A stretch of DNA of 64,000 nt from Zeus faber (Eukaryota; Chordata; Actinopteri; Zeiformes; Zeidae). Each line of letters begins with the position of its first letter. The first letter of the stretch is position 1. Made by a program: the position numbers and the translations under genes. The notes below the pieces were generated by a model that made no database searches, was not told the DNA's origin, and saw only the letters and a program-made list of their open reading frames with translations. The stretch covers positions 37,388,290-37,452,289 of the forward strand of contig OY482849.1 in NCBI GenBank assembly GCA_960531495.1, given 5' to 3'. Shown here one piece after another: positions 1-64,000 of this stretch.

Positions 1-114
<114 letters not shown>

Positions 115-116
115 AG

Positions 117-3100
117 GACCGGCTGGAGCACCTGCGGCAGCAGTGTGGGCCGCACGTTGCTGCTGTGGCCAAAGACTCTGTGGAAGGAATCTGCTCCAAG
201 ATCTTCACCATCTCAGCAGAGTACAGCCGCCGCCTGCGACAGGCGCACCTTGCCCTGCTGCAGGGCTGCAGCGTGCCAGGTTAGACTCCTCAGACTGGTT
301 ATACCGGGTCAGACTGGTTATACCGGGTCAGACTGGTTAGAGCAGTCAGACTGGTTAGACCGGGTCACACTGGTTAGACCGGGTCAGACTGGGTAACATA
401 CCAGGTAAGAGCAGGTCAGTACTCTAACATACTGTATGTATTGTGCTCACTGTGTGTACTTTGTGTACTGTGTCCTGTACAGAGGCATGTACTCCCGCTG
501 AAGTACAGCAGCGCCTGGTGTACTGCTTCCCTATCCGCCTGTCCATCCCCTCGCCCCCCCAGCCACGGGTTGAACTCCACTTTGAGAACGAAGTGGCCTG
601 CCTGCGCTTCAAGGGGGAGATGGTCAAGGTCAACAGAGGGCACTTCTCCAAGCTGGTTAGTACTGGTACTAGAGAGAATACATACATCATGAGTCCTACT
701 GTAAAGATAATCGATTCTCACTGTTCTCTGTGTGTACACTGTGTGTACTGTAGGAGCTGTTATACCGCTACAGCTGTATTGATGATCCTCGTTTTGAGAA
801 GTTCCTGTCCAGGGTTTGGTGTCTGGTCAAACGCTACCAGGTACTGTAATGCGGTCGTCCAGTGCAGTATTCCAGTATTCCACTCCAGTATTCCAGTCTA
901 CTCAAGCAGGCCGCTCGACTAGTCGAGTTGAGTAGTTTAGTCCAGTTGAGTAGTTAAGTCCAGTTGAGTAGTTGTATGTTTCAAGATTCAAGATTCAAGA
1001 TTTTTATTTGTCACATACATATACATACTTCCATACATATATGCAGTGAAATGTAATGCAACGCACCCGGTGATAGCACACAATAAGTCCTAGGAAAAAG
1101 TACAAAAATAAAATAAAATAAAAAGTAGAAAATTCCTTTCTAATAGACCGACTGACTCCTAAAACGTAATACAGTAAGTGGAATACTTATAGAATAAGAT
1201 AAAAAATATATAGAATAAAATACAATAAAAAATAAATTGAAATAAAATGGAATAGGTTGAAGGAATATGGCTATGTATATACAGATATGTGCATTTAAAG
1301 TGGCATGTGAATTAAAGTGGCATGTGAATGTGAATAGTGTGAGGTAGTGTTTGGGATAAAACAGCACAGTATACAACAGTACGGCACAGCAATACGGCAT
1401 CACGAACAACCCTGAACAGTGACACAGTATGCGGTACAGTATGCTACATACAGTACAGTAGGTAGTGGAGCCTAGTGCATGGCTCAGTTAGGACCCCTGG
1501 TGAGGTCAGCGTTGACAGTTCTAATGGCTTGAGGGAAGAAACTCCGTCTCAGTCTCTCTGTTCTCGCTGCGTGACTGCGGAGGCGCTTGCCTGACCGCAG
1601 CAGCTGAAACAGTCCGTTGTTGGGGTGATGAGGATCCTTCATGATCCTACGGGCTCTGCTACTACACCTCCTGGTGTATAACTCCTGCAAGGGGGGGAGG
1701 GTAGTTCCAGTGGTACGTTCAGCTGAACGCACCACCCTCTGCAGGGCCCGCCTGTCCTGGGCAGTACAGTTCCCAAACCAGGCAGTGATGTTGCCTGTCA
1801 GGATGCTCTCCACTGCTCCAGAGTAGAAGGACTTGAGGATCCTCACCGAGACCCGGAATTTCCTCAGCTGCCTGAGGTGGTAGAGACGCTGCCTCGCCTT
1901 TCTCACCAGAGTGTCTGTGTGAACAGTCCATGTTAAGTCCTCTGTGATGTGGACTACCAGATATCTGAAGCTGCTCACCCTGTCGACAGAAGTCCCATTA
2001 ATCCACAAGGGCGCGTGCGTCCTCGATTGTGATCCACGCCTAAAGTCCACAATCAGCTCCTTGGTTTTGCTGACGTTCAGGTGTAGGCTGTTGTCCTGGC
2101 ACCAGAGTGACAGGTCAGCCACCTCCTCGCGGTAGGCCTTCTCATCGCAGTCGGTGATCAGGCCCACGACCACGGTGTCGTCAGCAAACTTGATGATGGT
2201 GTTGGAGCTGGACCTGGCCACACAGTCATGTGTGTACAGGGAGTACAGTAGGGGGCTGAGGACGCAGCCCTGGGGGGATCCTGTATTCAGGGTGAGGGAG
2301 CTTGACATGTACTTCCCCACCTTGACCACCTGGGGGCGGCCTGTGAGGAAGTCCAGGATCCAGGTGCACAGCGGAGCATTCAATCCGAGCTCCAACAACT
2401 TGACAGCCAGTCTGGTGGGGACTATGGTGTTGAAAGCTGAACTATAATCACTGAACAGCATTCTCACATAGGCCCCCTTCTGGCCATCCAGGTGCGTGAG
2501 CGTGGTGTGCAGTACCTGGGAGAGCGCGTCATCCGTGGATCTGTTTTGCCGGTACGCGAACTGCAACGGGTCCAAGGTGCGGGGGAGGGAGGCGCAGATG
2601 TAATCCTTAATCAGCCTCTCGAAACACTTCATGACCACCGAGGTGAGGGCCACCGGACGGTAGTCATTCAGGCAGGTTGGAGAGGTGATCATCAGGACAG
2701 GAACGACGGTGGACCTCTTGAAACAGGATGGGACCACTGATTCAGCCAGGGAGATGTTGAATATTGTGGTGAACACCGGAGCTAGCTGGTTAGCACAGGT
2801 CTTCAGTACTCGTCCAGATATGCCATCTGGACTCGCAGCTTTCCTGGTGTTCACCCGCATCAAAGCCCTCCTGACCTCGTGCACGGACACTGAGAGTGCG
2901 CGCTCGTCCCCAGCGGTGTAACTCCAATTAGCCGGCGAGCTAGCGGTGCTGCTGCCAGACTCAAACCGCGCATAAAAGGAGTTCAGTTGGTTGGCCAGGG
3001 AGGCGTCCACACTCGTGGCTGGGGAGGAGCTGCTCTTGTAGTTTGTTATTGTTCGCAGCCCCTCCCACAAGCGTCTGGTGTCCCCCCGCTCCATCTGCAG

Positions 3101-6100
3101 CTCCACGGTGTCGGTCATCATGATGCTGTGCTGCTGACCGGTGCAGTCAAGGTTTAGTGAAAATGAAGCACGTGTCTTGCACTTGGAACAAAGGGACATT
3201 TAAACCCTGTGGGACCTGTATCTCCGCCCAAAGGGGAGAAGAACCAATTCCTCCAAGAGTTGGTTGTTAGAGCCGGTCACGATCCACCACGCCTTCCAAA
3301 AAACTATTGTTATAGATATCTGTTCAAGAAGTTCAACCGTCTCAACAAGTGAGTCCTTGGTTGTAGTTGGGAAGGTTGAGTGGGAGGTTTTCCTGAAGTC
3401 GATGGCCATATCTTTAGTTTTGTGAGCATTTTACTTCAGGAAGTGGTTGTCACACCACTCTACAAAATCGTTCACAACTGGCCCACGATCGACCTCCATC
3501 CTAAAGCAGACTGATTAAAATTGTGTCGCCTGCGAACTTGAGGAGATACCTGTCAACTAGGTTACTCAGTCATTTGTATATAGAATACAATAATGGGGAC
3601 AGGACACACCCCTGGGGCGAGCCTGTGGATGAAAACAGCTTCTAGGATAGGGCATGACTGTCTGGGCGTACATGTTAAAAAGTCCCATTACCCATTTCAC
3701 CTTGCCAGCATCAATAATAAAAGTGGACAGTAGTTCGCTAGCTAACATGTTGGATTGTATTAAAAGCTGCGGAGAAATCGACAAATAAAAGCCTTGCACG
3801 AGCTGTTGCATCCTGGAGATGCTTCGACAGAAAATTAAATAAGGTAGTAGCATCCTCCATCCCTCTATTAACCCATATGCACATTGCACCCGGCCAAGCA
3901 GGCCCTGACCCTCATCAGTCAGGGTTTGTTTGACCAGTCGCTCAGGTCTTTACATTACATTACATTACATTACATTGATCAGACGCTTTTATCCAAAGCG
4001 ACTTACAATTATTCAAACAGCGACGGACGCAGCCATCAGGAGCAATTAGGGGTTAAGTGTCTTGCTCAAGGACACTACAGCATGCTAGCAGGAGGAGCCT
4101 GGGATCCAACCAGCGACCTTTGGATTACTAGACCACCAGCTCTACCGCCTGAGCTACCATCCCCTGGTCTTCCTCACTAGTGAGATCAGAGCCACAGATC
4201 TAAGGTCATTGAGCTCTTTTGGGGATTTGTTATTTGGCCAAGGATCTATCCTTTCACAGTTTCGAGACCTTGTGCTTAGTAAGTGAAAAGTTAAAAAGAT
4301 CAGTTAAAATATCACATAACTGAGCTGCACAAACTTAAGGAATTAGCCAGTGATCATGTCAGGCCCAGGTCTTAACTGCATTTATGGAACATGGATCTGA
4401 CAGAATTGCCACTGATTGTAGGCTGAAACGTAGTAGTGTAGTCACTTTACATACCCAACAGATCACTTTGCACATTTGTACAATCATGTCCATCATTAAA
4501 ACGTAAATAAAAATCATTCTGTGCATGTGCAAGCACTGAGTTTGAATCAAAGCCATCAATGGTTATTGACCTGTTATTGTTATTGTCCTAGCTCGTCAGG
4601 GCTTTCATGCCATCCCACTCTGCCTTTAGGTCTTAACCTTCACATTTCTCCTCTATTCTACCTTTATATTGGAGTTTAGCCCTCTTTATTTCATGTATGG
4701 ACTATTTTTTTAGGATTTGCCTTATCCCTGTCCCCACCACGTAGAAAGGTATTATGTTTCCTGTGCAGTACATCCTTCACTGCTTTCTTTACGTTTAGTT
4801 AGGATGACGAGTGTTTCCGATAAAGAACATAAGAGGATATCCCCTCAGCCCTCTTATCAAGATCGGGAGTAGAATTATTAAAATGATTCCAGTTTGTGCT
4901 TTCAAGGACTCCCTTGAGTTCCTCAAAAGCCCTTCCAGTCCACATCTCCGCTTCTCTGTTTAAGGAGCGGCTTGTGGGTTGGGAGAAGAAGGATAGGGTT
5001 GTGATCAGAGGAGCCGAGAGGTGGCAACGCTACGGACTTCTACGCACCTTTAACTGAACCACAACATAAGTCAATAGTTTTGTTCAGTCTGGTAGGGCAA
5101 TAAATAAACTGATAAAAGTTGCTCATTGATTTTAGGTTGCGATGATTGAAACCCCCAAGGGTGAGTCAAGGGGCATCAGGAGAGAGGGACTTGCTTTTGT
5201 GTAACCTTGTGAATAGTTGTCACTGCATTATTTGCATTGGCTTTGGGGTTTATGTACACAACAGTAACAAATATTTGGGGAAATCGACAGACAGCAGCTC
5301 AATGTCCGTGGTACACAAAGTCTCTCTGACGGTGTTTACAGCACCACTGGTGGGCATAGAGGCAGGCACCTCCCGATGTTCCCGATGGACTGGGCATTGC
5401 AAAGTAGTATCAAGAGGAGGGGTATGCGGTGGAGGTGCAGACGCTTAAGCCACTGTCTGTTTCCGCACTTCACATTTTTTATCCCATGTTTTAAAGTATT
5501 CGCAGTGACAGGAGATGTTCGCTATTAAACGCTCTTACGTAAGTAAGTCCAAGTGCGTATGTGGCTGCTGTCAATCCTCTAGACCCAGTAAAGATCCCGA
5601 GAGTACTGGATCCTGCCTGTGTGCATATGGCAAGGGACATATAAACACTAAGCCACAGCAAACAAAGTCCATGTGACAATAAAATACAGTCGCTCCATTC
5701 TAAAAAGTGAGCAACGAACAGTGCAATGACGTAGAACTTAATCAGATTGGTTGATTCTTCACTAACAACATTTAAACGGTACAAGTGTCGACCAGTGCAG
5801 TAGACCAGTGCAGTAGACCAGTGCAGTAGGCCAGTGCAGTAGGCCAGTGCAGTAGGCCAGTGCAGTAGACCAGTGCAGTAGGCCAGTGCAGTAGGCCAGT
5901 GCAGTAGGCCAGTGCAGTAGACCAGTAGTCATCAGTGCTGTGTGTGTTGCAGGTGATGTTTGGCAGTGGTGTGAACGAGGGCTCTGGCCTGCAGGGGGCG
6001 CTGCCAGTCACTGTGTTCGAGACGCTCAACAAACACTTTGGAGTTTCCTTCGAGTGCTTTGCATCTCCGCTCAACTGCTTCTTCAAGCAGTTCTGCTCTG

Positions 6101-8693
6101 CCTATCCCGACAGCGACGGCTTCTTCGGATCTAGAGGGTGAGAGGGCGCCGTGCCCTGCTCTCAGATATTAAAGATATTATTAGAGATTAAATATGGATG
6201 TTATGGATAAATATATTATATAACATATAGATGTTAGATATACAGTATATGTTATACTTATTATAGATATATTACGTATATATATTATAGATTTTCTATT
6301 ACATATTAATATCCTACATATTACATTACATATAGATATCGTATTGGGTATAAAGATATGTATGCAGGTATTATATAGATATTATAAAGTGTATCACGCA
6401 GCAGAGTATGGAGTCACATTTTCTAATGTAGAACTGTTTCTAGAAGTGTTTTCTAGAAGAGTCATTCCAGGTTACTGATAGATCCTGTTCTGTTTAGTCC
6501 GTTCCTCAGTTTCCGTCCGGCCAGTGGCTCCTTTGAGGCCAACCCTCCGTTCTGTGAGGAGCTGATGGACGCCATGGTAACACACTTTGAGGTACCTCTC
6601 TCACCCCCGTTCCCTGCCTCACCTGTCTCATCTGTGTTGTTCACCCGTCTCACCCCTACTGCCTGTCTGTCTGCAGGAGCTTCTAGAAGCGTCCTCGGAG
6701 CCGTTGTCCTTCATTGTGTTCGTCCCAGAGTGGCGGGACCCGCCACCCTCCGCGCTGCTCCGCATGGAGAAGAGCCACTTCCTGCGCCACCAGACCAGCA
6801 TCCCCGCCTACCAGCACCAGTACCGCTCCGGGAGCCAGCATATCTGCAAGAGGTACTAGTACTATCGCTGATACTGCTGATACTGCTAATACTACTATGT
6901 AATGATAACGTCCGTCCAGACGGTCATTATCTCTCAAACCACAGGGACCATCTGTATCTCTCGGTGTTATAACTAGTATGTCTACTTTTATAACTAGTAT
7001 GTCTACTTTTATAACTAGTATGTCTACTTTTATAACTAACTAGTATGTCTACTTTTAGAACTAACTAGTATGTCTACTTTTAGAGATTACTAGTATGTCT
7101 ACTTTTATAACTAACTAGTATGTCTACTTTTATAACTAACTAGTATGTCTACTTTTATAACTAACTAGTATGTCTACTTTTAGAACTAACTAGTATGTCT
7201 ACTTTTAGAACTAACTAGTATGTCTACTTTTAGAGATAACTAGTGTGTCTGTGTTTCCCATACATAGATTTATTTGTGGCGCCACAATAGACATTTTGAT
7301 TGGGCCCTTCTTCATTCTCAAACACATTGACGTCTGTGGAAGCCCCTCCTCTCCCCGTTGGCTCCACTCCCAATCAAAACATGATCATGCACGGTACACA
7401 TGTATACACGTGTTTTATGAGTAGCCCTGGATCTATTCATCTGTCATTGCCATCGCGCATGAAAGCACTGGAAAATAAGAGGATATTGTTGAAGTAGGTT
7501 GTCATCCTCTGAGGGAGCCATTTATTTACTTATGTACTCAGTGCTATCGCCACAAACACAACCAAGTTCTGTGGGAAACAGTCTGTTATAAAGAGTACGT
7601 CTACTTTTATAACTGGTACATCTACATTTGGTTTATAACTAGTACGTCTGGTTTTATGACTGGCACGTCAAGTTTTATAACTGGTACATCTAGGTACTAA
7701 CTACGTCTGGTTTATAACGAGTATGTCTGGTTTTATGACTGGTATGTCTGGTTTTATGACTGGTACGTCTGGTTTTATAACTGGTACATCTTGTAACCAA
7801 CTAGTACGTTTGGTTTGTAACTAGTATGTCTGGTTTTATGGCTGGTACGTCTGGTTTTATGACTGGTATGACTGGTACATCTAGTAACCAACTAGTACGT
7901 TTAGTTTGTAACTAGTATGTGTGGTTTTATGACTGGTACGCCTGGTTTTCTGATGTCTTGTTTTCTGACTGGTATGTCTGGTTTTATAACTGGTACGTCT
8001 GGTTTTCTGACTGGTACGTCTGGTTTTCTGACTGGTACGTCTAGTTAACAACTAGTACGTTTGGTTTATAACTAGTATGTGTGGTTTTATGACTGGTACG
8101 TCTGGTTTTCTGACATCTGGTTTTATGACTGGTACATCTGGTTTATAACTAGTATGTCTGGTTTTATGACTGGTACGTCAAGTTTTATAACTGGTACATC
8201 TAGCTACTAACTACGTCTGGTTTTATGACTGGTACGTCTGGTTTTATGACTGGTATGTCTGGTTTAAGGGGGAGGGGCTTTGGGGTCAGGGTTCCTCTGC
8301 TGATGTACTGACCACACTGGCGCCCCCTGCAGGGAGGACATGTACTACAAGGCGGTCCACGGCACGGCCATCTACTTCCTGCAGAACTCTGCTGGCTTCT
8401 CCAAGTGGGAGCCAACGGCCAATCGGCTCGCAGAGCTGCAGTCCTCCTACCGTTGCTCCGCCTCCTCCTCCTCTCCTGTTGCCACGGGAGACGGAGACCC
8501 CGCCTCCAAAACAGAAAGGACGCCCAGTGTGGACTCCACTGGTAGCCATGACAACGACAACAACAATAACAGCGGCAGCAGTAGTACGAGTAGTAGTAGT
8601 AGTACTGTTAGTGGTACTAGTAGTGGTTCTAGTAGTACTATTGGTGGTATCGGTAGCAGCAGCAGCCCACTGGAGAAGCTGTGCAGCGTTTAG
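117..8693 (+). CDS. pcif1: PCIF1/CAPAM cap-specific adenosine N6-methyltransferase, C-terminal 412 aa (gene continues upstream)
   Basis: PCIF1 adds the N6 methyl group to 2'-O-methyladenosine next to the mRNA cap (m6Am) and binds the phosphorylated Pol II CTD through an N-terminal WW domain, which lies outside this window. Seven exons join in phase: 117-279, 483-655, 754-840, 5953-6137, 6498-6591, 6677-6852 and 8333-8693 (TAG). The methyltransferase motif NPPF is at 6541-6552, inside [15 protein letters not shown], which matches human closely. Other well-matched blocks are [28 protein letters not shown] and [10 protein letters not shown]. The tail after about 8460 is Ser/Asn/Asp-rich and partly encoded by an AGT/AAC trinucleotide run, so its length is probably variable; the human tail is also Ser-rich. 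The 5.1-kb intron after 840 hosts LINEs and a SINE. Identification is by recall of the human protein and is very secure. Confidence 0.96.
290..396. repeat. 19-bp tandem repeat in a short pcif1 intron
   Basis: About five imperfect copies of a unit built around ACTGGTTAGACCGGGTCAG fill half of the 203-bp intron between the first two pcif1 exons seen. Confidence 0.8.
978..3130 (-). mobile_element. Rex1/Babar LINE, 5'-truncated, with intact reverse transcriptase ORF
   Basis: Non-LTR retrotransposon on the minus strand. Its 3' end at about 978 carries the heptamer ATTCAAG (plus-strand view) three times, followed by the 3' UTR (978-1483). An ORF stopping at 1484 is open through reverse transcriptase: [41 protein letters not shown], catalytic KFADDTVVV, then [21 protein letters not shown] and the C-terminal [16 protein letters not shown] block. 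The layout is that of the Rex1 family of fishes. Compared with the copy at 24-25.7 kb, sequence homology stops near 3125, so the apurinic endonuclease half is missing (ordinary 5' truncation). No stop interrupts the RT, so the insertion looks fairly young. It lies antisense in a pcif1 intron. Confidence 0.9.
3200..5450 (-). mobile_element. Old, decayed CR1/L2-type LINE (endonuclease to RT), split by a SINE
   Basis: Minus-strand traces of a second, more diverged non-LTR element. RT traces at 3480-3640 include a GSPQGCV-like block, ILYTND and a YLLKFAGDT-like catalytic region. A WC(D)[16 protein letters not shown] block follows at 3370-3470. Endonuclease traces at about 4900-5350 include NHRNLKS and LGSSDHN. 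Reading frames are broken repeatedly. A tRNA-type SINE interrupts it at 3945-4170. The sub-family is not certain; Rex1-related or L2-like are both possible. Confidence 0.7.
3945..4170 (-). mobile_element. tRNA-derived SINE inside the old LINE
   Basis: Read on the minus strand it opens with a tRNA-like head (GGGGATGGTAGCTCAGGCGG, then a B-box-like GGTTGGATCCC) and ends in a tail containing the reverse of CCAAAGCGACTTACAATT and a (TTACA)n run at the left. The hexamer GGTCTT flanks both sides and is a likely target-site duplication. Two relatives lie at 49531-49650 and 49705-49907. Confidence 0.8.
5451..5785. other. Intronic sequence, no gene seen
   Basis: Probably includes the 5' end of the old minus-strand LINE. 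No exon with matching phase and no RNA gene could be found. Confidence 0.5.
5786..5930. repeat. 13-bp minisatellite just upstream of a pcif1 exon
   Basis: Eleven copies of ACCAGTGCAGTAG or GCCAGTGCAGTAG end about 22 bp before the acceptor at 5951-5952. The array therefore lies in the branch-point zone of that intron. Confidence 0.95.
6160..6400. repeat. AT-rich simple sequence in a pcif1 intron
   Basis: Degenerate TATATA/ATAGAT-rich stretch between two pcif1 exons, without other features. Confidence 0.7.
6966..7244. repeat. Minisatellite, TAGTATGTCTACTTTTATAAC-type unit
   Basis: About eleven 21-26 bp units sharing CTAGTATGTCTACTTTTA. Related units resume at 7590, after an inserted hAT-type MITE, so one array has been split. 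Confidence 0.9.
7245..7585. mobile_element. hAT-type MITE
   Basis: A 340-bp unique block with inverted ends. The left end begins GTGTTTCCCATACATAGA and continues TTTATTTGTGGCG; the right end reads CGCCACAAACACAA then TGTGGGAAACAG. GTGTTTCCC-type termini next to a TTTGTGGCG block are common in fish hAT families. No ORF of note. No clean 8-bp duplication could be recognised because the flanks are repetitive. Confidence 0.65.
7590..8270. repeat. Minisatellite, TGGTTTTATGACTGGTACGTC-type unit
   Basis: Some 25-30 degenerate units of about 20-24 bp sharing GTCTGGTTTTATGACTGGTA. They are diverged relatives of the units left of the MITE and fill the last pcif1 intron up to about 60 bp before its acceptor. 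Confidence 0.9.
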
Positions 8694-9613
8694 GGCAGCA
8701 GGTGGCGCTAGACTTCACCAGCTCTTTACTGTGTACAAATTGTAAATACAACAGAGACCCAGTACAGGAAGTGTACCCAGTACAGGAACCCAGTACAGGA
8801 AGTGTACCCAGTACAGGAACTATCTGCTGGAGTTCCGTCACTGAAAGAGGACCTGAAAGACGACATCCTGTACATCTGGTAATACTCTGTAGTATGCAGT
8901 AATATTGGGTAGTATTCAGTAATACTCAGTAGTATTCAGTAATATCTGGTTATACTCTGTAGTGAGTATCCAGAGGCAGAGCTCCTTCCTTCTGATTGGT
9001 CGACAGTATGGCGGCAGCCTGAGATTGGTCAGTTTTCAGCCGCTTGCCTCCGTCCAGTCCAGGCAGAGCAGCCTGGCCACGCCCCCTCGGGCTCTGGCCC
9101 CGCCCCTCAAAACGCTGGCAGCTGATTGGTCGGCAGCCTGTACATAGTGTACAGTCTCCTTGAATTAACTGTTGAACCTTTCCATGAATTTAATTTGCTG
9201 TAATTTAACATCATTTTTCTACAGATGAAAGTTGTTTGTGTATCATACAGTTTTGTTTTAAACTAAACCAAAGTGTTAAGGATTCTATATATATATACAC
9301 AAAAATATATATAAATCTGTATCTAGTAGGTGAAAGTAGAGCGTGTATACATCCTAATGCTGACCCTGACGCAGCACAATACTCCACTTTATTTTTATAA
9401 TTCTTTGTCTCTCTTGTTGTTTTTGTGTTTGATTCTTGGATTTCAATGTGCATGATACTCTGTAAATACTGCAGTAAAACTCCAAGTACTACTGTGTTCC
9501 TCATTATTGAATGACTCCACTGGGGCGGCTGGAGCCACACCTTCCCATTGGAAAACAATGCAAATTAACACGTGTTGACAATAAAGTGGGAAAACCGGAG
9601 CTGAAAGAATAAA
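8694..9613 (+). terminator. pcif1: pcif1 3' UTR with two polyadenylation signals
   Basis: Sequence after the pcif1 stop. AATAAA occurs at 9580-9585 and 9608-9613. The UTR holds a short CCAGTACAGGAAGTGTAC repeat at 8758-8820 and an AGTAATATTGGGTAGTATTC-like repeat at 8879-8960. Confidence 0.75.
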
Positions 9614-9689
9614 GGATTAAACGACTTGGAAACGAAAGACTAAAGTCAGAATGTGAAGCGTTCAAGTGTCTTAACAAAGCGTCCGGACA

Positions 9690-9830
9690 ACGGGCAGAGC
9701 CGCCATTACTGCTGTCCACACAGCCCTTTCCAAGATGGCGGACCGTGCGGGACGCGCAGCCCGGCTCAGGTCACGCCCCCCCGGCCCCCTTCGCACATGC
9801 GCAGTACGTCGTGTTTCCGGAAAAAATCTG
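9690..9830 (+). promoter_or_regulatory. dnttip1: Probable dnttip1 promoter / 5' UTR start
   Basis: GC-rich block about 120 bp beyond the pcif1 poly(A) signals. It holds a YY1-type CCAAGATGGCGG at 9730-9741, an NRF1-like GCACATGCGCAG at 9793-9804 and an ETS-like TTTCCGG at 9814-9820, as in TATA-less housekeeping promoters. The dnttip1 ATG exon at 19041 opens on a splice acceptor, so a 5' non-coding exon must lie upstream, and this is the only promoter-like block between it and pcif1. The exact donor (candidates near 9891, 10014 and 10050) cannot be settled from sequence. Confidence 0.55.
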
Positions 9831-10090
9831 ATGAAACGACTTTCAATTCGATAGAATCTGCAGCTTTTACTGTTTTAAAACCACAACAACGGTGATTGAA
9901 AGACTTAAAAAGGACGAAAACTGCAGCTTTACCGCTTTAGAAACACGTCAACTAGTTTCACTGCTTTAAAACCATTACATCGGTACTTTTACTGTCTTCT
10001 TTCCTGGTCCCAGGTCACGGATCGGACCTGGACACCGTCGAGCAGCGTTTCAGGTTTTAAAGCCATTCCATTAAATTCTGCTGAAGAAAG
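9831..10090. other. dnttip1: Short unique stretch before the large array
   Basis: Contains CTGCAGCTTTTAC-like short repeats and several possible splice donors. Probably 5' UTR or the start of dnttip1 intron 1. Confidence 0.4.
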
Positions 10091-13000
10091 TTCCAGTTAC
10101 TGTTATATCTTACTGGTTTCCAGTTAGTGTATATCTTACTGGTTTCCAGTTACTGTTATATCTTACTGGTTTCCAGTTAGTGTATATCTTACTGGTTTCC
10201 AGTTAGTGTATATCTTACTGGTTTCCAGTTAGTGTATATCTTACTGGTTTCCAGTTAGTGTATATCTTACTGGTTTCCAGTTAGTGTATATCTTACTGGT
10301 TTCCAGTTAGTGTATATCTTACTGGTTTCCAGTTAGTGTATATCTTACTGGTTTCCAGTTAGTGTATATCTTACTGGTTTCCAGTTAGTGTATATCTTAC
10401 TGGTTTCCAGTTAGTGTATATCTTACTGGTTTCCAGTTAGTGTATATCTTACTGATTTACAGTTAGTGTATATCTTACTGGTTTCCAGTTAGTGTATATC
10501 TTACTGGTTTACAGTTAGTGTTATATCTTACTGGTTTACAGTTAGTGTATATCTTACTGGTTTCCAGTTAGTGTATATCTTACTGGTTTCCAGTTACTGT
10601 TATATCTTACTGGTTTCCAGTTAGTGTATATCTTACTGGTTTCCAGTTAGTGTATGTCTTACTGGTTTCCAGTTAGTGTATATCTTACTGGTTTCCAGTT
10701 AGTGTATATCTTACTGGTTTCCAGTTAGTGTATATCTTACTGGTTTCCAGTTAGTGTATATCTTACTGGTTTCCAGTTAGTGTATATCTTACTGGTTTCC
10801 AGTTAGTGTATATCTTACTGGTTTCCAGTTAGTGTATATCTTACTGGTTTACAGTTAGTGTATATCTTACTGGTTTCCAGTTACTGTTATATCTTACTGG
10901 TTTCCAGTTAGTGTATATCTTACTGGTTTCCAGTTAGTGTATATCTTACTGGTTTACAGTTAGTGTATATCTTACTGGTTTCCAGTTAGTGTATATCTTA
11001 CTGGTTTCCAGTTAGTGTATGTCTTACTGGTTTCCAGTTAGTGTATATCTTACTGGTTTACAGTTAGTGTATATCTTACTGGTTTCCAGTTAGTGTATAT
11101 CTTACTGGTTTACAGTTAGTGTATATCTTACTGGTTTCCAGTTACTGTTATATCTTACTGGTTTCCAGTTACTGTTATATCTTACTGGTTTCCAGTTAGT
11201 GTATATCTTACTGGTTTCCAGTTAGTGTATATCTTACTGGTTTCCAGTTAGTGTATATCTTACTGGTTTACAGTTAGTGTATATCTTACTGGTTTCCAGT
11301 TAGTGTATATCTTACTGGTTTCCAGTTAGTGTATATCTTACTGGTTTACAGTTAGTGTATATCTTACTGGTTTCCAGTTAGTGTATATCTTACTGGTTTA
11401 CAGTTAGTGTATATCTTACTGGTTTACAGTTAGTGTATATCTTACTGGTTTCCAGTTACTGTTATATCTTACTGGTTTCCAGTTAGTGTATATCTTACTG
11501 GTTTCCAGTTAGTGTATATCTTACTGGTTTACAGTTAGTGTATATCTTACTGGTTTACAGTTAGTGTATATCTTACTGGTTTCCAGTTAGTGTATGTCTT
11601 ACTGGTTTCCAGTTAGTGTATATCTTACTGGTTTACAGTTAGTGTATATCTTACTGGTTTCCAGTTAGTGTATATCTTACTGGTTTACAGTTAGTGTATA
11701 TCTTACTGGTTTCCAGTTACTGTTATATCTTACTGGTTTCCAGTTAGTGTATATCTTACTGGTTTACAGTTAGTGTATATCTTACTGGTTTCCAGTTAGT
11801 GTATATCTTACTGGTTTCCAGTTAGTGTATGTCTTACTGGTTTCCAGTTAGTGTATATCTTACTGGTTTCCAGTTAGTGTATATCTTACTGGTTTCCAGT
11901 TAGTGTATGTCTTAGTGGTTTCCAGTTAGTGTATGTCTTACTGGTTTCCAGTTAGTGTATATCTTACTGGTTTTCAGTTACTGTATATCTTTCTGGTTTC
12001 CAGTTAGTGGATGTCTTACTGGTTTCCAGTTAGTGTTTATCTTACTGGTTTCCAGTTAGTGTGTGTCTTACTGGTTTCCAGTTAGTGTATGTCTTACTGG
12101 TTTCCAGTTAGTGTATATGTTAGTGGTTTCCAGTTAGTGTATATCTTAGCGGTTTCCAGTTAGTGTATATCTTACTGGTTTCCAGTTAGTGCGTGTCTGA
12201 CTGGTTTCCAGTTAGTGTACGTCTTAGTGGTTTCCAGTTAGTGTATATCTTACTGGTTTCCAGTTAGTGTATGTCTTAGTGGTTTCCAGTTAGTGTATGT
12301 CTTAGTGGTTTCCAGTTAGTGGATGTCTTACTGGTTTCCAGTTGTGTATGTCTTAGTGGTTTCCAGTTAGTGGATGTCTTAGTGGTTTCCAGTTAGTGAA
12401 TATCTTACTGGTTTCCAGTTAGTGTATATCTTACTGGTTTCCAGTTAGTGTATATCTTAATGGTTTCCAGTTAGTGTATATCTTACTGGTTTCCAGTTAG
12501 TGTATGTCTTAGTGGTTTCCAGTTAGTGTATGTCTTACTGGTTTCCAGTTAGTGTATATCTTACTGGTTTTCAGTTACTGTATATCTTTCTGGTTTCCAG
12601 TTAGTGTATGTCTTAGTGGTTTTCAGTTAGTGGATGTCTTACTGGTTTCCAGTTAGTGTTTATCTTACTGGTTTCCAGTTAGTGTATATCTTACTGGTTT
12701 CCAGTTAGTCTATGTCTTACTGGTTTCCAGTTAGTGTGTGTCTTACTGGTTTCCAGTTAGTGTATGTCTTACTGGTTTCCAGTTAGTGTATATCTTAGTG
12801 GTTTCCAGTTAGTGTATATCTTAGCGGTTTCCAGTTAGTGTATATCTTAGTGGTTTCCAGTTAGTGGATGTCTTAGTGGTTTCCAGTTAGTGGATGTCTT
12901 AGTGGTTTCCAGTTAGTGGATGTCTTAGTGGTTTCCAGTTAGTGTATGTCTTAGTGGTTTCCAGTTGTGGATGTCTTAGTGGTTTCCAGTTAGTGGATGT

Positions 13001-16000
13001 CTTAGTGGTTTCCAGTTAGTGGATGTCTTAGTGGTTTCCAGTTAGTGGATGTCTTAGTGGTTTCCAGTTAGTGGATGTCTTAGTGGTTTCCAGTTAGTGG
13101 ATGTCTTAGTGGTTTCCAGTTAGTGGATGTCTTACTGGTTTCCAGTTGTGGATGTCTTAGTGGTTTCCAGTTAGTGGATGTCTTAGTGGTTTCCAGTTAG
13201 TGGATGTCTTAGTGGTTTCCAGTTAGTGGATGTCTTAGTGGTTTCCAGTTAGTGGATGTCTTAGTGGTTTCCAGTTAGTGGATGTCTTAGTGGTTTCCAG
13301 TTAGTGTATATCTTACTGGTTTCCAGTTAGTGTATATCTTACTGGTTTCCAGTTAGTGTATATCTTACTGGTTTCCAGTTAGTGTATATCTTACTGGTTT
13401 CCAGTTAGTGTATATCTTACTGGTTTCCAGTTAGTGTATATCTTACTGGTTTCCAGTTAGTGTATATCTTACTGGTTTCCAGTTAGTGTATATCTTACTG
13501 ATTTACAGTTAGTGTATATCTTACTGGTTTCCAGTTAGTGTATATCTTACTGGTTTACAGTTAGTGTTATATCTTACTGGTTTACAGTTAGTGTATATCT
13601 TACTGGTTTCCAGTTAGTGTATATCTTACTGGTTTCCAGTTAGTGTATATCTTACTGGTTTCCAGTTAGTGTATGTCTTACTGGTTTACAGTTAGTGTAT
13701 ATCTTACTGGTTTACAGTTAGTGTATGTCTTACTGGTTTACAGTTAGTGTATATCTTACTGGTTTACAGTTAGTGTATATCTTACTGGTTTCCAGTTAGT
13801 GTACGTCTTACTGGTTTCCAGTTAGTGTACATCTTAGTGGTTTCCAGTTAGTGTATATCTTAGCGGTTTCCAGTTAGTGTATATCTTAGCGGTTTCCAGT
13901 TAGTGTATGTCTTACTGGTTTCCAGTTAGTGTGTGTCTTACTGGTTTCCAGTTAGTGTATGTCTTACTGGTTTCCAGTTAGTGTATGTCTTACTGGTTTC
14001 CAGTTAGTGTATATCTTAGTGGTTTCCAGTTAGTGTATGTCTTAGTGGTTTCCAGTTAGTGTATGTCTTAATGGTTTCCAGTTAGTGGATGTCTTACTGG
14101 TTTCCAGTTGTGTATGTCTTAGTGGTTTCCAGTTAGTGGATGTCTTAGTGGTTTCCAGTTAGTGAATATCTTACTGGTTTCCAGTTAGTGTATATCTTAA
14201 TGGTTTCCAGTTAGTGTATATCTTACTGGTTTCCAGTTAGTGTATGTCTTAGTGGTTTCCAGTTAGTGTATGTCTTACTGGTTTCCAGTTAGTGTATATC
14301 TTACTGGTTTCCAGTTAGTGTATATCTTTCTGGTTTCCAGTTAGTGTATGTCTTAGTGGTTTCCAGTTAGTGGATGTCTTACTGGTTTCCAGTTAGTGTT
14401 TATCTTACTGGTTTCCAGTTAGTGTATATCTTACTGGTTTCCAGTTAGTCTATGTCTTACTGGTTTCCAGTTAGTGTGTGTCTTACTGGTTTCCAGTTAG
14501 TGTATATCTTAGTGGTTTCCAGTTAGTGTATATCTTAGTGGTTTCCAGTTAGTGTATATCTTACTGGTTTCCAGTTAGTGTATGTCTTAGTGGTTTCCAG
14601 TTAGTGTATATCCTAGCGGTTTCCAGTTAGTGTATATCTTACTGGTTTCCAGTTAGTGTGTGTCTGACTGGTTTCCAGTTAGTGTATGTCTTACTGGTTT
14701 CCAGTTAGTGTATATCTTAGCGGTTTCCAGTTAGTGTATATCTTACTGGTTTCCAGTTAGTGTGTGTCTGACTGGTTTCCAGTTAGTGGATGTCTTAGTG
14801 GTTTCCAGTTAGTGGATGTCTTAGTGGTTTCCAGTTAGTGGATGTCTTACTGGTTTCCAGTTGTGTATGTCTTAGTGGTTTCCAGTTAGTGGATGTCTTA
14901 GTGGTTTCCAGTTAGTGGATGTCTTAGTGGTTTCCAGTTAGTGGATGTCTTAGTGGTTTCCAGTTAGTGGATGTCTTAGTGGTTTCCAGTTAGTGGATGT
15001 CTTAGTGGTTTCCAGTTAGTGTATATCTTACTGGTTTCCAGTTAGTCTATGTCTTACTGGTTTCCAGTTAGTGTGTGTCTTACTGGTTTCCAGTTAGTGT
15101 ATGTCTTACTGGTTTCCAGTTAGTGTATATCTTAGTGGTTTCCAGTTAGTGTATATCTTAGTGGTTTCCAGTTAGTGTATATCTTACTGGTTTCCAGTTA
15201 GTGTATGTCTTAGTGGTTTCCAGTTAGTGTATATCCTAGCGGTTTCCAGTTAGTGTATATCTTAGCGGTTTCCAGTTAGTGTATATCTTACTGGTTTCCA
15301 GTTAGTGTGTGTCTGACTGGTTTCCAGTTAGTGGATGTCTTAGTGGTTTCCAGTTAGTGGATGTCTTAGTGGTTTCCAGTTAGTGGATGTCTTACTGGTT
15401 TCCAGTTGTGTATGTCTTAGTGGTTTCCAGTTAGTGGATGTCTTAGTGGTTTCCAGTTAGTGGATGTCTTAGTGGTTTCCAGTTAGTGGATGTCTTAGTG
15501 GTTTCCAGTTAGTGGATGTCTTAGTGGTTTCCAGTTAGTGGATGTCTTAGTGGTTTCCAGTTAGTGGATGTCTTAGTGGTTTCCAGTTAGTGGATGTCTT
15601 AGTGGTTTCCAGTTAGTGGATGTCTTAGTGGTTTCCAGTTAGTGGATGTCTTACTGGTTTCCAGTTAGTGTATATCTTACTTGTTTCCAGTTAGTGTATG
15701 TCTTACTGGTTTCCAGTTAGTCTATGTCTTACTGGTTTCCAGTTAGTGTATATCTTACTGGTTTCCAGTTAGTGTATGTCTTACTGGTTTCCAGTTAGTG
15801 TACATCTTAGCGGTTTCCAGTTAGTGTATATCTTAGCGGTTTCCAGTTAGTGTATGTCTTACTGGTTTCCAGTTAGTGTGTGTCTTACTGGTTTCCAGTT
15901 AGTGTATGTCTTACTGGTTTCCAGTTAGTGTATATCTTAGTGGTTTCCAGTTAGTGTATATCTTAGTGGTTTCCAGTTAGTGTATATCTTAGCGGTTTCC

Positions 16001-19000
16001 AGTTAGTGTATATCTTACTGGTTTCCAGTTAGTGTATATCTTAGCGGTTTCCAGTTAGTGTATATCTTACTGGTTTCCAGTTAGTGTGTGTCTGACTGGT
16101 TTCCAGTTAGTGTATGTCTTAGTGGTTTCCAGTTAGTGTATGTCTTAGTGGTTCCAGTTAGTTTATGTCTTAGTGGTTTCCAGTTAGTGTATGTCTTACT
16201 GGTTTCCAGTTAGTGTATATCTTACTGGTTTCCAGTTAGTGTATGTCTTACTGGTTTCCAGTTAGTGTACATCTTAGCGGTTTCCAGTTAGTGTATATCT
16301 TAGCGGTTTCCAGTTAGTGTATATCTTAGCGGTTTCCAGTTAGTGTATGTCTTACTGGTTTCCAGTTAGTGTGTGTCTTACTGGTTTCCAGTTAGTGTAT
16401 GTCTTACTGGTTTCCAGTTAGTGTATATCTTAGTGGTTTCCAGTTAGTGTATATCTTAGCGGTTTCCAGTTAGTTTATGTCTTAGTGGTTTCCAGTTAGT
16501 TTATGTCTTAGTGGTTTCCAGTTAGTTTATGTCTTAGTGGTTTCCAGTTAGTGTATATCTTAGCGGTTTCCAGTTAGTGTATATCTTACTGGTTTCCAGT
16601 TAGTGTATATCGTACTGGTTTCCAGTTAGTGTATGTCTTAGTGGTTTCCAGTTAGTGTATATCTTGCTGGTTTCCAGTTAGTGTATGTCTTAGTGGTTTC
16701 CAGTTAGTGTATATCTTACTGGTTTACAGTTAGTGTATATCTTACTGGTTTCCAGTTAGTGTGTGTCTGACTGGGTTCCAGTTAGTGTATATCGTACTGG
16801 TTTCCAGTTAGTGGATGTCTTAGTGGTTTCCAGTTAGTGTATATCTTACTGGTTTCCAGTTAGTGTATGTCTTAGTGGTTTCCAGTTAGTGTGTGTCTTA
16901 CTGGTTTCCAGTTAGTGTGTGTCTTACTGGTTTCCAGTTAGTGTATATCTTAGTGGTTTCCAGTTAGTGTGTCTGACTGGTTTCCAGTTAGTGTTTGTCT
17001 TACTGGTTTCCAGTTAGTGTGTGTCTTACTGGTTTAGAGTTAGTGTATGTCTTAGTGGTTTCCAGTTAGTGTATATCTTAGTGGTTTCCAGTTAGTGTAT
17101 ATCTTAGCGGTTTCCAGTTAGTGCGTGTCTGACTGGTTTCCAGTTAGTGTATGTCTTAGTGGTTTCCAGTTAGTGTATATCTTACTGGTTTCCAGTTAGT
17201 GTATATCTTACTGGTTTCCAGTTAGTGTATATCTTACTGGTTTCCAGTTAGTGTGTGTCTGACTGGTTTCCAGTTAGTGTGTGTCTGACTGCTTTCCAGT
17301 TAGTGTATATCTTACTGGTTTCCAGTTTGTGTATATCTTACTGGTTTCCAGTTAGTGTGTGTCTTACTGGTTTCCAGTTAGTGTATATATTACCGGTTTC
17401 CAGTTAGTGTATATCTTACCGGTTTCCAGTTAGTGTATATCTTAGTGGTTTCCAGTTAGTGTGTATCTTACTGGTTTCCAGTTAGTGTATATATTAGTGG
17501 TTTCCAGTTAGTGTATATCTTACTGGTTTCCAGTTTGTGTGTGTCTGACTGGTTTCCAGTTAGTGTATGTCTTACTGGTTTCCAGTTAGTGTGTGACTTA
17601 CTGGTTTCCAGTTAGTGTATGTCTTACTGGTTTCCAGTTAGTGTATATCTTACTGGTTTCCAGTTAGTGTAGATCTTACTGGTTTCCAGTTAGTGTAGAT
17701 CTTACTGGTTTTCAGTTAGTGTAGATCTTACTGGTTTCCAGTTAGTGTAGATCTTACTGGTTTCCAGTTAGTGTAGATCTTACTGGTTTCCAGTTAGTGT
17801 AGATCTTACTGGTTTCCAGTTAGTGTATGTCTTAGTGGTTTCCAGTTAGTGTATGTCTTAGTGGTTTCCAGTTAGTGTATATCTTATTGGTTTCCAGTAA
17901 ACTATGTCTTAGTGGTTTCCAGTTAGTGTATGTCTTAGTGGTTTCCAGTTAGTGTGTGTCTTAGTGGTTTCCAGTTAGTGTGTGTCTTAGTGGTTTCCAG
18001 TTAGTCTGTGTCTTACTGGTTTCCAGTTAGTGTGTGTCTTACTGGTTTCCAGTTAGTGTGTGTCTTACTGGTTTCCAGTTATTGTGTGTCTTACTGGTTT
18101 CCAGTTAGTGTGTGTCTTACTGGTTTCCAGTTAGTGTGTGTCTTACTGGTTTCCAGTTAGTGTATATCTTAGTGGTTTCCAGTTAGTGGATGTCTTAGTG
18201 GTTTCCAGTTAGTGGATGTCTTAGTGGTTTCCAGTTAGTGTATATCTTACTGGTTTCCAGTTAGTGGATGTCTTAGTGGTTTCCAGTTAGTGGATGTCTT
18301 AGTGGTTTCCAGTTAGTGTATATCTTAGTGGTTTCCAGTTAGTGGATGTCTTAGTGGTTTCCAGTTAGTGTGTGTCTTACTGGTTTCCAGTTAGTGTAGA
18401 TCTTACTGGTTTCCAGTTAGTGTAGATCTTACTGGTTTCCAGTTAGTGTAGATCTTACTGGTTTCCAGTTAGTGTATGTCTTAGTGGTTTCCAGTTAGTG
18501 TATGTCTTAGTGGTTTCCAGTTAGTGTATATCTTATTGGTTTCCAGTAAACTATGTCTTAGTGGTTTCCAGTTAGTGTATGTCTTAGTGGTTTCCAGTTA
18601 GTGTGTGTCTTAGTGGTTTCCAGTTAGTGTGTGTCTTAGTGGTTTCCAGTTAGTCTGTGTCTTACTGGTTTCCAGTTAGTGTGTGTCTTACTGGTTTCCA
18701 GTTAGTGTGTGTCTTACTGGTTTCCAGTTATTGTGTGTCTTACTGGTTTCCAGTTAGTGTGTGTCTTACTGGTTTCCAGTTAGTGTGTGTCTTACTGGTT
18801 TCCAGTTAGTGTATATCTTAGTGGTTTCCAGTTAGTGGATGTCTTAGTGGTTTCCAGTTAGTGTATATCTTACTGGTTTCCAGTTAGTGGATGTCTTAGT
18901 GGTTTCCAGTTAGTGGATGTCTTAGTGGTTTCCAGTTAGTGTATATCTTACTGGTTTCCAGTTAGTGGATGTCTTAGTGGTTTCCAGTTAGTGTGTGTCT

Positions 19001-19037
19001 TACTGGTTTCCAGTTAGTGTATGTCTTACTGGTTTCT
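10091..19037. repeat. Nine-kilobase minisatellite of a 26-bp unit in dnttip1 intron 1
   Basis: About 340 head-to-tail copies with hardly a break. The unit starts CTTACTGGTTTCCAGTTAGT and ends GTATAT; variants differ at TAT/TGT/GGA and C/G sites, and a few are 25 or 27 bp. There is higher-order structure: the rare ACTGATTTACAG variant at 10451 recurs at 13497 in the same unit context (about 3.05 kb apart), and AGTAAACTATG at 17896 recurs at 18545 (about 0.65 kb). Every unit carries TTTCCAG, a 3' splice-site-like core. The last unit reads TTTCTAG and serves as the acceptor of the dnttip1 start exon. Confidence 0.98.
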
Positions 19038-19040
19038 AGC

Positions 19041-22000
19041 ATGGGAGCGCACCGGGCCTGGGAGCAGCCTTCTGGGAGTCACCAGGTAAACACTGTTTTT
19101 TTTATTTAACAGATGATATGATTATATACTACAATTGTACTACTAGTAATATACTACTATAATACACACCAGGATAGTTCACAGTCCGTCTCTCTCCATC
19201 AGAACCCTTGGAACCTGATGATAAAGCACCGTCAGGTTCAGCGCCGAGGTCGTCGCTCGCACACGGCGTTGAGGTGAATATCCTCCAGGCCACCTGTGGA
19301 CATGTATACCTGTGGACATGTATACCTGTGGACTTGTATACCTGTGGACATGTATACCTGTGTACATGTATACCTGTGGACATGTATACCTGTGGACATG
19401 TATACCTGTGGACTTGTATACCTGTGGACATGTATACCTGTGTACATGTACAGCTTCACAGACCCCCTGGTCTCCATGGACCTGCTGAGGGCCGTGCTGC
19501 AGCCCAGCTTCAACCAGGACATCATGGAGGTTTTCAGGAAGTACCAGAAGGTGAGGGTGCACCTAGACCCTGTGGGCAGGAAGTTCCTCCTGGGACACAA
19601 GGGTACTGGCAACTAGGTTGTTAGGAACAAGGGTACTGGGAACTTGGGTGCTAGGAACTAGGGTGCTGGGAACTCGGGTGCTACGAACTAGGGTATTGGG
19701 AAATAGGGTGCTTGGAACTAGGTTGCTAGGAACTTGGGTACTGGGAACTAGGGTTCTAAAAACTAGGATACTGGGAACTAGGGTGCTAGGAACTAGTTCA
19801 TTATGTTGCTAGGGCGTTAGTTACTAGGTCATTAGGTTACTAAGGTGTTAGTTACTCAGTCATCAGGTTTGTAGGGTGCTAGTTACCTGATCATAAGGTT
19901 TCTAGGTTGGTAGTTGCTCGGTCATTGGGTTACTAGCGTGGTAGTTACAAGGTCACTCGGGTGCTAGTTGCTAGGTCATTAGGTTACTCGGGTGCTAGTT
20001 ACAAGGGTGTTAGTAAGCAGGTTATTAGGTTACTATGATGTTAGTTACTAGTGTGGTTTTGACTAGGTCATTAGGTAACTAGGATGCTTGTAACTAGGTC
20101 ATTCGGTTACTAGGGTGCTTGTTACTAGGTCATTTGGTTATAAGGGTGCTAGTTACTAGGTCACGCAGTCCCAGGGTGCTAGTTGCAAGGTCATTAGGTT
20201 ACAAGAGTGGTAGTTACTAGGTCATTAGGTCACAAGGGTGCTATTTACAAGGTCATTATGTTTTTGTGGTGGTAGTTACTAGGTCATTAGGTCACAAGGG
20301 TGCTATTTACTAGATCATTATGTTACTACGGTGGTAGTTACTAGTTCACTAGGTTACTCAGGTGTAATTTACTAGGCCATTAGGTGCCTATGATGCTAGT
20401 TAGTAGTGTGAAGGTTATTAGGTCATTAGGTTACTGGGCTGCTTGTTACAATGTCATTAGGTTACTAGGGTGCTTGTTACTAGGTCATTTGGTTACTATG
20501 GTGCTAGCTACTAGGTAATTTGGTTACTAGGGTGCTAGTGGCTAGGTCATTGTGTTACAAGGGTGGAATTTACTAGGTCATTAGGTTACTAGGTTGCTAG
20601 TTATGAGGGTGTTAGTTACTAGGTCATTAGGTGCCTATGCTGCTATTTACTAGTGTGCTAGTTATTAGGTCATTAGGTTAATAGGGTGCTTGCTACGAGG
20701 TCATTCGGTTAATAGGGTGCTCGTTATTAGGTCACTAGGGTGCTAGTTACTAGGTCAATAGGTTAATAGGGTGCTTGTTACTCGGCCATTAGGTTACTAG
20801 GGTGCTTGTTACTAGGGTGCTTGCTACTAGGTCATCGGGTTAATTGAATGCTTGTTACTAGGTAATTAGGTTTCTAGGGTGCTAGTTACTAGGTCATTAG
20901 GTTACCAGGGTGCTAGTTACGAGGTCATTAGGTTACTAGGGTGCTAGTTACGAGGTCATTAGGTTACTAGGGTGCTATTGACTATAAACTGGTATTTCAT
21001 TGTCCATGTTTTGCAATCTTTGTTCCAAGCTGCCAACTCAGCTGTTCAGATTAAAAGCAGCAACTCTCCAGGATCAGAAACCAAATGGAGCTTCCTGTTT
21101 CTCCCTCAGTTTTTCGACAAAGCGGCGGAGAACGTGAAGGAGAACGTTGGAGATGAGATCCCCACAGAGCAGCTCGTCCGGGAAGCGTACCGCAGTGCTC
21201 TGGAGCATGTGAGGCTTACAGGCCTAACTAGTCCTGGCTCATTAGTCCCAGCTTACTAGTCTCGACTAACTAGCCATAACAAACTAGTCCCGGCTAACTA
21301 GTCACAGGTAACAAGTCACGGTTAACAAGTCATGGCTAACTAGCCATGGATAACTCGTCACAGTTAACTAGTCAAGACTAACTTGCCACAGCTAACTAGC
21401 CACGGCTAACTATTATTGGCTAATTACTCATGGCTAACTAGTTACAGTTATCTAGCCATGGTTAACTAGTCAAGCCTAACTAGCCACAGCTATCTAGTAA
21501 CCAGCTACCCAACCGCCCCACCCCAGGCCAAGCAGATGTTTCCTGAAGTGAAGCCGCGACCCGCTCCAGACGCTAACGCTAAGGTAGCTAACACTCCTCC
21601 CTCTGTCCCTCTCCTCCCCCCTCTTTTCTCTCTCCTCCTCCTCCTCCCTCTCTTCCTCTCCTCCTCCTCCCTCTGTCCCTCTCCTGCCCCCTCTTTTCTC
21701 TCCTCCTCCTCCTCCCTCTGTCCCTCTTCTCCTCCCTCTTTTCCTCTTTTCCTTCCTCCTCCCTTTTTCCCTCTCCTCCTCCCTCTCTTCCTCTCCTCCT
21801 CCTCCCTCTGTCCCTCTCCTGCCCCCTCTTTTCTCTCTCCTCCTCCTCCTCCCTCTCTTCCTCTCCTCCTCCTCCCTCTGTCCCTCTCCTGCCCCCTCTT
21901 TTCTCTCCTCCTCCTCCTCCCTCTGTCCCTCTTCTCCTCCCTCTTTTCCTCTTTTCCTTCCTCCTCCCTTTTTCCCTCTCCTCCTCCCTCTCTTCCTCTC

Positions 22001-25000
22001 CTCCTCCTCCCTCTGTCCCTCTCCTGCCCCCTCTTTTCTCTCTCCTCCTCCTCCTCCCTCTTTTCCTCTCCTCCTCCTTCCTCTGTCCCTCTCCTCCCCC
22101 CTCTTTTCTCTCTCCTCCTCCTCCTCCTTCTTTTCCTCTCCTCCTCCTCCCTCTGTCCCTCTCCTGCCCCCTCTTTTCTCTCTCCTCCTCCTCCTCCCTC
22201 TTTTCCTCTGCTCCTCCTTCCTCTGTTCCTTTCCTACTCCTCCCTCTGTTTCTCTCCCTCTCCTGCTCCGTCTGTTCCTCTTCTCTTGCTCCCTCTGTTC
22301 CTCTCCTCCTCATTCCTCTGTTCCTCCTCATTCCTCTGTTCCTCTCCTCCTCATTCCTCTGTTCCTCCTCTCCTCATCCCTCTGTTCCTCCTCTCCTGCT
22401 CCCTCTGTTCTTCTCCTCATCCCTTTTCCCTCCTCCCTCTCCTCCTCCTCATCCCTCTTTTCCTTTCCCTCTCCTCCTCCCTCTGTTCCCCGTCTCCTCC
22501 TCCCCCTGTTCCTCTTCTCCTGCTCTCTTTGTTCCTTCTCCCCTCATCCCTCTGTTCCCTCCTCCCTGTCCTCCTCCCTCTTTTCCTCTTCTCTTCCTCT
22601 GTTCCTCCTCTCCTCCCTCTGTTCCTCTTCTCCTCCTCCCTCTGTTTCTCTTATCCTGCTCTCTCTGTTCCTCACCTTAAACCTCAACCCTCTCCTCCTC
22701 CCTCTGTTCCTTCTCTCCTCATCCCTCTGTTCCTTCTCTCCTCCTCCCTCTGTTCCTTCTCTCCTCCTCCCTCTGTTCCTCCTCTCCTCCCTCTGTTCCT
22801 CTTCTCCTCCTCCCTCTGTTTCTCTTATCCTGCTCTCTCTGTTCTTCACCTTAAACCTCAACCCTCTCCTCCTCCCTCTGTTCCTTCTCTCCTCATCCCT
22901 CTGTTCCTTCTCTCCTCCTCCCTCTGTTCCTTCTCTCCTCCTCCCTCTGTTCCTCCTCTCCTCATCCCTCTGTTCCATCGTTCCAGAGGTCCAGACAGAA
23001 CGAGGAGGACTCCAGTCGAGGGAGCCCCATCCTCAAGAAGGTACCTTAGATCCTTTGACCCTTGACCTTTAGCGCTGCTACCATGTTCACCTCTTACGTG
23101 TTTGTGTGTGTTGCAGAGGAAGGGCCGACCCTGTGCCCCATCAGGCTCCGATCGACCTTTGACCTTTGCAGGGTGAGCGTAACCAGCTGTTTACGATATA
23201 TGTTTAAGTAGTTTACTATATATTCTATATATGTAGTGACTATATATACTATATATGTACTTTACTATATGTACTATATACAGTATGTAGTTTACTGTAT
23301 ATACTATATATGTAGTTTCCTATATATACTATATATGTAGTTTACTATATACACTATATTTGTAGTTTCCTATATATACTATATAAGTCGTTAACTATGT
23401 ATACTATATATGTGACCCACCACAGCAAAAGCCGCCATCTCACGCATTTCTAAAATGGCCAGGAGCAGCCACCTAAGTTGAAAAAACCTTTCTTGAAGGA
23501 AAATGCGACTTTTCCAAATTCGTGTTCCTTTGTGGGTTATTTTATCTCTCAACGTATTTTCAAAACCGAGTTTGATTTATAAATAGTATAAAAATGTTAA
23601 ACCGTGGAGTTAAATATTCCTGTTAGATGACATGGGGAAACACAGTTCCCTTACTGAGACGCAGAACAGTGCTGAACAACGCAGATTGATGGTTTCCTTT
23701 AAAGCGAGCGTCCAGGTGATGATCATTCATCCATATTCCATGTGATGTCAAGTCACAATATGAAACCGTTTTGATAGAGTTCAACCTTTAAATTGTACTA
23801 CTTTTACACACACACGGAGACATCATTGTGGAGTGGGCGTGTACAAACGTCAACGTCACTTACGTAAACAAGGCGAGGCTCCGGTTTCACTTGTCTGTGA
23901 AAATGTTCTTCTCTGTATCGTTATGGATTACGTGAAGCGGGTGGAGGAAGCTCTGAATCATATCTCAGACCTTGATTCAAGATTCAAGATTCAAGAGGTT
24001 TATTCGTCACATACATATACATACTTTCATACATTTATGCAGTGAAATGTAATGCAACGCACCCGGTGATAACACACAATATGTCCTAGGAAAATTTTCT
24101 TTCTAATGGCTCAATGAGGACCCCTGGAGAGGTCAGCATTGACAGTTCTAATGGCTTGCAGGAAAAAACTCCGTCTCAGTCTCTCTGTTCTCGCTGTGTG
24201 ACTGCTGAGGCGCTTGCCTGACCACAGCAGCTGAAACAGTCCGTTGTGTCCCCCCCTCCATCTGTAGCTCCACGGTCTCTCTGTACGCTCGTTTAGCGTC
24301 CTTCACCGCCCTCCACAGATTGTAAGACGCCACTTTGTAATTGTCCATATTTCTGGATCCAAGACTGTCGTTGTAAGCGGCTGTACGCGCATTCAGAGCG
24401 CAGCGGATGGATTTATCAACCCACGGTTTCTGGTTTGGAAATATCCGAACTTTCACCGTGGGAATGATGCTATCTGCTAGCGTAGTCACAAAACATACTG
24501 CCACCTCCGTAAACTCGCTGACGTCACTTGAACTTGTTTGGAACATGTCCCAGTCTACATCAGTCAGAGCGTCCTGAAGCGCAGCCTCTGATTGGTCCGT
24601 CCACCGCTTCACTTCCCTCGTCACCACCAGTTCTCGCGCGATCAGAGGCCTGTAAACGGGAACCAGCGAGATCGTGGCGTGGTCAGATTTCCCAAAAGCA
24701 GGGAGCGAGACGGTCTTGTATCCGTTCTTGTACGGTGTGTAATAATGGTCCAGAGTTCTGTCTCCCCTGGTGGCACACGTGATGTGTTTTGGTGGAAATT
24801 TAGCAGAACTTTTTTAAGGTTCGCCCTGTTAAAGTCCCCAGTCACCACCACAGCCGCGTCGGGATGTTTGTTTTTAAATCCGCACAACACATCGTACAGG
24901 TCCCACAGTGCTGTGTCGGTATCTGCTTGCGGTGGGATATAAACGGCGGTGATGATGACCGTGCTAAATTCCCGGGGGAGATAAAATGGACGGCATAGGA

Positions 25001-28000
25001 TGGTCAGCTGTTCCAGGTTCGGCGAGCAGGAGTGGGAAAGAAACTTTGTGTTGTTGGCGTTACACCAGCGGTTGTTTACCATGAGGCAGACGCCTTCACC
25101 TTTGGATTTCCACGACTCCCCCGTTCTGTCGCCGCGGAACACGGAGAAGGCCTCGGCTGGACGTATGGCTTCATCCGGCACCAGTGGGTTCAACTATGTT
25201 TCCATCAGACAGAGGACGCAACGGTTCCTCGTGTCTCGCTGGAATTGAATCCTCGCTCGAAGTTCATCCATCTTGTTCTCCAGGAACTGGAATTAAGCAA
25301 GAAGGATGCTTGGCAGAGGTGGACGGTAAGGTTGCGTCCTCTGACCTCGTTTACCTCGGTGCTTCCTCCGTGGGCCCGCTCGTGGAACAGCGGCTCCATT
25401 TTTGTTGTTGTTGTTGAGCGTCTTCCCGCGTAGGATTTCTGCCAGCCACTCTGCTTCCACGGATAAAAAGTCCCAGAGTTGTTCGTTTAGGGAAATGTTG
25501 TCGTATGAGGTAACTGCCGATGCTTTTTTTGCGTACATTATGATAAAAACTGAAAAAAATACTAAAATGTGCAAAAGTCAACCGGAGCGCCGGCGCAGGC
25601 GACTGCAGGGGGCGGCACCACAATCGCCTAATCTTAACCTTAATCTGACCAGTGCAATAGATCCAAGTCAGTGTTAGCAGCACGTACTGGACTTCATTTT
25701 CCGCGATGATAGTCAGTTCTCCGACAGTGACGCAGAGAACGTCAACGTCGCTGAACCTGATATTACTCCGGACTTGGAGAACATTTCAAACAGAGACCGA
25801 TGATTCCGTTACAATGGAAGAAGTTGATGACGTGATGAAGTCTGTTGAGGTTGGTGAGAGATTTTCAGATTTTCTAAGACTCATATTATTGATAGACTCT
25901 AAATTTTGTTGTGTTGTCCGTACTTTTAAAACTCCAAAATAATTCCACTTTTATAAAATATGTATATTCTTACTGTTGAATAAAAGTTTTTTTTAAAAGT
26001 AGTATGTTAAGTAGCCATGAGGCTTTATTTGTCCGCCAACCCCATTTGCATTCTTGGAGGTGAATGAAGCTGGTGTGAGTAAAACTTTGGAGGCAATTAT
26101 CTCAGAAACACGGTTTGCCACACCTTTGTCATTAACAAGTCATATCTTTAAAAATATTTGCTTGATTTGCACAAGTGACACCTTGTTTGGAAGCTCTGGA
26201 AAAAAAGTCGGAAGCCGCTAAATGACCCTAAAGTACGCGGTGGGTCACATATGTTGTTTACTATATATACTATATATGTAGTTTACTTTATATACTATAT
26301 ATTTAGTTTACGATATATACAATAGATGTAGTTTACTATATATAATTTATACTTTGTTAACAATATATATACGATATATGTAGTTTACTATATATATACT
26401 ATATGTCATTTACTATATAGTATATTACTATATATTTAGTTTGATGTATTGTATGTACTATATATGTACTTTAATATATGAACTATATACAGTATGTAGT
26501 TTACTGTATATACTATAAATGTAGTTTACTATATATGTTTATATGTAGTTTGCTATATATACTATATATGTATTTTACTATACTGTATATACAACAATTT
26601 TTATTTATATTATATTTTAATAATGTAATAACAGTGTCATGATATTAATGTAATAACAGGAAATGACAGGGAATTTGGATAAAAAAATATTCACATGATC
26701 TAAGAGAAAGTTAAATGGCTGAAGACGTCTGGATTAAGGTCAATATTGAGTCAGTAGATCAATATCTTTATTGTCATTGTGCAAGCACAACAACATTGCA
26801 ATTGCATCAACCTGAAATGGTGCATTTGTATTCACTTCACACATATTTACAAAGAATTAATAGACACGAATGAGATTATAAAGTATAAATACAATTAGCA
26901 ATAAAATACAACTAACAACAAGGATGGAAAAAAGCATCAGCCGCAAAAGTAGAGTCAAGGTGTGGTGACAGAGAGGGAGCGATGTGTGTTGAATGAATTG
27001 TGTGTTGAATTATGTGTATTGTGTGTTGAATGATCTGTGTGTTGAATGATGTGTATTGTGTGTTGAATGATCTGTGTGTTGAATGATGTGTGTGTTGTTT
27101 GTTGAATGATGTGTGTGTTGTATGTTGAATGATGTGTGTGTGTGTGTTGAATGATGTGTGTGTTGTATGTTGAATGATGTGTGTGTGTGTGTTGAATGAT
27201 GTGTGTGTTGTTTGTTGAATGATGTGTGTGTTGTATGTTGAATGATGTGTGTGTGTGTGTTGAATGATGTGTGTGTTGTTTGTTGAATGATGTGTGTGTT
27301 GTATGTTGAATGATGTGTGTGTGTGTGTTGAATGATGTGTGTGTTGTATGTTGAATGATGTGTGTGTGTGTGTTGAATGGTTTTTGTTGGGTATGTGTTG
27401 AGTGTGTGTTGGATGTGTGTTGGCTTGGCATTATAGGAGTGACGATTCTTATTGAAATGAGCGTTTAATTGGAGCTTGGAAATCACCAGCTGGTCTGGGT
27501 TCTCGCTGTATTGGTTGTGGTGCTGTTTATCACACTGTGGTTATATTGAGCTCAGTCGACAAACATCCTCTGTGTTCAGGGCAGTGAATGAGCTGCGACC
27601 ACACCCGGTGGCTGCTTCTGGACTGTGCCTTGCCTTATCGTTTCTGGCGTTATCATATCATGTGTGAAAATGTAGCTGCATGTGTAAATAGTGGAAGTCA
27701 GTTGCGGTGCCAGGAAAGTTATCCCAGTAATTTACCGGGAACTATGTGTAAATATGGCTCGACAATGGCATCGCCATTTAAATCGGGAAATGGAATCTTG
27801 ACCTTAAAATTAAAGTAAAATGGAATTGAGCCCGATTTGGCAGTTGGGCGTGCAGAGTGCATGGAGGAGTGGGCTCCGCCCTGCGGGGCGTGGTGATCTG
27901 GGTGATGGTGCAGGATGTGTCCTTGCCCAGTCTGACAGTCTGGGGGCAGTTGATGAAGACATCTAGTATCCAGTTGCATATGGAGGGAGTCAGTCCTCGT

Positions 28001-28516
28001 GGGTGGAGTTTGTCAACCAGCTGGGTGGGTGTGATGGTGTTAGAGCATCCTGTCTTTCCAGATGAGCGATCAGCTGGGCGGGGTCTTGGATGTGGTGAGG
28101 GTGAGCCTCATCGTCATGGGGACAGGTTACCACAGGATTTTTGGGAACGGGCACAATGGTGGTGGATTTGAGACATGCAGGGATTATGCATAAGTACACC
28201 ATCAGACCCGGCTGCTTTCCTGGTGTGGGTGGTGCACCTCGTGGAGTGCCTCCGCCAGGTGGGCAGTGTGGGCTCGTCTATGCTGTGTGTTATTTTAACT
28301 TTCATTTATTGAAGCTTCATGTTCTGTTCCCAGTTCCAAACCCAAAACCTCAGAGCCCATCAGGAGAGAAGGACCCAAGGTGAGATAAATATCTATAAAC
28401 TATCCTATATAACCTGTAATATACAAGCTATCATATATAACCTGTAATATAGAATCTATGATATATAACCTTTAAGACAGAATCTATGATATATAACCTG
28501 CAATATAAAATCTATG

Positions 28517-28586
<70 letters not shown>

Positions 28587-31500
28587 TGTAATATATGATC
28601 TGATAGATAAACTATAATGTATAATCTATTATATATAAAACCTCTAATATATAATGTATGATATATAACCTTCAATATATAATCTATGATATATAACCTG
28701 TAATATATAAACTATAATACAAAATCTACGACATATATCCTGTAATATTTAATGTATGATATGGAAACTATAATAATCTATGATATATAACCTGTAATAT
28801 ATAATCTATGATGTTTAAATGATAATATATAATCTATAATATATGATCTGTAATATATAAACTATAATATATAATCTGATATTTAAACTATAATGTATGA
28901 TGTATAAACTACAATATATAATGTATGATGTATAAACTCTAATATATAATCTGATATATAACCTTTCATATATAATCTATGATAAATTACCCGTAATATA
29001 TAAACTATAATACAAAATCTATGAGATATATATCCCTTAATATATAATGTATGACATATAACCTTCAATATATAATGTATGATATATAACCTTCAATATA
29101 TAACTTATTATATATAACCTTCAATATATAACGTATGAGCTATAAACTATAATATATAATGTATGATATATAACCTTCAATATATAATGTATGATATATA
29201 ACCTTTAATATATAACGTATGATATATAACCTTCAATATATAATGTATGCGCTATAAACTATAATATATAACGTATGATATATAACCTTCAATATATAAC
29301 GTATGAGCTAGAAACTATAATATATAACGTATGATATATAGCCTTCAATATATAACGTATGATATATAACCTTTAATATATAACAAATGATATATTCAAG
29401 ATTCAAGATTTTTTTATTTGTCACATACATATACATACTTTCATACATATATGCAGTGAAATGTAATGCAACGCACCCGGTGATAACACACAATATGTCC
29501 TAGGAAAAAAAATAAATAAAAGTAAAAAATTCCTTTCTAATAGACCGACTTACTGACTCCAAAAACGTAATACAGTAAGTTGAATACTTATAGAATAAGA
29601 TAAAAATATATAGAATAAAATACAATAAAAATAAAATGGAATAGATAGAAGGAATATGGCTATGTATGTACAGATATGTGCATTTAAAGTGGCATGTGAG
29701 TTAAAGTGGCATGTGAATGTGAATAGTGTGAGGTAGTGTTTGGGATAATACAGCACAGTATACAACAGTACGGCGCAGCAATACGGCATCACGAACAACC
29801 CTGAACAGTGACACAGTATGCGGTACAGTATGCTACATACAGTACAGTAGGTAGTGGAGCCTAGTGCATGGCTCAGTTAGGACCCCTGGTGAGGTCAGCG
29901 TTGACAGTTCTAATGGCTTGAGGGAAGAAACTCCGTCTCAGTCTCTCTGTTCTCGCTGTGTGACTGCGGAGGCGCTTGCCTGACCGCAGCAGCTGGAACA
30001 GTCCGTTGTTGGGGTGATGAGGATCCTTCATGATCCTGCAGCTCTGCTGCTACACCTCCTGGTGTATAACTCCTGCAAGGGGGGGAGGGTAGTTCCAGTG
30101 GTACGTTCAGCTGAACGCACCACCCTCTGCAGGGCCCGCCTGTCCTGGGCAGTACAGTTCAATATATAACGTATGAGCTATAAACTATAATATATAACGT
30201 ATGATATATAACCTTCAACATATAATGTATAATATATAACCTTCAATATATAACGTATGATATATAACCTTCAATGTATAATGTATGATATATAACCTTC
30301 AACATATAATGTATAATATATAACCTTCAATATATAACGTATGATATATAACCTTCAATGTATAATGTATGATATATAACCTTCAACATATAATGTATAA
30401 TATATAACCTTCAATATATAACGTATGATATATAACCTTCAATATATAACGTATGATATATAACCTTCAATATATAATGTATGATATATAACCTTCAATG
30501 TATAATGTATGATATATAACCTTCAATATATAACGTATGATATATAACCTTCAATATATAATGTATGATATATAACCTTCAATGTATAATGTATGATATA
30601 TAACCTTCAATGTATAATGTATGATATATAACCTTCAATTTATAATGTATGATATATAACCTTCAATGTATAATGTATGATATATAACCTTCAATTTATA
30701 ATGTATGATATATAACCTTCAATGTATAATGTATGATCTATAAACTATAATATATAATGTATGATATATAACCTTCAATGTATAATGTATGATATATAAC
30801 CTTCAATGTATAATGTATGATCTATAAACTATAATATATAATGTATGATATATAACCTTTAATATATAACGTATGATATATAACCTTCAATGTATAATGT
30901 ATGATCTATAAACTATAATATATAATGTATGATATATAACCTTCAATATATAATGTATGATATATAACCTTCAATGTATAATGTATGATATATAACCTTC
31001 AATTTATAATGTATGATATATAACCTTCAATTTATAATGTATGATCTATAAACTATAATATATAATGTATGATATATAACCTTCAATATATAATGTATGA
31101 TATATAACCTTCAATATATAATGTATGATATATAACCTTCAATATATAACGTATGATATATAACCTTCAATATATAATGTATGATATATAACCTTCAATA
31201 TATAACGTATGATATATAACCTTCAATGTATAATGTATGATATATAACCTTCAATTTATAATGTATGATCTATAAACTATAATATATAATGTATGATATA
31301 TAACCTTCAATATATAATGTATGATATATAACCTTCAATATATAACGTATGATATATAACCTTCAATATATAATGTATGATATATAACCTTCAATATATA
31401 ACGTATGATATATAACCTTCAATATATAACGTATGATATATAACCTTCAATATATAATGTATGAGCTATAAACTATAATATATATAACGTATGATATATA

Positions 31501-34500
31501 ACCTTCAATATATAATGTATGATATATAACCTTCAATTTATAATGTATAATATATAACCTTCAATATATAACGTATGATATATAACCTTCAATGTATAAT
31601 GTATGATCTATAAACTATAATATATAACGTATGATATATAACCTTTAATGTATAATGTATGATATATAACCTTCAATATATAACGTATGATATATAACCT
31701 TTAATGTATAATGTATGATCTATAAACTATAATATATAATGTATGATATATAACCTTCAATTTATAATGTATGATCTATAAACTATAATATATAATGTAT
31801 GATATATAACCTTCAATATATAACGTATGATATATAACCTTCAATATATAATGTATGATATATAACCTTCAATATATAATGTATGATATATAACCTTCAA
31901 TATATAATGTATGATATATAACCTTCAATATATAACGTATGATATATAACCTTCAATGTATAATGTATGATATATAACCTTCAACATATAATGTATAATA
32001 TATAACCTTCAATATATAACGTATGATATATAACCTTCAATGTATAATGTATGATATATAACCTTCAACATATAATGTATAATATATAACCTTCAATATA
32101 TAACGTATGATATATAACCTTCAATATATAACGTATGATATATAACCTTCAATATATAATGTATGATATATAACCTTCAATGTATAATGTATGATATATA
32201 ACCTTCAATATATAACGTATGATATATAACCTTCAATGTATAATGTATGATATATAACCTTCAATTTATAATGTATGATATATAACCTTCAATGTATAAT
32301 GTATGATATATAACCTTCAATTTATAATGTATGATATATAACCTTCAATGTATAATGTATGATCTATAAACTATAATATATAATGTATGATATATAACCT
32401 TCAATGTATAATGTATGATATATAACCTTCAATGTATAATGTATGATCTATAAACTATAATATATAATGTATGATATATAACCTTTAATATATAACGTAT
32501 GATATATAACCTTCAATGTATAATGTATGATCTATAAACTATAATATATAATGTATGATATATAACCTTCAATATATAATGTATGATATATAACCTTCAA
32601 TGTATAATGTATGATATATAACCTTCAATTTATAATGTATGATATATAACCTTCAATTTATAATGTATGATCTATAAACTATAATATATAATGTATGATA
32701 TATAACCTTCAATATATAATGTATGATATATAACCTTCAATATATAACGTATGATATATAACCTTCAATATATAATGTATGATATATAACCTTCAATATA
32801 TAACGTATGATATATAACCTTCAATGTATAATGTATGATATATAACCTTCAATTTATAATGTATGATCTATAAACTATAATATATAATGTATGATATATA
32901 ACCTTCAATATATAATGTATGATATATAACCTTCAATATATAACGTATGATATATAACCTTCAATATATAATGTATGATATATAACCTTCAATATATAAC
33001 GTATGATATATAACCTTCAATATATAACGTATGATATATAACCTTCAATATATAATGTATGAGCTATAAACTATAATATATATAACGTATGATATATAAC
33101 CTTCAATATATAATGTATGATATATAACCTTCAATTTATAATGTATAATATATAACCTTCAATATATAACGTATGATATATAACCTTCAATGTATAATGT
33201 ATGATCTATAAACTATAATATATAACGTATGATATATAACCTTTAATGTATAATGTATGATATATAACCTTCAATATATAACGTATGATATATAACCTTT
33301 AATGTATAATGTATGATCTATAAACTATAATATATAATGTATGATATATAACCTTCAATTTATAATGTATGATCTATAAACTATAATATATAATGTATGA
33401 TATATAACCTTCAATTTATAATGTATAAAATATAACCTTCAATATATAACGTATGATATATAACCTTTAATGTATAATGTATGATCTATAAACTATAATA
33501 TATAATGTATGATATATAACCTTCAATATATAATGTATGATATATAACCTTCAATATATAACGTATGATATATAACCTTTAATGTATAATGTATGATCTA
33601 TAAACTATAATATATAATGTATGATATATAACCTTCAATATATAACGTATGATATATAACCTTTAATGTATAATGTATGATCTATAAACTATAATATATA
33701 ATGTATGATATATAACCTTCAATTTATAATGTATGATCTATAAACTATAATATATAATGTATGATATATAACCTTCAATTTATAATGTATAAAATATAAC
33801 CTTCAATATATAACGTATGATATATAACCTTTAATGTATAATGTATGATCTATAAACTATAATATATAATGTATGATATATAACCTTCAATATATAATGT
33901 ATGATATATAACCTTCAATATATAACGTATGATATATAACCTTTAATGTATAATGTATGATCTATAAACTATAATATATAATGTATGATATATAACCTTC
34001 AATATATAATGTATGATATATAACCTTCAATATATAATGTATGATATATAACCTTCAATATATAACGTATGATATATAACCTTCAATTTATAACGTATGA
34101 TATATAACCTTCAATATATAATGTATGAGCTATAAACTATAATATATATAACGTATGATATATAACCTTCAATTTATAACGTATGATATATAACCTTTAA
34201 TATATAACGTATGATCTGTGCCATGTGGTTCCAGTGGGACCCGGAGCGTCTGACGGAGCAGAGCACCTTCGTCCTCGGATCCAGAGCAAACAAGTCAGTA
34301 ACACTGTCAATCACTTCCTGTATCCTGCTGTGAAACAGGAAGTTATGCGTTTCCAGTGTCGTGTCTCGTGGTCATGATGACGTGATGTTGCCGTCATGGT
34401 GATGTGATGTTGCCGTCATGGTGATGTGATGTTGCCGTCATGGTGATGTGATGTTGCCATCATGGTGATGTGATGTTGCCGTCATGGTGATGTGATGTTG

Positions 34501-35092
34501 CCGTCATGGTGATGTGATGTTGCCATCATGGTGATGTGATGTTGCCGTCATGGTGATGTGATGTTGCCGTCATGGTGATGTGATGTTGCCGTCATGGTGA
34601 TGTGATGTTGTGGTCATGGTGATGTCATCATGGTGATGTTGTCGTCATGGTGATGCGGTCGTCATGGTGACGTCCTGTCATCATGGTGATGTTGTCATCA
34701 TGGTGATGTGATGTTGCCGTCATGGTGATGTGATGTTGTGGTCATGGTGATGTCATCATGGTGATGTTGTCGTCATGGTGATGCGGTCGTCATGGTGACG
34801 TCCTGTCATCATGGTGATGTTGTCGTCATGGTGACGTCCTGTCATCATGGTGATGTTGTCATCATGGTGATGTGATGTTGCCGTCATGGTGATGTCATCA
34901 TGGTGATGTTGTCGTCATGGGGATGCGGTCGTCATGGTGACGTCCTGTCATCATGGTGATGTGATGTTGTCGTCATGGTGATGGGATGTTGTCATGGTGA
35001 TGTTGTCTTTCAGAGCGCTGGGAATGGGAGGAACCAGAGGAAGAATCTACATCAAACACACTGATCTGTTCAAGGTGAACCTGCCACGCCTC

Positions 35093-35124
<32 letters not shown>

Positions 35125-37869
35125 GATGATGATGATGGTCTGGAAGGGTGTGGAACAGAAGAAGCGCTGCAGCCACGGACACAGTTGAGGTGTCGTTAGA
35201 AGCCGGATGTCGCTGACGCCTCGTGGTTCATCTTCGATTCAAACATACGGAGCAGGAAGTAGTGACAAACAGGAAGTAGCACAATGTTGCTGCATCACCC
35301 ACACACCAAGGTTGTCAACAAAATGAACCAGATTTAGAACCTCCTTACCACCTTAACTTACCACCTTACCTCCTTACCTCCTTACCACCTTAACTTACCA
35401 CCTTACCTCCTTACCACCTTAACTTACCACCTTACCTCCTTACCTCCTTACCACCTTAACTTACCACCTTACCTCCTTACCTCCTTACCACCTTAACTTA
35501 CCACCTTACCTCCTTACCTCCATACCTTACCTCCTTACCACCTTAACTTACCACCTTACCTCCTTACCTCCATACCTTACCTCCTTACCACCTTAACTTA
35601 CCACCTTACCTCCTTACCTCCTTACCACCTTAACTTACCACCTTACCTCCTTACCTCCTTACCACCTTAACTTACCACCTTACCTCCTTACCTCCTTACC
35701 ACCTTAACTTACCTCCTTACCTCCATACCTTACCTCCTTACCACCTTAACTTACCACCTTACCTCCTTACCACCTTAACTTACCACCTTACCTCCTTACC
35801 TCCTTACCACCTTAACTTACCACCTTACCTCCTTACCTCCTTACCACCTTAACTTACCACCTTAACTTACCACCTTACCTCCTTACCACCTTAACTTACC
35901 ACCTTACCTCCTTACCTCCTTACCACCTTAACTTACCACCTTACCTCCTTACCTCCTTACCACCTTAACTTACCACCTTACCTCCTTACCTCCTTACCAC
36001 CTTAACTTACCACCTTACCTCCTTACCTCCTTACCACCTTAACTTACCACCTTACCTCCTTACCACCTTAACTTACCTCCATACCTTACCTCCTTACCAC
36101 CTTAACTTACCACCTTACCTCCTTACCTCCTTACCACCTTAACTTACCACCTTACCTCCTTACCTCCTTACCACCTTAACTTACCACCTTACCTCCTTAC
36201 CTCCATACCTTACCTCCTTACCACCTTAACTTACCACCTTACCTCCTTACCTCCATACCTTACCTCCTTACCACCTTAACTTACCACCTTACCTCCGTAC
36301 CTCCTTACCACCTTAACTTACCACCTTACCTCCTTACCTCCTTACCACCTTAACTTACCACCTTACCTCCTTACCACCTTAACTTACCACCTTACCTCCT
36401 TACCTCCTTACCACCTTAACTTACCACCTTACCTCCTTACCTCCATACCTTACCTCCTTACCACCTTAACTTACCACCTTACCTCCTTACCTCCTTACCA
36501 CCTTAACTTACCACCTTACCTCCTTACCTCCATACCTTACCTCCTTACCACCTTAACTTACCACCTTACCTCCTTACCTCCTTACCACCTTAACTTACCA
36601 CCTTACCTCCTTACCTCCTTACCACCTTAACTTACCACCTTACCTCCTTACCTCCATACCTTACCTCCTTACCACCTTAACTTACCACCTTACCTCCTTA
36701 CCTCCATACCTTACCTCCTTACCACCTTAACTTACCACCTTACCTCCTTACCTCCATACCTTACCTCCTTACCACCTTAACTTACCACCTTACCTCCTTA
36801 CCTCCATACCTTACCTCCTTACCACCTTAACTTACCACCTTACCTCCTTACCTCCTTACCTTACCTCCTTACCACCTTAACTTACCACCTTACCTCCTTA
36901 CCTCCATACCTTACCTCCTTACCACCTTAACTTACCACCTTACCTCCTTACCTCCTTACCTTACCTCCTTACCACCTTAACTTACCACCTTACCTCCTTA
37001 CCTCCTTACCTTACCTCCTTACCACCTTAACTTACCACCTTACCTCCTTACCACCTTAACTTACCACCTTACCTCCTTACCTTACCTCCTTACCACCTTA
37101 ACTTACCACATTACCTCCTTACCTTACCTCCTTACCTTACCACCTTACCTCATTACCTTACCTCCTTAACTTACCTCCTTACCTTACCTCCTAAACTTAC
37201 CACCTTACCTCGTTTCCTTACCTCCTTACCTTACCTCCTTACCTTACCACCTTACCTCCTTACCTTACCTCCTTAACTCCTTACCATACCACCTTACCTC
37301 CTTACCATACCTCCTTACCACCTTAACTCCTTACCTTAGCACCTTAACTCCTTACCTTACCACCTTACCTCCTTACCTTACCACCTTACCTCCTTAACTT
37401 ACCACCTTAACTAACCACCTTACCTCCTTACCTTACCTCCTTACTTTACCTCCTTACCTTACCTCCTTACCATACCTCCTTAACTTACCACCTTACCTCC
37501 TTCCCTTACCTCCTTACCTTACCTCCTTACCTTCCCTCCTTATCTTACCTCTTGGCATAACCTTCTTACCTTACCTGCTGACATAACCTCCGTACCTTAC
37601 CTCCTTACCTTAACTCCTGACATAACCTCCTTACCTTAACTTTCCACCTTACCTCCTTACCTTACCTGCATATCACCTTAACTCCTTACCACCTTACCTT
37701 ATCACCTTACCTTATCTTCTAGTACGCTGCTGACACGCAGGACAAACACTGGTTGTCTGAGCGACAGCACATGAGAGCGACAGGAGGGAAGATGGTAAGA
37801 CACATGTGGGCGGGGCCAAAGAGGGGCGGGTCTAATCCATGGTCATTGAAGTGCTGCTCTCCATGATCT

Positions 37870-37902
<33 letters not shown>

Positions 37903-38170
37903 AGGCCTACCTGCTGATTGAAGACGACATCCAGGAGCTGTTCCGCTCTGAGGAGTACAAGTAGGTTTTTAAAAACTGATCACTAATCAATAACTGTTGG
38001 AATTATATATTTAACTCCCATCATGCTTTGCTCCCCGCAGAGACTCTCCGGAGCTGAAGATGGACGAGCTGAAGCCCTTCAGCGTCCCCTCCTGGATGGT
38101 GGACAAGATGAGGAGAGCCATGGAGGCCCAGAGGTCAGAGGTCAACCAACCAGCCGCCAACCGACCCTGA
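19041..38170 (+). CDS. dnttip1: DNTTIP1 (TdIF1), MiDAC deacetylase complex subunit, complete 300 aa
   Basis: DNTTIP1 is a nuclear scaffold of the mitotic deacetylase complex MiDAC with HDAC1/2 and MIDEAS; its N-terminal part dimerises and its C-terminal part binds DNA. Thirteen coding exons join in phase: 19041-19085, 19203-19273, 19454-19550, 21110-21208, 21527-21583, 22987-23040, 23117-23172, 28334-28379, 34235-34293, 35014-35074, 37723-37794, 37905-37960 and 38041-38170 (TGA). The protein starts MGAHRAWEQPSGSHQ (human begins MGATGDAEQP), followed by NPWNLMIKHRQVQRRGRR and the dimerisation region FTDPLVSMDLLRAVLQPS. A basic AT-hook-like KKRKGRP spans exons 6-7, then come EPIRREGPK, TFVLGSRANKALGMGGTRGR and QDKHWLSERQHMRATGGKM. 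It is about 30 aa shorter than human (329), mainly in the N-terminal leader. The 903-nt CDS is spread over 19 kb because of repeats. Confidence 0.96.
19292..19450. repeat. 16-bp minisatellite filling dnttip1 intron 2
   Basis: Ten copies of a GTGGACATGTATACCT unit (variants CTTG and TGTACATG) make up almost all of a 180-bp intron between exons 19203-19273 and 19454-19550. The terminal unit TGTACATGTACAG also supplies the acceptor. Confidence 0.95.
19606..20985. repeat. Degenerate minisatellite in dnttip1 intron 3
   Basis: At 19606-19800 the units are about 20 bp around GGGAACTAGGGTGCTAGGAA. They give way to units of about 30 bp around TTACTAGGTCATTAGGTTAC and TAGGGTGCTAG up to about 20980. 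The units are much more diverged than those of the 26-bp array, so this repeat is older. Confidence 0.9.
21215..21500. repeat. Degenerate CTAACTAGTC repeat in dnttip1 intron 4
   Basis: Roughly twenty units of about 13 bp resembling CACGGCTAACTAG between exons 21110-21208 and 21527-21583. Confidence 0.85.
21590..22984. repeat. Polypyrimidine (CT-rich) tract forming dnttip1 intron 5
   Basis: Almost pure C+T for 1.4 kb in units such as CTCCTCCTCCTCCCTCTGTC and CCTCTTTTCTCTC, with longer internal duplications (for example the ACCTTAAACCTCAACCCTC segment near 22674 and again near 22850). It spans the intron from donor 21584 to acceptor 22986. Mirror-symmetric purine/pyrimidine tracts of this kind can form triplex H-DNA. 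Confidence 0.95.
23190..23407. repeat. AT-rich minisatellite, left part
   Basis: Units around ACTATATATGTAGTTTACTA. The array resumes at 26253 on the far side of an inserted DNA transposon. Confidence 0.85.
23412..26248 (+). mobile_element. DNA transposon with GTGACCCACC inverted ends, carrying a Rex1 insertion; superfamily not assigned
   Basis: The left end reads GTGACCCACC and the right end GGTGGGTCAC, flanked on both sides by ATAT (23408-23411 and 26249-26252), in keeping with a 4-bp target duplication in the AT array. Without the nested Rex1 the element is about 1.2 kb. A possible coding start MDYVKRVEEALNHISD lies at 23923-23970; after the Rex1 an acidic stretch FSDSDAENVNVAEPD (about 25715-25760) and AATAAA at 25979-25984 follow. 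These could be remains of a short or truncated transposase. I do not recognise the superfamily; piggyBac-like and Kolobok-like were considered without proof. Confidence 0.7.
23984..25660 (-). mobile_element. Internally deleted Rex1/Babar LINE: endonuclease kept, reverse transcriptase lost
   Basis: The minus-strand 3' end carries the ATTCAAG heptamer repeats and 3' UTR at 23984-24240, ending in the same last RT codons and UTR as the copy at 978. At about 24245 the sequence jumps to codons upstream of RT (RETVELQMEGG), followed toward the right by FPNQKPWVDKSIRCALNAR and the apurinic endonuclease: VVVTGDFNRANLKK, FSTVIITAVYIPPQADTD, VCLMVNNRWC. The RT core present in the first copy is missing. 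GC-rich 5' UTR reaches about 25640. The copy is nested in the GTGACCCACC transposon. Confidence 0.85.
26253..26620. repeat. AT-rich minisatellite, right part
   Basis: Continuation of the 23190-23407 array: units around TATATACTATATATGTAGTT, more degenerate to the right. Confidence 0.85.
26740..26940 (-). mobile_element. LINE-type 3' UTR fragment
   Basis: CTTTATTGTCATTGTGCAAG followed by AATTGCATC resembles the minus-strand 3' ends of fish LINEs. It may belong with the RT fragment at 27845-28265, which has the same orientation. No target duplication seen. Confidence 0.4.
26975..27420. repeat. GTTGAATGATGTGTGTG minisatellite
   Basis: About 20 units of 17-25 bp sharing GTTGAATGATGTGTGTG, alternating with TTGTATGTTGAATGATG. 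Lies in dnttip1 intron 7. Confidence 0.95.
27421..27844. other. Intronic sequence, no gene seen
   Basis: Unique-looking sequence between a minisatellite and a LINE fragment. No splice-bounded exon fits the dnttip1 phase here. Confidence 0.5.
27845..28270 (-). mobile_element. LINE reverse transcriptase fragment, decayed
   Basis: Minus-strand reading gives pieces of an RT in shifted frames: KSTTIVPVPKNP near 28130-28170, then LVDKLHPRGLTPSICNWILD and CPQTVRLGKDTSC at 27900-28025. These match the ST-T-VPV..., ...CNWILDFL and ...PQVVKVG blocks of CR1/Rex1-type RTs. A short frame-broken relic. Confidence 0.6.
28383..34213. repeat. AT-rich minisatellite of a 28-bp unit in dnttip1 intron 8
   Basis: The unit is TAATGTATGATATATAACCT followed by TCAATATA. 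The left part (28383-29396) is irregular and includes (TA)n at 28520-28582. The right part (about 30161-34213, some 144 copies) is regular, with spaced variant units GATCTATAAACTATAA and AACATATAATGTATAA. Runs of variants recur 1.6-1.7 kb apart (GATCTA at 30735 and 30819 against 32361 and 32445; AACATA at 30301 and 30385 against 31983 and 32067), which shows a higher-order duplication. A Rex1 fragment splits the array at 29397-30160. Confidence 0.97.
29397..30160 (-). mobile_element. Rex1/Babar LINE, strongly 5'-truncated, inside the 28-bp array
   Basis: The 3' UTR and last RT codons nearly match the copy at 978-1760, including AGGACCCCTGGTGAGGTCAG and the ATTCAAG heptamers. It stops abruptly at CAGTACAGTTC and the minisatellite resumes. 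Similarity to the first copy is very high, so both are probably recent. Confidence 0.9.
34345..35000. repeat. 22-bp GTCATGGTGATGTGATGTTG minisatellite in dnttip1 intron 9
   Basis: Some 30 units of 15-22 bp sharing GTCATGGTGATG, ending about ten bases before the acceptor at 35011-35013. Confidence 0.95.
35087..35142. repeat. (TTA)n/(GAT)n microsatellite
   Basis: TTTTTTATTATTATTATTAT followed by ATGATGATGATG just inside dnttip1 intron 10. Confidence 0.9.
35143..35340. other. Short unique intronic sequence
   Basis: No feature recognised between the microsatellite and the large CTTACC array. Confidence 0.5.
35341..37700. repeat. CTTACC-rich minisatellite in dnttip1 intron 10
   Basis: Composite units assembled from CTTACCACCTTAACTTACCA, CCTTACCTCC and CATACCTTACCTCC, highly regular to about 37090 and decaying after that. 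On the minus strand each CTTACC reads GGTAAG, the core of a consensus 5' splice site, so the antisense strand carries several hundred such motifs. Confidence 0.97.
37871..37901. repeat. (TG)n run fused to a dnttip1 splice acceptor
   Basis: (GT)n runs directly into TCAG at 37901-37904, the acceptor of dnttip1 exon 12. As at the window's left edge, it replaces a normal polypyrimidine tract. Confidence 0.95.
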
Positions 38171-38270
38171 GGTCCTGTGATCCAGCAGCCAATCAGGAGA
38201 CTTGACTTTTTTGACTTTTATTTGGGTTATGTTATTGATCAGAAAGTGCTTTTGTTGTTGAAAATACTGA

Positions 38271-38276
38271 AATAAA
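38271..38276 (+). terminator. dnttip1: dnttip1 polyadenylation signal
   Basis: AATAAA about 100 bp after the dnttip1 stop codon, the first canonical signal downstream. Confidence 0.8.
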
Positions 38277-38329
38277 AGTTCCATGGTGGTTTTAAGGTTG
38301 TTTCTCAGTTAGCCTAGCATGTAGCACCC

Positions 38330-38600
38330 CCTGCTTGACTTGTCAATATTCTGTTTACGTCTTTATTTCACGTGCCCCGTGTTTTAACACTCTCTGTTGC
38401 TCCTTGACCTGATTGAGCAGGAAGTGTTTCATCAACACTTCCTGTTGCGGTCGCCGCGGAAACACACTGCGGTTCACACGCCAGCAGCGACAGGAGGAAT
38501 ATGATCAGATGTTTGTTGGACCTCAGTCGCACTTGAGGCATTGCCAAGGATTCTGTTCTAACACTCACCTTCAGGACACCACAGCCGCCCCTCCCTCATC
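38330..38600. other. Intergenic stretch between convergent dnttip1 and polr2j
   Basis: Contains an 11-bp perfect inverted repeat (CAGGAAGTGTT, 5-nt loop, AACACTTCCTG) at 38418-38444. No gene recognised. Confidence 0.4.
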
Positions 38601-38604
38601 CACC

Positions 38605-38800
38605 CCGTGTGTAACCTCAGGAGGTGGAGCGGGTATGATGGTGATTAGAGGGGTTGCTGGTTCGATCCCCAGCTCCACCTGGTAGCATGTTGATGTGCCC
38701 TTGGGCAAGACATTGAACCCTATCTGCTGCTGATCACTCAAAGTGGCACCTTGTGTAGTTCCCATGGAGATGAATGAAGTTCTTGTCCAGGAACTGCACT
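38605..38800 (+). mobile_element. tRNA-related SINE-like repeat
   Basis: GGTTGCTGGTTCGATCCCCA is a B-box-like tRNA core, followed by CCCTTGGGCAAGACATTGAA, a motif shared by many fish tRNA SINE bodies. The head is diverged and no clear target duplication was found. Confidence 0.5.
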
Positions 38801-38897
38801 AGTACCTGGGATCATCTCCACCCGAGTCACGTTCTAGATCGTCACCCTTACACCACCCCGCTGAGGACTTCAGAGACTGGATTCAACTCAAAGCAGA

Positions 38898-38903
38898 TTT
38901 ATT
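38898..38903 (-). terminator. polr2j: polr2j polyadenylation signal
   Basis: TTTATT on the plus strand (AATAAA on minus), about 110 bp beyond the polr2j stop. Confidence 0.7.
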
Positions 38904-39012
38904 CAAAGAAAGAAAAGTCACATTTTAAACACAAGTGAAGTTCCTGTTGCAGTTCTGTGACGGAGCAGGGATGGCGGTCAGAGGTCATCTTGGATTTCAC
39001 TTTATGTTTTTG

Positions 39013-40937
<1,925 letters not shown>

Positions 40938-41140
40938 CTTGCAGCGGGACCAGGACTGAGTTTCCGGGGGTATCTTCGTCACTTCCGGGGTCTCCGCTCG
41001 ACCAATCACGGCGCTGCGTTCTCGATGCGCGTTCTACCAAATATGCTGCGTTCCAGTGGAAATTTAAAATCAGTATTTCCGGTTTTAAGTCACCTAAGAT
41101 ACATGTTTAATTGTGTTGAGGAAAACAACATGGCCGCTGC
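40938..41140 (-). promoter_or_regulatory. polr2j: Probable polr2j promoter and 5' UTR
   Basis: Just upstream of the polr2j ATG lie ETS-type ACTTCCGG at 40981-40988, a CCAAT in ACCAATCAC at 41001-41009, and an AACATGGCCGC block (YY1-like) near 41127. The combination suits a TATA-less housekeeping promoter. Boundaries are inferred. Confidence 0.5.
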
Positions 41141-41444
41141 AGCGAACGTGTTTGTTTGGCCGCTGTGGATTCTACAAGAAACTCGCCCGTAGTTTAGTTC
41201 CGAGTGTGTTCTATGTTCTATGAGTAGGAACTATGTTCACCGGTACGATGTGTGCCGCCATGCGGCCGTGGTGGCAGCTCTTTAATCTTGATCTGACCTG
41301 ATATTCTCACTTGGAATCCGAATCAAACCGTTGTTCCTTTGCTCTTTTTTCGCAGCAGGTTGTCGGGAAATGTGTTTTTCCGAGTTCCCAATTCCCTTGA
41401 ACGCAGCAGCGGTGTCCCAGTTTGTGCTTTGTCTTTGACACCGT

Positions 41445-41565
41445 TCGCGGATTGGCTGTGCGCGCGCACATGCCTCCAGCTGATTGGTCGAGCGCGTCTT
41501 GAGGCCGCCCATTTGTGCGGGGGGGCGGGGCCTCCGGCAGTTTGAATCTCCGCAGTTTGAAGCTG
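41445..41565 (+). promoter_or_regulatory. ube2c: ube2c cell-cycle promoter: two CCAAT boxes and CHR elements
   Basis: Two inverted CCAAT boxes (ATTGG) lie at 41451-41455 and 41483-41487, exactly 32 bp apart. A GGGGCGGGGCC Sp1-type box lies at 41522-41532, and two TTTGAA motifs at 41541-41546 and 41556-41561 fit the CHR core. Mammalian ube2c is a CHR/NF-Y, DREAM/B-MYB/FOXM1-type G2/M gene. The order and the NF-Y spacing here match that class, so I infer the same regulation. Confidence 0.7.
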
Positions 41566-41638
41566 AAGCTGCGACTTGAACAGAACTAAAGGTGCGTCCC
41601 GCGATTTATCACTTTATCAGCTCTTATCTGTCCAACCC

Positions 41639-41712
41639 GACCGCCTCCGACGGCCTGCGACGGCCTCCGACGGCCTCCGACGGCCTCCGACGGCCTCCGA
41701 CGGCCTCCGACG
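41639..41712. repeat. 10-bp CGACGGCCTC tandem repeat in ube2c 5' region
   Basis: Seven copies of CGACGGCCTC or near variants about 170 bp before the ube2c ATG, followed by AGCTAGCAGCTAGCAGCTAG at 41766-41796. GC-rich, probably in the 5' UTR or first intron. Confidence 0.9.
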
Positions 41713-41879
41713 GGTTTGTGTTCAGTCGAACTGGTTTCAACTGGATCCGCGGCATCGGGCGGACTAGCTAGCAGCTAGCAGCTAGCAGCTAGCTAGCTCT
41801 CCTGTTTAACCCTTTATTACTTCGCTGGATTTCAAGTGGTTTAATGTGTTTGAGTGACGGGCTGCGCTCCCCACGCAGC

Positions 41880-44800
41880 ATGGCTTCTTCCCAGAACACG
41901 GACCCCGCTGCCGCTCCGTCCAGCGCCGCCCTGAAGGCCAACGAGACCGGGGGCAGCGCGGCCCGGGGCTCGGTGTCCAAGAGGTGGGGAACCGACCTGG
42001 GGAGAGGGGCCTGGAAAGGCAGGGGACTGTTTGTTTATTTCTATCCAGCTAACATGAGATGGATTCAGGGGTTCAACTTGTGTATTAATATATATTTAGA
42101 TGTATTATTGTATATGTATTGTTATATATGAATACCCTATATAGATAGATACATCTGATATCTGGAGAAATATATATATAAAGTTAAGCGGAGATAGAGT
42201 AAAGTTCAGTTAAAAACATGACCAGACTGAACTGGATTTCTGTGTTTTCTGTCTGCATACACTGATCAGCCACAATATTAAACCAGTGAAGGTGAAATGA
42301 ATAACATTGATCATCTGGTTCCAATGGCGCCTGTCAAGGGGAGGGATATATTATTATATATACTGTTATATATTATTACTAACTAGAGATAGAGAGAGCG
42401 AGAGCGCAAGTGAAGAGTGAGTTGTTGAAGTTGATGTGTTGAAGCAGCGTAAGGATCTGAGCCACTTTGACAAGGAGCACATTGTGATGCTGGACGACTG
42501 GGTCAGAGCATCTCCAACACCACAGGTCTTGTGGCTGTTCCCGCTGTGCAGTGGTTACTACCAAAAGTGTTCAAGGAAGGACGAGCGCTGAACCGGCCAC
42601 AGGGTCATGGGGCCCAAGGCTCATTGATGCACGTGAGGAGCCAGGTCTAGTCCGTCTGGTTCGATGCCACAGTAGAACTACTGCAGCACAGTGTTGAAAC
42701 AGTGAACGGTGCTATGATAAAACACACAGTGTAGAACACACAGTGCATGGCAGCTTGCTGCGTATGGGAGCTCACAGTGTCCATGCTGACCCCTGTCCAC
42801 CCCTGAAAGCACCTACAATGGACACGTGAGCGTGTGACACTCTGGACAATGTTGTGTTGGGAAACCTTGGGTCCTGGCGTTCATGTGGATGTGACTTTAA
42901 CACGTAGCACCTACATAAACATTATTGCGTACAAAGCTGTTACGGCAGCACGGGGGGAACCTACACGGTATTAAGCAGCTGTGTGTGTGTGTGTAAGCCA
43001 GTGTGATGGTGGTTCTCTAAGCTGTTCTCTTCCCTCCCCAGGCTGCAGCAGGAGCTGATGACTCTGATGGTAAGACACCAGAAGATGCAATAGGGAAAGA
43101 ATGAAAATGGAACATGTCCGTATCTTGTTGTAATCCTTTTTTTAAAGTAGCAGCTCCTTTATCTTAATTATACCACAGTATCTGCTTCTGTCCAGATGTC
43201 GGGAGACAAAGGAATCTCCGCCTTTCCAGAGTCGGACAACCTCTTCAAGTGGATCGGGACCATAGACGGAGCGCAGGGAACGGTGATGACTCACTTTAAC
43301 CAACTAACTTTTATTTTGGTTGGCTGTGACTTTGTATTCTGATTGGCTTCCCTGCTGGTGGTCCTGTGGTGGTCCAGGTGTACGAGGGTCTGCGGTACCG
43401 CCTCTCCCTGGAGTTCCCCAGCGGGTACCCTTACAAGGCCCCTCAGGTGCGCTTCCTCACCCCCTGCTTCCACCCCAACGTGGACGAGCAGGGCTTCATC
43501 TGCCTGGACATCCTGAAGGACAAGTGGTCAGCACTGTACGACGTGCGCTCCATCCTGCTGTCCATCCAGTCCCTGCTGGGAGGTAACCAGTCTCTAGCTA
43601 GTACCCAACCAGTCCTTCCAGTCCCTGCTGGGAGGTAACCAGTCTCTAGCTAGTACCCAACCAGTCCTTCCAGTCCCTGCTGGGAGGTAACCAGTCTCTA
43701 GCTAGTACCCAACCAGTCCTTCCAGTCCCTGCTGGGAGGTAACCAGTCTCTAGCTAGTACATAACCAGTCCTTCCAGTCCCTGCTGGGAGGTAACCAGTC
43801 TCTAGCTAGTACATAACCAGTCCTTCCAGTCCCTGCTGGGAGGTAACCAGTCTCTAGCTAGTACATAACCAGTCCTTCCAGTCCCTGCTGGGAGGTAACC
43901 AGTCGCTACTAGTTTTTATTAGTGTTGGGTGACTATTTTCATATTGCCAATCGTGGCTACTTGAGATCGCTGAGTAGCGGTCTAATTGCCGGGGAGGGGT
44001 TGCGTCACAGGACGCCAGTGAAATAGTCGTGGTCGTGGTGGTGGTTGTAGTAGTAGTGGTAGTGGTGGTGGTTCTAGTGGCGGTTGTTGTAGGAGTAGTG
44101 GTTGTAGTAGTAGTACTAGTAGTGGTGGTTGTAGTAGTGGTAGTTTTAGTACTGGTGGTTCTGGTGACAGTAGTTGTCGTAGTATTGGTGGTGGTGGTGG
44201 TTGTAGTAGTGGTGGTGGTGGTGGTGGTGGTGGTGGTGGTGGTGGTGGTGGTAGTAGTAGTAGTACTAATTGTGGTGGTAGTAGTAGTGCCGGCGGTTAT
44301 CCGAGTAGTTGTGGTGGTGGTAGTTGTAGTGGTAGTATTACTAGTGGTGGTGATTGTAGAAATGGTGGTTGTAGTTGTGGTGGTGGTAGTAGTACTAGTG
44401 GTGGCGGTTGTAGTAGTGCTGGTGGTAGTACTAGTAGTGGTTATAGTTGTGGTGATTGTTGTAGCGGTTTTGGTGGTAGTACTAGTAGTGGTTGTAGTTG
44501 TGGTGGTTATAATAGTGGTGGTGGTGGTTGTTGTACTAGTAGTAGTGGTAGTTGTGGTGGTGGTGGTGGTGGTAGTTGTGGTGATTTTATTATATATATA
44601 TTTGAATAAATATATTTAATGCACATGTTTTATTTTAGTATATATATTTCACATAAATATATCATGAAATAAGACAACAGCGTTTCCAGGAGATCAAGGT
44701 GTGATGGTGTCCACTGGGTTAAAGTTGCTACATGGAAACACACTCTGCATCTTACAGAGTATTTGCTGAGTTGTGGAGTTAGACACTGAACTGTTTGCCA

Positions 44801-45985
44801 CCATCTTTGTGCTTCGTCTTGTGGATTTCTTGCTCAGGCCTGAATCATGTTTGGACGAACGTTAGCAACTCAATTGACATGTGATGAACAATAAAGTTGA
44901 ATATAGGTTGATCCAGTTTGTTGCACGGTGTAGTAGAGCATCTCCCTCTCCTCCAGTGGTTCACTGTGTACAAGACAGAGTTCACCTTTCATCACAATGT
45001 CCAGTAATTCCACAGATGTGGCGATGAAAGTGAGAAATCACAGATGGAATGTCCTCTAGTGCACAGGTTCCCAACCACCGGCTTGCGGACGGTGCCGGGC
45101 CGCGGGGCTATTTGCAGCAGCATGAATCGGAGTAAATTAAATACATCTAGAGTTTTTATTTGCTTTGTTTGGAGCAGGTTTAAAATCATATTGTGTCGAG
45201 AGCGACGCAACAAGCTACAGCCAATAAGAGCAGACATGAGGTGAGGAGGGAGGAGTCGAGAAGCAGAGACGGACATGCACGGAGAAGCAGCCAGAAACAC
45301 ACAGCGTTCCTATTTTACTTTTCTGCTCTAGGTTTTTAATATATTCCTTATTAAAATTCTGCTTTTATTCCGTTTCTTTTTTTTTACAGTGATCAAGAAT
45401 ATAATAATAATAAATAAATAATCCTGTCCGGCGCATGGTATGGTGTCATTTCCGGTGTCACTTCTCCCGTGTGTTTTTGTGACAAAACGTAGTTTGTACC
45501 CGACAGACTGGTCTGGGATTCCATCTGGTGAAAGATCTTATGTGTGACCCCTGTGTGACTCCTGTCACCGATTAAGTCATGCAGTGTGAAACCACAACGA
45601 CTGTAAGATTCCCAATCACAAGACAGAAATTCCTGTAGTGTGAACAATACAACGATCTGATCACTTTGAAAGTCCTGTAGTGTCCCATGGCTTTACCAGT
45701 CCCATCTACTGCTTACTAACTCCAAGAACACGTTCTGTGAGATCGCTTGTTCTTCAGTCTGACTGTGTTTGTCTCCAGAACCGAACAACGAGAGTCCACT
45801 CAACACGTCTGCAGCCAAGCTTTGGGACGACCAGCAAGGTAAGACAGTCTGAACACCTGTAGGGCTACAGTCTGAACACCTGTAGGGCTACAGTCTGAAC
45901 ACCTGTAGGGCTACAGTCGGTCTAAATCCTGTATCTTGTTGTTACAGCCTTTCGGGAACACCTCCACTCCACGTTCCAGAGCTGA
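41880..45985 (+). CDS. ube2c: Ubiquitin-conjugating enzyme E2 C (UBE2C/UbcH10), complete 173 aa
   Basis: UBE2C charges ubiquitin for the anaphase-promoting complex and drives destruction of mitotic cyclins and securin. Six coding exons join in phase: 41880-41983, 43042-43069, 43196-43282, 43378-43582, 45779-45838 and 45948-45985 (TGA). The N-terminal tail is Ala/Ser-rich, then [39 protein letters not shown], the HPN motif at 43471-43479 and the catalytic Cys codon at 43501-43503 within [20 protein letters not shown]. The final exons give [16 protein letters not shown] and end in [11 protein letters not shown], shorter than human (179 aa). Human has Asn where this protein has Phe two residues before the catalytic Cys (QGNIC against QGFIC); the catalytic HPN Asn is kept. 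The exon 4 donor is tandemly duplicated (see 43564-43900). Confidence 0.97.
42260..42980 (+). mobile_element. Tc1-like transposon relic in ube2c intron 1
   Basis: Starts CACTGATCAGCCACAATATT next to TA and runs through a decayed transposase: AAGCAGCGTAAGGATCTGAG, GGGTCATGGGGCCCAAGGCT and GGGAAACCTTGGGTCCTGGC are characteristic of a common fish Tc1 family. Internal and 3' deletions leave about 720 bp; the right inverted end is lost. Non-functional. Confidence 0.8.
43564..43900 (+). repeat. 52-bp tandem repeat that copies the ube2c exon 4 / intron 4 boundary
   Basis: The true exon 4 end and donor (CTGCTGGGAG then GTAACC at 43583) are followed by six further copies of the same boundary, with GTAACC at 43635, 43687, 43739, 43791, 43843 and 43895. 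Each unit holds the last 16 or so exon bases and the first intron bases. Units are nearly identical (only CCC to CAT changes), so the expansion is recent. Confidence 0.98.
44028..44590. repeat. (GTGGTA)n-type microsatellite in ube2c intron 4
   Basis: GTGGTAGTAGTGGTTGTAGT-type trinucleotide mixture over 560 bp, strand-asymmetric (G+T). In one frame it is open as poly-Val, with no evidence of coding. Confidence 0.97.
44600..45055. other. Intronic sequence of ube2c, no feature recognised
   Basis: No exon, RNA gene or clear repeat was found here. Confidence 0.4.
45061..45240. mobile_element. hAT-type repeat fragment
   Basis: CACAGGTTCCCAACCACCGG followed by GGTGCCGGGCCGCGG matches the left end of the abundant CAGGGGTCCCCAACC hAT repeats. 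No right end was found, so only a fragment is called. Confidence 0.55.
45845..45915. repeat. CTGAACACCTGTAGGGCTACAG triplicate in ube2c intron 5
   Basis: Three copies of a 26-bp unit around ACACCTGTAGGGCTACAGTC between ube2c exons 5 and 6, a young small array. Confidence 0.9.
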
Positions 45986-46050
45986 AGCAGTCTTGGTCTG
46001 TGTTTTACTGTGTCTGTGACTGTGTCTGTACAGTATTTTTACGTTGTGTG

Positions 46051-46056
46051 AATAAA
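46051..46056 (+). terminator. ube2c: ube2c polyadenylation signal
   Basis: AATAAA 66 bp after the ube2c stop codon. Confidence 0.85.
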
Positions 46057-46089
46057 GTTGTTGTTTGTAGAGGAGTTCGCTGAGCGTCG

Positions 46090-47555
46090 GACAATTTCTT
46101 TGGGCCGTTGTGTTTCAGCCGAAGCCGCATATTTCAAGTTTTTCCTTTTGAAAAGATGGAACTGCAGAAATGAAGAAGTCCTCCATTTCGTATTTGAAAA
46201 CTATAAAACTGAATGATCGGTGGTATAATTTGGGCTCATAAGACTGGGAAGCCTCTGTCATTAGAAGAGCCAAACCCCTCGTGGTCACGTTTCTGCCTTT
46301 TGGAGGACAAGCTTGGTGTCCTGGAACAAGCTGGAGGGCTCGGACATGGTCATCAGCGAGGAGCCTCCTGTAGCGATGACAGCTGACACACACCCAGCAC
46401 CACAAGGAAGGCCAGTGCTCAGTTTGGCTCATCGGGTATTTAGTCGGTACTCTGATTACTTAACAACACACTTATTTACAGCACATTCTCCACACACGCT
46501 ATGGGCAACAAATCAGATTGTGAAGGCGCGTTTTTTAAAGCCATCGATCGATCTACGATTGACTGATCAGTTTAATGTTGTATGTGTTGCTGTGCCTTCT
46601 TTACTTCCCATCTGAATAGAACAAGTCTCCAGAAACTGGGTGAAGATTAATCATGAATGAGTTTTCTGGAGTTTCTGTTTATTCAGGGTGGCTGGATTTC
46701 AAAGGCTGAGGTGGAACCTGGTAAAAAGGATGTTATTGTTGGTGATATTTATCGCTACAACCTGTAGACTGGGGGTGGATGACACTTAAAAATGGGAGAG
46801 GGGGAATTCTACTAATTCTAAGAGAAGCAGATTTCTTTCCAAATATATATTTGTTGTATTGAGTGTTCATTTTAAAGAATATGATCTGAATTGAGCGAGG
46901 GGATGAAATCCAGACTCTTGTATTCAGACTTGTCTGATAATTTTTCCATATTCCAGTAGGTTTAATAACTAAACATACATGAAAACAATGCACAAAAGAA
47001 TTATGATCAGGTCAAATATAAATACTTTAAGACTTGCTAACCCTAGTTCATGGGATGATCTATATGAAAATAACATCACAATGTTATGAAAGTTGTTTGT
47101 TTTAGTTTAAATGAATGTTTTCCAGTTGGGAGTCATTCCAAGAAGGTTTACAGATGATTGACTGAAGCTGTAGAGGGAAAAAGAAAGACTCAAATCCTGC
47201 TCCTCTTCCCCCTGGCGTTTATGGATCCTGTAGAAATACATCTTAATGTATTTCTACAGGTATGTGTACAATGTACACACATACATTGTATGTGTGTATC
47301 TAATTCATTAGATCTGCAAAAAATGAAATATTCCATTGAGAAATTTATGTGGTGTTCAAAAGATGAAATAAAAAAATCAGCTGTTTCAAAGAGGAGAGAC
47401 TTGACTTGTTCCCCAGAGCTGCCCTCAGTCTGTTGCCTGGTGAAAATCCATTTGACATAGCTCAAAAGCTTTTCTTTTTTTTTTTAAATTAATATTGATT
47501 CTGAATTAGCTAACATGTCGGCTTGCCATTGTGATCCATTGGATTTTATACCAAT
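46090..47555. other. Intergenic region, no gene recognised
   Basis: Mostly AT-rich sequence with short open frames on both strands and no family I recognise; probably old transposon debris. It contains a cluster of palindromes at 47229-47300. Confidence 0.4.
47229..47300. repeat. Cluster of short inverted repeats
   Basis: CTGTAGAAATACAT, a 4-nt loop and ATGTATTTCTACAG form a perfect 14-bp stem. GTGTACAATGTACAC and ACACATACATTGTATGTGT palindromes follow immediately. Confidence 0.75.
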
Positions 47556-47558
47556 ATA

Positions 47559-49061
47559 CACTACTCACAAGACGTTTGGGATATTTGGCTTTCGGGTGAA
47601 ATTTTGGAAAATGTAAAAAGTTGACGCTCCAGTGATATGATATAATGAAAGTAGAGCATTTAAGTAGAAGATACAATGGTGATTTCCTCATCTCAAACTA
47701 TGTATTGAAACAAAAGCCAACAACAGTGGTGGGTTTACCACAACAACAAATGTCAACGTCTCAATAACTTGTTATGTGCCCTTGAGCATCAGCTACAGCT
47801 TGACAAGGACGTCTCAAGCTGTTCACAAGTCGACTTATTGTCTGCTGAGGCCTGGCCCCCCACTCTTCTTGAAGGGGCCCCTCAGGTCATTGAGGTTCTG
47901 GGGTACAGAGTTAGGAGCCTCTACACGGCCACTCAGCTGATCCCATAGGTTTTCTATGGGATTCAGGTCTGGAGAAAGTGCCGGCCACTCCATTTGAGGT
48001 GCCCCAGTCTCCAGCAGCCGTTCCCTAATGATGCCACCTCCATGAGCTGGAGCGTTGTCGTCCATGAAGATGAAATGAGGCCTGTGTTGTTCATGCAGGG
48101 GCACAATGGCTACTTGAATGATGATGTCATTCAGGTAGTATGGGCTTGTCACTGTACCATTCACAAGGTGTAGGGCAGTTCTGTATTGACCAGACACACC
48201 TGCCCACACTGTAACACCACCACCACCACAGGCTGGTCTGGTGACAGTGGCTGATGCGTAGCGCTCTCCTTGACGTCTCCATCATTTCTGCTCCACGTGA
48301 ATCCACTTTCATCAGAGAACAGCTCTGAGGCCCCTGGTCCCTCGTCCAGCGTCAACGCTCCCTGGCCCCTGCAAGACCATGATGCCTGTGCCTGGTGGTG
48401 TGGTCAGGTGCCCTTGCAGGTGGTCTAGCACGCAGACCTCGCTGATGTAAACGGTTTTGAATGGTCTGACGTGACACTTGGTACCTCTCACCTCCCTTAA
48501 ATGTGCCTGGAGTTGAGTGGCATCATCATGCGGTTCTGCAGGGAACTGTTCACAATGAAGCGCTCATCAGTGTGGGATGTGGCCAAAGGACGTCCACTTC
48601 TACGTCTTTCTGTGACTCTTCCAGTCTCTGTATCTCTGTTGCAAGCTGCTGATGACACTCTGTGACACTCTAAGCTCAGTGGCCACTTCCCTCTGACAAC
48701 ATCCTGTTTGAAGCCTCGCCAGGCGAGGTGCTGTTGATCAGTTGTTGGTGTGGTCTTGGTCTCATGATGTCAACATGTGAACAGCATGATGAAGAGGACT
48801 GTTTAAATACCAACTCTAATTGAACCAGGACATTTATTGGTGGATTCATGGATCAAACACCTGTTGTGAATTTTTCCGTTCAGCTCCTTGTTAGAGAACA
48901 GCAAGTTGTGCAAAAAGTACTGAGACATTGAACAGTTGGACATGTGCATTCAAAAGTTTAGAGAAGGTCAAATGAAGTTCGCCTGTAAAGGTTATCGTGC
49001 ATTTTAGGTTCATCCTGAAATTTCACCCAAAAGCTGAATATCCCTAACTTTTTGAGCAGTG
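47559..49061 (-). mobile_element. Tc1-like DNA transposon, 1.5 kb, inactive
   Basis: Inverted ends CACTACTCACAAGACGTTTG (left) and its partner ending TTTGAGCAGTG (right), each extending some 45 bp through GGGATATT and GGGTGAAATTT blocks and bounded by TA. Transposase is on the minus strand: FSDESGFTW near 48280-48320, FMDDNAPAHGGG near 48040-48070, SPDLNPIENLWDQL near 47930-47970. These are the three parts of a DD34E-type catalytic core, but they lie in different frames, so the gene is broken. Confidence 0.9.
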
Positions 49062-49530
49062 TATGTTCCTATTATCTCTTCTTTTAAGCCGCCTGATATC
49101 CAAGGAATAACTGAACTAAAAACATCTTCAGCTGGTCCTGAAAATATCTCTCATGCCTTGTCGAACAAGTGAAACAGTCAATATTGCATCATCATCATAA
49201 TAATAATAAATATAGCTGCAAGTAGTACAATACACAGGGTCCATTATCCACACCAATTAAAAATGTGCATGTCCCACAGACATTTCATCAACTTTTTAAA
49301 CATTTTGGGACTAAAATAAAAGGGACACCAATCAGACTAGTTGCTCTGGAACTGCAAGCAAACTCCCTGTGTGAGGTCACAAACACAGAATATGTTTTGG
49401 ACTTTTCCAGTCATACAGTTTGTGTTACAACTGGAACCAGGATACGGGACCGGGTTTAATGGAACAGAATGAGTTTAGATTTACAAAAAGGGAAAAGAAT
49501 AAAATTTCAAACCAAATGCCCCACCCATGT

Positions 49531-49650
49531 GGGGACGGTAGCTCAGGAGGTAGAGCTGGTCGTCTAGTAATCTAAGGGTTGCTGGTTTGATCCCAGGCTC
49601 CTCCTGCTAGCATGCTGTAGTGTCTGTAAAAGTGTCTGCTAAATGTAAAG
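49531..49650 (+). mobile_element. tRNA-derived SINE, head and short tail
   Basis: GGGGACGGTAGCTCAGGAGG, A/B-box-like spacing, then GGTTTGATCCCAGGCTCCTC and a tail TGTCTGCTAAATGTAAA. Same family as 3945-4170. It looks tRNA-like at its 5' end but has no intact acceptor pairing, so it is not a tRNA gene. Confidence 0.8.
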
Positions 49651-49704
49651 CAGATAAGACACACAGTGAGTAACAACTACAGAGTGATGGGAGTCTACAC
49701 TACG

Positions 49705-49907
49705 CAGCTCATTACATTGATCAGATGCTTTTATCCAAAGCAACTTACAATTATTCAAACAGCGACGGACGCAGCCATCAGGAGCAATTAGGGGTTAAGT
49801 GTCTTGCTCAAGGACAATACAGCATGCTAGCAGGAGGAGCCTGGGATCGAACCAGAAACCTTTAGATTACTAGACCACCAGCGCTACCTCCTGAGCTACC
49901 ATCCCCA
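49705..49907 (-). mobile_element. tRNA-derived SINE, opposite orientation
   Basis: Near-copy of 3945-4170 with GATCAGATGCTTTTATCCAA at the tail side and TGAGCTACCATCCCC at the head side. With 49531-49650 it forms an inverted pair. Confidence 0.85.
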
Positions 49908-50299
49908 TGTGAATGGCCATTCATAGCCACAACCTGCACATTTATAATGAATTGGATGATGTCACAAAGCGTCTTACTCTCGCTGCACCAACCGACCGCA
50001 AGTTTGACAACCTTGGTGTTTGGGTGATGCACCAACATTCTGCAACTTCCAATCTAATAAATATAGCTGCAGGCAGCAGTACACAGGGTCCAGGTTAGTC
50101 ATGTTAGTTACCAATTCCAGTTTTCAGAGTTCCCATGAAACGACGCTCTGACTCCAGTTTGGTCCCTCCAGACGGTAAGCTCATTAGTTGGACATGGACA
50201 ATGGACACCGTGGAGTCTCTGTGAAACCCTGTGTGTCCTATAAAGATGGCATGACTAAGCCTCTTGCAGAACCTTACCAGAACAGAACCTACCTGTCAA

Positions 50300-51760
50300 T
50301 ATTCCTGCTCTAGCCAACACCATCCAGACACCGCATTCACAACATTTATCATTCAAGGCTTCACCCATGACTTCCACCCTGGGGTTTACAAGTCATAACC
50401 TCCACGTCCCACACCTGCCCCAACCTCCAGTCAGACACCAACATCCCTGAAGTCGTCGATAGACTGCTGGAGAAAGTAGTTAAAGAAGGCTTCATCATCG
50501 GCCCCTTTCAACAGCCTCCTTTCCCACTCCACCGCATCAGCCCCATCGGGATAGCCACCTGGAATTATACGAGTGAGAAACAACTCATCATTGACCTCAT
50601 CTCCACGTGCCACTAATACTCCAAGCATGGGAAGTCCCATTCCCAGTCCAGCGTGTTCCATGCAGTACTCCACAGAGGACATCTCACAGGTCCATCTCGC
50701 CAAATTAGTTATTTTCTGCCTAAGACGACACACCTTAACTCCTTCATCCGCCCTGCACAAGCTTTACCCCATCATTATTGCAGCCTGTTGATGGGGTCAA
50801 GAATTGTCCCGCAAAACTATCGTCATCTACACCAACAACACTGCTGTGGTTGAAATAATTTAGCGGGGATGTTCTCGTTCCCTGGACATCATGTAATTTG
50901 TGCGCCGCTTCACGTGGATCTCTGTTTGATATAACTTCATTTTACGTGCAGCCCATATTCCCAGTTTTCATAATTCCATCGCTGACTGTTTCTCGCTTCA
51001 TGTTTCAGAAGTTGAAGTGCTTGGCTCCAAACTTGGATGCCCCCCCCACTCAGATCCCTCCATTTTCTACCACAATATTGACTCCCCATCTACTCCCCCT
51101 CATGACTGCTTCTCAACACTCCATCAACAGCCTCGCTCCTCGATCCCTCTCATCTTCCATGACGGTTTGGATGTGTTTTAAGACATTCTCCTCCTGTGAT
51201 CTCATCACGATTTCTAGCTTTATTTCGCATGCCCACTCTTCCCGCGCCATTCGCACTTCCACCATTCAAGTATACCACTGCGGTATTAATTTTTTCAAGT
51301 TATTCACAGCCACTACATGCTCTGCGATTAACCACGTCCATATCGCAATGCTCCTCAAAGGGCTCCGACAGTAACCTCGACTTCCGTCCAAGCGCTCTCC
51401 ACTCACAGCTGACTTAGTACACCGATGTGTACTTACATACATTACATACATTACATTCATTACAGACATTCCCTCAATTCTTCCGGGAAGCTTTGTCAAT
51501 GTTTCTGGTTCCATCGTCACCTTAGAGATGTTCTGATCAAGTCTTCCAACTCACCCGAACTGTTCTCTGGCCACTCTCTTCACATCAGTGCTGCCTCATC
51601 CTGTTCCCGCCATGGTCTTTCAGAGCACACCATCCAGATCCTAGGACGCTTACCACAGATACAGCCGCACCGACCTCCGGAACCTCCGTCAAGCCCAAGC
51701 CATTTTTAGGAGTCTTTTGGGGATCTGAAGGCATGGCTGAGGCCTGACGCCCCGAAGACT
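50300..51760 (+). mobile_element. DIRS-type tyrosine-recombinase retroelement fossil, broken
   Basis: Remains of a DIRS1-like element on the plus strand, in the expected order: reverse transcriptase start (EGFIIGPFQQPPFPLHRISP at about 50480-50550), an RNase H end (HNSIADCLSRF-like, about 50970-51010), and a tyrosine recombinase C-terminal region (SEHTIQILGR, about 51620-51650). The element is clearly broken in many places and internally shortened; I judge it old. Terminal repeats were not recognised. Confidence 0.75.
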
Positions 51761-51814
51761 CCTTCCCCCACCCTGAGCCATGACTCCTGGTGGTCCATTC
51801 TTTACCAGCACCCA

Positions 51815-52075
51815 ATTTACACATCATCATCTTTACCATCATCATTATGACTATTATTATCATCGTTTCCACCATTATCATCATCGTCTTCACCATCACC
51901 ACCATCATCATAGTCTTTATCATCTTCATCGTCACATCATTGTCTTAACCATCATCGTCTTTATCATCAGCATCATCACCACCATTATCGTCTTCGCCAT
52001 CATCATTATTGGTCTTCACCATCAAAATCACCGTCATCACCACCATCATCACCATCATTTTCACCATCACCTTAC
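51815..52075. repeat. (CAT/CAC)n trinucleotide-rich sequence
   Basis: CATCATCTTTACCATCATCA-type degenerate repeat over 260 bp. Confidence 0.9.
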
Positions 52076-52204
52076 CTTCATCTTGGTTCCATCAAGTCCA
52101 TTCCCATCCTCAAGTGCGGTCTAACTCATGAAAACTTCATTGGATCAAAAGAGTCAACAATCAAAGCTGTAAAACTCTGATATTTCATTGATCATTATTG
52201 ATTC

Positions 52205-52210
52205 TTTATT
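52205..52210 (-). terminator. Possible polyadenylation signal for the R9AP-like gene
   Basis: TTTATT on plus (AATAAA on minus) about 340 bp beyond the stop codon at 52548; another lies at about 52228. Confidence 0.5.
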
Positions 52211-52547
52211 TTTATTGCATGTGATCTTTTATTGTGAAGTGTAAACATGCAGATTGTATTTGTTATTGTCTACATATCGACTGCTATGTATTTTAATCCA
52301 TAAAACATTATGTTAATTATTACATAAAATATTGATTCGTTGAAAGAGCTGATTGACCCCAGTGTTCAGCTCTGATTGTTTATTTTAAGAATACTTAAAA
52401 TAAACAATAAAGAACAATGACATAAAAAACAACCAACAATACAAGTTAAAAAGAAAAACTGTAAAATAGTAAATAGTAATGTTCTGTTTGATTCAATATA
52501 TTGATCATTGGGCTCACCCCAAGATCCTGTTGGTTAGTAATTGATCT

Positions 52548-53658
52548 CTAACAGAGCAAGCAGAGCATGCAGCCCATGCGGCAGCATGAGGTAGTCTTGT
52601 TACTATGGGAACTGGCCTCCATCAGGTCCTCCATCATGTCATCCATGCTGGCGTCCATGTTGCCGTCCTGAAGCTCCGCCCATGCCTGCTGCGTAGCCTC
52701 CACTGCCCAGAGGGGGATGCACACCTGGGGCACAGGGGCGTGTCAGCCAGGCACGCTCATCGACAGGAAGTTGATCAATAGGAAGTGAGAAGCTTCAGAC
52801 TGACCTTCACCTGAATGTCCTGTAGTAGGGCCTCGAGTCCTACGATGTGATTGGTCAGGTCAGGTCTTGGTTCCTCCTCCAGGGAGATCCAGGGCGTCTG
52901 GACCGATGCCGCTCGAGCTGCCACGCCCGCCACGCTGTCACATGACCCTGATACCACCAGCCATAAAGGAAATGGGAAGAAGAAGCAGGAAGCAGTAGAT
53001 AAACCAGGAAGTAGTAGAAGAACCAGGAAGTAGCAGAAGCAGGAAACAGTGGAAGAACTGGGAAGTAGAGCGCCGGATGAAATGACGACTCAGACAGGAA
53101 GTGACCGTCCAGACAAGAAATGCCCGCCCACCTGTGTGGACAAGTGAGCGGCGATCGTAGCGCTGCCTCAGGGGGAACTGTCCAATCAGGTGGCTCATCT
53201 TGTGCAGGTCTAACAGGAAGTTCTCCAGCGCTGACAGGAAGACAACCCAGAGCCGCTCAGCAGCGTCCTGCTCCTCCAGACAGGAAGGGGCGGAGTCAGA
53301 GTCTGACAGAAGGCACAGCAGGCGTCTCGACAGACCTGCAGGGGGTGCCGCAGTGAGAAACCAAACCCAGCAGAACCTGATGTAGGGTGAAGTACTACTT
53401 AATACATAGTACATACTGAGTACTACGTGTGTACTATCAGTCAGACAGACTGGTACCTGAACAGATCCTGTGGGCAAGGCCTCTGGTCTCCTCTAGCTCC
53501 TCCCTCAGGAAGCTCCCATCGCTAGCACTGCCGAGCGATGAGGCCAGCTGCTGGAAACAGGAAGTGACCTCGCTCAGCGCCTTCTGAGCACGCTCACACT
53601 CCACCAGCTGCCGCCTGCGAACCTGCAGCTCCTCCACCGAGCAGCGCCACAGACTCAT
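52548..53658 (-). CDS. RGS9-anchor protein (R9AP)/R7BP family member with Cys-rich tail, complete 241 aa
   Basis: R9AP and R7BP are syntaxin-like proteins that tether RGS9-type proteins with Gbeta5 to membranes and speed G-protein shut-off. Four coding exons on minus join in phase: 53658-53457 (ATG), 53335-53132, 52947-52805 and 52724-52548 (TAG). The start MSLWRCSVEELQVRRRQLVE is followed by SFLREELEETRGLAHRIC (human R9AP has NLREELRRTRHKA), ERLWVVFLSALE (ERLWVAFSGCLD), FPL...RRSLVHTG (FPL...RRPLVRTG), GVAARA and QVKVCIPLWAVEA (MKVNVPRWTVQA). Human R9AP then has a transmembrane anchor; here the protein ends TTSCCRMGCMLCLLC, too short for a span but rich in likely palmitoylation cysteines, as in R7BP. 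So the core is R9AP-like and the anchor R7BP-like. Which named fish paralogue this is I cannot say. Confidence 0.85.
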
Positions 53659-53749
53659 ACTGTCTCCCGAGACAGGTGGAGAGTGAGACGGGTGGAGAGA
53701 CAGGAGGACCATTTTTCTTTTTATAATATTTGTAATATTTATTTTCTAG

Positions 53750-55945
53750 TTTTCATTATGACAACACACACCGTCACAACACACACCGCCAGCATCACAA
53801 CACACCGTCACATGAGAACACACCATCACAACACACACATCGTCACATGACAAAACACCATCACAACACACTGCCACCATCAAACACACATCGTCACATG
53901 ACAACATACACCGCCACCATCACATCACACATCGTCACATGACAACACACCATCACAACACACATCGCCACCATCACAACACACATCGCCACCATCACAA
54001 CACACATCGTCACATGACAACACACCATCACAACACACATCGTCACATGACAACATACACCCTCACCATCACATCACACATCGTCACATGACAACACACC
54101 ATCACAACACACATCGTCACATGACAACACACCATCACAACACACATCGTCACATGACAACATACACCGCCACCATCACATCACACATCGTCACATGACA
54201 ACACACCATCACCACACACATCGTCACATGACAACACACCATCACCACACACATCGTCACATGACAACACACACCGCCACCATCAAAACAAACACCGTCA
54301 CATGAGAACACCCCATCACAACACACACCGCCACCATCACAACACACATTGTCACATGACAACATACCATCACAACACACACCGCCACCGTCACATGAGA
54401 ACACCCCATCCCAACACACACCACCACCATCACAACACACATTGTCACATGACAACACACCATCACAACACACACCCCACCATCCAACACATCACAACAC
54501 ACATCGTCACATGAAAAGGTAGAGAGTGAGACGGGTGGAGAGACAGGCAGACCATTTTTCTTTTTATATTTTTAATATTTATTTTCTTATTTTCACCATG
54601 ACAACACACACCGCCACCATCAATACACACACGTCACATGAGAACACCCCATCACAACACACATCATCACATGACAACACACCATCACAACATACACCAC
54701 CATCATTCAACACACACCGTCACATGACAACACCCCATCACAACACATACCACCACCATCACAATACACACTGTCACATGAGAACACCCCATCACAACAC
54801 ACACCGCCACCATCACAACACACATCGTCACATGACAACACACTATCACAACACACATCATCACATGACAACACACCATCGCAACACACATCACCACCAT
54901 CACAGCACACACCGTCACATGAGAACACACCATCACAACACACATCGCCACCATCACAACATACATTGTCACAGGACAACACGCCATCACAACACACATT
55001 GTAACAGGACAACACACCATCACAACACACATCTCCACCATCACGACACATCATCACATGACAACACACCATCACAACACACACCGCCACCATCACAACA
55101 CACATTGTCACAGGACAACACACCATCACAACACACATCGCCACCATCACAACACACATCTCCACCATCACGACACATCATCACATGACAACACACCATC
55201 ACAACACACACCGCCACCATCACAACACACATTGTCACAGGACAACACACCATCACAACACACATCGCCACCATCACAACACACATTGTCACATGACAAC
55301 ACACCATCACAACACACATCGCCACCATCACAACACACATCGTCTCACATGACAACACAGCATCGCAACACACATCGCCACCATCACAACCCACATCGTC
55401 ACATGACAACACACCATCACAACACACATTGTCACATGACAACACACCATCACAACCCACATCGTCACATGACAACACACCATCACAACACACATGACAA
55501 CACACCATCACAACACACATCACCACCATCACGACACATCATCACATGACAACACACCATCACAACACACACCGCCACCATCACAACACACATCGTCACA
55601 TGACAACACACCATCACAACACACATCGTCACATGACAACACACCATCGCAACACACATCACAACACACATTGTCACAGGACAACACACCATCACAACAC
55701 ACATCGCCACCATTGCAACACACATTGTCACAGAACACACATTGTCACAGGACAACACACCATCACAACACACATCGCCACCATTGCAACACAAATCGCC
55801 ACCATCACAACACACATCGTCACATGACAACACACATCGCCACCATCACAACACACATTGTCACATGACAACATACCATCGCAACACACATCGCCACCAT
55901 CACAACACACATTGTCACATGACAACACACCATCACATCACATAT
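53750..55945. repeat. ACAACACACCATCACAACAC minisatellite upstream of the R9AP-like gene
   Basis: About 2.2 kb of 21-, 33- and 36-bp units made from CACCATCACAACACACATCG and TCACATGACAACACACCATC. All lengths are multiples of three, so long His/Thr- or Cys/Val-rich frames stay open on both strands. A copy of the gene-proximal flank is embedded at 54518-54605. Confidence 0.97.
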
Positions 55946-56068
55946 CTTGAACAAAAGAACATTGGTTTCCAGCTCCTACCTGCTCCTCTGCACTGGGTTC
56001 AGGTCTGCAGGTCAGGAAGTGCCCAGTCAGACAGGAAGTGCTGAGTCAAACAGGAAGATATGGCCCAC

Positions 56069-56153
56069 CTGTGTTGACCAGTGAGTGGCTGGTAGCTCCC
56101 AGTCTGGAGCCTCCATTTGGTTCTGGGAGGAGCCGCTCCTCCCTCTGCCTCAT
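56069..56153 (-). pseudogene. Exon-like segment resembling the end of R9AP-like exon 2
   Basis: Minus-strand reading from ATG at 56153: MRQREERLLPEPNGGS, then SHSLVNTG, then a donor GTGGGC. The R9AP-like exon 2 ends RRSLVHTG with donor GTGGGC, and the following intron bases are also alike (CACTTCCTGTCTGA in both). It is most likely a local partial duplication. An alternative is an upstream first exon of the same gene. Confidence 0.45.
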
Positions 56154-56154
56154 G

Positions 56155-56690
56155 GGAAATGCAGTTTGCAGACACTTTGCTCTCAAAGAAAAATGTTTGT
56201 AATTAACTAATTAACAAGAGCAGCTGCTGCCCACATTACCCATCATGCACTGTGTTTCAGTGTGTGTGTGTGTGCGCTGAACAGAAATGCATTCTGGGAT
56301 ATGAGATCAGAGTCATCATGGGATTACTTGGCGGTGCTCCCCTGTGCTTGGTAACCGTGACAACGCTAAAATTAGATTAGCTTTAGCCCCCGCAGATCGC
56401 TGTGACAACACAACAAGACATTATAATCATAATAATGATGATAATAACAATAACCATCATAATAAGAATAATCATAATAATACCAAGGATAATTATAAAT
56501 AATCATAATCATAGATAAATGACATTACCTTGCCAATGAGCCTAAGCCCATTGGACTTCACCAGATATTTTATTTTAGTATTTATCACAACATACTGAAT
56601 ATTGATCATTGTTTCGAAAAACAGGAGCAGCGCTTCCTGTCAGTGACTTTTCAGTTCAATCCACAGACAGAGAAACAGCCACACAGCCTG
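56155..56690. other. Intergenic sequence with ATA/ATAATC simple repeats
   Basis: CATAATAATGATGATAATAA-type low-complexity sequence at 56425-56515; otherwise nothing recognised. Confidence 0.5.
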
Positions 56691-56694
56691 GAGG

Positions 56695-57350
56695 GCCTCA
56701 AATATCCCTGTGGAGGCCCCTAACATCCATGTGGAGGCCCCTAACATCCATGTGGAGGCCCCCAACATCCATGTGGAGGCCCCTAACAGCTCTGTGGAGG
56801 CTCCTAACATCCATGTGGAGGCTCCTAACAGCTTTGTGGAGGCTCCTAACATCCATGTGGAGGCCCCTAACAGCTCTGTGGAGGCCCCTAACAGCTCTGT
56901 TGAGGCTCCTAACAGCACTGGGGAGACTCCTAACAGCTCTGTGGAGGCCCCTAACAGCTCTGTGGAGGCCCCTAACATCCATTTGGAGGCTCCTAACATC
57001 CATGTGGAGGCTCCTAACATCCATGTGGAGGCTCCTAACAGCTCTGTGAAGGCCCCTAACATCCATGTGGAGGGCCCTAACATCCATGTGGAGGCTCCTA
57101 ACATCCATGTGGAGGCTCCTAACAGCTCTGTGGAGGCCCCTAACATCCATGTGGAGGCTCCTAACATCCATGTGGAGGCTCCTAACAGCTCTGTGGAGGC
57201 CCCTAACATCCATGTGGAGGCTCCTAACAGCTCTGTGGAGGCTCTTAACAGCTCTGTGGAGGCCCCCAATATCCATGTGGAGGCTCCTAACATCCATGTG
57301 GAGGCCCATAACAGCTTTGTAGAGGCCCCTAACAGCTCTGTGGAGGTTGG
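56695..57350. repeat. 21-bp minisatellite CCTAACATCCATGTGGAGGC
   Basis: About 31 units alternating between CCTAACATCCATGTGGAGGC and CCTAACAGCTCTGTGGAGGC. The 21-bp period keeps several frames open on both strands as heptapeptide repeats. Confidence 0.98.
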
Positions 57351-57359
57351 GGCCCTGTA

Positions 57360-58279
57360 TCATTAAATCATCACAGACAGTTCTGGTGGTCACTCGTGAG
57401 GGGCCAACTTCCTGCAGGGTTGGAGAAGTACAGGTGTTTTACTGCTTATATTTGGCTGAACCCTCCACCTTCAGAGAGACAGAAAGTTCTCAGGTCAACC
57501 ACATCAGTCAGGTCTCCATGTCCAGGCTCCTGTTCCTCAGGACGTTCTGATCTGAGTTCACATCTGTTTTTAGTTCTTCATAGTAATTGCAGATCGCTGG
57601 GAATCTGACCTCCAACCAGTCCTCTCTAGTCAACTGGTTGCAATGGTTACAGAATCCCAATGGGGTTACCATGGTTACAAGGGTACAACTCATACAGTCA
57701 GGTCTTTAGAGCAGTGATTGAGGACAATGGTTGCCATAGTAACATCAGACCAGATCTACATCTACGTATTTACACAGTATTTGAAGCTTGATTAATACGT
57801 CAGAATGTCTAGTCCATGTGCACGTGTGCTGTACAGAGTGCACGGGAGGAGGATGGTGAGTTTCCCAAATCACAATTGTACAAAAATGCAACATAAAGTC
57901 ATTTGAATAAAGTTTTCAAAGAGCTGCAAAAGCAGTTTGGTGTCTTTTCAGTTTGTTCTGCTTCTGGAGCAGATCGACCAATTAGAGCGCAGGAGGCGGA
58001 GCCACGAAAGGATCACATATCCGTCTGCGAGCCTCTCAGGGTTTTACCCAGAATCCCCTGCGTTGAACACTGCCTGTCCTGCGGCGTAAGGACGAGTTCA
58101 GGGTGGTGATGTCAAGTCCAGGCCTGCTGTGATTGGCTCTCGCCCCCAGACCCTGCTGGCTTCTGGGTAATGCTGGTGATGTCAGACTGTGTGTGTTTGT
58201 GTTTGAGGGGATGTTTGGCTTTGAGTTTGGTGATGTAGTACTCAGTAGGTGTGGTTAGGAATTGTTTTGGTTAAATATT
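57360..58279. other. Intergenic, no gene recognised
   Basis: Unique-looking sequence without a splice-bounded exon I can place. Confidence 0.4.
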
Positions 58280-58287
58280 CTCTAGAT

Positions 58288-58994
58288 CAGCGATTCCCAA
58301 CCTATGGACGTAGGGTATTGTAAGTGGTCTGCTTAATCATGGGCAAAACACATAGATTTTATTGGGAAAAAAAAAGATGCATTACAAAAAAAATTTTAAA
58401 TGTAAAAAAAAAAAAAAAAAGTCATGATACTTTTTCTTTAAAACCTTCAGAAATGCATCATCACTGATGGATAGGAACTGATGTTCAGGCGTATGACGTC
58501 CAAGCCGGACAACCATGGACGTGTACCACGTGTACCACCTGTACATGTTGAACTTGAGGTGATTATTGAAATGATGGAACAGGCAGGACAGTCCTGCCAA
58601 ACTAAAAAAAGCTTCTGACAAAGTACAGCTGAATATTTATCATTGGGATTTTTTTGGACTGACACGGAAGACAAACCGTGAGCACTGTTCAAGCTGTGCG
58701 TGGTGTTCTGAGGTTTTATCAAAGGAAGCTCTGCGTCACCTCCACACTAAACACCAACAGGACATGTCCAAGCTGCTTGAATGTTTCCATCATAAACTCA
58801 AGGAGTATCAGGGCAAGAAGATCATCATGGAAACATCATGTATGAGCACTGTATGTATAAGAATGCATATGATTGTTAAAATATATACGTCCTCTGACAA
58901 CGCACTGTTTGGCTCCTGTTTTACTTCTGGTCAGATGTGGCTGCCAACACGATTTTCAAGTGGGCTGTGAGTCTGAAAATGATGGGAACCGCTG
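58288..58994 (+). mobile_element. Short hAT transposon relic with BED-finger remnant
   Basis: Ends CAGCGATTCCCAACC (left) and GGGAACCGCTG (right) are inverted. Flanking octamers CTCTAGAT and GTCTAGGT differ at two positions, a decayed 8-bp duplication. A plus-strand frame at 58705-58780 reads EVLSKEALRHLHTKHQQD, like the HxxxxH end of a BED zinc finger in hAT transposases. About 700 bp, non-autonomous. Confidence 0.75.
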
Positions 58995-58999
58995 GTCTA

Positions 59000-59565
59000 G
59001 GTGTTTGCTAGGCGTTGTAAGGTGTTGGTGTGGTTAGATGTTTTGGTTAGGTGTTCTGTCTGTGTTGTTAGGTGTTATCTAGGTGTTGTTTTGGTTAGGT
59101 GTTGTCTCTATGTTGTTAGGTGATGCTTTGGTTAGGTGTTCTCTCTGTGTTGTTAGGTGTTCTCTAGGTGATGTTTTAGTTAGGTGTTGTCTCTATGTTG
59201 TTAGGTGTTCTATAGGTGATGTTTTGGTTAGGTGTTCTCTCTGTGTTGTTAGGTGTTATCTAGGTGTTTCTTGGTAGGTGTTCTCTCTGTGTTGTTAGGT
59301 GTTCTCTATGTGTTGTTTTGTTAGGTGTTCTCTCTGTGTTGTGAGGTTTTATCTAGGTGTTTTTTGGTTAGGTGTTCTTTCTGTGTTGTTAGGTATTCTC
59401 TATGTGTTGTTTTGGTTAGGTGTTATCTAGGTGTTTTTTGGTTAGGTGTTCTCTATGTGTTGTTTTGGTTAGGTGTTTTCTCTGTGTTGTTTTGGTTAGG
59501 CGTTTTCTCTGTGTTGTTAGGTGTTCACGAGGTGTTGTTGGGTGATGTTCTGGTGTCTGTCTGTT
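59000..59565. repeat. TTAGGTGTTCTCTCTGTGTT minisatellite in the RNF182-like 3' flank
   Basis: Degenerate units of 20-45 bp sharing GGTTAGGTGTTCTCT and TGTGTTGTTAGGTGTT, ending right at the stop codon of the minus-strand gene, so its 3' UTR must be built of them. Confidence 0.9.
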
Positions 59566-59572
59566 TACATGG

Positions 59573-62500
59573 TTAGGATCTTGCATTGCGCCGGCTCGCT
59601 AACGCCTCCAGCAGCTCATGGCAGAGACACTGGCAGAAGCCGTAGAGGACGCAGAGCAGCAGAGTGGATGGAACCAGGCTGACCAGCACCACGCCCGGCC
59701 ACAGCTGGCCGATCATCAGCAGGTAGATCCCCAGGGGCAGGGAGCTGAAGTACACCTGCAGCACAAACAAAAGCTAGGACATCAGTACAAAATACATATA
59801 TTGTACATATATTATGATGGAAAATTTCCAAGCCACTGATGCATACATTTTTAGACATACAAAACGGGTACTCATTGTCTACCCCAGATACTCCTTATCT
59901 AGTCAGGGTACACATTATCCACCCCAGATACTCATTATCTACCCCAGGTATTCATTGTCTACCCCAGACACACTTTATCTACTCCAGGTTCTCACTATCT
60001 ACCCCAGGTATTCTTTATCTACCCCAGGTATTCTTTATCTACCCCAGGTATTCATTATCTACCCCAGGTACTCATCATCTACTCCAGGTACTCATCTGCC
60101 CCAGATGCTCCTTATCTACTCCAGATTCTCCCTATCTACTCCAGGTACTCATTTTATACCACAGATACTCATTATCTACTCCAGATACTCCTTATCTACT
60201 CCAGATATTCCTGATCTACTCCAAGTACTCATTGTCTACCCCAGACACTCTTTATCTACTCCAGGTACTCACTATCTACCAGTGATACTCTTTGTCTAAT
60301 CCAGATACTCCTTATCTACTTCAGGTACTCCTCATCAACTCCAGGTACTCATTATCTACCCACGATACTCCAAAAATACTCCAGATATTCCTTATCTACT
60401 CCAGGTACGCATTACCTACTCCAGGTACTCATTAACTGCTCCAGGTACTCATTGTCTACTCCAGATACTCATTATCTACTCCAGGTACTCATTATCTACT
60501 CCAGGTACTTCTCATCTACCCCAGATAATCCTACTATACTCCAGATACTCCCTATCTACTCCAGGTACTCATCATCTACTCCAGGTACTTCTCATCTAAC
60601 CCAGATACTCCTAATATACTCCAAATACCCCCTATCTACTCCAGGTACCCATTATCTACTGCAGATAATCATTATCCACCCCAGATACTCATTAGGTACT
60701 CCAGATAATCATTATCTACTCCAGATATCCTTCTCTACCCCAGATACTCATTATCTACCCCAGATACTCATTTTCAACTCCAGATATACTATCTACCCCA
60801 GATACTCATTATCTACCCCAGATACTGCTAGTATACTCCAGGTACTCATTATCTACTCCAGATATTCCTTATCTACTCCAGGTACTCATTATCTACTCCA
60901 GGTACTCGTATCTACTCCAGGTACTCGTATCTACCCCAGATACTCGTATCTACCCCAGATACTCGTATCTACCCCAGATACTCGTATCTACCCCAGATAC
61001 TCATCATCTACCCCAGGTACTCACTATCTACCCCAGTTATTCATCATCTACTCCAGATATTCATTATCTACTCCAGATATCCTTCTCTACCCCAGATACT
61101 CATTATCTACCCCAGATACTCATTATCTACCCCAGATACTCGTTATCCACCCCAGATACTCATTATCTACTCCAGACACTCTTTATCTACTCCAGACACT
61201 CATTGTCTCCCCCAGATACTCATTATCTACTCCAGACACTCATTATCTACTCCAAACACTCATTGTTACCCCCAGATACTCGTTATCGACTCCAGATACT
61301 CGTTATCTACTCCAGATACTCGTTATCTACTCCAGATACTCATTGTCTCCCCCAGATACTCATTATCTACTCCAGATACTTGTTATCAACTCCAGATACT
61401 CATTATCTAGTCCAGATACTGGAGCTTCTCTGTCCCCCTGTCACCAAACAACAGTCTCGCTGTAGAAAACACCTGCATGTCTGCTCTACTTCTAGATATC
61501 TGGCACGAGCACCAAAGGGTGATGAACTGTCAACGAGGCTCTGTGTTTCAGGTCTATTCAGGGACCACGCCCGCTCTGGAACTTCTCTTCAGTGGAAATA
61601 AACTAAATCCATTTCAGAGCCTCTTGTTTCACGTTCTGTTTCGATTTGTTTTTCTGCAGCATCGTTGCTAACAAGCTATGTTCTAACAACATCAACCAAC
61701 TAGGCAGAGAGCCCCCAGCAGGCAGCGCGGGAAGCTGCGTGACGTCCAGGACCGGCACTTCTGGGCGGGGATGTGGCAGGGCAGCGACTCCACGCTGGGT
61801 GGGGCGTAGAGCCGCACCATGTTGAGCATCAGGGAGTCGGATGATGGAGATTCTCCAGGAAGCTCCATGATGGTGATGACCAGGCAGTCTGACGAGCTGT
61901 GGGAGGCCACGCCACTCTCTGAGGTGCCACCCCCTGCATGGAAATTACCAAACAAGCTCCATCAGCAGTGGCTCCATGTACGGTCATTAATGTTCTCCAT
62001 GTACCCAGCCCAAACTCTGTAGCAAGGACATCCCACCTCACCCCAACCCTGAAGTGAGGACAATCTACCCCACCTACAGGGTTCGCCCTGTGGTGAGGAC
62101 AGCCTACCCCACCCTAACCCTGTAGTGAGGACAACCTACCCCACCCGAACCCTGTAGTGAGGACATCCTACCCCACCCGAACCCTGTAGTGAGGATGTCC
62201 CACCCAACCCAAACCCTGTAGCGAGGACGACCCCATCCGACCCCATCTGAACCCTGTCATAAGGAAGTCCTACCCCACCCAAATCCTAGAGGGAGGAGGT
62301 CCCACCCCACCGTCCTACCCCACCCAAACCCAGTAGCAAAGGAGGTCTGACAGTTGGTGTTGGGTTTACCTGTCAGACTGTTGGGGCTCAACAGCACCTC
62401 GGCACCACTGCCTCCACCCCCTCCGCGGCGGACTCTGTCCTGGCAGGAGAGAACAGCCAGGATGTGCCTGTCGTCCTCCATCAGCCACACCTGCACAGCA

Positions 62501-62663
62501 GAGAGAGAAACAGTTTACACCGACAGTGAACCGGCTTCACCTGCAGGAAACTTGCTTCACCCAAAGCAAAGTAGCTTCACCGTTGGGTCACTCACCTCCT
62601 CGTCAGGGACGTGGGTCTCGTGGCGGCAGAAGGGACAGCTGATGGTTGTAGGCAAGGACTCCC
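59573..62663 (-). CDS. RNF182-like membrane RING E3 ubiquitin ligase, C-terminal 201 aa (gene continues to the right)
   Basis: RNF182 is a RING-type E3 with two C-terminal membrane segments. Four minus-strand exons join in phase: 62663-62596, 62490-62370, 61933-61701 and 59755-59573 (TAA). The first gives the RING end [16 protein letters not shown] (human VCPFCRFETCLPDDE). Then come [22 protein letters not shown] (human TELLLTPKRL), [13 protein letters not shown] ([12 protein letters not shown]), and the membrane pair [20 protein letters not shown] and [20 protein letters not shown], ending [20 protein letters not shown]. The N-terminal RING half is not found before 64000. Human RNF182 coding sequence is, as I recall, in one exon; here it is split by at least three introns plus one upstream, so this may be a paralogue rather than rnf182 itself. 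Confidence 0.85.
59868..61425. repeat. 21-bp minisatellite TACTCATTATCTACTCCAGA
   Basis: About 74 units of 18-21 bp sharing TATCTACCCCAGATACTCAT in the last intron of the RNF182-like gene. The period of three keeps a frame of over 300 codons open, with no other coding sign. Confidence 0.98.
62045..62340. repeat. About 30-bp minisatellite CCCTGTAGTGAGGACAACCT
   Basis: Nine diverged units sharing AACCCTGTAGTGAGGA and CCTACCCCACCC in an intron of the RNF182-like gene, ending about 30 bp before exon 62490-62370. Confidence 0.9.
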
Positions 62664-62859
62664 CTGGAAAGCAGCCAATCAGAGCACAGTTGGAGCAGTT
62701 AGGTGGTTACCATAGTTACAGTATTGTGTCGTCTCTGTTGGTTCTGGATCCCCATGGAAACACAACAGTATGTTCTCTGTCCCCACTAGAAGACATCTTG
62801 ATTGACTATCAGATTTCCACTTCAGATTAATGTTTAATGATTAATTAACAACATGTTCA

Positions 62860-63990
62860 TTACACACTACTTGGTGCACGACATAACACACTCACTACAT
62901 AGTACACTACATAACACACTACATGGTAAACTACATAGTCTACTACATAACACACTACATAGTACAAAACATAACACACTACATAACACATCTTACCATG
63001 TTTTAGTCAGTAAACAACTAATCATCATTACTACTCCAATAGGGGAGAATCAACACAGGTGAAACAAATAAACATAGAACCAAACAACATGTACATGGAA
63101 AAACATAACCATAGAAACAAACATGTACACTTAAAAACAAACATAGAAACAAACACAGACATACATACATAACACACTCTGGCTACACTACATAACACGA
63201 CACAACACGACATAACACACTACAGAGTATACTACATAACACACATCATAGTACACTACATAAAACACTACATGGTACACTACATAACACAGTACGTGCT
63301 ACACTACATAACACACTGCATAACACACTACATAGTACATGACACAACATAACACAAGACATAACACACTACATAGTACACTACATAAAACACTACATAG
63401 TACACTACATATCACACTACATAACACACTATATAGTACACTATAAACACATTACATAGTACACGACATAACATGCTATATAGTACACTACATAACACAC
63501 TACATTGTACTATACATAACACACAACATTGTACACTCCGTAACACACTCAATGGTACACTACATAAACTATGTAGTACACTACATAACATAGAAACACA
63601 TAGTACACGACATAACACGGTATATAGTACACTACATAACACACTACATTGTACTCTACATAACACACAACATAGTACACTACATAACACACTCAATGGT
63701 ACACTACATAAACTGTGTAGTACACTACATAAAACTATGTAGTACACTACATAACACACTACATAGTACACTACATAACACACTATATAGTACACTACAT
63801 TACACACAACATAGTACACAACATAACACGCCGCATGGTACATTACATAACACACTACTTACTACTAGGGGAGAATCAACACAGATAAAACAAATAAACA
63901 TTGAACCAAACAACAACATGTACATGGAAAAACAAACATAGAATCAAAAAAAATGTCAATGGAAAAAACAAACATAGAAACATGTACATG
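62860..63990. repeat. ACACTACATAGTACACTACA minisatellite with embedded longer duplication
   Basis: Units of 11-22 bp sharing CACTACATAACACACTACAT. A longer non-repeat block (GGGGAGAATCAACACAG to AACATGTACATGG) occurs at 63042-63100 and again near 63868-63930, about 830 bp on, so the array and block were duplicated together. It fills the RNF182-like intron up to the window edge. Confidence 0.95.
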
Positions 63991-64000
63991 GAAAAACAAA

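Follow-up and report, generated by a model that had tools for sequence, protein, structure and literature searches.

Repeat arrays that supply splice sites

The closest precedents for the minisatellite that adjoins the start exon of dnttip1 are the 25-bp VNTR of human ABCA7 and the “mirages” of amphioxus. The ABCA7 VNTR, in intron 18, has a 25-bp unit with a splice donor in every copy and alleles of up to 9.7 kb; retention of one unit occurs at about 2%, and skipping of exon 19 rises with array length (PMC5954066). It has been termed subtelomeric, and human minisatellites are concentrated at chromosome ends and in the genes located there, with the strongest enrichment among GC-rich repeats (PMC7608644). 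In the amphioxus genes for Adh3 and the globins BflGb6 and BflGb9, tandem repeats, many of them with AG/GT signals, lie at intron-exon boundaries and have been proposed as sources of new introns; the repeats of BflGb6 carry the 3' end of an intron (PMC3087553). Intron 1 of Sparus aurata myostatin-2 holds a length-variable repeated block, with one or two copies of about 150 bp, and in the two-copy allele a predicted acceptor near the 5' end of the intron outscores the real one (PMC3045353).

The dnttip1 array is an extreme case of this known phenomenon. It resembles the ABCA7 VNTR in unit length (26 bp against 25), in carrying a splice-site dinucleotide in each unit, in a plausible context, and in adjoining an exon; its 341 candidate acceptors would be of the ABCA7 type if, as we propose, the array is intronic. 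The ABCA7 units supply donors in a coding intron and their RNA effects have been measured, whereas the dnttip1 units would supply acceptors in a putative leader intron. With the amphioxus mirages the array shares tandem repeats at an intron-exon boundary and an AG within the units. Mirage units, however, span the boundary and contain exon sequence, whereas the longest piece of exon 1 in the dnttip1 array is 6 nt, and BflGb6 has 6 and 3 units of 150-160 bp, compared to about 345 of 26 bp. A 52-bp array of ube2c, in the same window (the whole 64-kb stretch analyzed), does have units that span an exon-intron boundary and contain exon sequence. The minisatellite of the interferon-induced gene IFI6 (6-16, G1P3), judging by the title of Cuin and Porter (1995), likewise supplies multiple splice sites, in that case donors rather than acceptors. 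The Sparus aurata gene offers another fish first intron with repeats and a higher-scoring rival acceptor, but its block of about 150 bp sits far from the real acceptor. Crowding toward chromosome ends is shared with human subtelomeric VNTRs, of which GC-rich ones are described as most enriched, whereas the dnttip1 unit is AT-rich. No description of the dnttip1 array was among the literature matches listed, which is no proof of its absence in print.

The array, the start exon, and a putative leader intron

Our best reading of the locus, to which we assign a probability of about 0.6, is that a leader intron of dnttip1 ends at the last array unit. The features that bear on this are as follows.

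9450..10100, strand not assigned: promoter-like, CpG-rich interval that separates pcif1 from the array; probably holds the dnttip1 promoter together with a non-coding first exon
9892..9893, + strand: leading candidate for a 5' splice site upstream of the array, ACG/GTGATT, score 2.3
10091..19039, + strand: minisatellite array of about 345 26-bp units; consensus TTAGTGTATATCTTACTGGTTTCCAG
19014..19039, + strand: terminal array unit, whose final TTTCTAG is the putative acceptor of the start exon
19040..19085, + strand: first coding exon of dnttip1, with ATG at 19041-19043; MGAHRAWEQPSGSHQ; donor GTAAAC at 19086
19203..38250, + strand: the other 12 dnttip1 exons, placed by frames and homology

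TRF reported the array at 10091-19036 with a 26-bp unit, 344.1 copies, 93% matches, 0% indels, and a score of 14141, in agreement with an earlier note that had described a minisatellite of about 9 kb and some 340 units before the dnttip1 ATG. Its units lie head to tail, fall within the 10 to 100 bp or so typical of minisatellites, and include variants. Splitting the array yielded 346 rows, beginning with a partial unit and closing with exon sequence; 324 of the 346 were 26 bp long, and 59 were distinct. Across the 803-Mb genome, all 316 matches to the unit at ≤3 mismatches fell inside the array and no second locus was found, while 100 shuffles gave 0 matches, excluding chance. The earlier note had assigned TTTCCAG and a branch-site-like stretch to every unit. 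The former holds for 312 units, with TTTACAG in 24 and TTTTCAG in 4; the branch-like CTTACTGG is present in 197, and the variants CTTAGTGG (100 units) and CTTAGCGG (16 units) disrupt the pattern.

Runs of 18, 13, and 12 units recur in identical order, the longest such run in 100 shuffles being 6; blocks have been duplicated within the array. Mean pairwise distance is 0.63-0.85 across the first 60 units and 1.5-2.6 thereafter. This ordering of variants, together with the 38-Mb length of the contig, makes it hardly credible that the length of the array or its junction with the exon is an assembly artefact, although long arrays are, as a matter of general knowledge, often collapsed or expanded in assemblies. 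The array may have grown out of an acceptor, or the exon may have captured an array unit; either origin would fit. Two further ideas were rejected: a seed for the unit in the flanks, where local alignments did not exceed Markov controls (P = 0.575 left, 0.935 right), and selection on the constant AG of the unit, since other unit columns are nearly as constant.

The only TTTCTAG of the array closes the last unit, at 19033-19039. The motif and its position before the ATG at 19041 were thus given correctly in the earlier note, but the intervening gap is one base (C19040), not three. The ATG itself opens a 300-aa dnttip1 frame across 13 placed exons. Exon boundaries were all inferred from frames and homology rather than from RNA, the end of exon 7 being the least sure and the end of the last exon being set at 38250, with the stop codon before it. 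Residues of exons 2-6 match human DNTTIP1, and exon 1 has no alignment there. We take DNTTIP1 to be a subunit of the histone-deacetylase complex MiDAC; the human protein presumably begins MGA, in agreement with the ATG at 19041. Searching the genome with residues 1-142 gave four matches, every one an exon of this locus, so the first half of the gene is present as one copy, and no retrocopy, a possible witness of the spliced leader, was found in the genome with that query.

Upstream, pcif1 lies on the + strand and its last frame closes after 8690. The 300-nt windows starting at 9451-9801 contain 13-24 CpG with an observed/expected ratio (o/e) of 0.81-1.29, and 150-nt windows starting at 8700-9400 have ratios of 0.16-0.59. 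The CpG-rich stretch has one location in the genome. Given that pcif1 ends upstream, the stretch at about 9450-10100 is probably the dnttip1 promoter, and the array would be the leader intron. CpG content was not accepted as proof of a promoter: equally rich windows occur within the 64 kb at the polr2j-ube2c starts and in a LINE-like stretch at 24151-25701, some with no promoter in sight. An exact CAAGATGGCGG at 9731-9741 is not significant by itself, a match arising in 27 of 100 shuffles; a TGCGCATGCGCA-like site with 2 mismatches lies at 9792-9803.

These observations are consistent with a model in which a minisatellite near a chromosome end grew, perhaps by unequal exchange or replication slippage, in the leader interval between the CpG-rich promoter and the start exon, so that it would now account for almost all of a roughly 9-kb 5'-UTR intron whose 3' splice site (TTTCTAG/C-ATG) is the last unit. 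We prefer this model because the CpG-rich stretch precedes the array and pcif1 ends upstream, and because an unspliced leader would contain the 123 ATGs that lie inside the array. Transcription might instead begin at or just before exon 1, inside the last unit, leaving the array as an upstream non-transcribed or promoter-proximal repeat and TTTCTAG as its frayed end. The array-exon junction alone needs no splicing, there is no strong donor upstream (the best scoring 2.3), and human DNTTIP1 carries its ATG in exon 1, with no intron known upstream of it, so that no ancestral leader intron is known. We nevertheless consider this alternative unlikely: CpG is scarce around exon 1 (o/e 0.33), the CpG-rich stretch lies at 9450-10100, and the start site would be confined to 19022-19040 to escape an out-of-frame ATG at 19021-19023, within the terminal unit.

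A first coding exon upstream of the array, spliced in frame to 19040 and giving a longer N terminus, is very improbable. It could take its ATG from an ATGGCGG near 9735 and use a donor at 9770 (CAG/GTCACG), and by eye ATG GCG GAC ... CTC AG would join C ATG GGA in frame, but one join in three is in frame by chance, the donor scores 0.31, with only 1 of 18 yardstick donors lower, and the MGA start of the human protein agrees with the ATG at 19041.

Acceptor choice and the upstream ATG

Splice-site scores come from approximate weights, and branch-point rules and motif meanings follow common usage. Counting the terminal one, 341 unit acceptors in the array fit the pattern TTT[ACT][CT]AG. The terminal site scores 2.07, whereas the 312 TTTCCAG sites average 2.53. 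The earlier note had called the terminal site the only acceptor in place; on strength this fails, as 201 of 341 CAGTT sites in the array equal or exceed it. It lies within the range of the inferred acceptors in the window (5 of 20 score lower), and of the 2956 AGs that lie outside the array only 7.4% score as high. The candidate donor ACG/GTGATT, which may serve the leader intron, ranks first among 29 GTs listed in 9640-10125 and outscores 6 of 18 yardstick donors. The modest strength of this donor and the 201 array sites at or above the terminal acceptor count against our preferred reading. So does the position of the branch-like A: that of the terminal unit lies only 11 nt from the AG, and the next lies 37 nt from it, with two AGs intervening, although an AG about 20 nt upstream is also found at four other dnttip1 acceptors.

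Leaders spliced to any of the other 340 unit acceptors contain an overlapping out-of-frame upstream open reading frame (uORF); the terminal acceptor alone yields none. The ATG at 19021 opens a frame that runs across the true start and terminates in exon 2. As all 340 alternatives share this single terminal-unit ATG, the contrast counts as one fact, not 340. Under the leader-intron model, the 340 upstream units would be rival acceptors of comparable strength. Exon definition, acting from a donor 46 nt downstream, would favor those closest to the exon, and among these the terminal acceptor alone would give a leader free of an out-of-frame upstream ATG. Since mRNAs from upstream acceptors would include that ATG, they would be poorly translated and exposed to nonsense-mediated decay.

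Broad use of the array, with the first exon joined to many units and leaders differing by multiples of 26 nt, is suggested by the similar scores of the 340 acceptors and by the one-unit retention in ABCA7, although that retention is low and independent of array length (PMC5954066), and RT-PCR of amphioxus mirage genes suggested regular splicing (PMC3087553). The uORF present in all such leaders and the expected preference for the last units under exon definition further argue against broad use, which we regard as distinctly improbable. It is also doubtful, if conceivable, that the leader intron is itself new, made by a minisatellite that expanded in a gene with no upstream intron, either in its 5' UTR or close to its promoter. 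Such growth would have moved the promoter 9 kb away from the ATG and furnished the acceptor itself, and one-unit splice slips would act as a translational off-switch, because each upstream acceptor adds the overlapping uORF; array length and variant order could tune DNTTIP1 output.

If the terminal unit is used, the spliceosome faces about 340 near-identical tandem competing 3' splice sites in one gene, with a built-in readout of 26-nt steps and uORF on or off, and acceptor choice by distance and exon definition would be measurable at a natural locus. Growth of intronic arrays near chromosome ends could then appropriate splice signals, in line with the proposal made for amphioxus.

Minisatellites along the window and the contig

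Minisatellites are enriched toward the ends of this contig, the only one sampled for repeat density: they make up 49% of the window, compared to a mean of about 2% in 18 stretches at 1-35 Mb. The window lies 0.53-0.60 Mb from the end of the 37.98-Mb contig, placing the dnttip1 array in a repeat-rich zone like that of subtelomeric minisatellites. The last 2 kb of the contig include 15 TTAGGG within 250 nt, and no clean telomere tract was found at either contig tip; the contig end may well be a chromosome end.

Within dnttip1, 8 of the 12 other introns contain minisatellites, and 7 of the 12 are 87-99% minisatellite. Of 19 other introns of the window that were tested, 13 contain arrays; the leader intron, polr2j intron 1, the first introns of ube2c, and those of pcif1 that precede 5952 were omitted for uncertain or unplaced boundaries. 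The claim of hundreds of near-identical decoys stands as to number (340 of 341 sites), but an array is not special to the start exon, as the earlier note had taken it to be. Among the 13 array-bearing introns, the array comes within 20 nt of the donor in 7 (P = 0.016) and within 20 nt of the acceptor in 6 (simulation mean, 4.06; P = 0.10), and we do not claim an excess at acceptors. Apart from that of the leader, 5 of 6 acceptor-near units lack an AG, the exception being i4; AG avoidance (5 of 7 overall; P = 0.085) is likewise not claimed. What distinguishes the leader array is that its unit itself contains the AG, in register with the exon.

The dnttip1 array and its gene

The minisatellite that adjoins the dnttip1 start exon, in a contig end rich in repeats, is real, unusually long and acceptor-bearing. 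As the earlier note had claimed, some 9 kb of 26-bp repeat precede the dnttip1 ATG: TRF delimited a tandem array at 10091–19036 (344 copies, 93% matches), and wrap-around alignment of 10091–19046 gave 346 rows representing 59 distinct sequences; the two most frequent are TTAGTGTATATCTTACTGGTTTCCAG (83 rows) and TTAGTGGATGTCTTAGTGGTTTCCAG (42 rows). TTTCTAG occurs once in the array, in the terminal unit (19014–19039) to which it had been assigned, and ends at 19039; the gap to the ATG at 19041 is one base, C19040, not three. TTTCCAG, previously ascribed to every upstream unit, is found in most of them (312 such sites were scored) but not all. The AG is kept in 345 of 346 rows, the remaining row being exon sequence, and this constancy is no evidence of selection on the AG because other columns are almost as constant. 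A 33-base pattern, comprising one unit and its boundary, matched 316 times in the 803-Mb genome with up to three mismatches, and all 316 matches fell in the window; at that tolerance, therefore, the array exists only at the dnttip1 locus.

Joined from 19041, the 13 exons, with boundaries placed by frame and homology, give a 300-aa frame to a stop. Query residues 15–142, essentially exons 2–6, match human DNTTIP1 (PDB 9r4i_C, E 6.6e-42), the first 14 residues having no alignment in that match; residues 1–142 have four genome matches, all exons of this locus. In Pfam, the exon 4 frame is assigned to the DNTTIP1 dimerisation domain; exons farther downstream were matched by tblastn using a human query sequence. 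The MGA...EQP start presumably resembles that of human DNTTIP1.

Upstream on the same strand is pcif1: of the three frames given for it, two match Pfam PCIF1_WW, and a further exon was recognized by tblastn. Between pcif1 and the array, at 9450–10100, CpG o/e in 300-nt windows reaches 1.29, compared with 0.33 around exon 1, and this stretch is single-copy in the genome. Because other parts of the window (the polr2j–ube2c starts and a LINE-like stretch at 24151–25701) are equally CpG-rich, CpG alone does not place the promoter and gene order is needed; from the two together we infer a dnttip1 promoter at 9450–10100. The best reading, with a probability of roughly 0.6, is a leader intron, a putative 5′-UTR intron running from this stretch to exon 1 (19040–19085), whose acceptor is the last unit of the array.

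What distinguishes the terminal acceptor

Splice sites were scored with approximate vertebrate weights, against a yardstick of 20 acceptors and 18 donors inferred in the window. The terminal acceptor scored 2.07, with 5 of the 20 yardstick acceptors lower. Among 2956 AGs located outside the array, 7.4% reach this value. Its description as the only acceptor in place did not survive scoring, since 201 of the array's 341 CAGTT sites do at least as well, and the 312 TTTCCAG sites average 2.53. The exon 1 donor, 19086, has an average score (3.6; 9 of 18 yardstick donors lower), and the best donor within 9640–10125 is at 9892 (2.3; 6 of 18 lower). Twelve more unit acceptors are found no more than 360 nt from donor 19086. 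In the terminal unit, the branch-like A is 11 nt from the AG, a short branch-to-AG distance; the next, at 19002, is 37 nt off, with AGs at 19012 and 19016 intervening. The acceptors of i1, i3, i4 and i7 (dnttip1 introns after exon 1 are numbered i1–i12) likewise have an AG 19–23 nt upstream, and intervening AGs therefore do not exclude the terminal site.

It is translation that singles out the terminal acceptor. When the leader from each of 341 unit acceptors (TTT[ACT][CT]AG, a set differing from the 341 CAGTT sites) was joined to the exons, 340 gave at least one upstream ATG with an out-of-frame ORF passing the true start, and the terminal acceptor gave none. The whole contrast comes from one ATG in the terminal unit, at 19021, and so counts as a single fact. 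The upstream ORF from acceptor 19013 ends in exon 2, where downstream junctions would invite decay. All 123 ATGs of the array would sit in an unspliced leader.

In human ABCA7, a 25-bp intronic VNTR is described with a donor in each unit and alleles to 9.7 kb; one-unit retention is about 2%, unchanged with length, and exon 19 skipping increases with length (PMC5954066). By analogy, the dnttip1 array would act as that VNTR does, with acceptors replacing donors. In the first intron of sea bream myostatin-2, a predicted acceptor inside a repeated block is reported to outscore the real one (PMC3045353). Mirages in amphioxus consist of repeated exon-intron boundaries, and splicing nonetheless appeared regular by RT-PCR (PMC3087553); the dnttip1 array, unlike these, is not a mirage, because its unit is without exon sequence. 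The ube2c array in the window (43560–43913) is a genuine mirage, with both donor and acceptor-like signals: the exon end and donor (CAGTCCCTGCTGGGAG followed by GTAACC) recur every 52 bp, making seven copies when the real one is counted, and copies after the first have CTTCCAG ahead of the exon piece. A 109-nt ube2c intron (45839–45947) holds a 23-bp array beginning 5 nt past the intron start.

Arrays in other introns

Leaving out the leader intron, 19 introns were placed in the window; arrays (period of at least 7) occur in 13 and account for 63% of the combined length of the 19. In dnttip1, 8 of 12 introns have arrays, and 7 are 87–99% array; unrelated minisatellites fill these seven (19274–37904).

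Distance from array end to acceptor in dnttip1 introns
i2 array, 3 nt
i10 array, 6 nt
i5 array, 10 nt
i9 array, 10 nt
i4 array, 19 nt
i8 array, 19 nt
i3 array, 125 nt
i7 array, 935 nt

Six of the 13 arrays come within 20 nt of the acceptor versus 4.06 simulated (P 0.10), and nearness to the acceptor is therefore about what array-filled introns give anyway; for the donor, the count is 7 versus 4.04 (P 0.016). The leader is the only case in which the AG, in register, comes from the unit itself; the units of five of the six other acceptor-near arrays are without AG (exception, i4; P 0.085). No AG occurs in the 100 nt upstream of the i2, i5, i8, i9 and i10 acceptors; the other eight, leader included, have 4–9. 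A GT dinucleotide run at 37880–37904 comes within a few bases of the dnttip1 exon 12 acceptor.

Contig end and array growth

The window lies at 37.39–37.45 Mb of a 37.98-Mb contig. Over eighteen 10-kb stretches between 1 and 35 Mb, minisatellite share averaged about 2% (0–5.8%), with N counted as non-repeat (2.0–5.0 kb in four of the 18, 0.6 kb in one); it was 16% at 36 Mb and 30% at 37 Mb, and reached 49% in the window. Smaller samples at 36.5, 37.3, 37.6, 37.8 and 37.96 Mb gave 23%, 28%, 37%, 0% and 21%; at the opposite end, 4-kb samples gave 96% at 0.1 Mb (L034) and 63% at 0.5 Mb (L035). Given the empty sample at 37.8 Mb and a share of 0.9% at 1 Mb, the repeat-rich zone, as sampled on this one contig, is patchy and unlike between the ends. 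The last 2 kb yielded no clean telomere tract, and 15 TTAGGG occur there within 250 nt. VNTRs are reported as abundant in human subtelomeres (PMC7608644), and recombination in zebrafish spermatocytes as initiating mostly near telomeres (PMC8033029).

The array likely grew via unequal exchange, and block duplication is supported by ordered blocks of 18, 13 and 12 units that recur within it. Mean pairwise unit distance is 0.63–0.85 in the first 60 units and 1.5–2.6 beyond. This pattern is consistent with a left part that grew recently and a greater age of the end next to the exon, without proving an origin at the acceptor. The window also holds the following frames.

1487–3199, minus strand, LINE-like stop-to-stop frame of 571 aa carrying RVT_1 and ALKBH8_N
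47838–48281, minus strand, DDE_3 transposase-family frame, by family match
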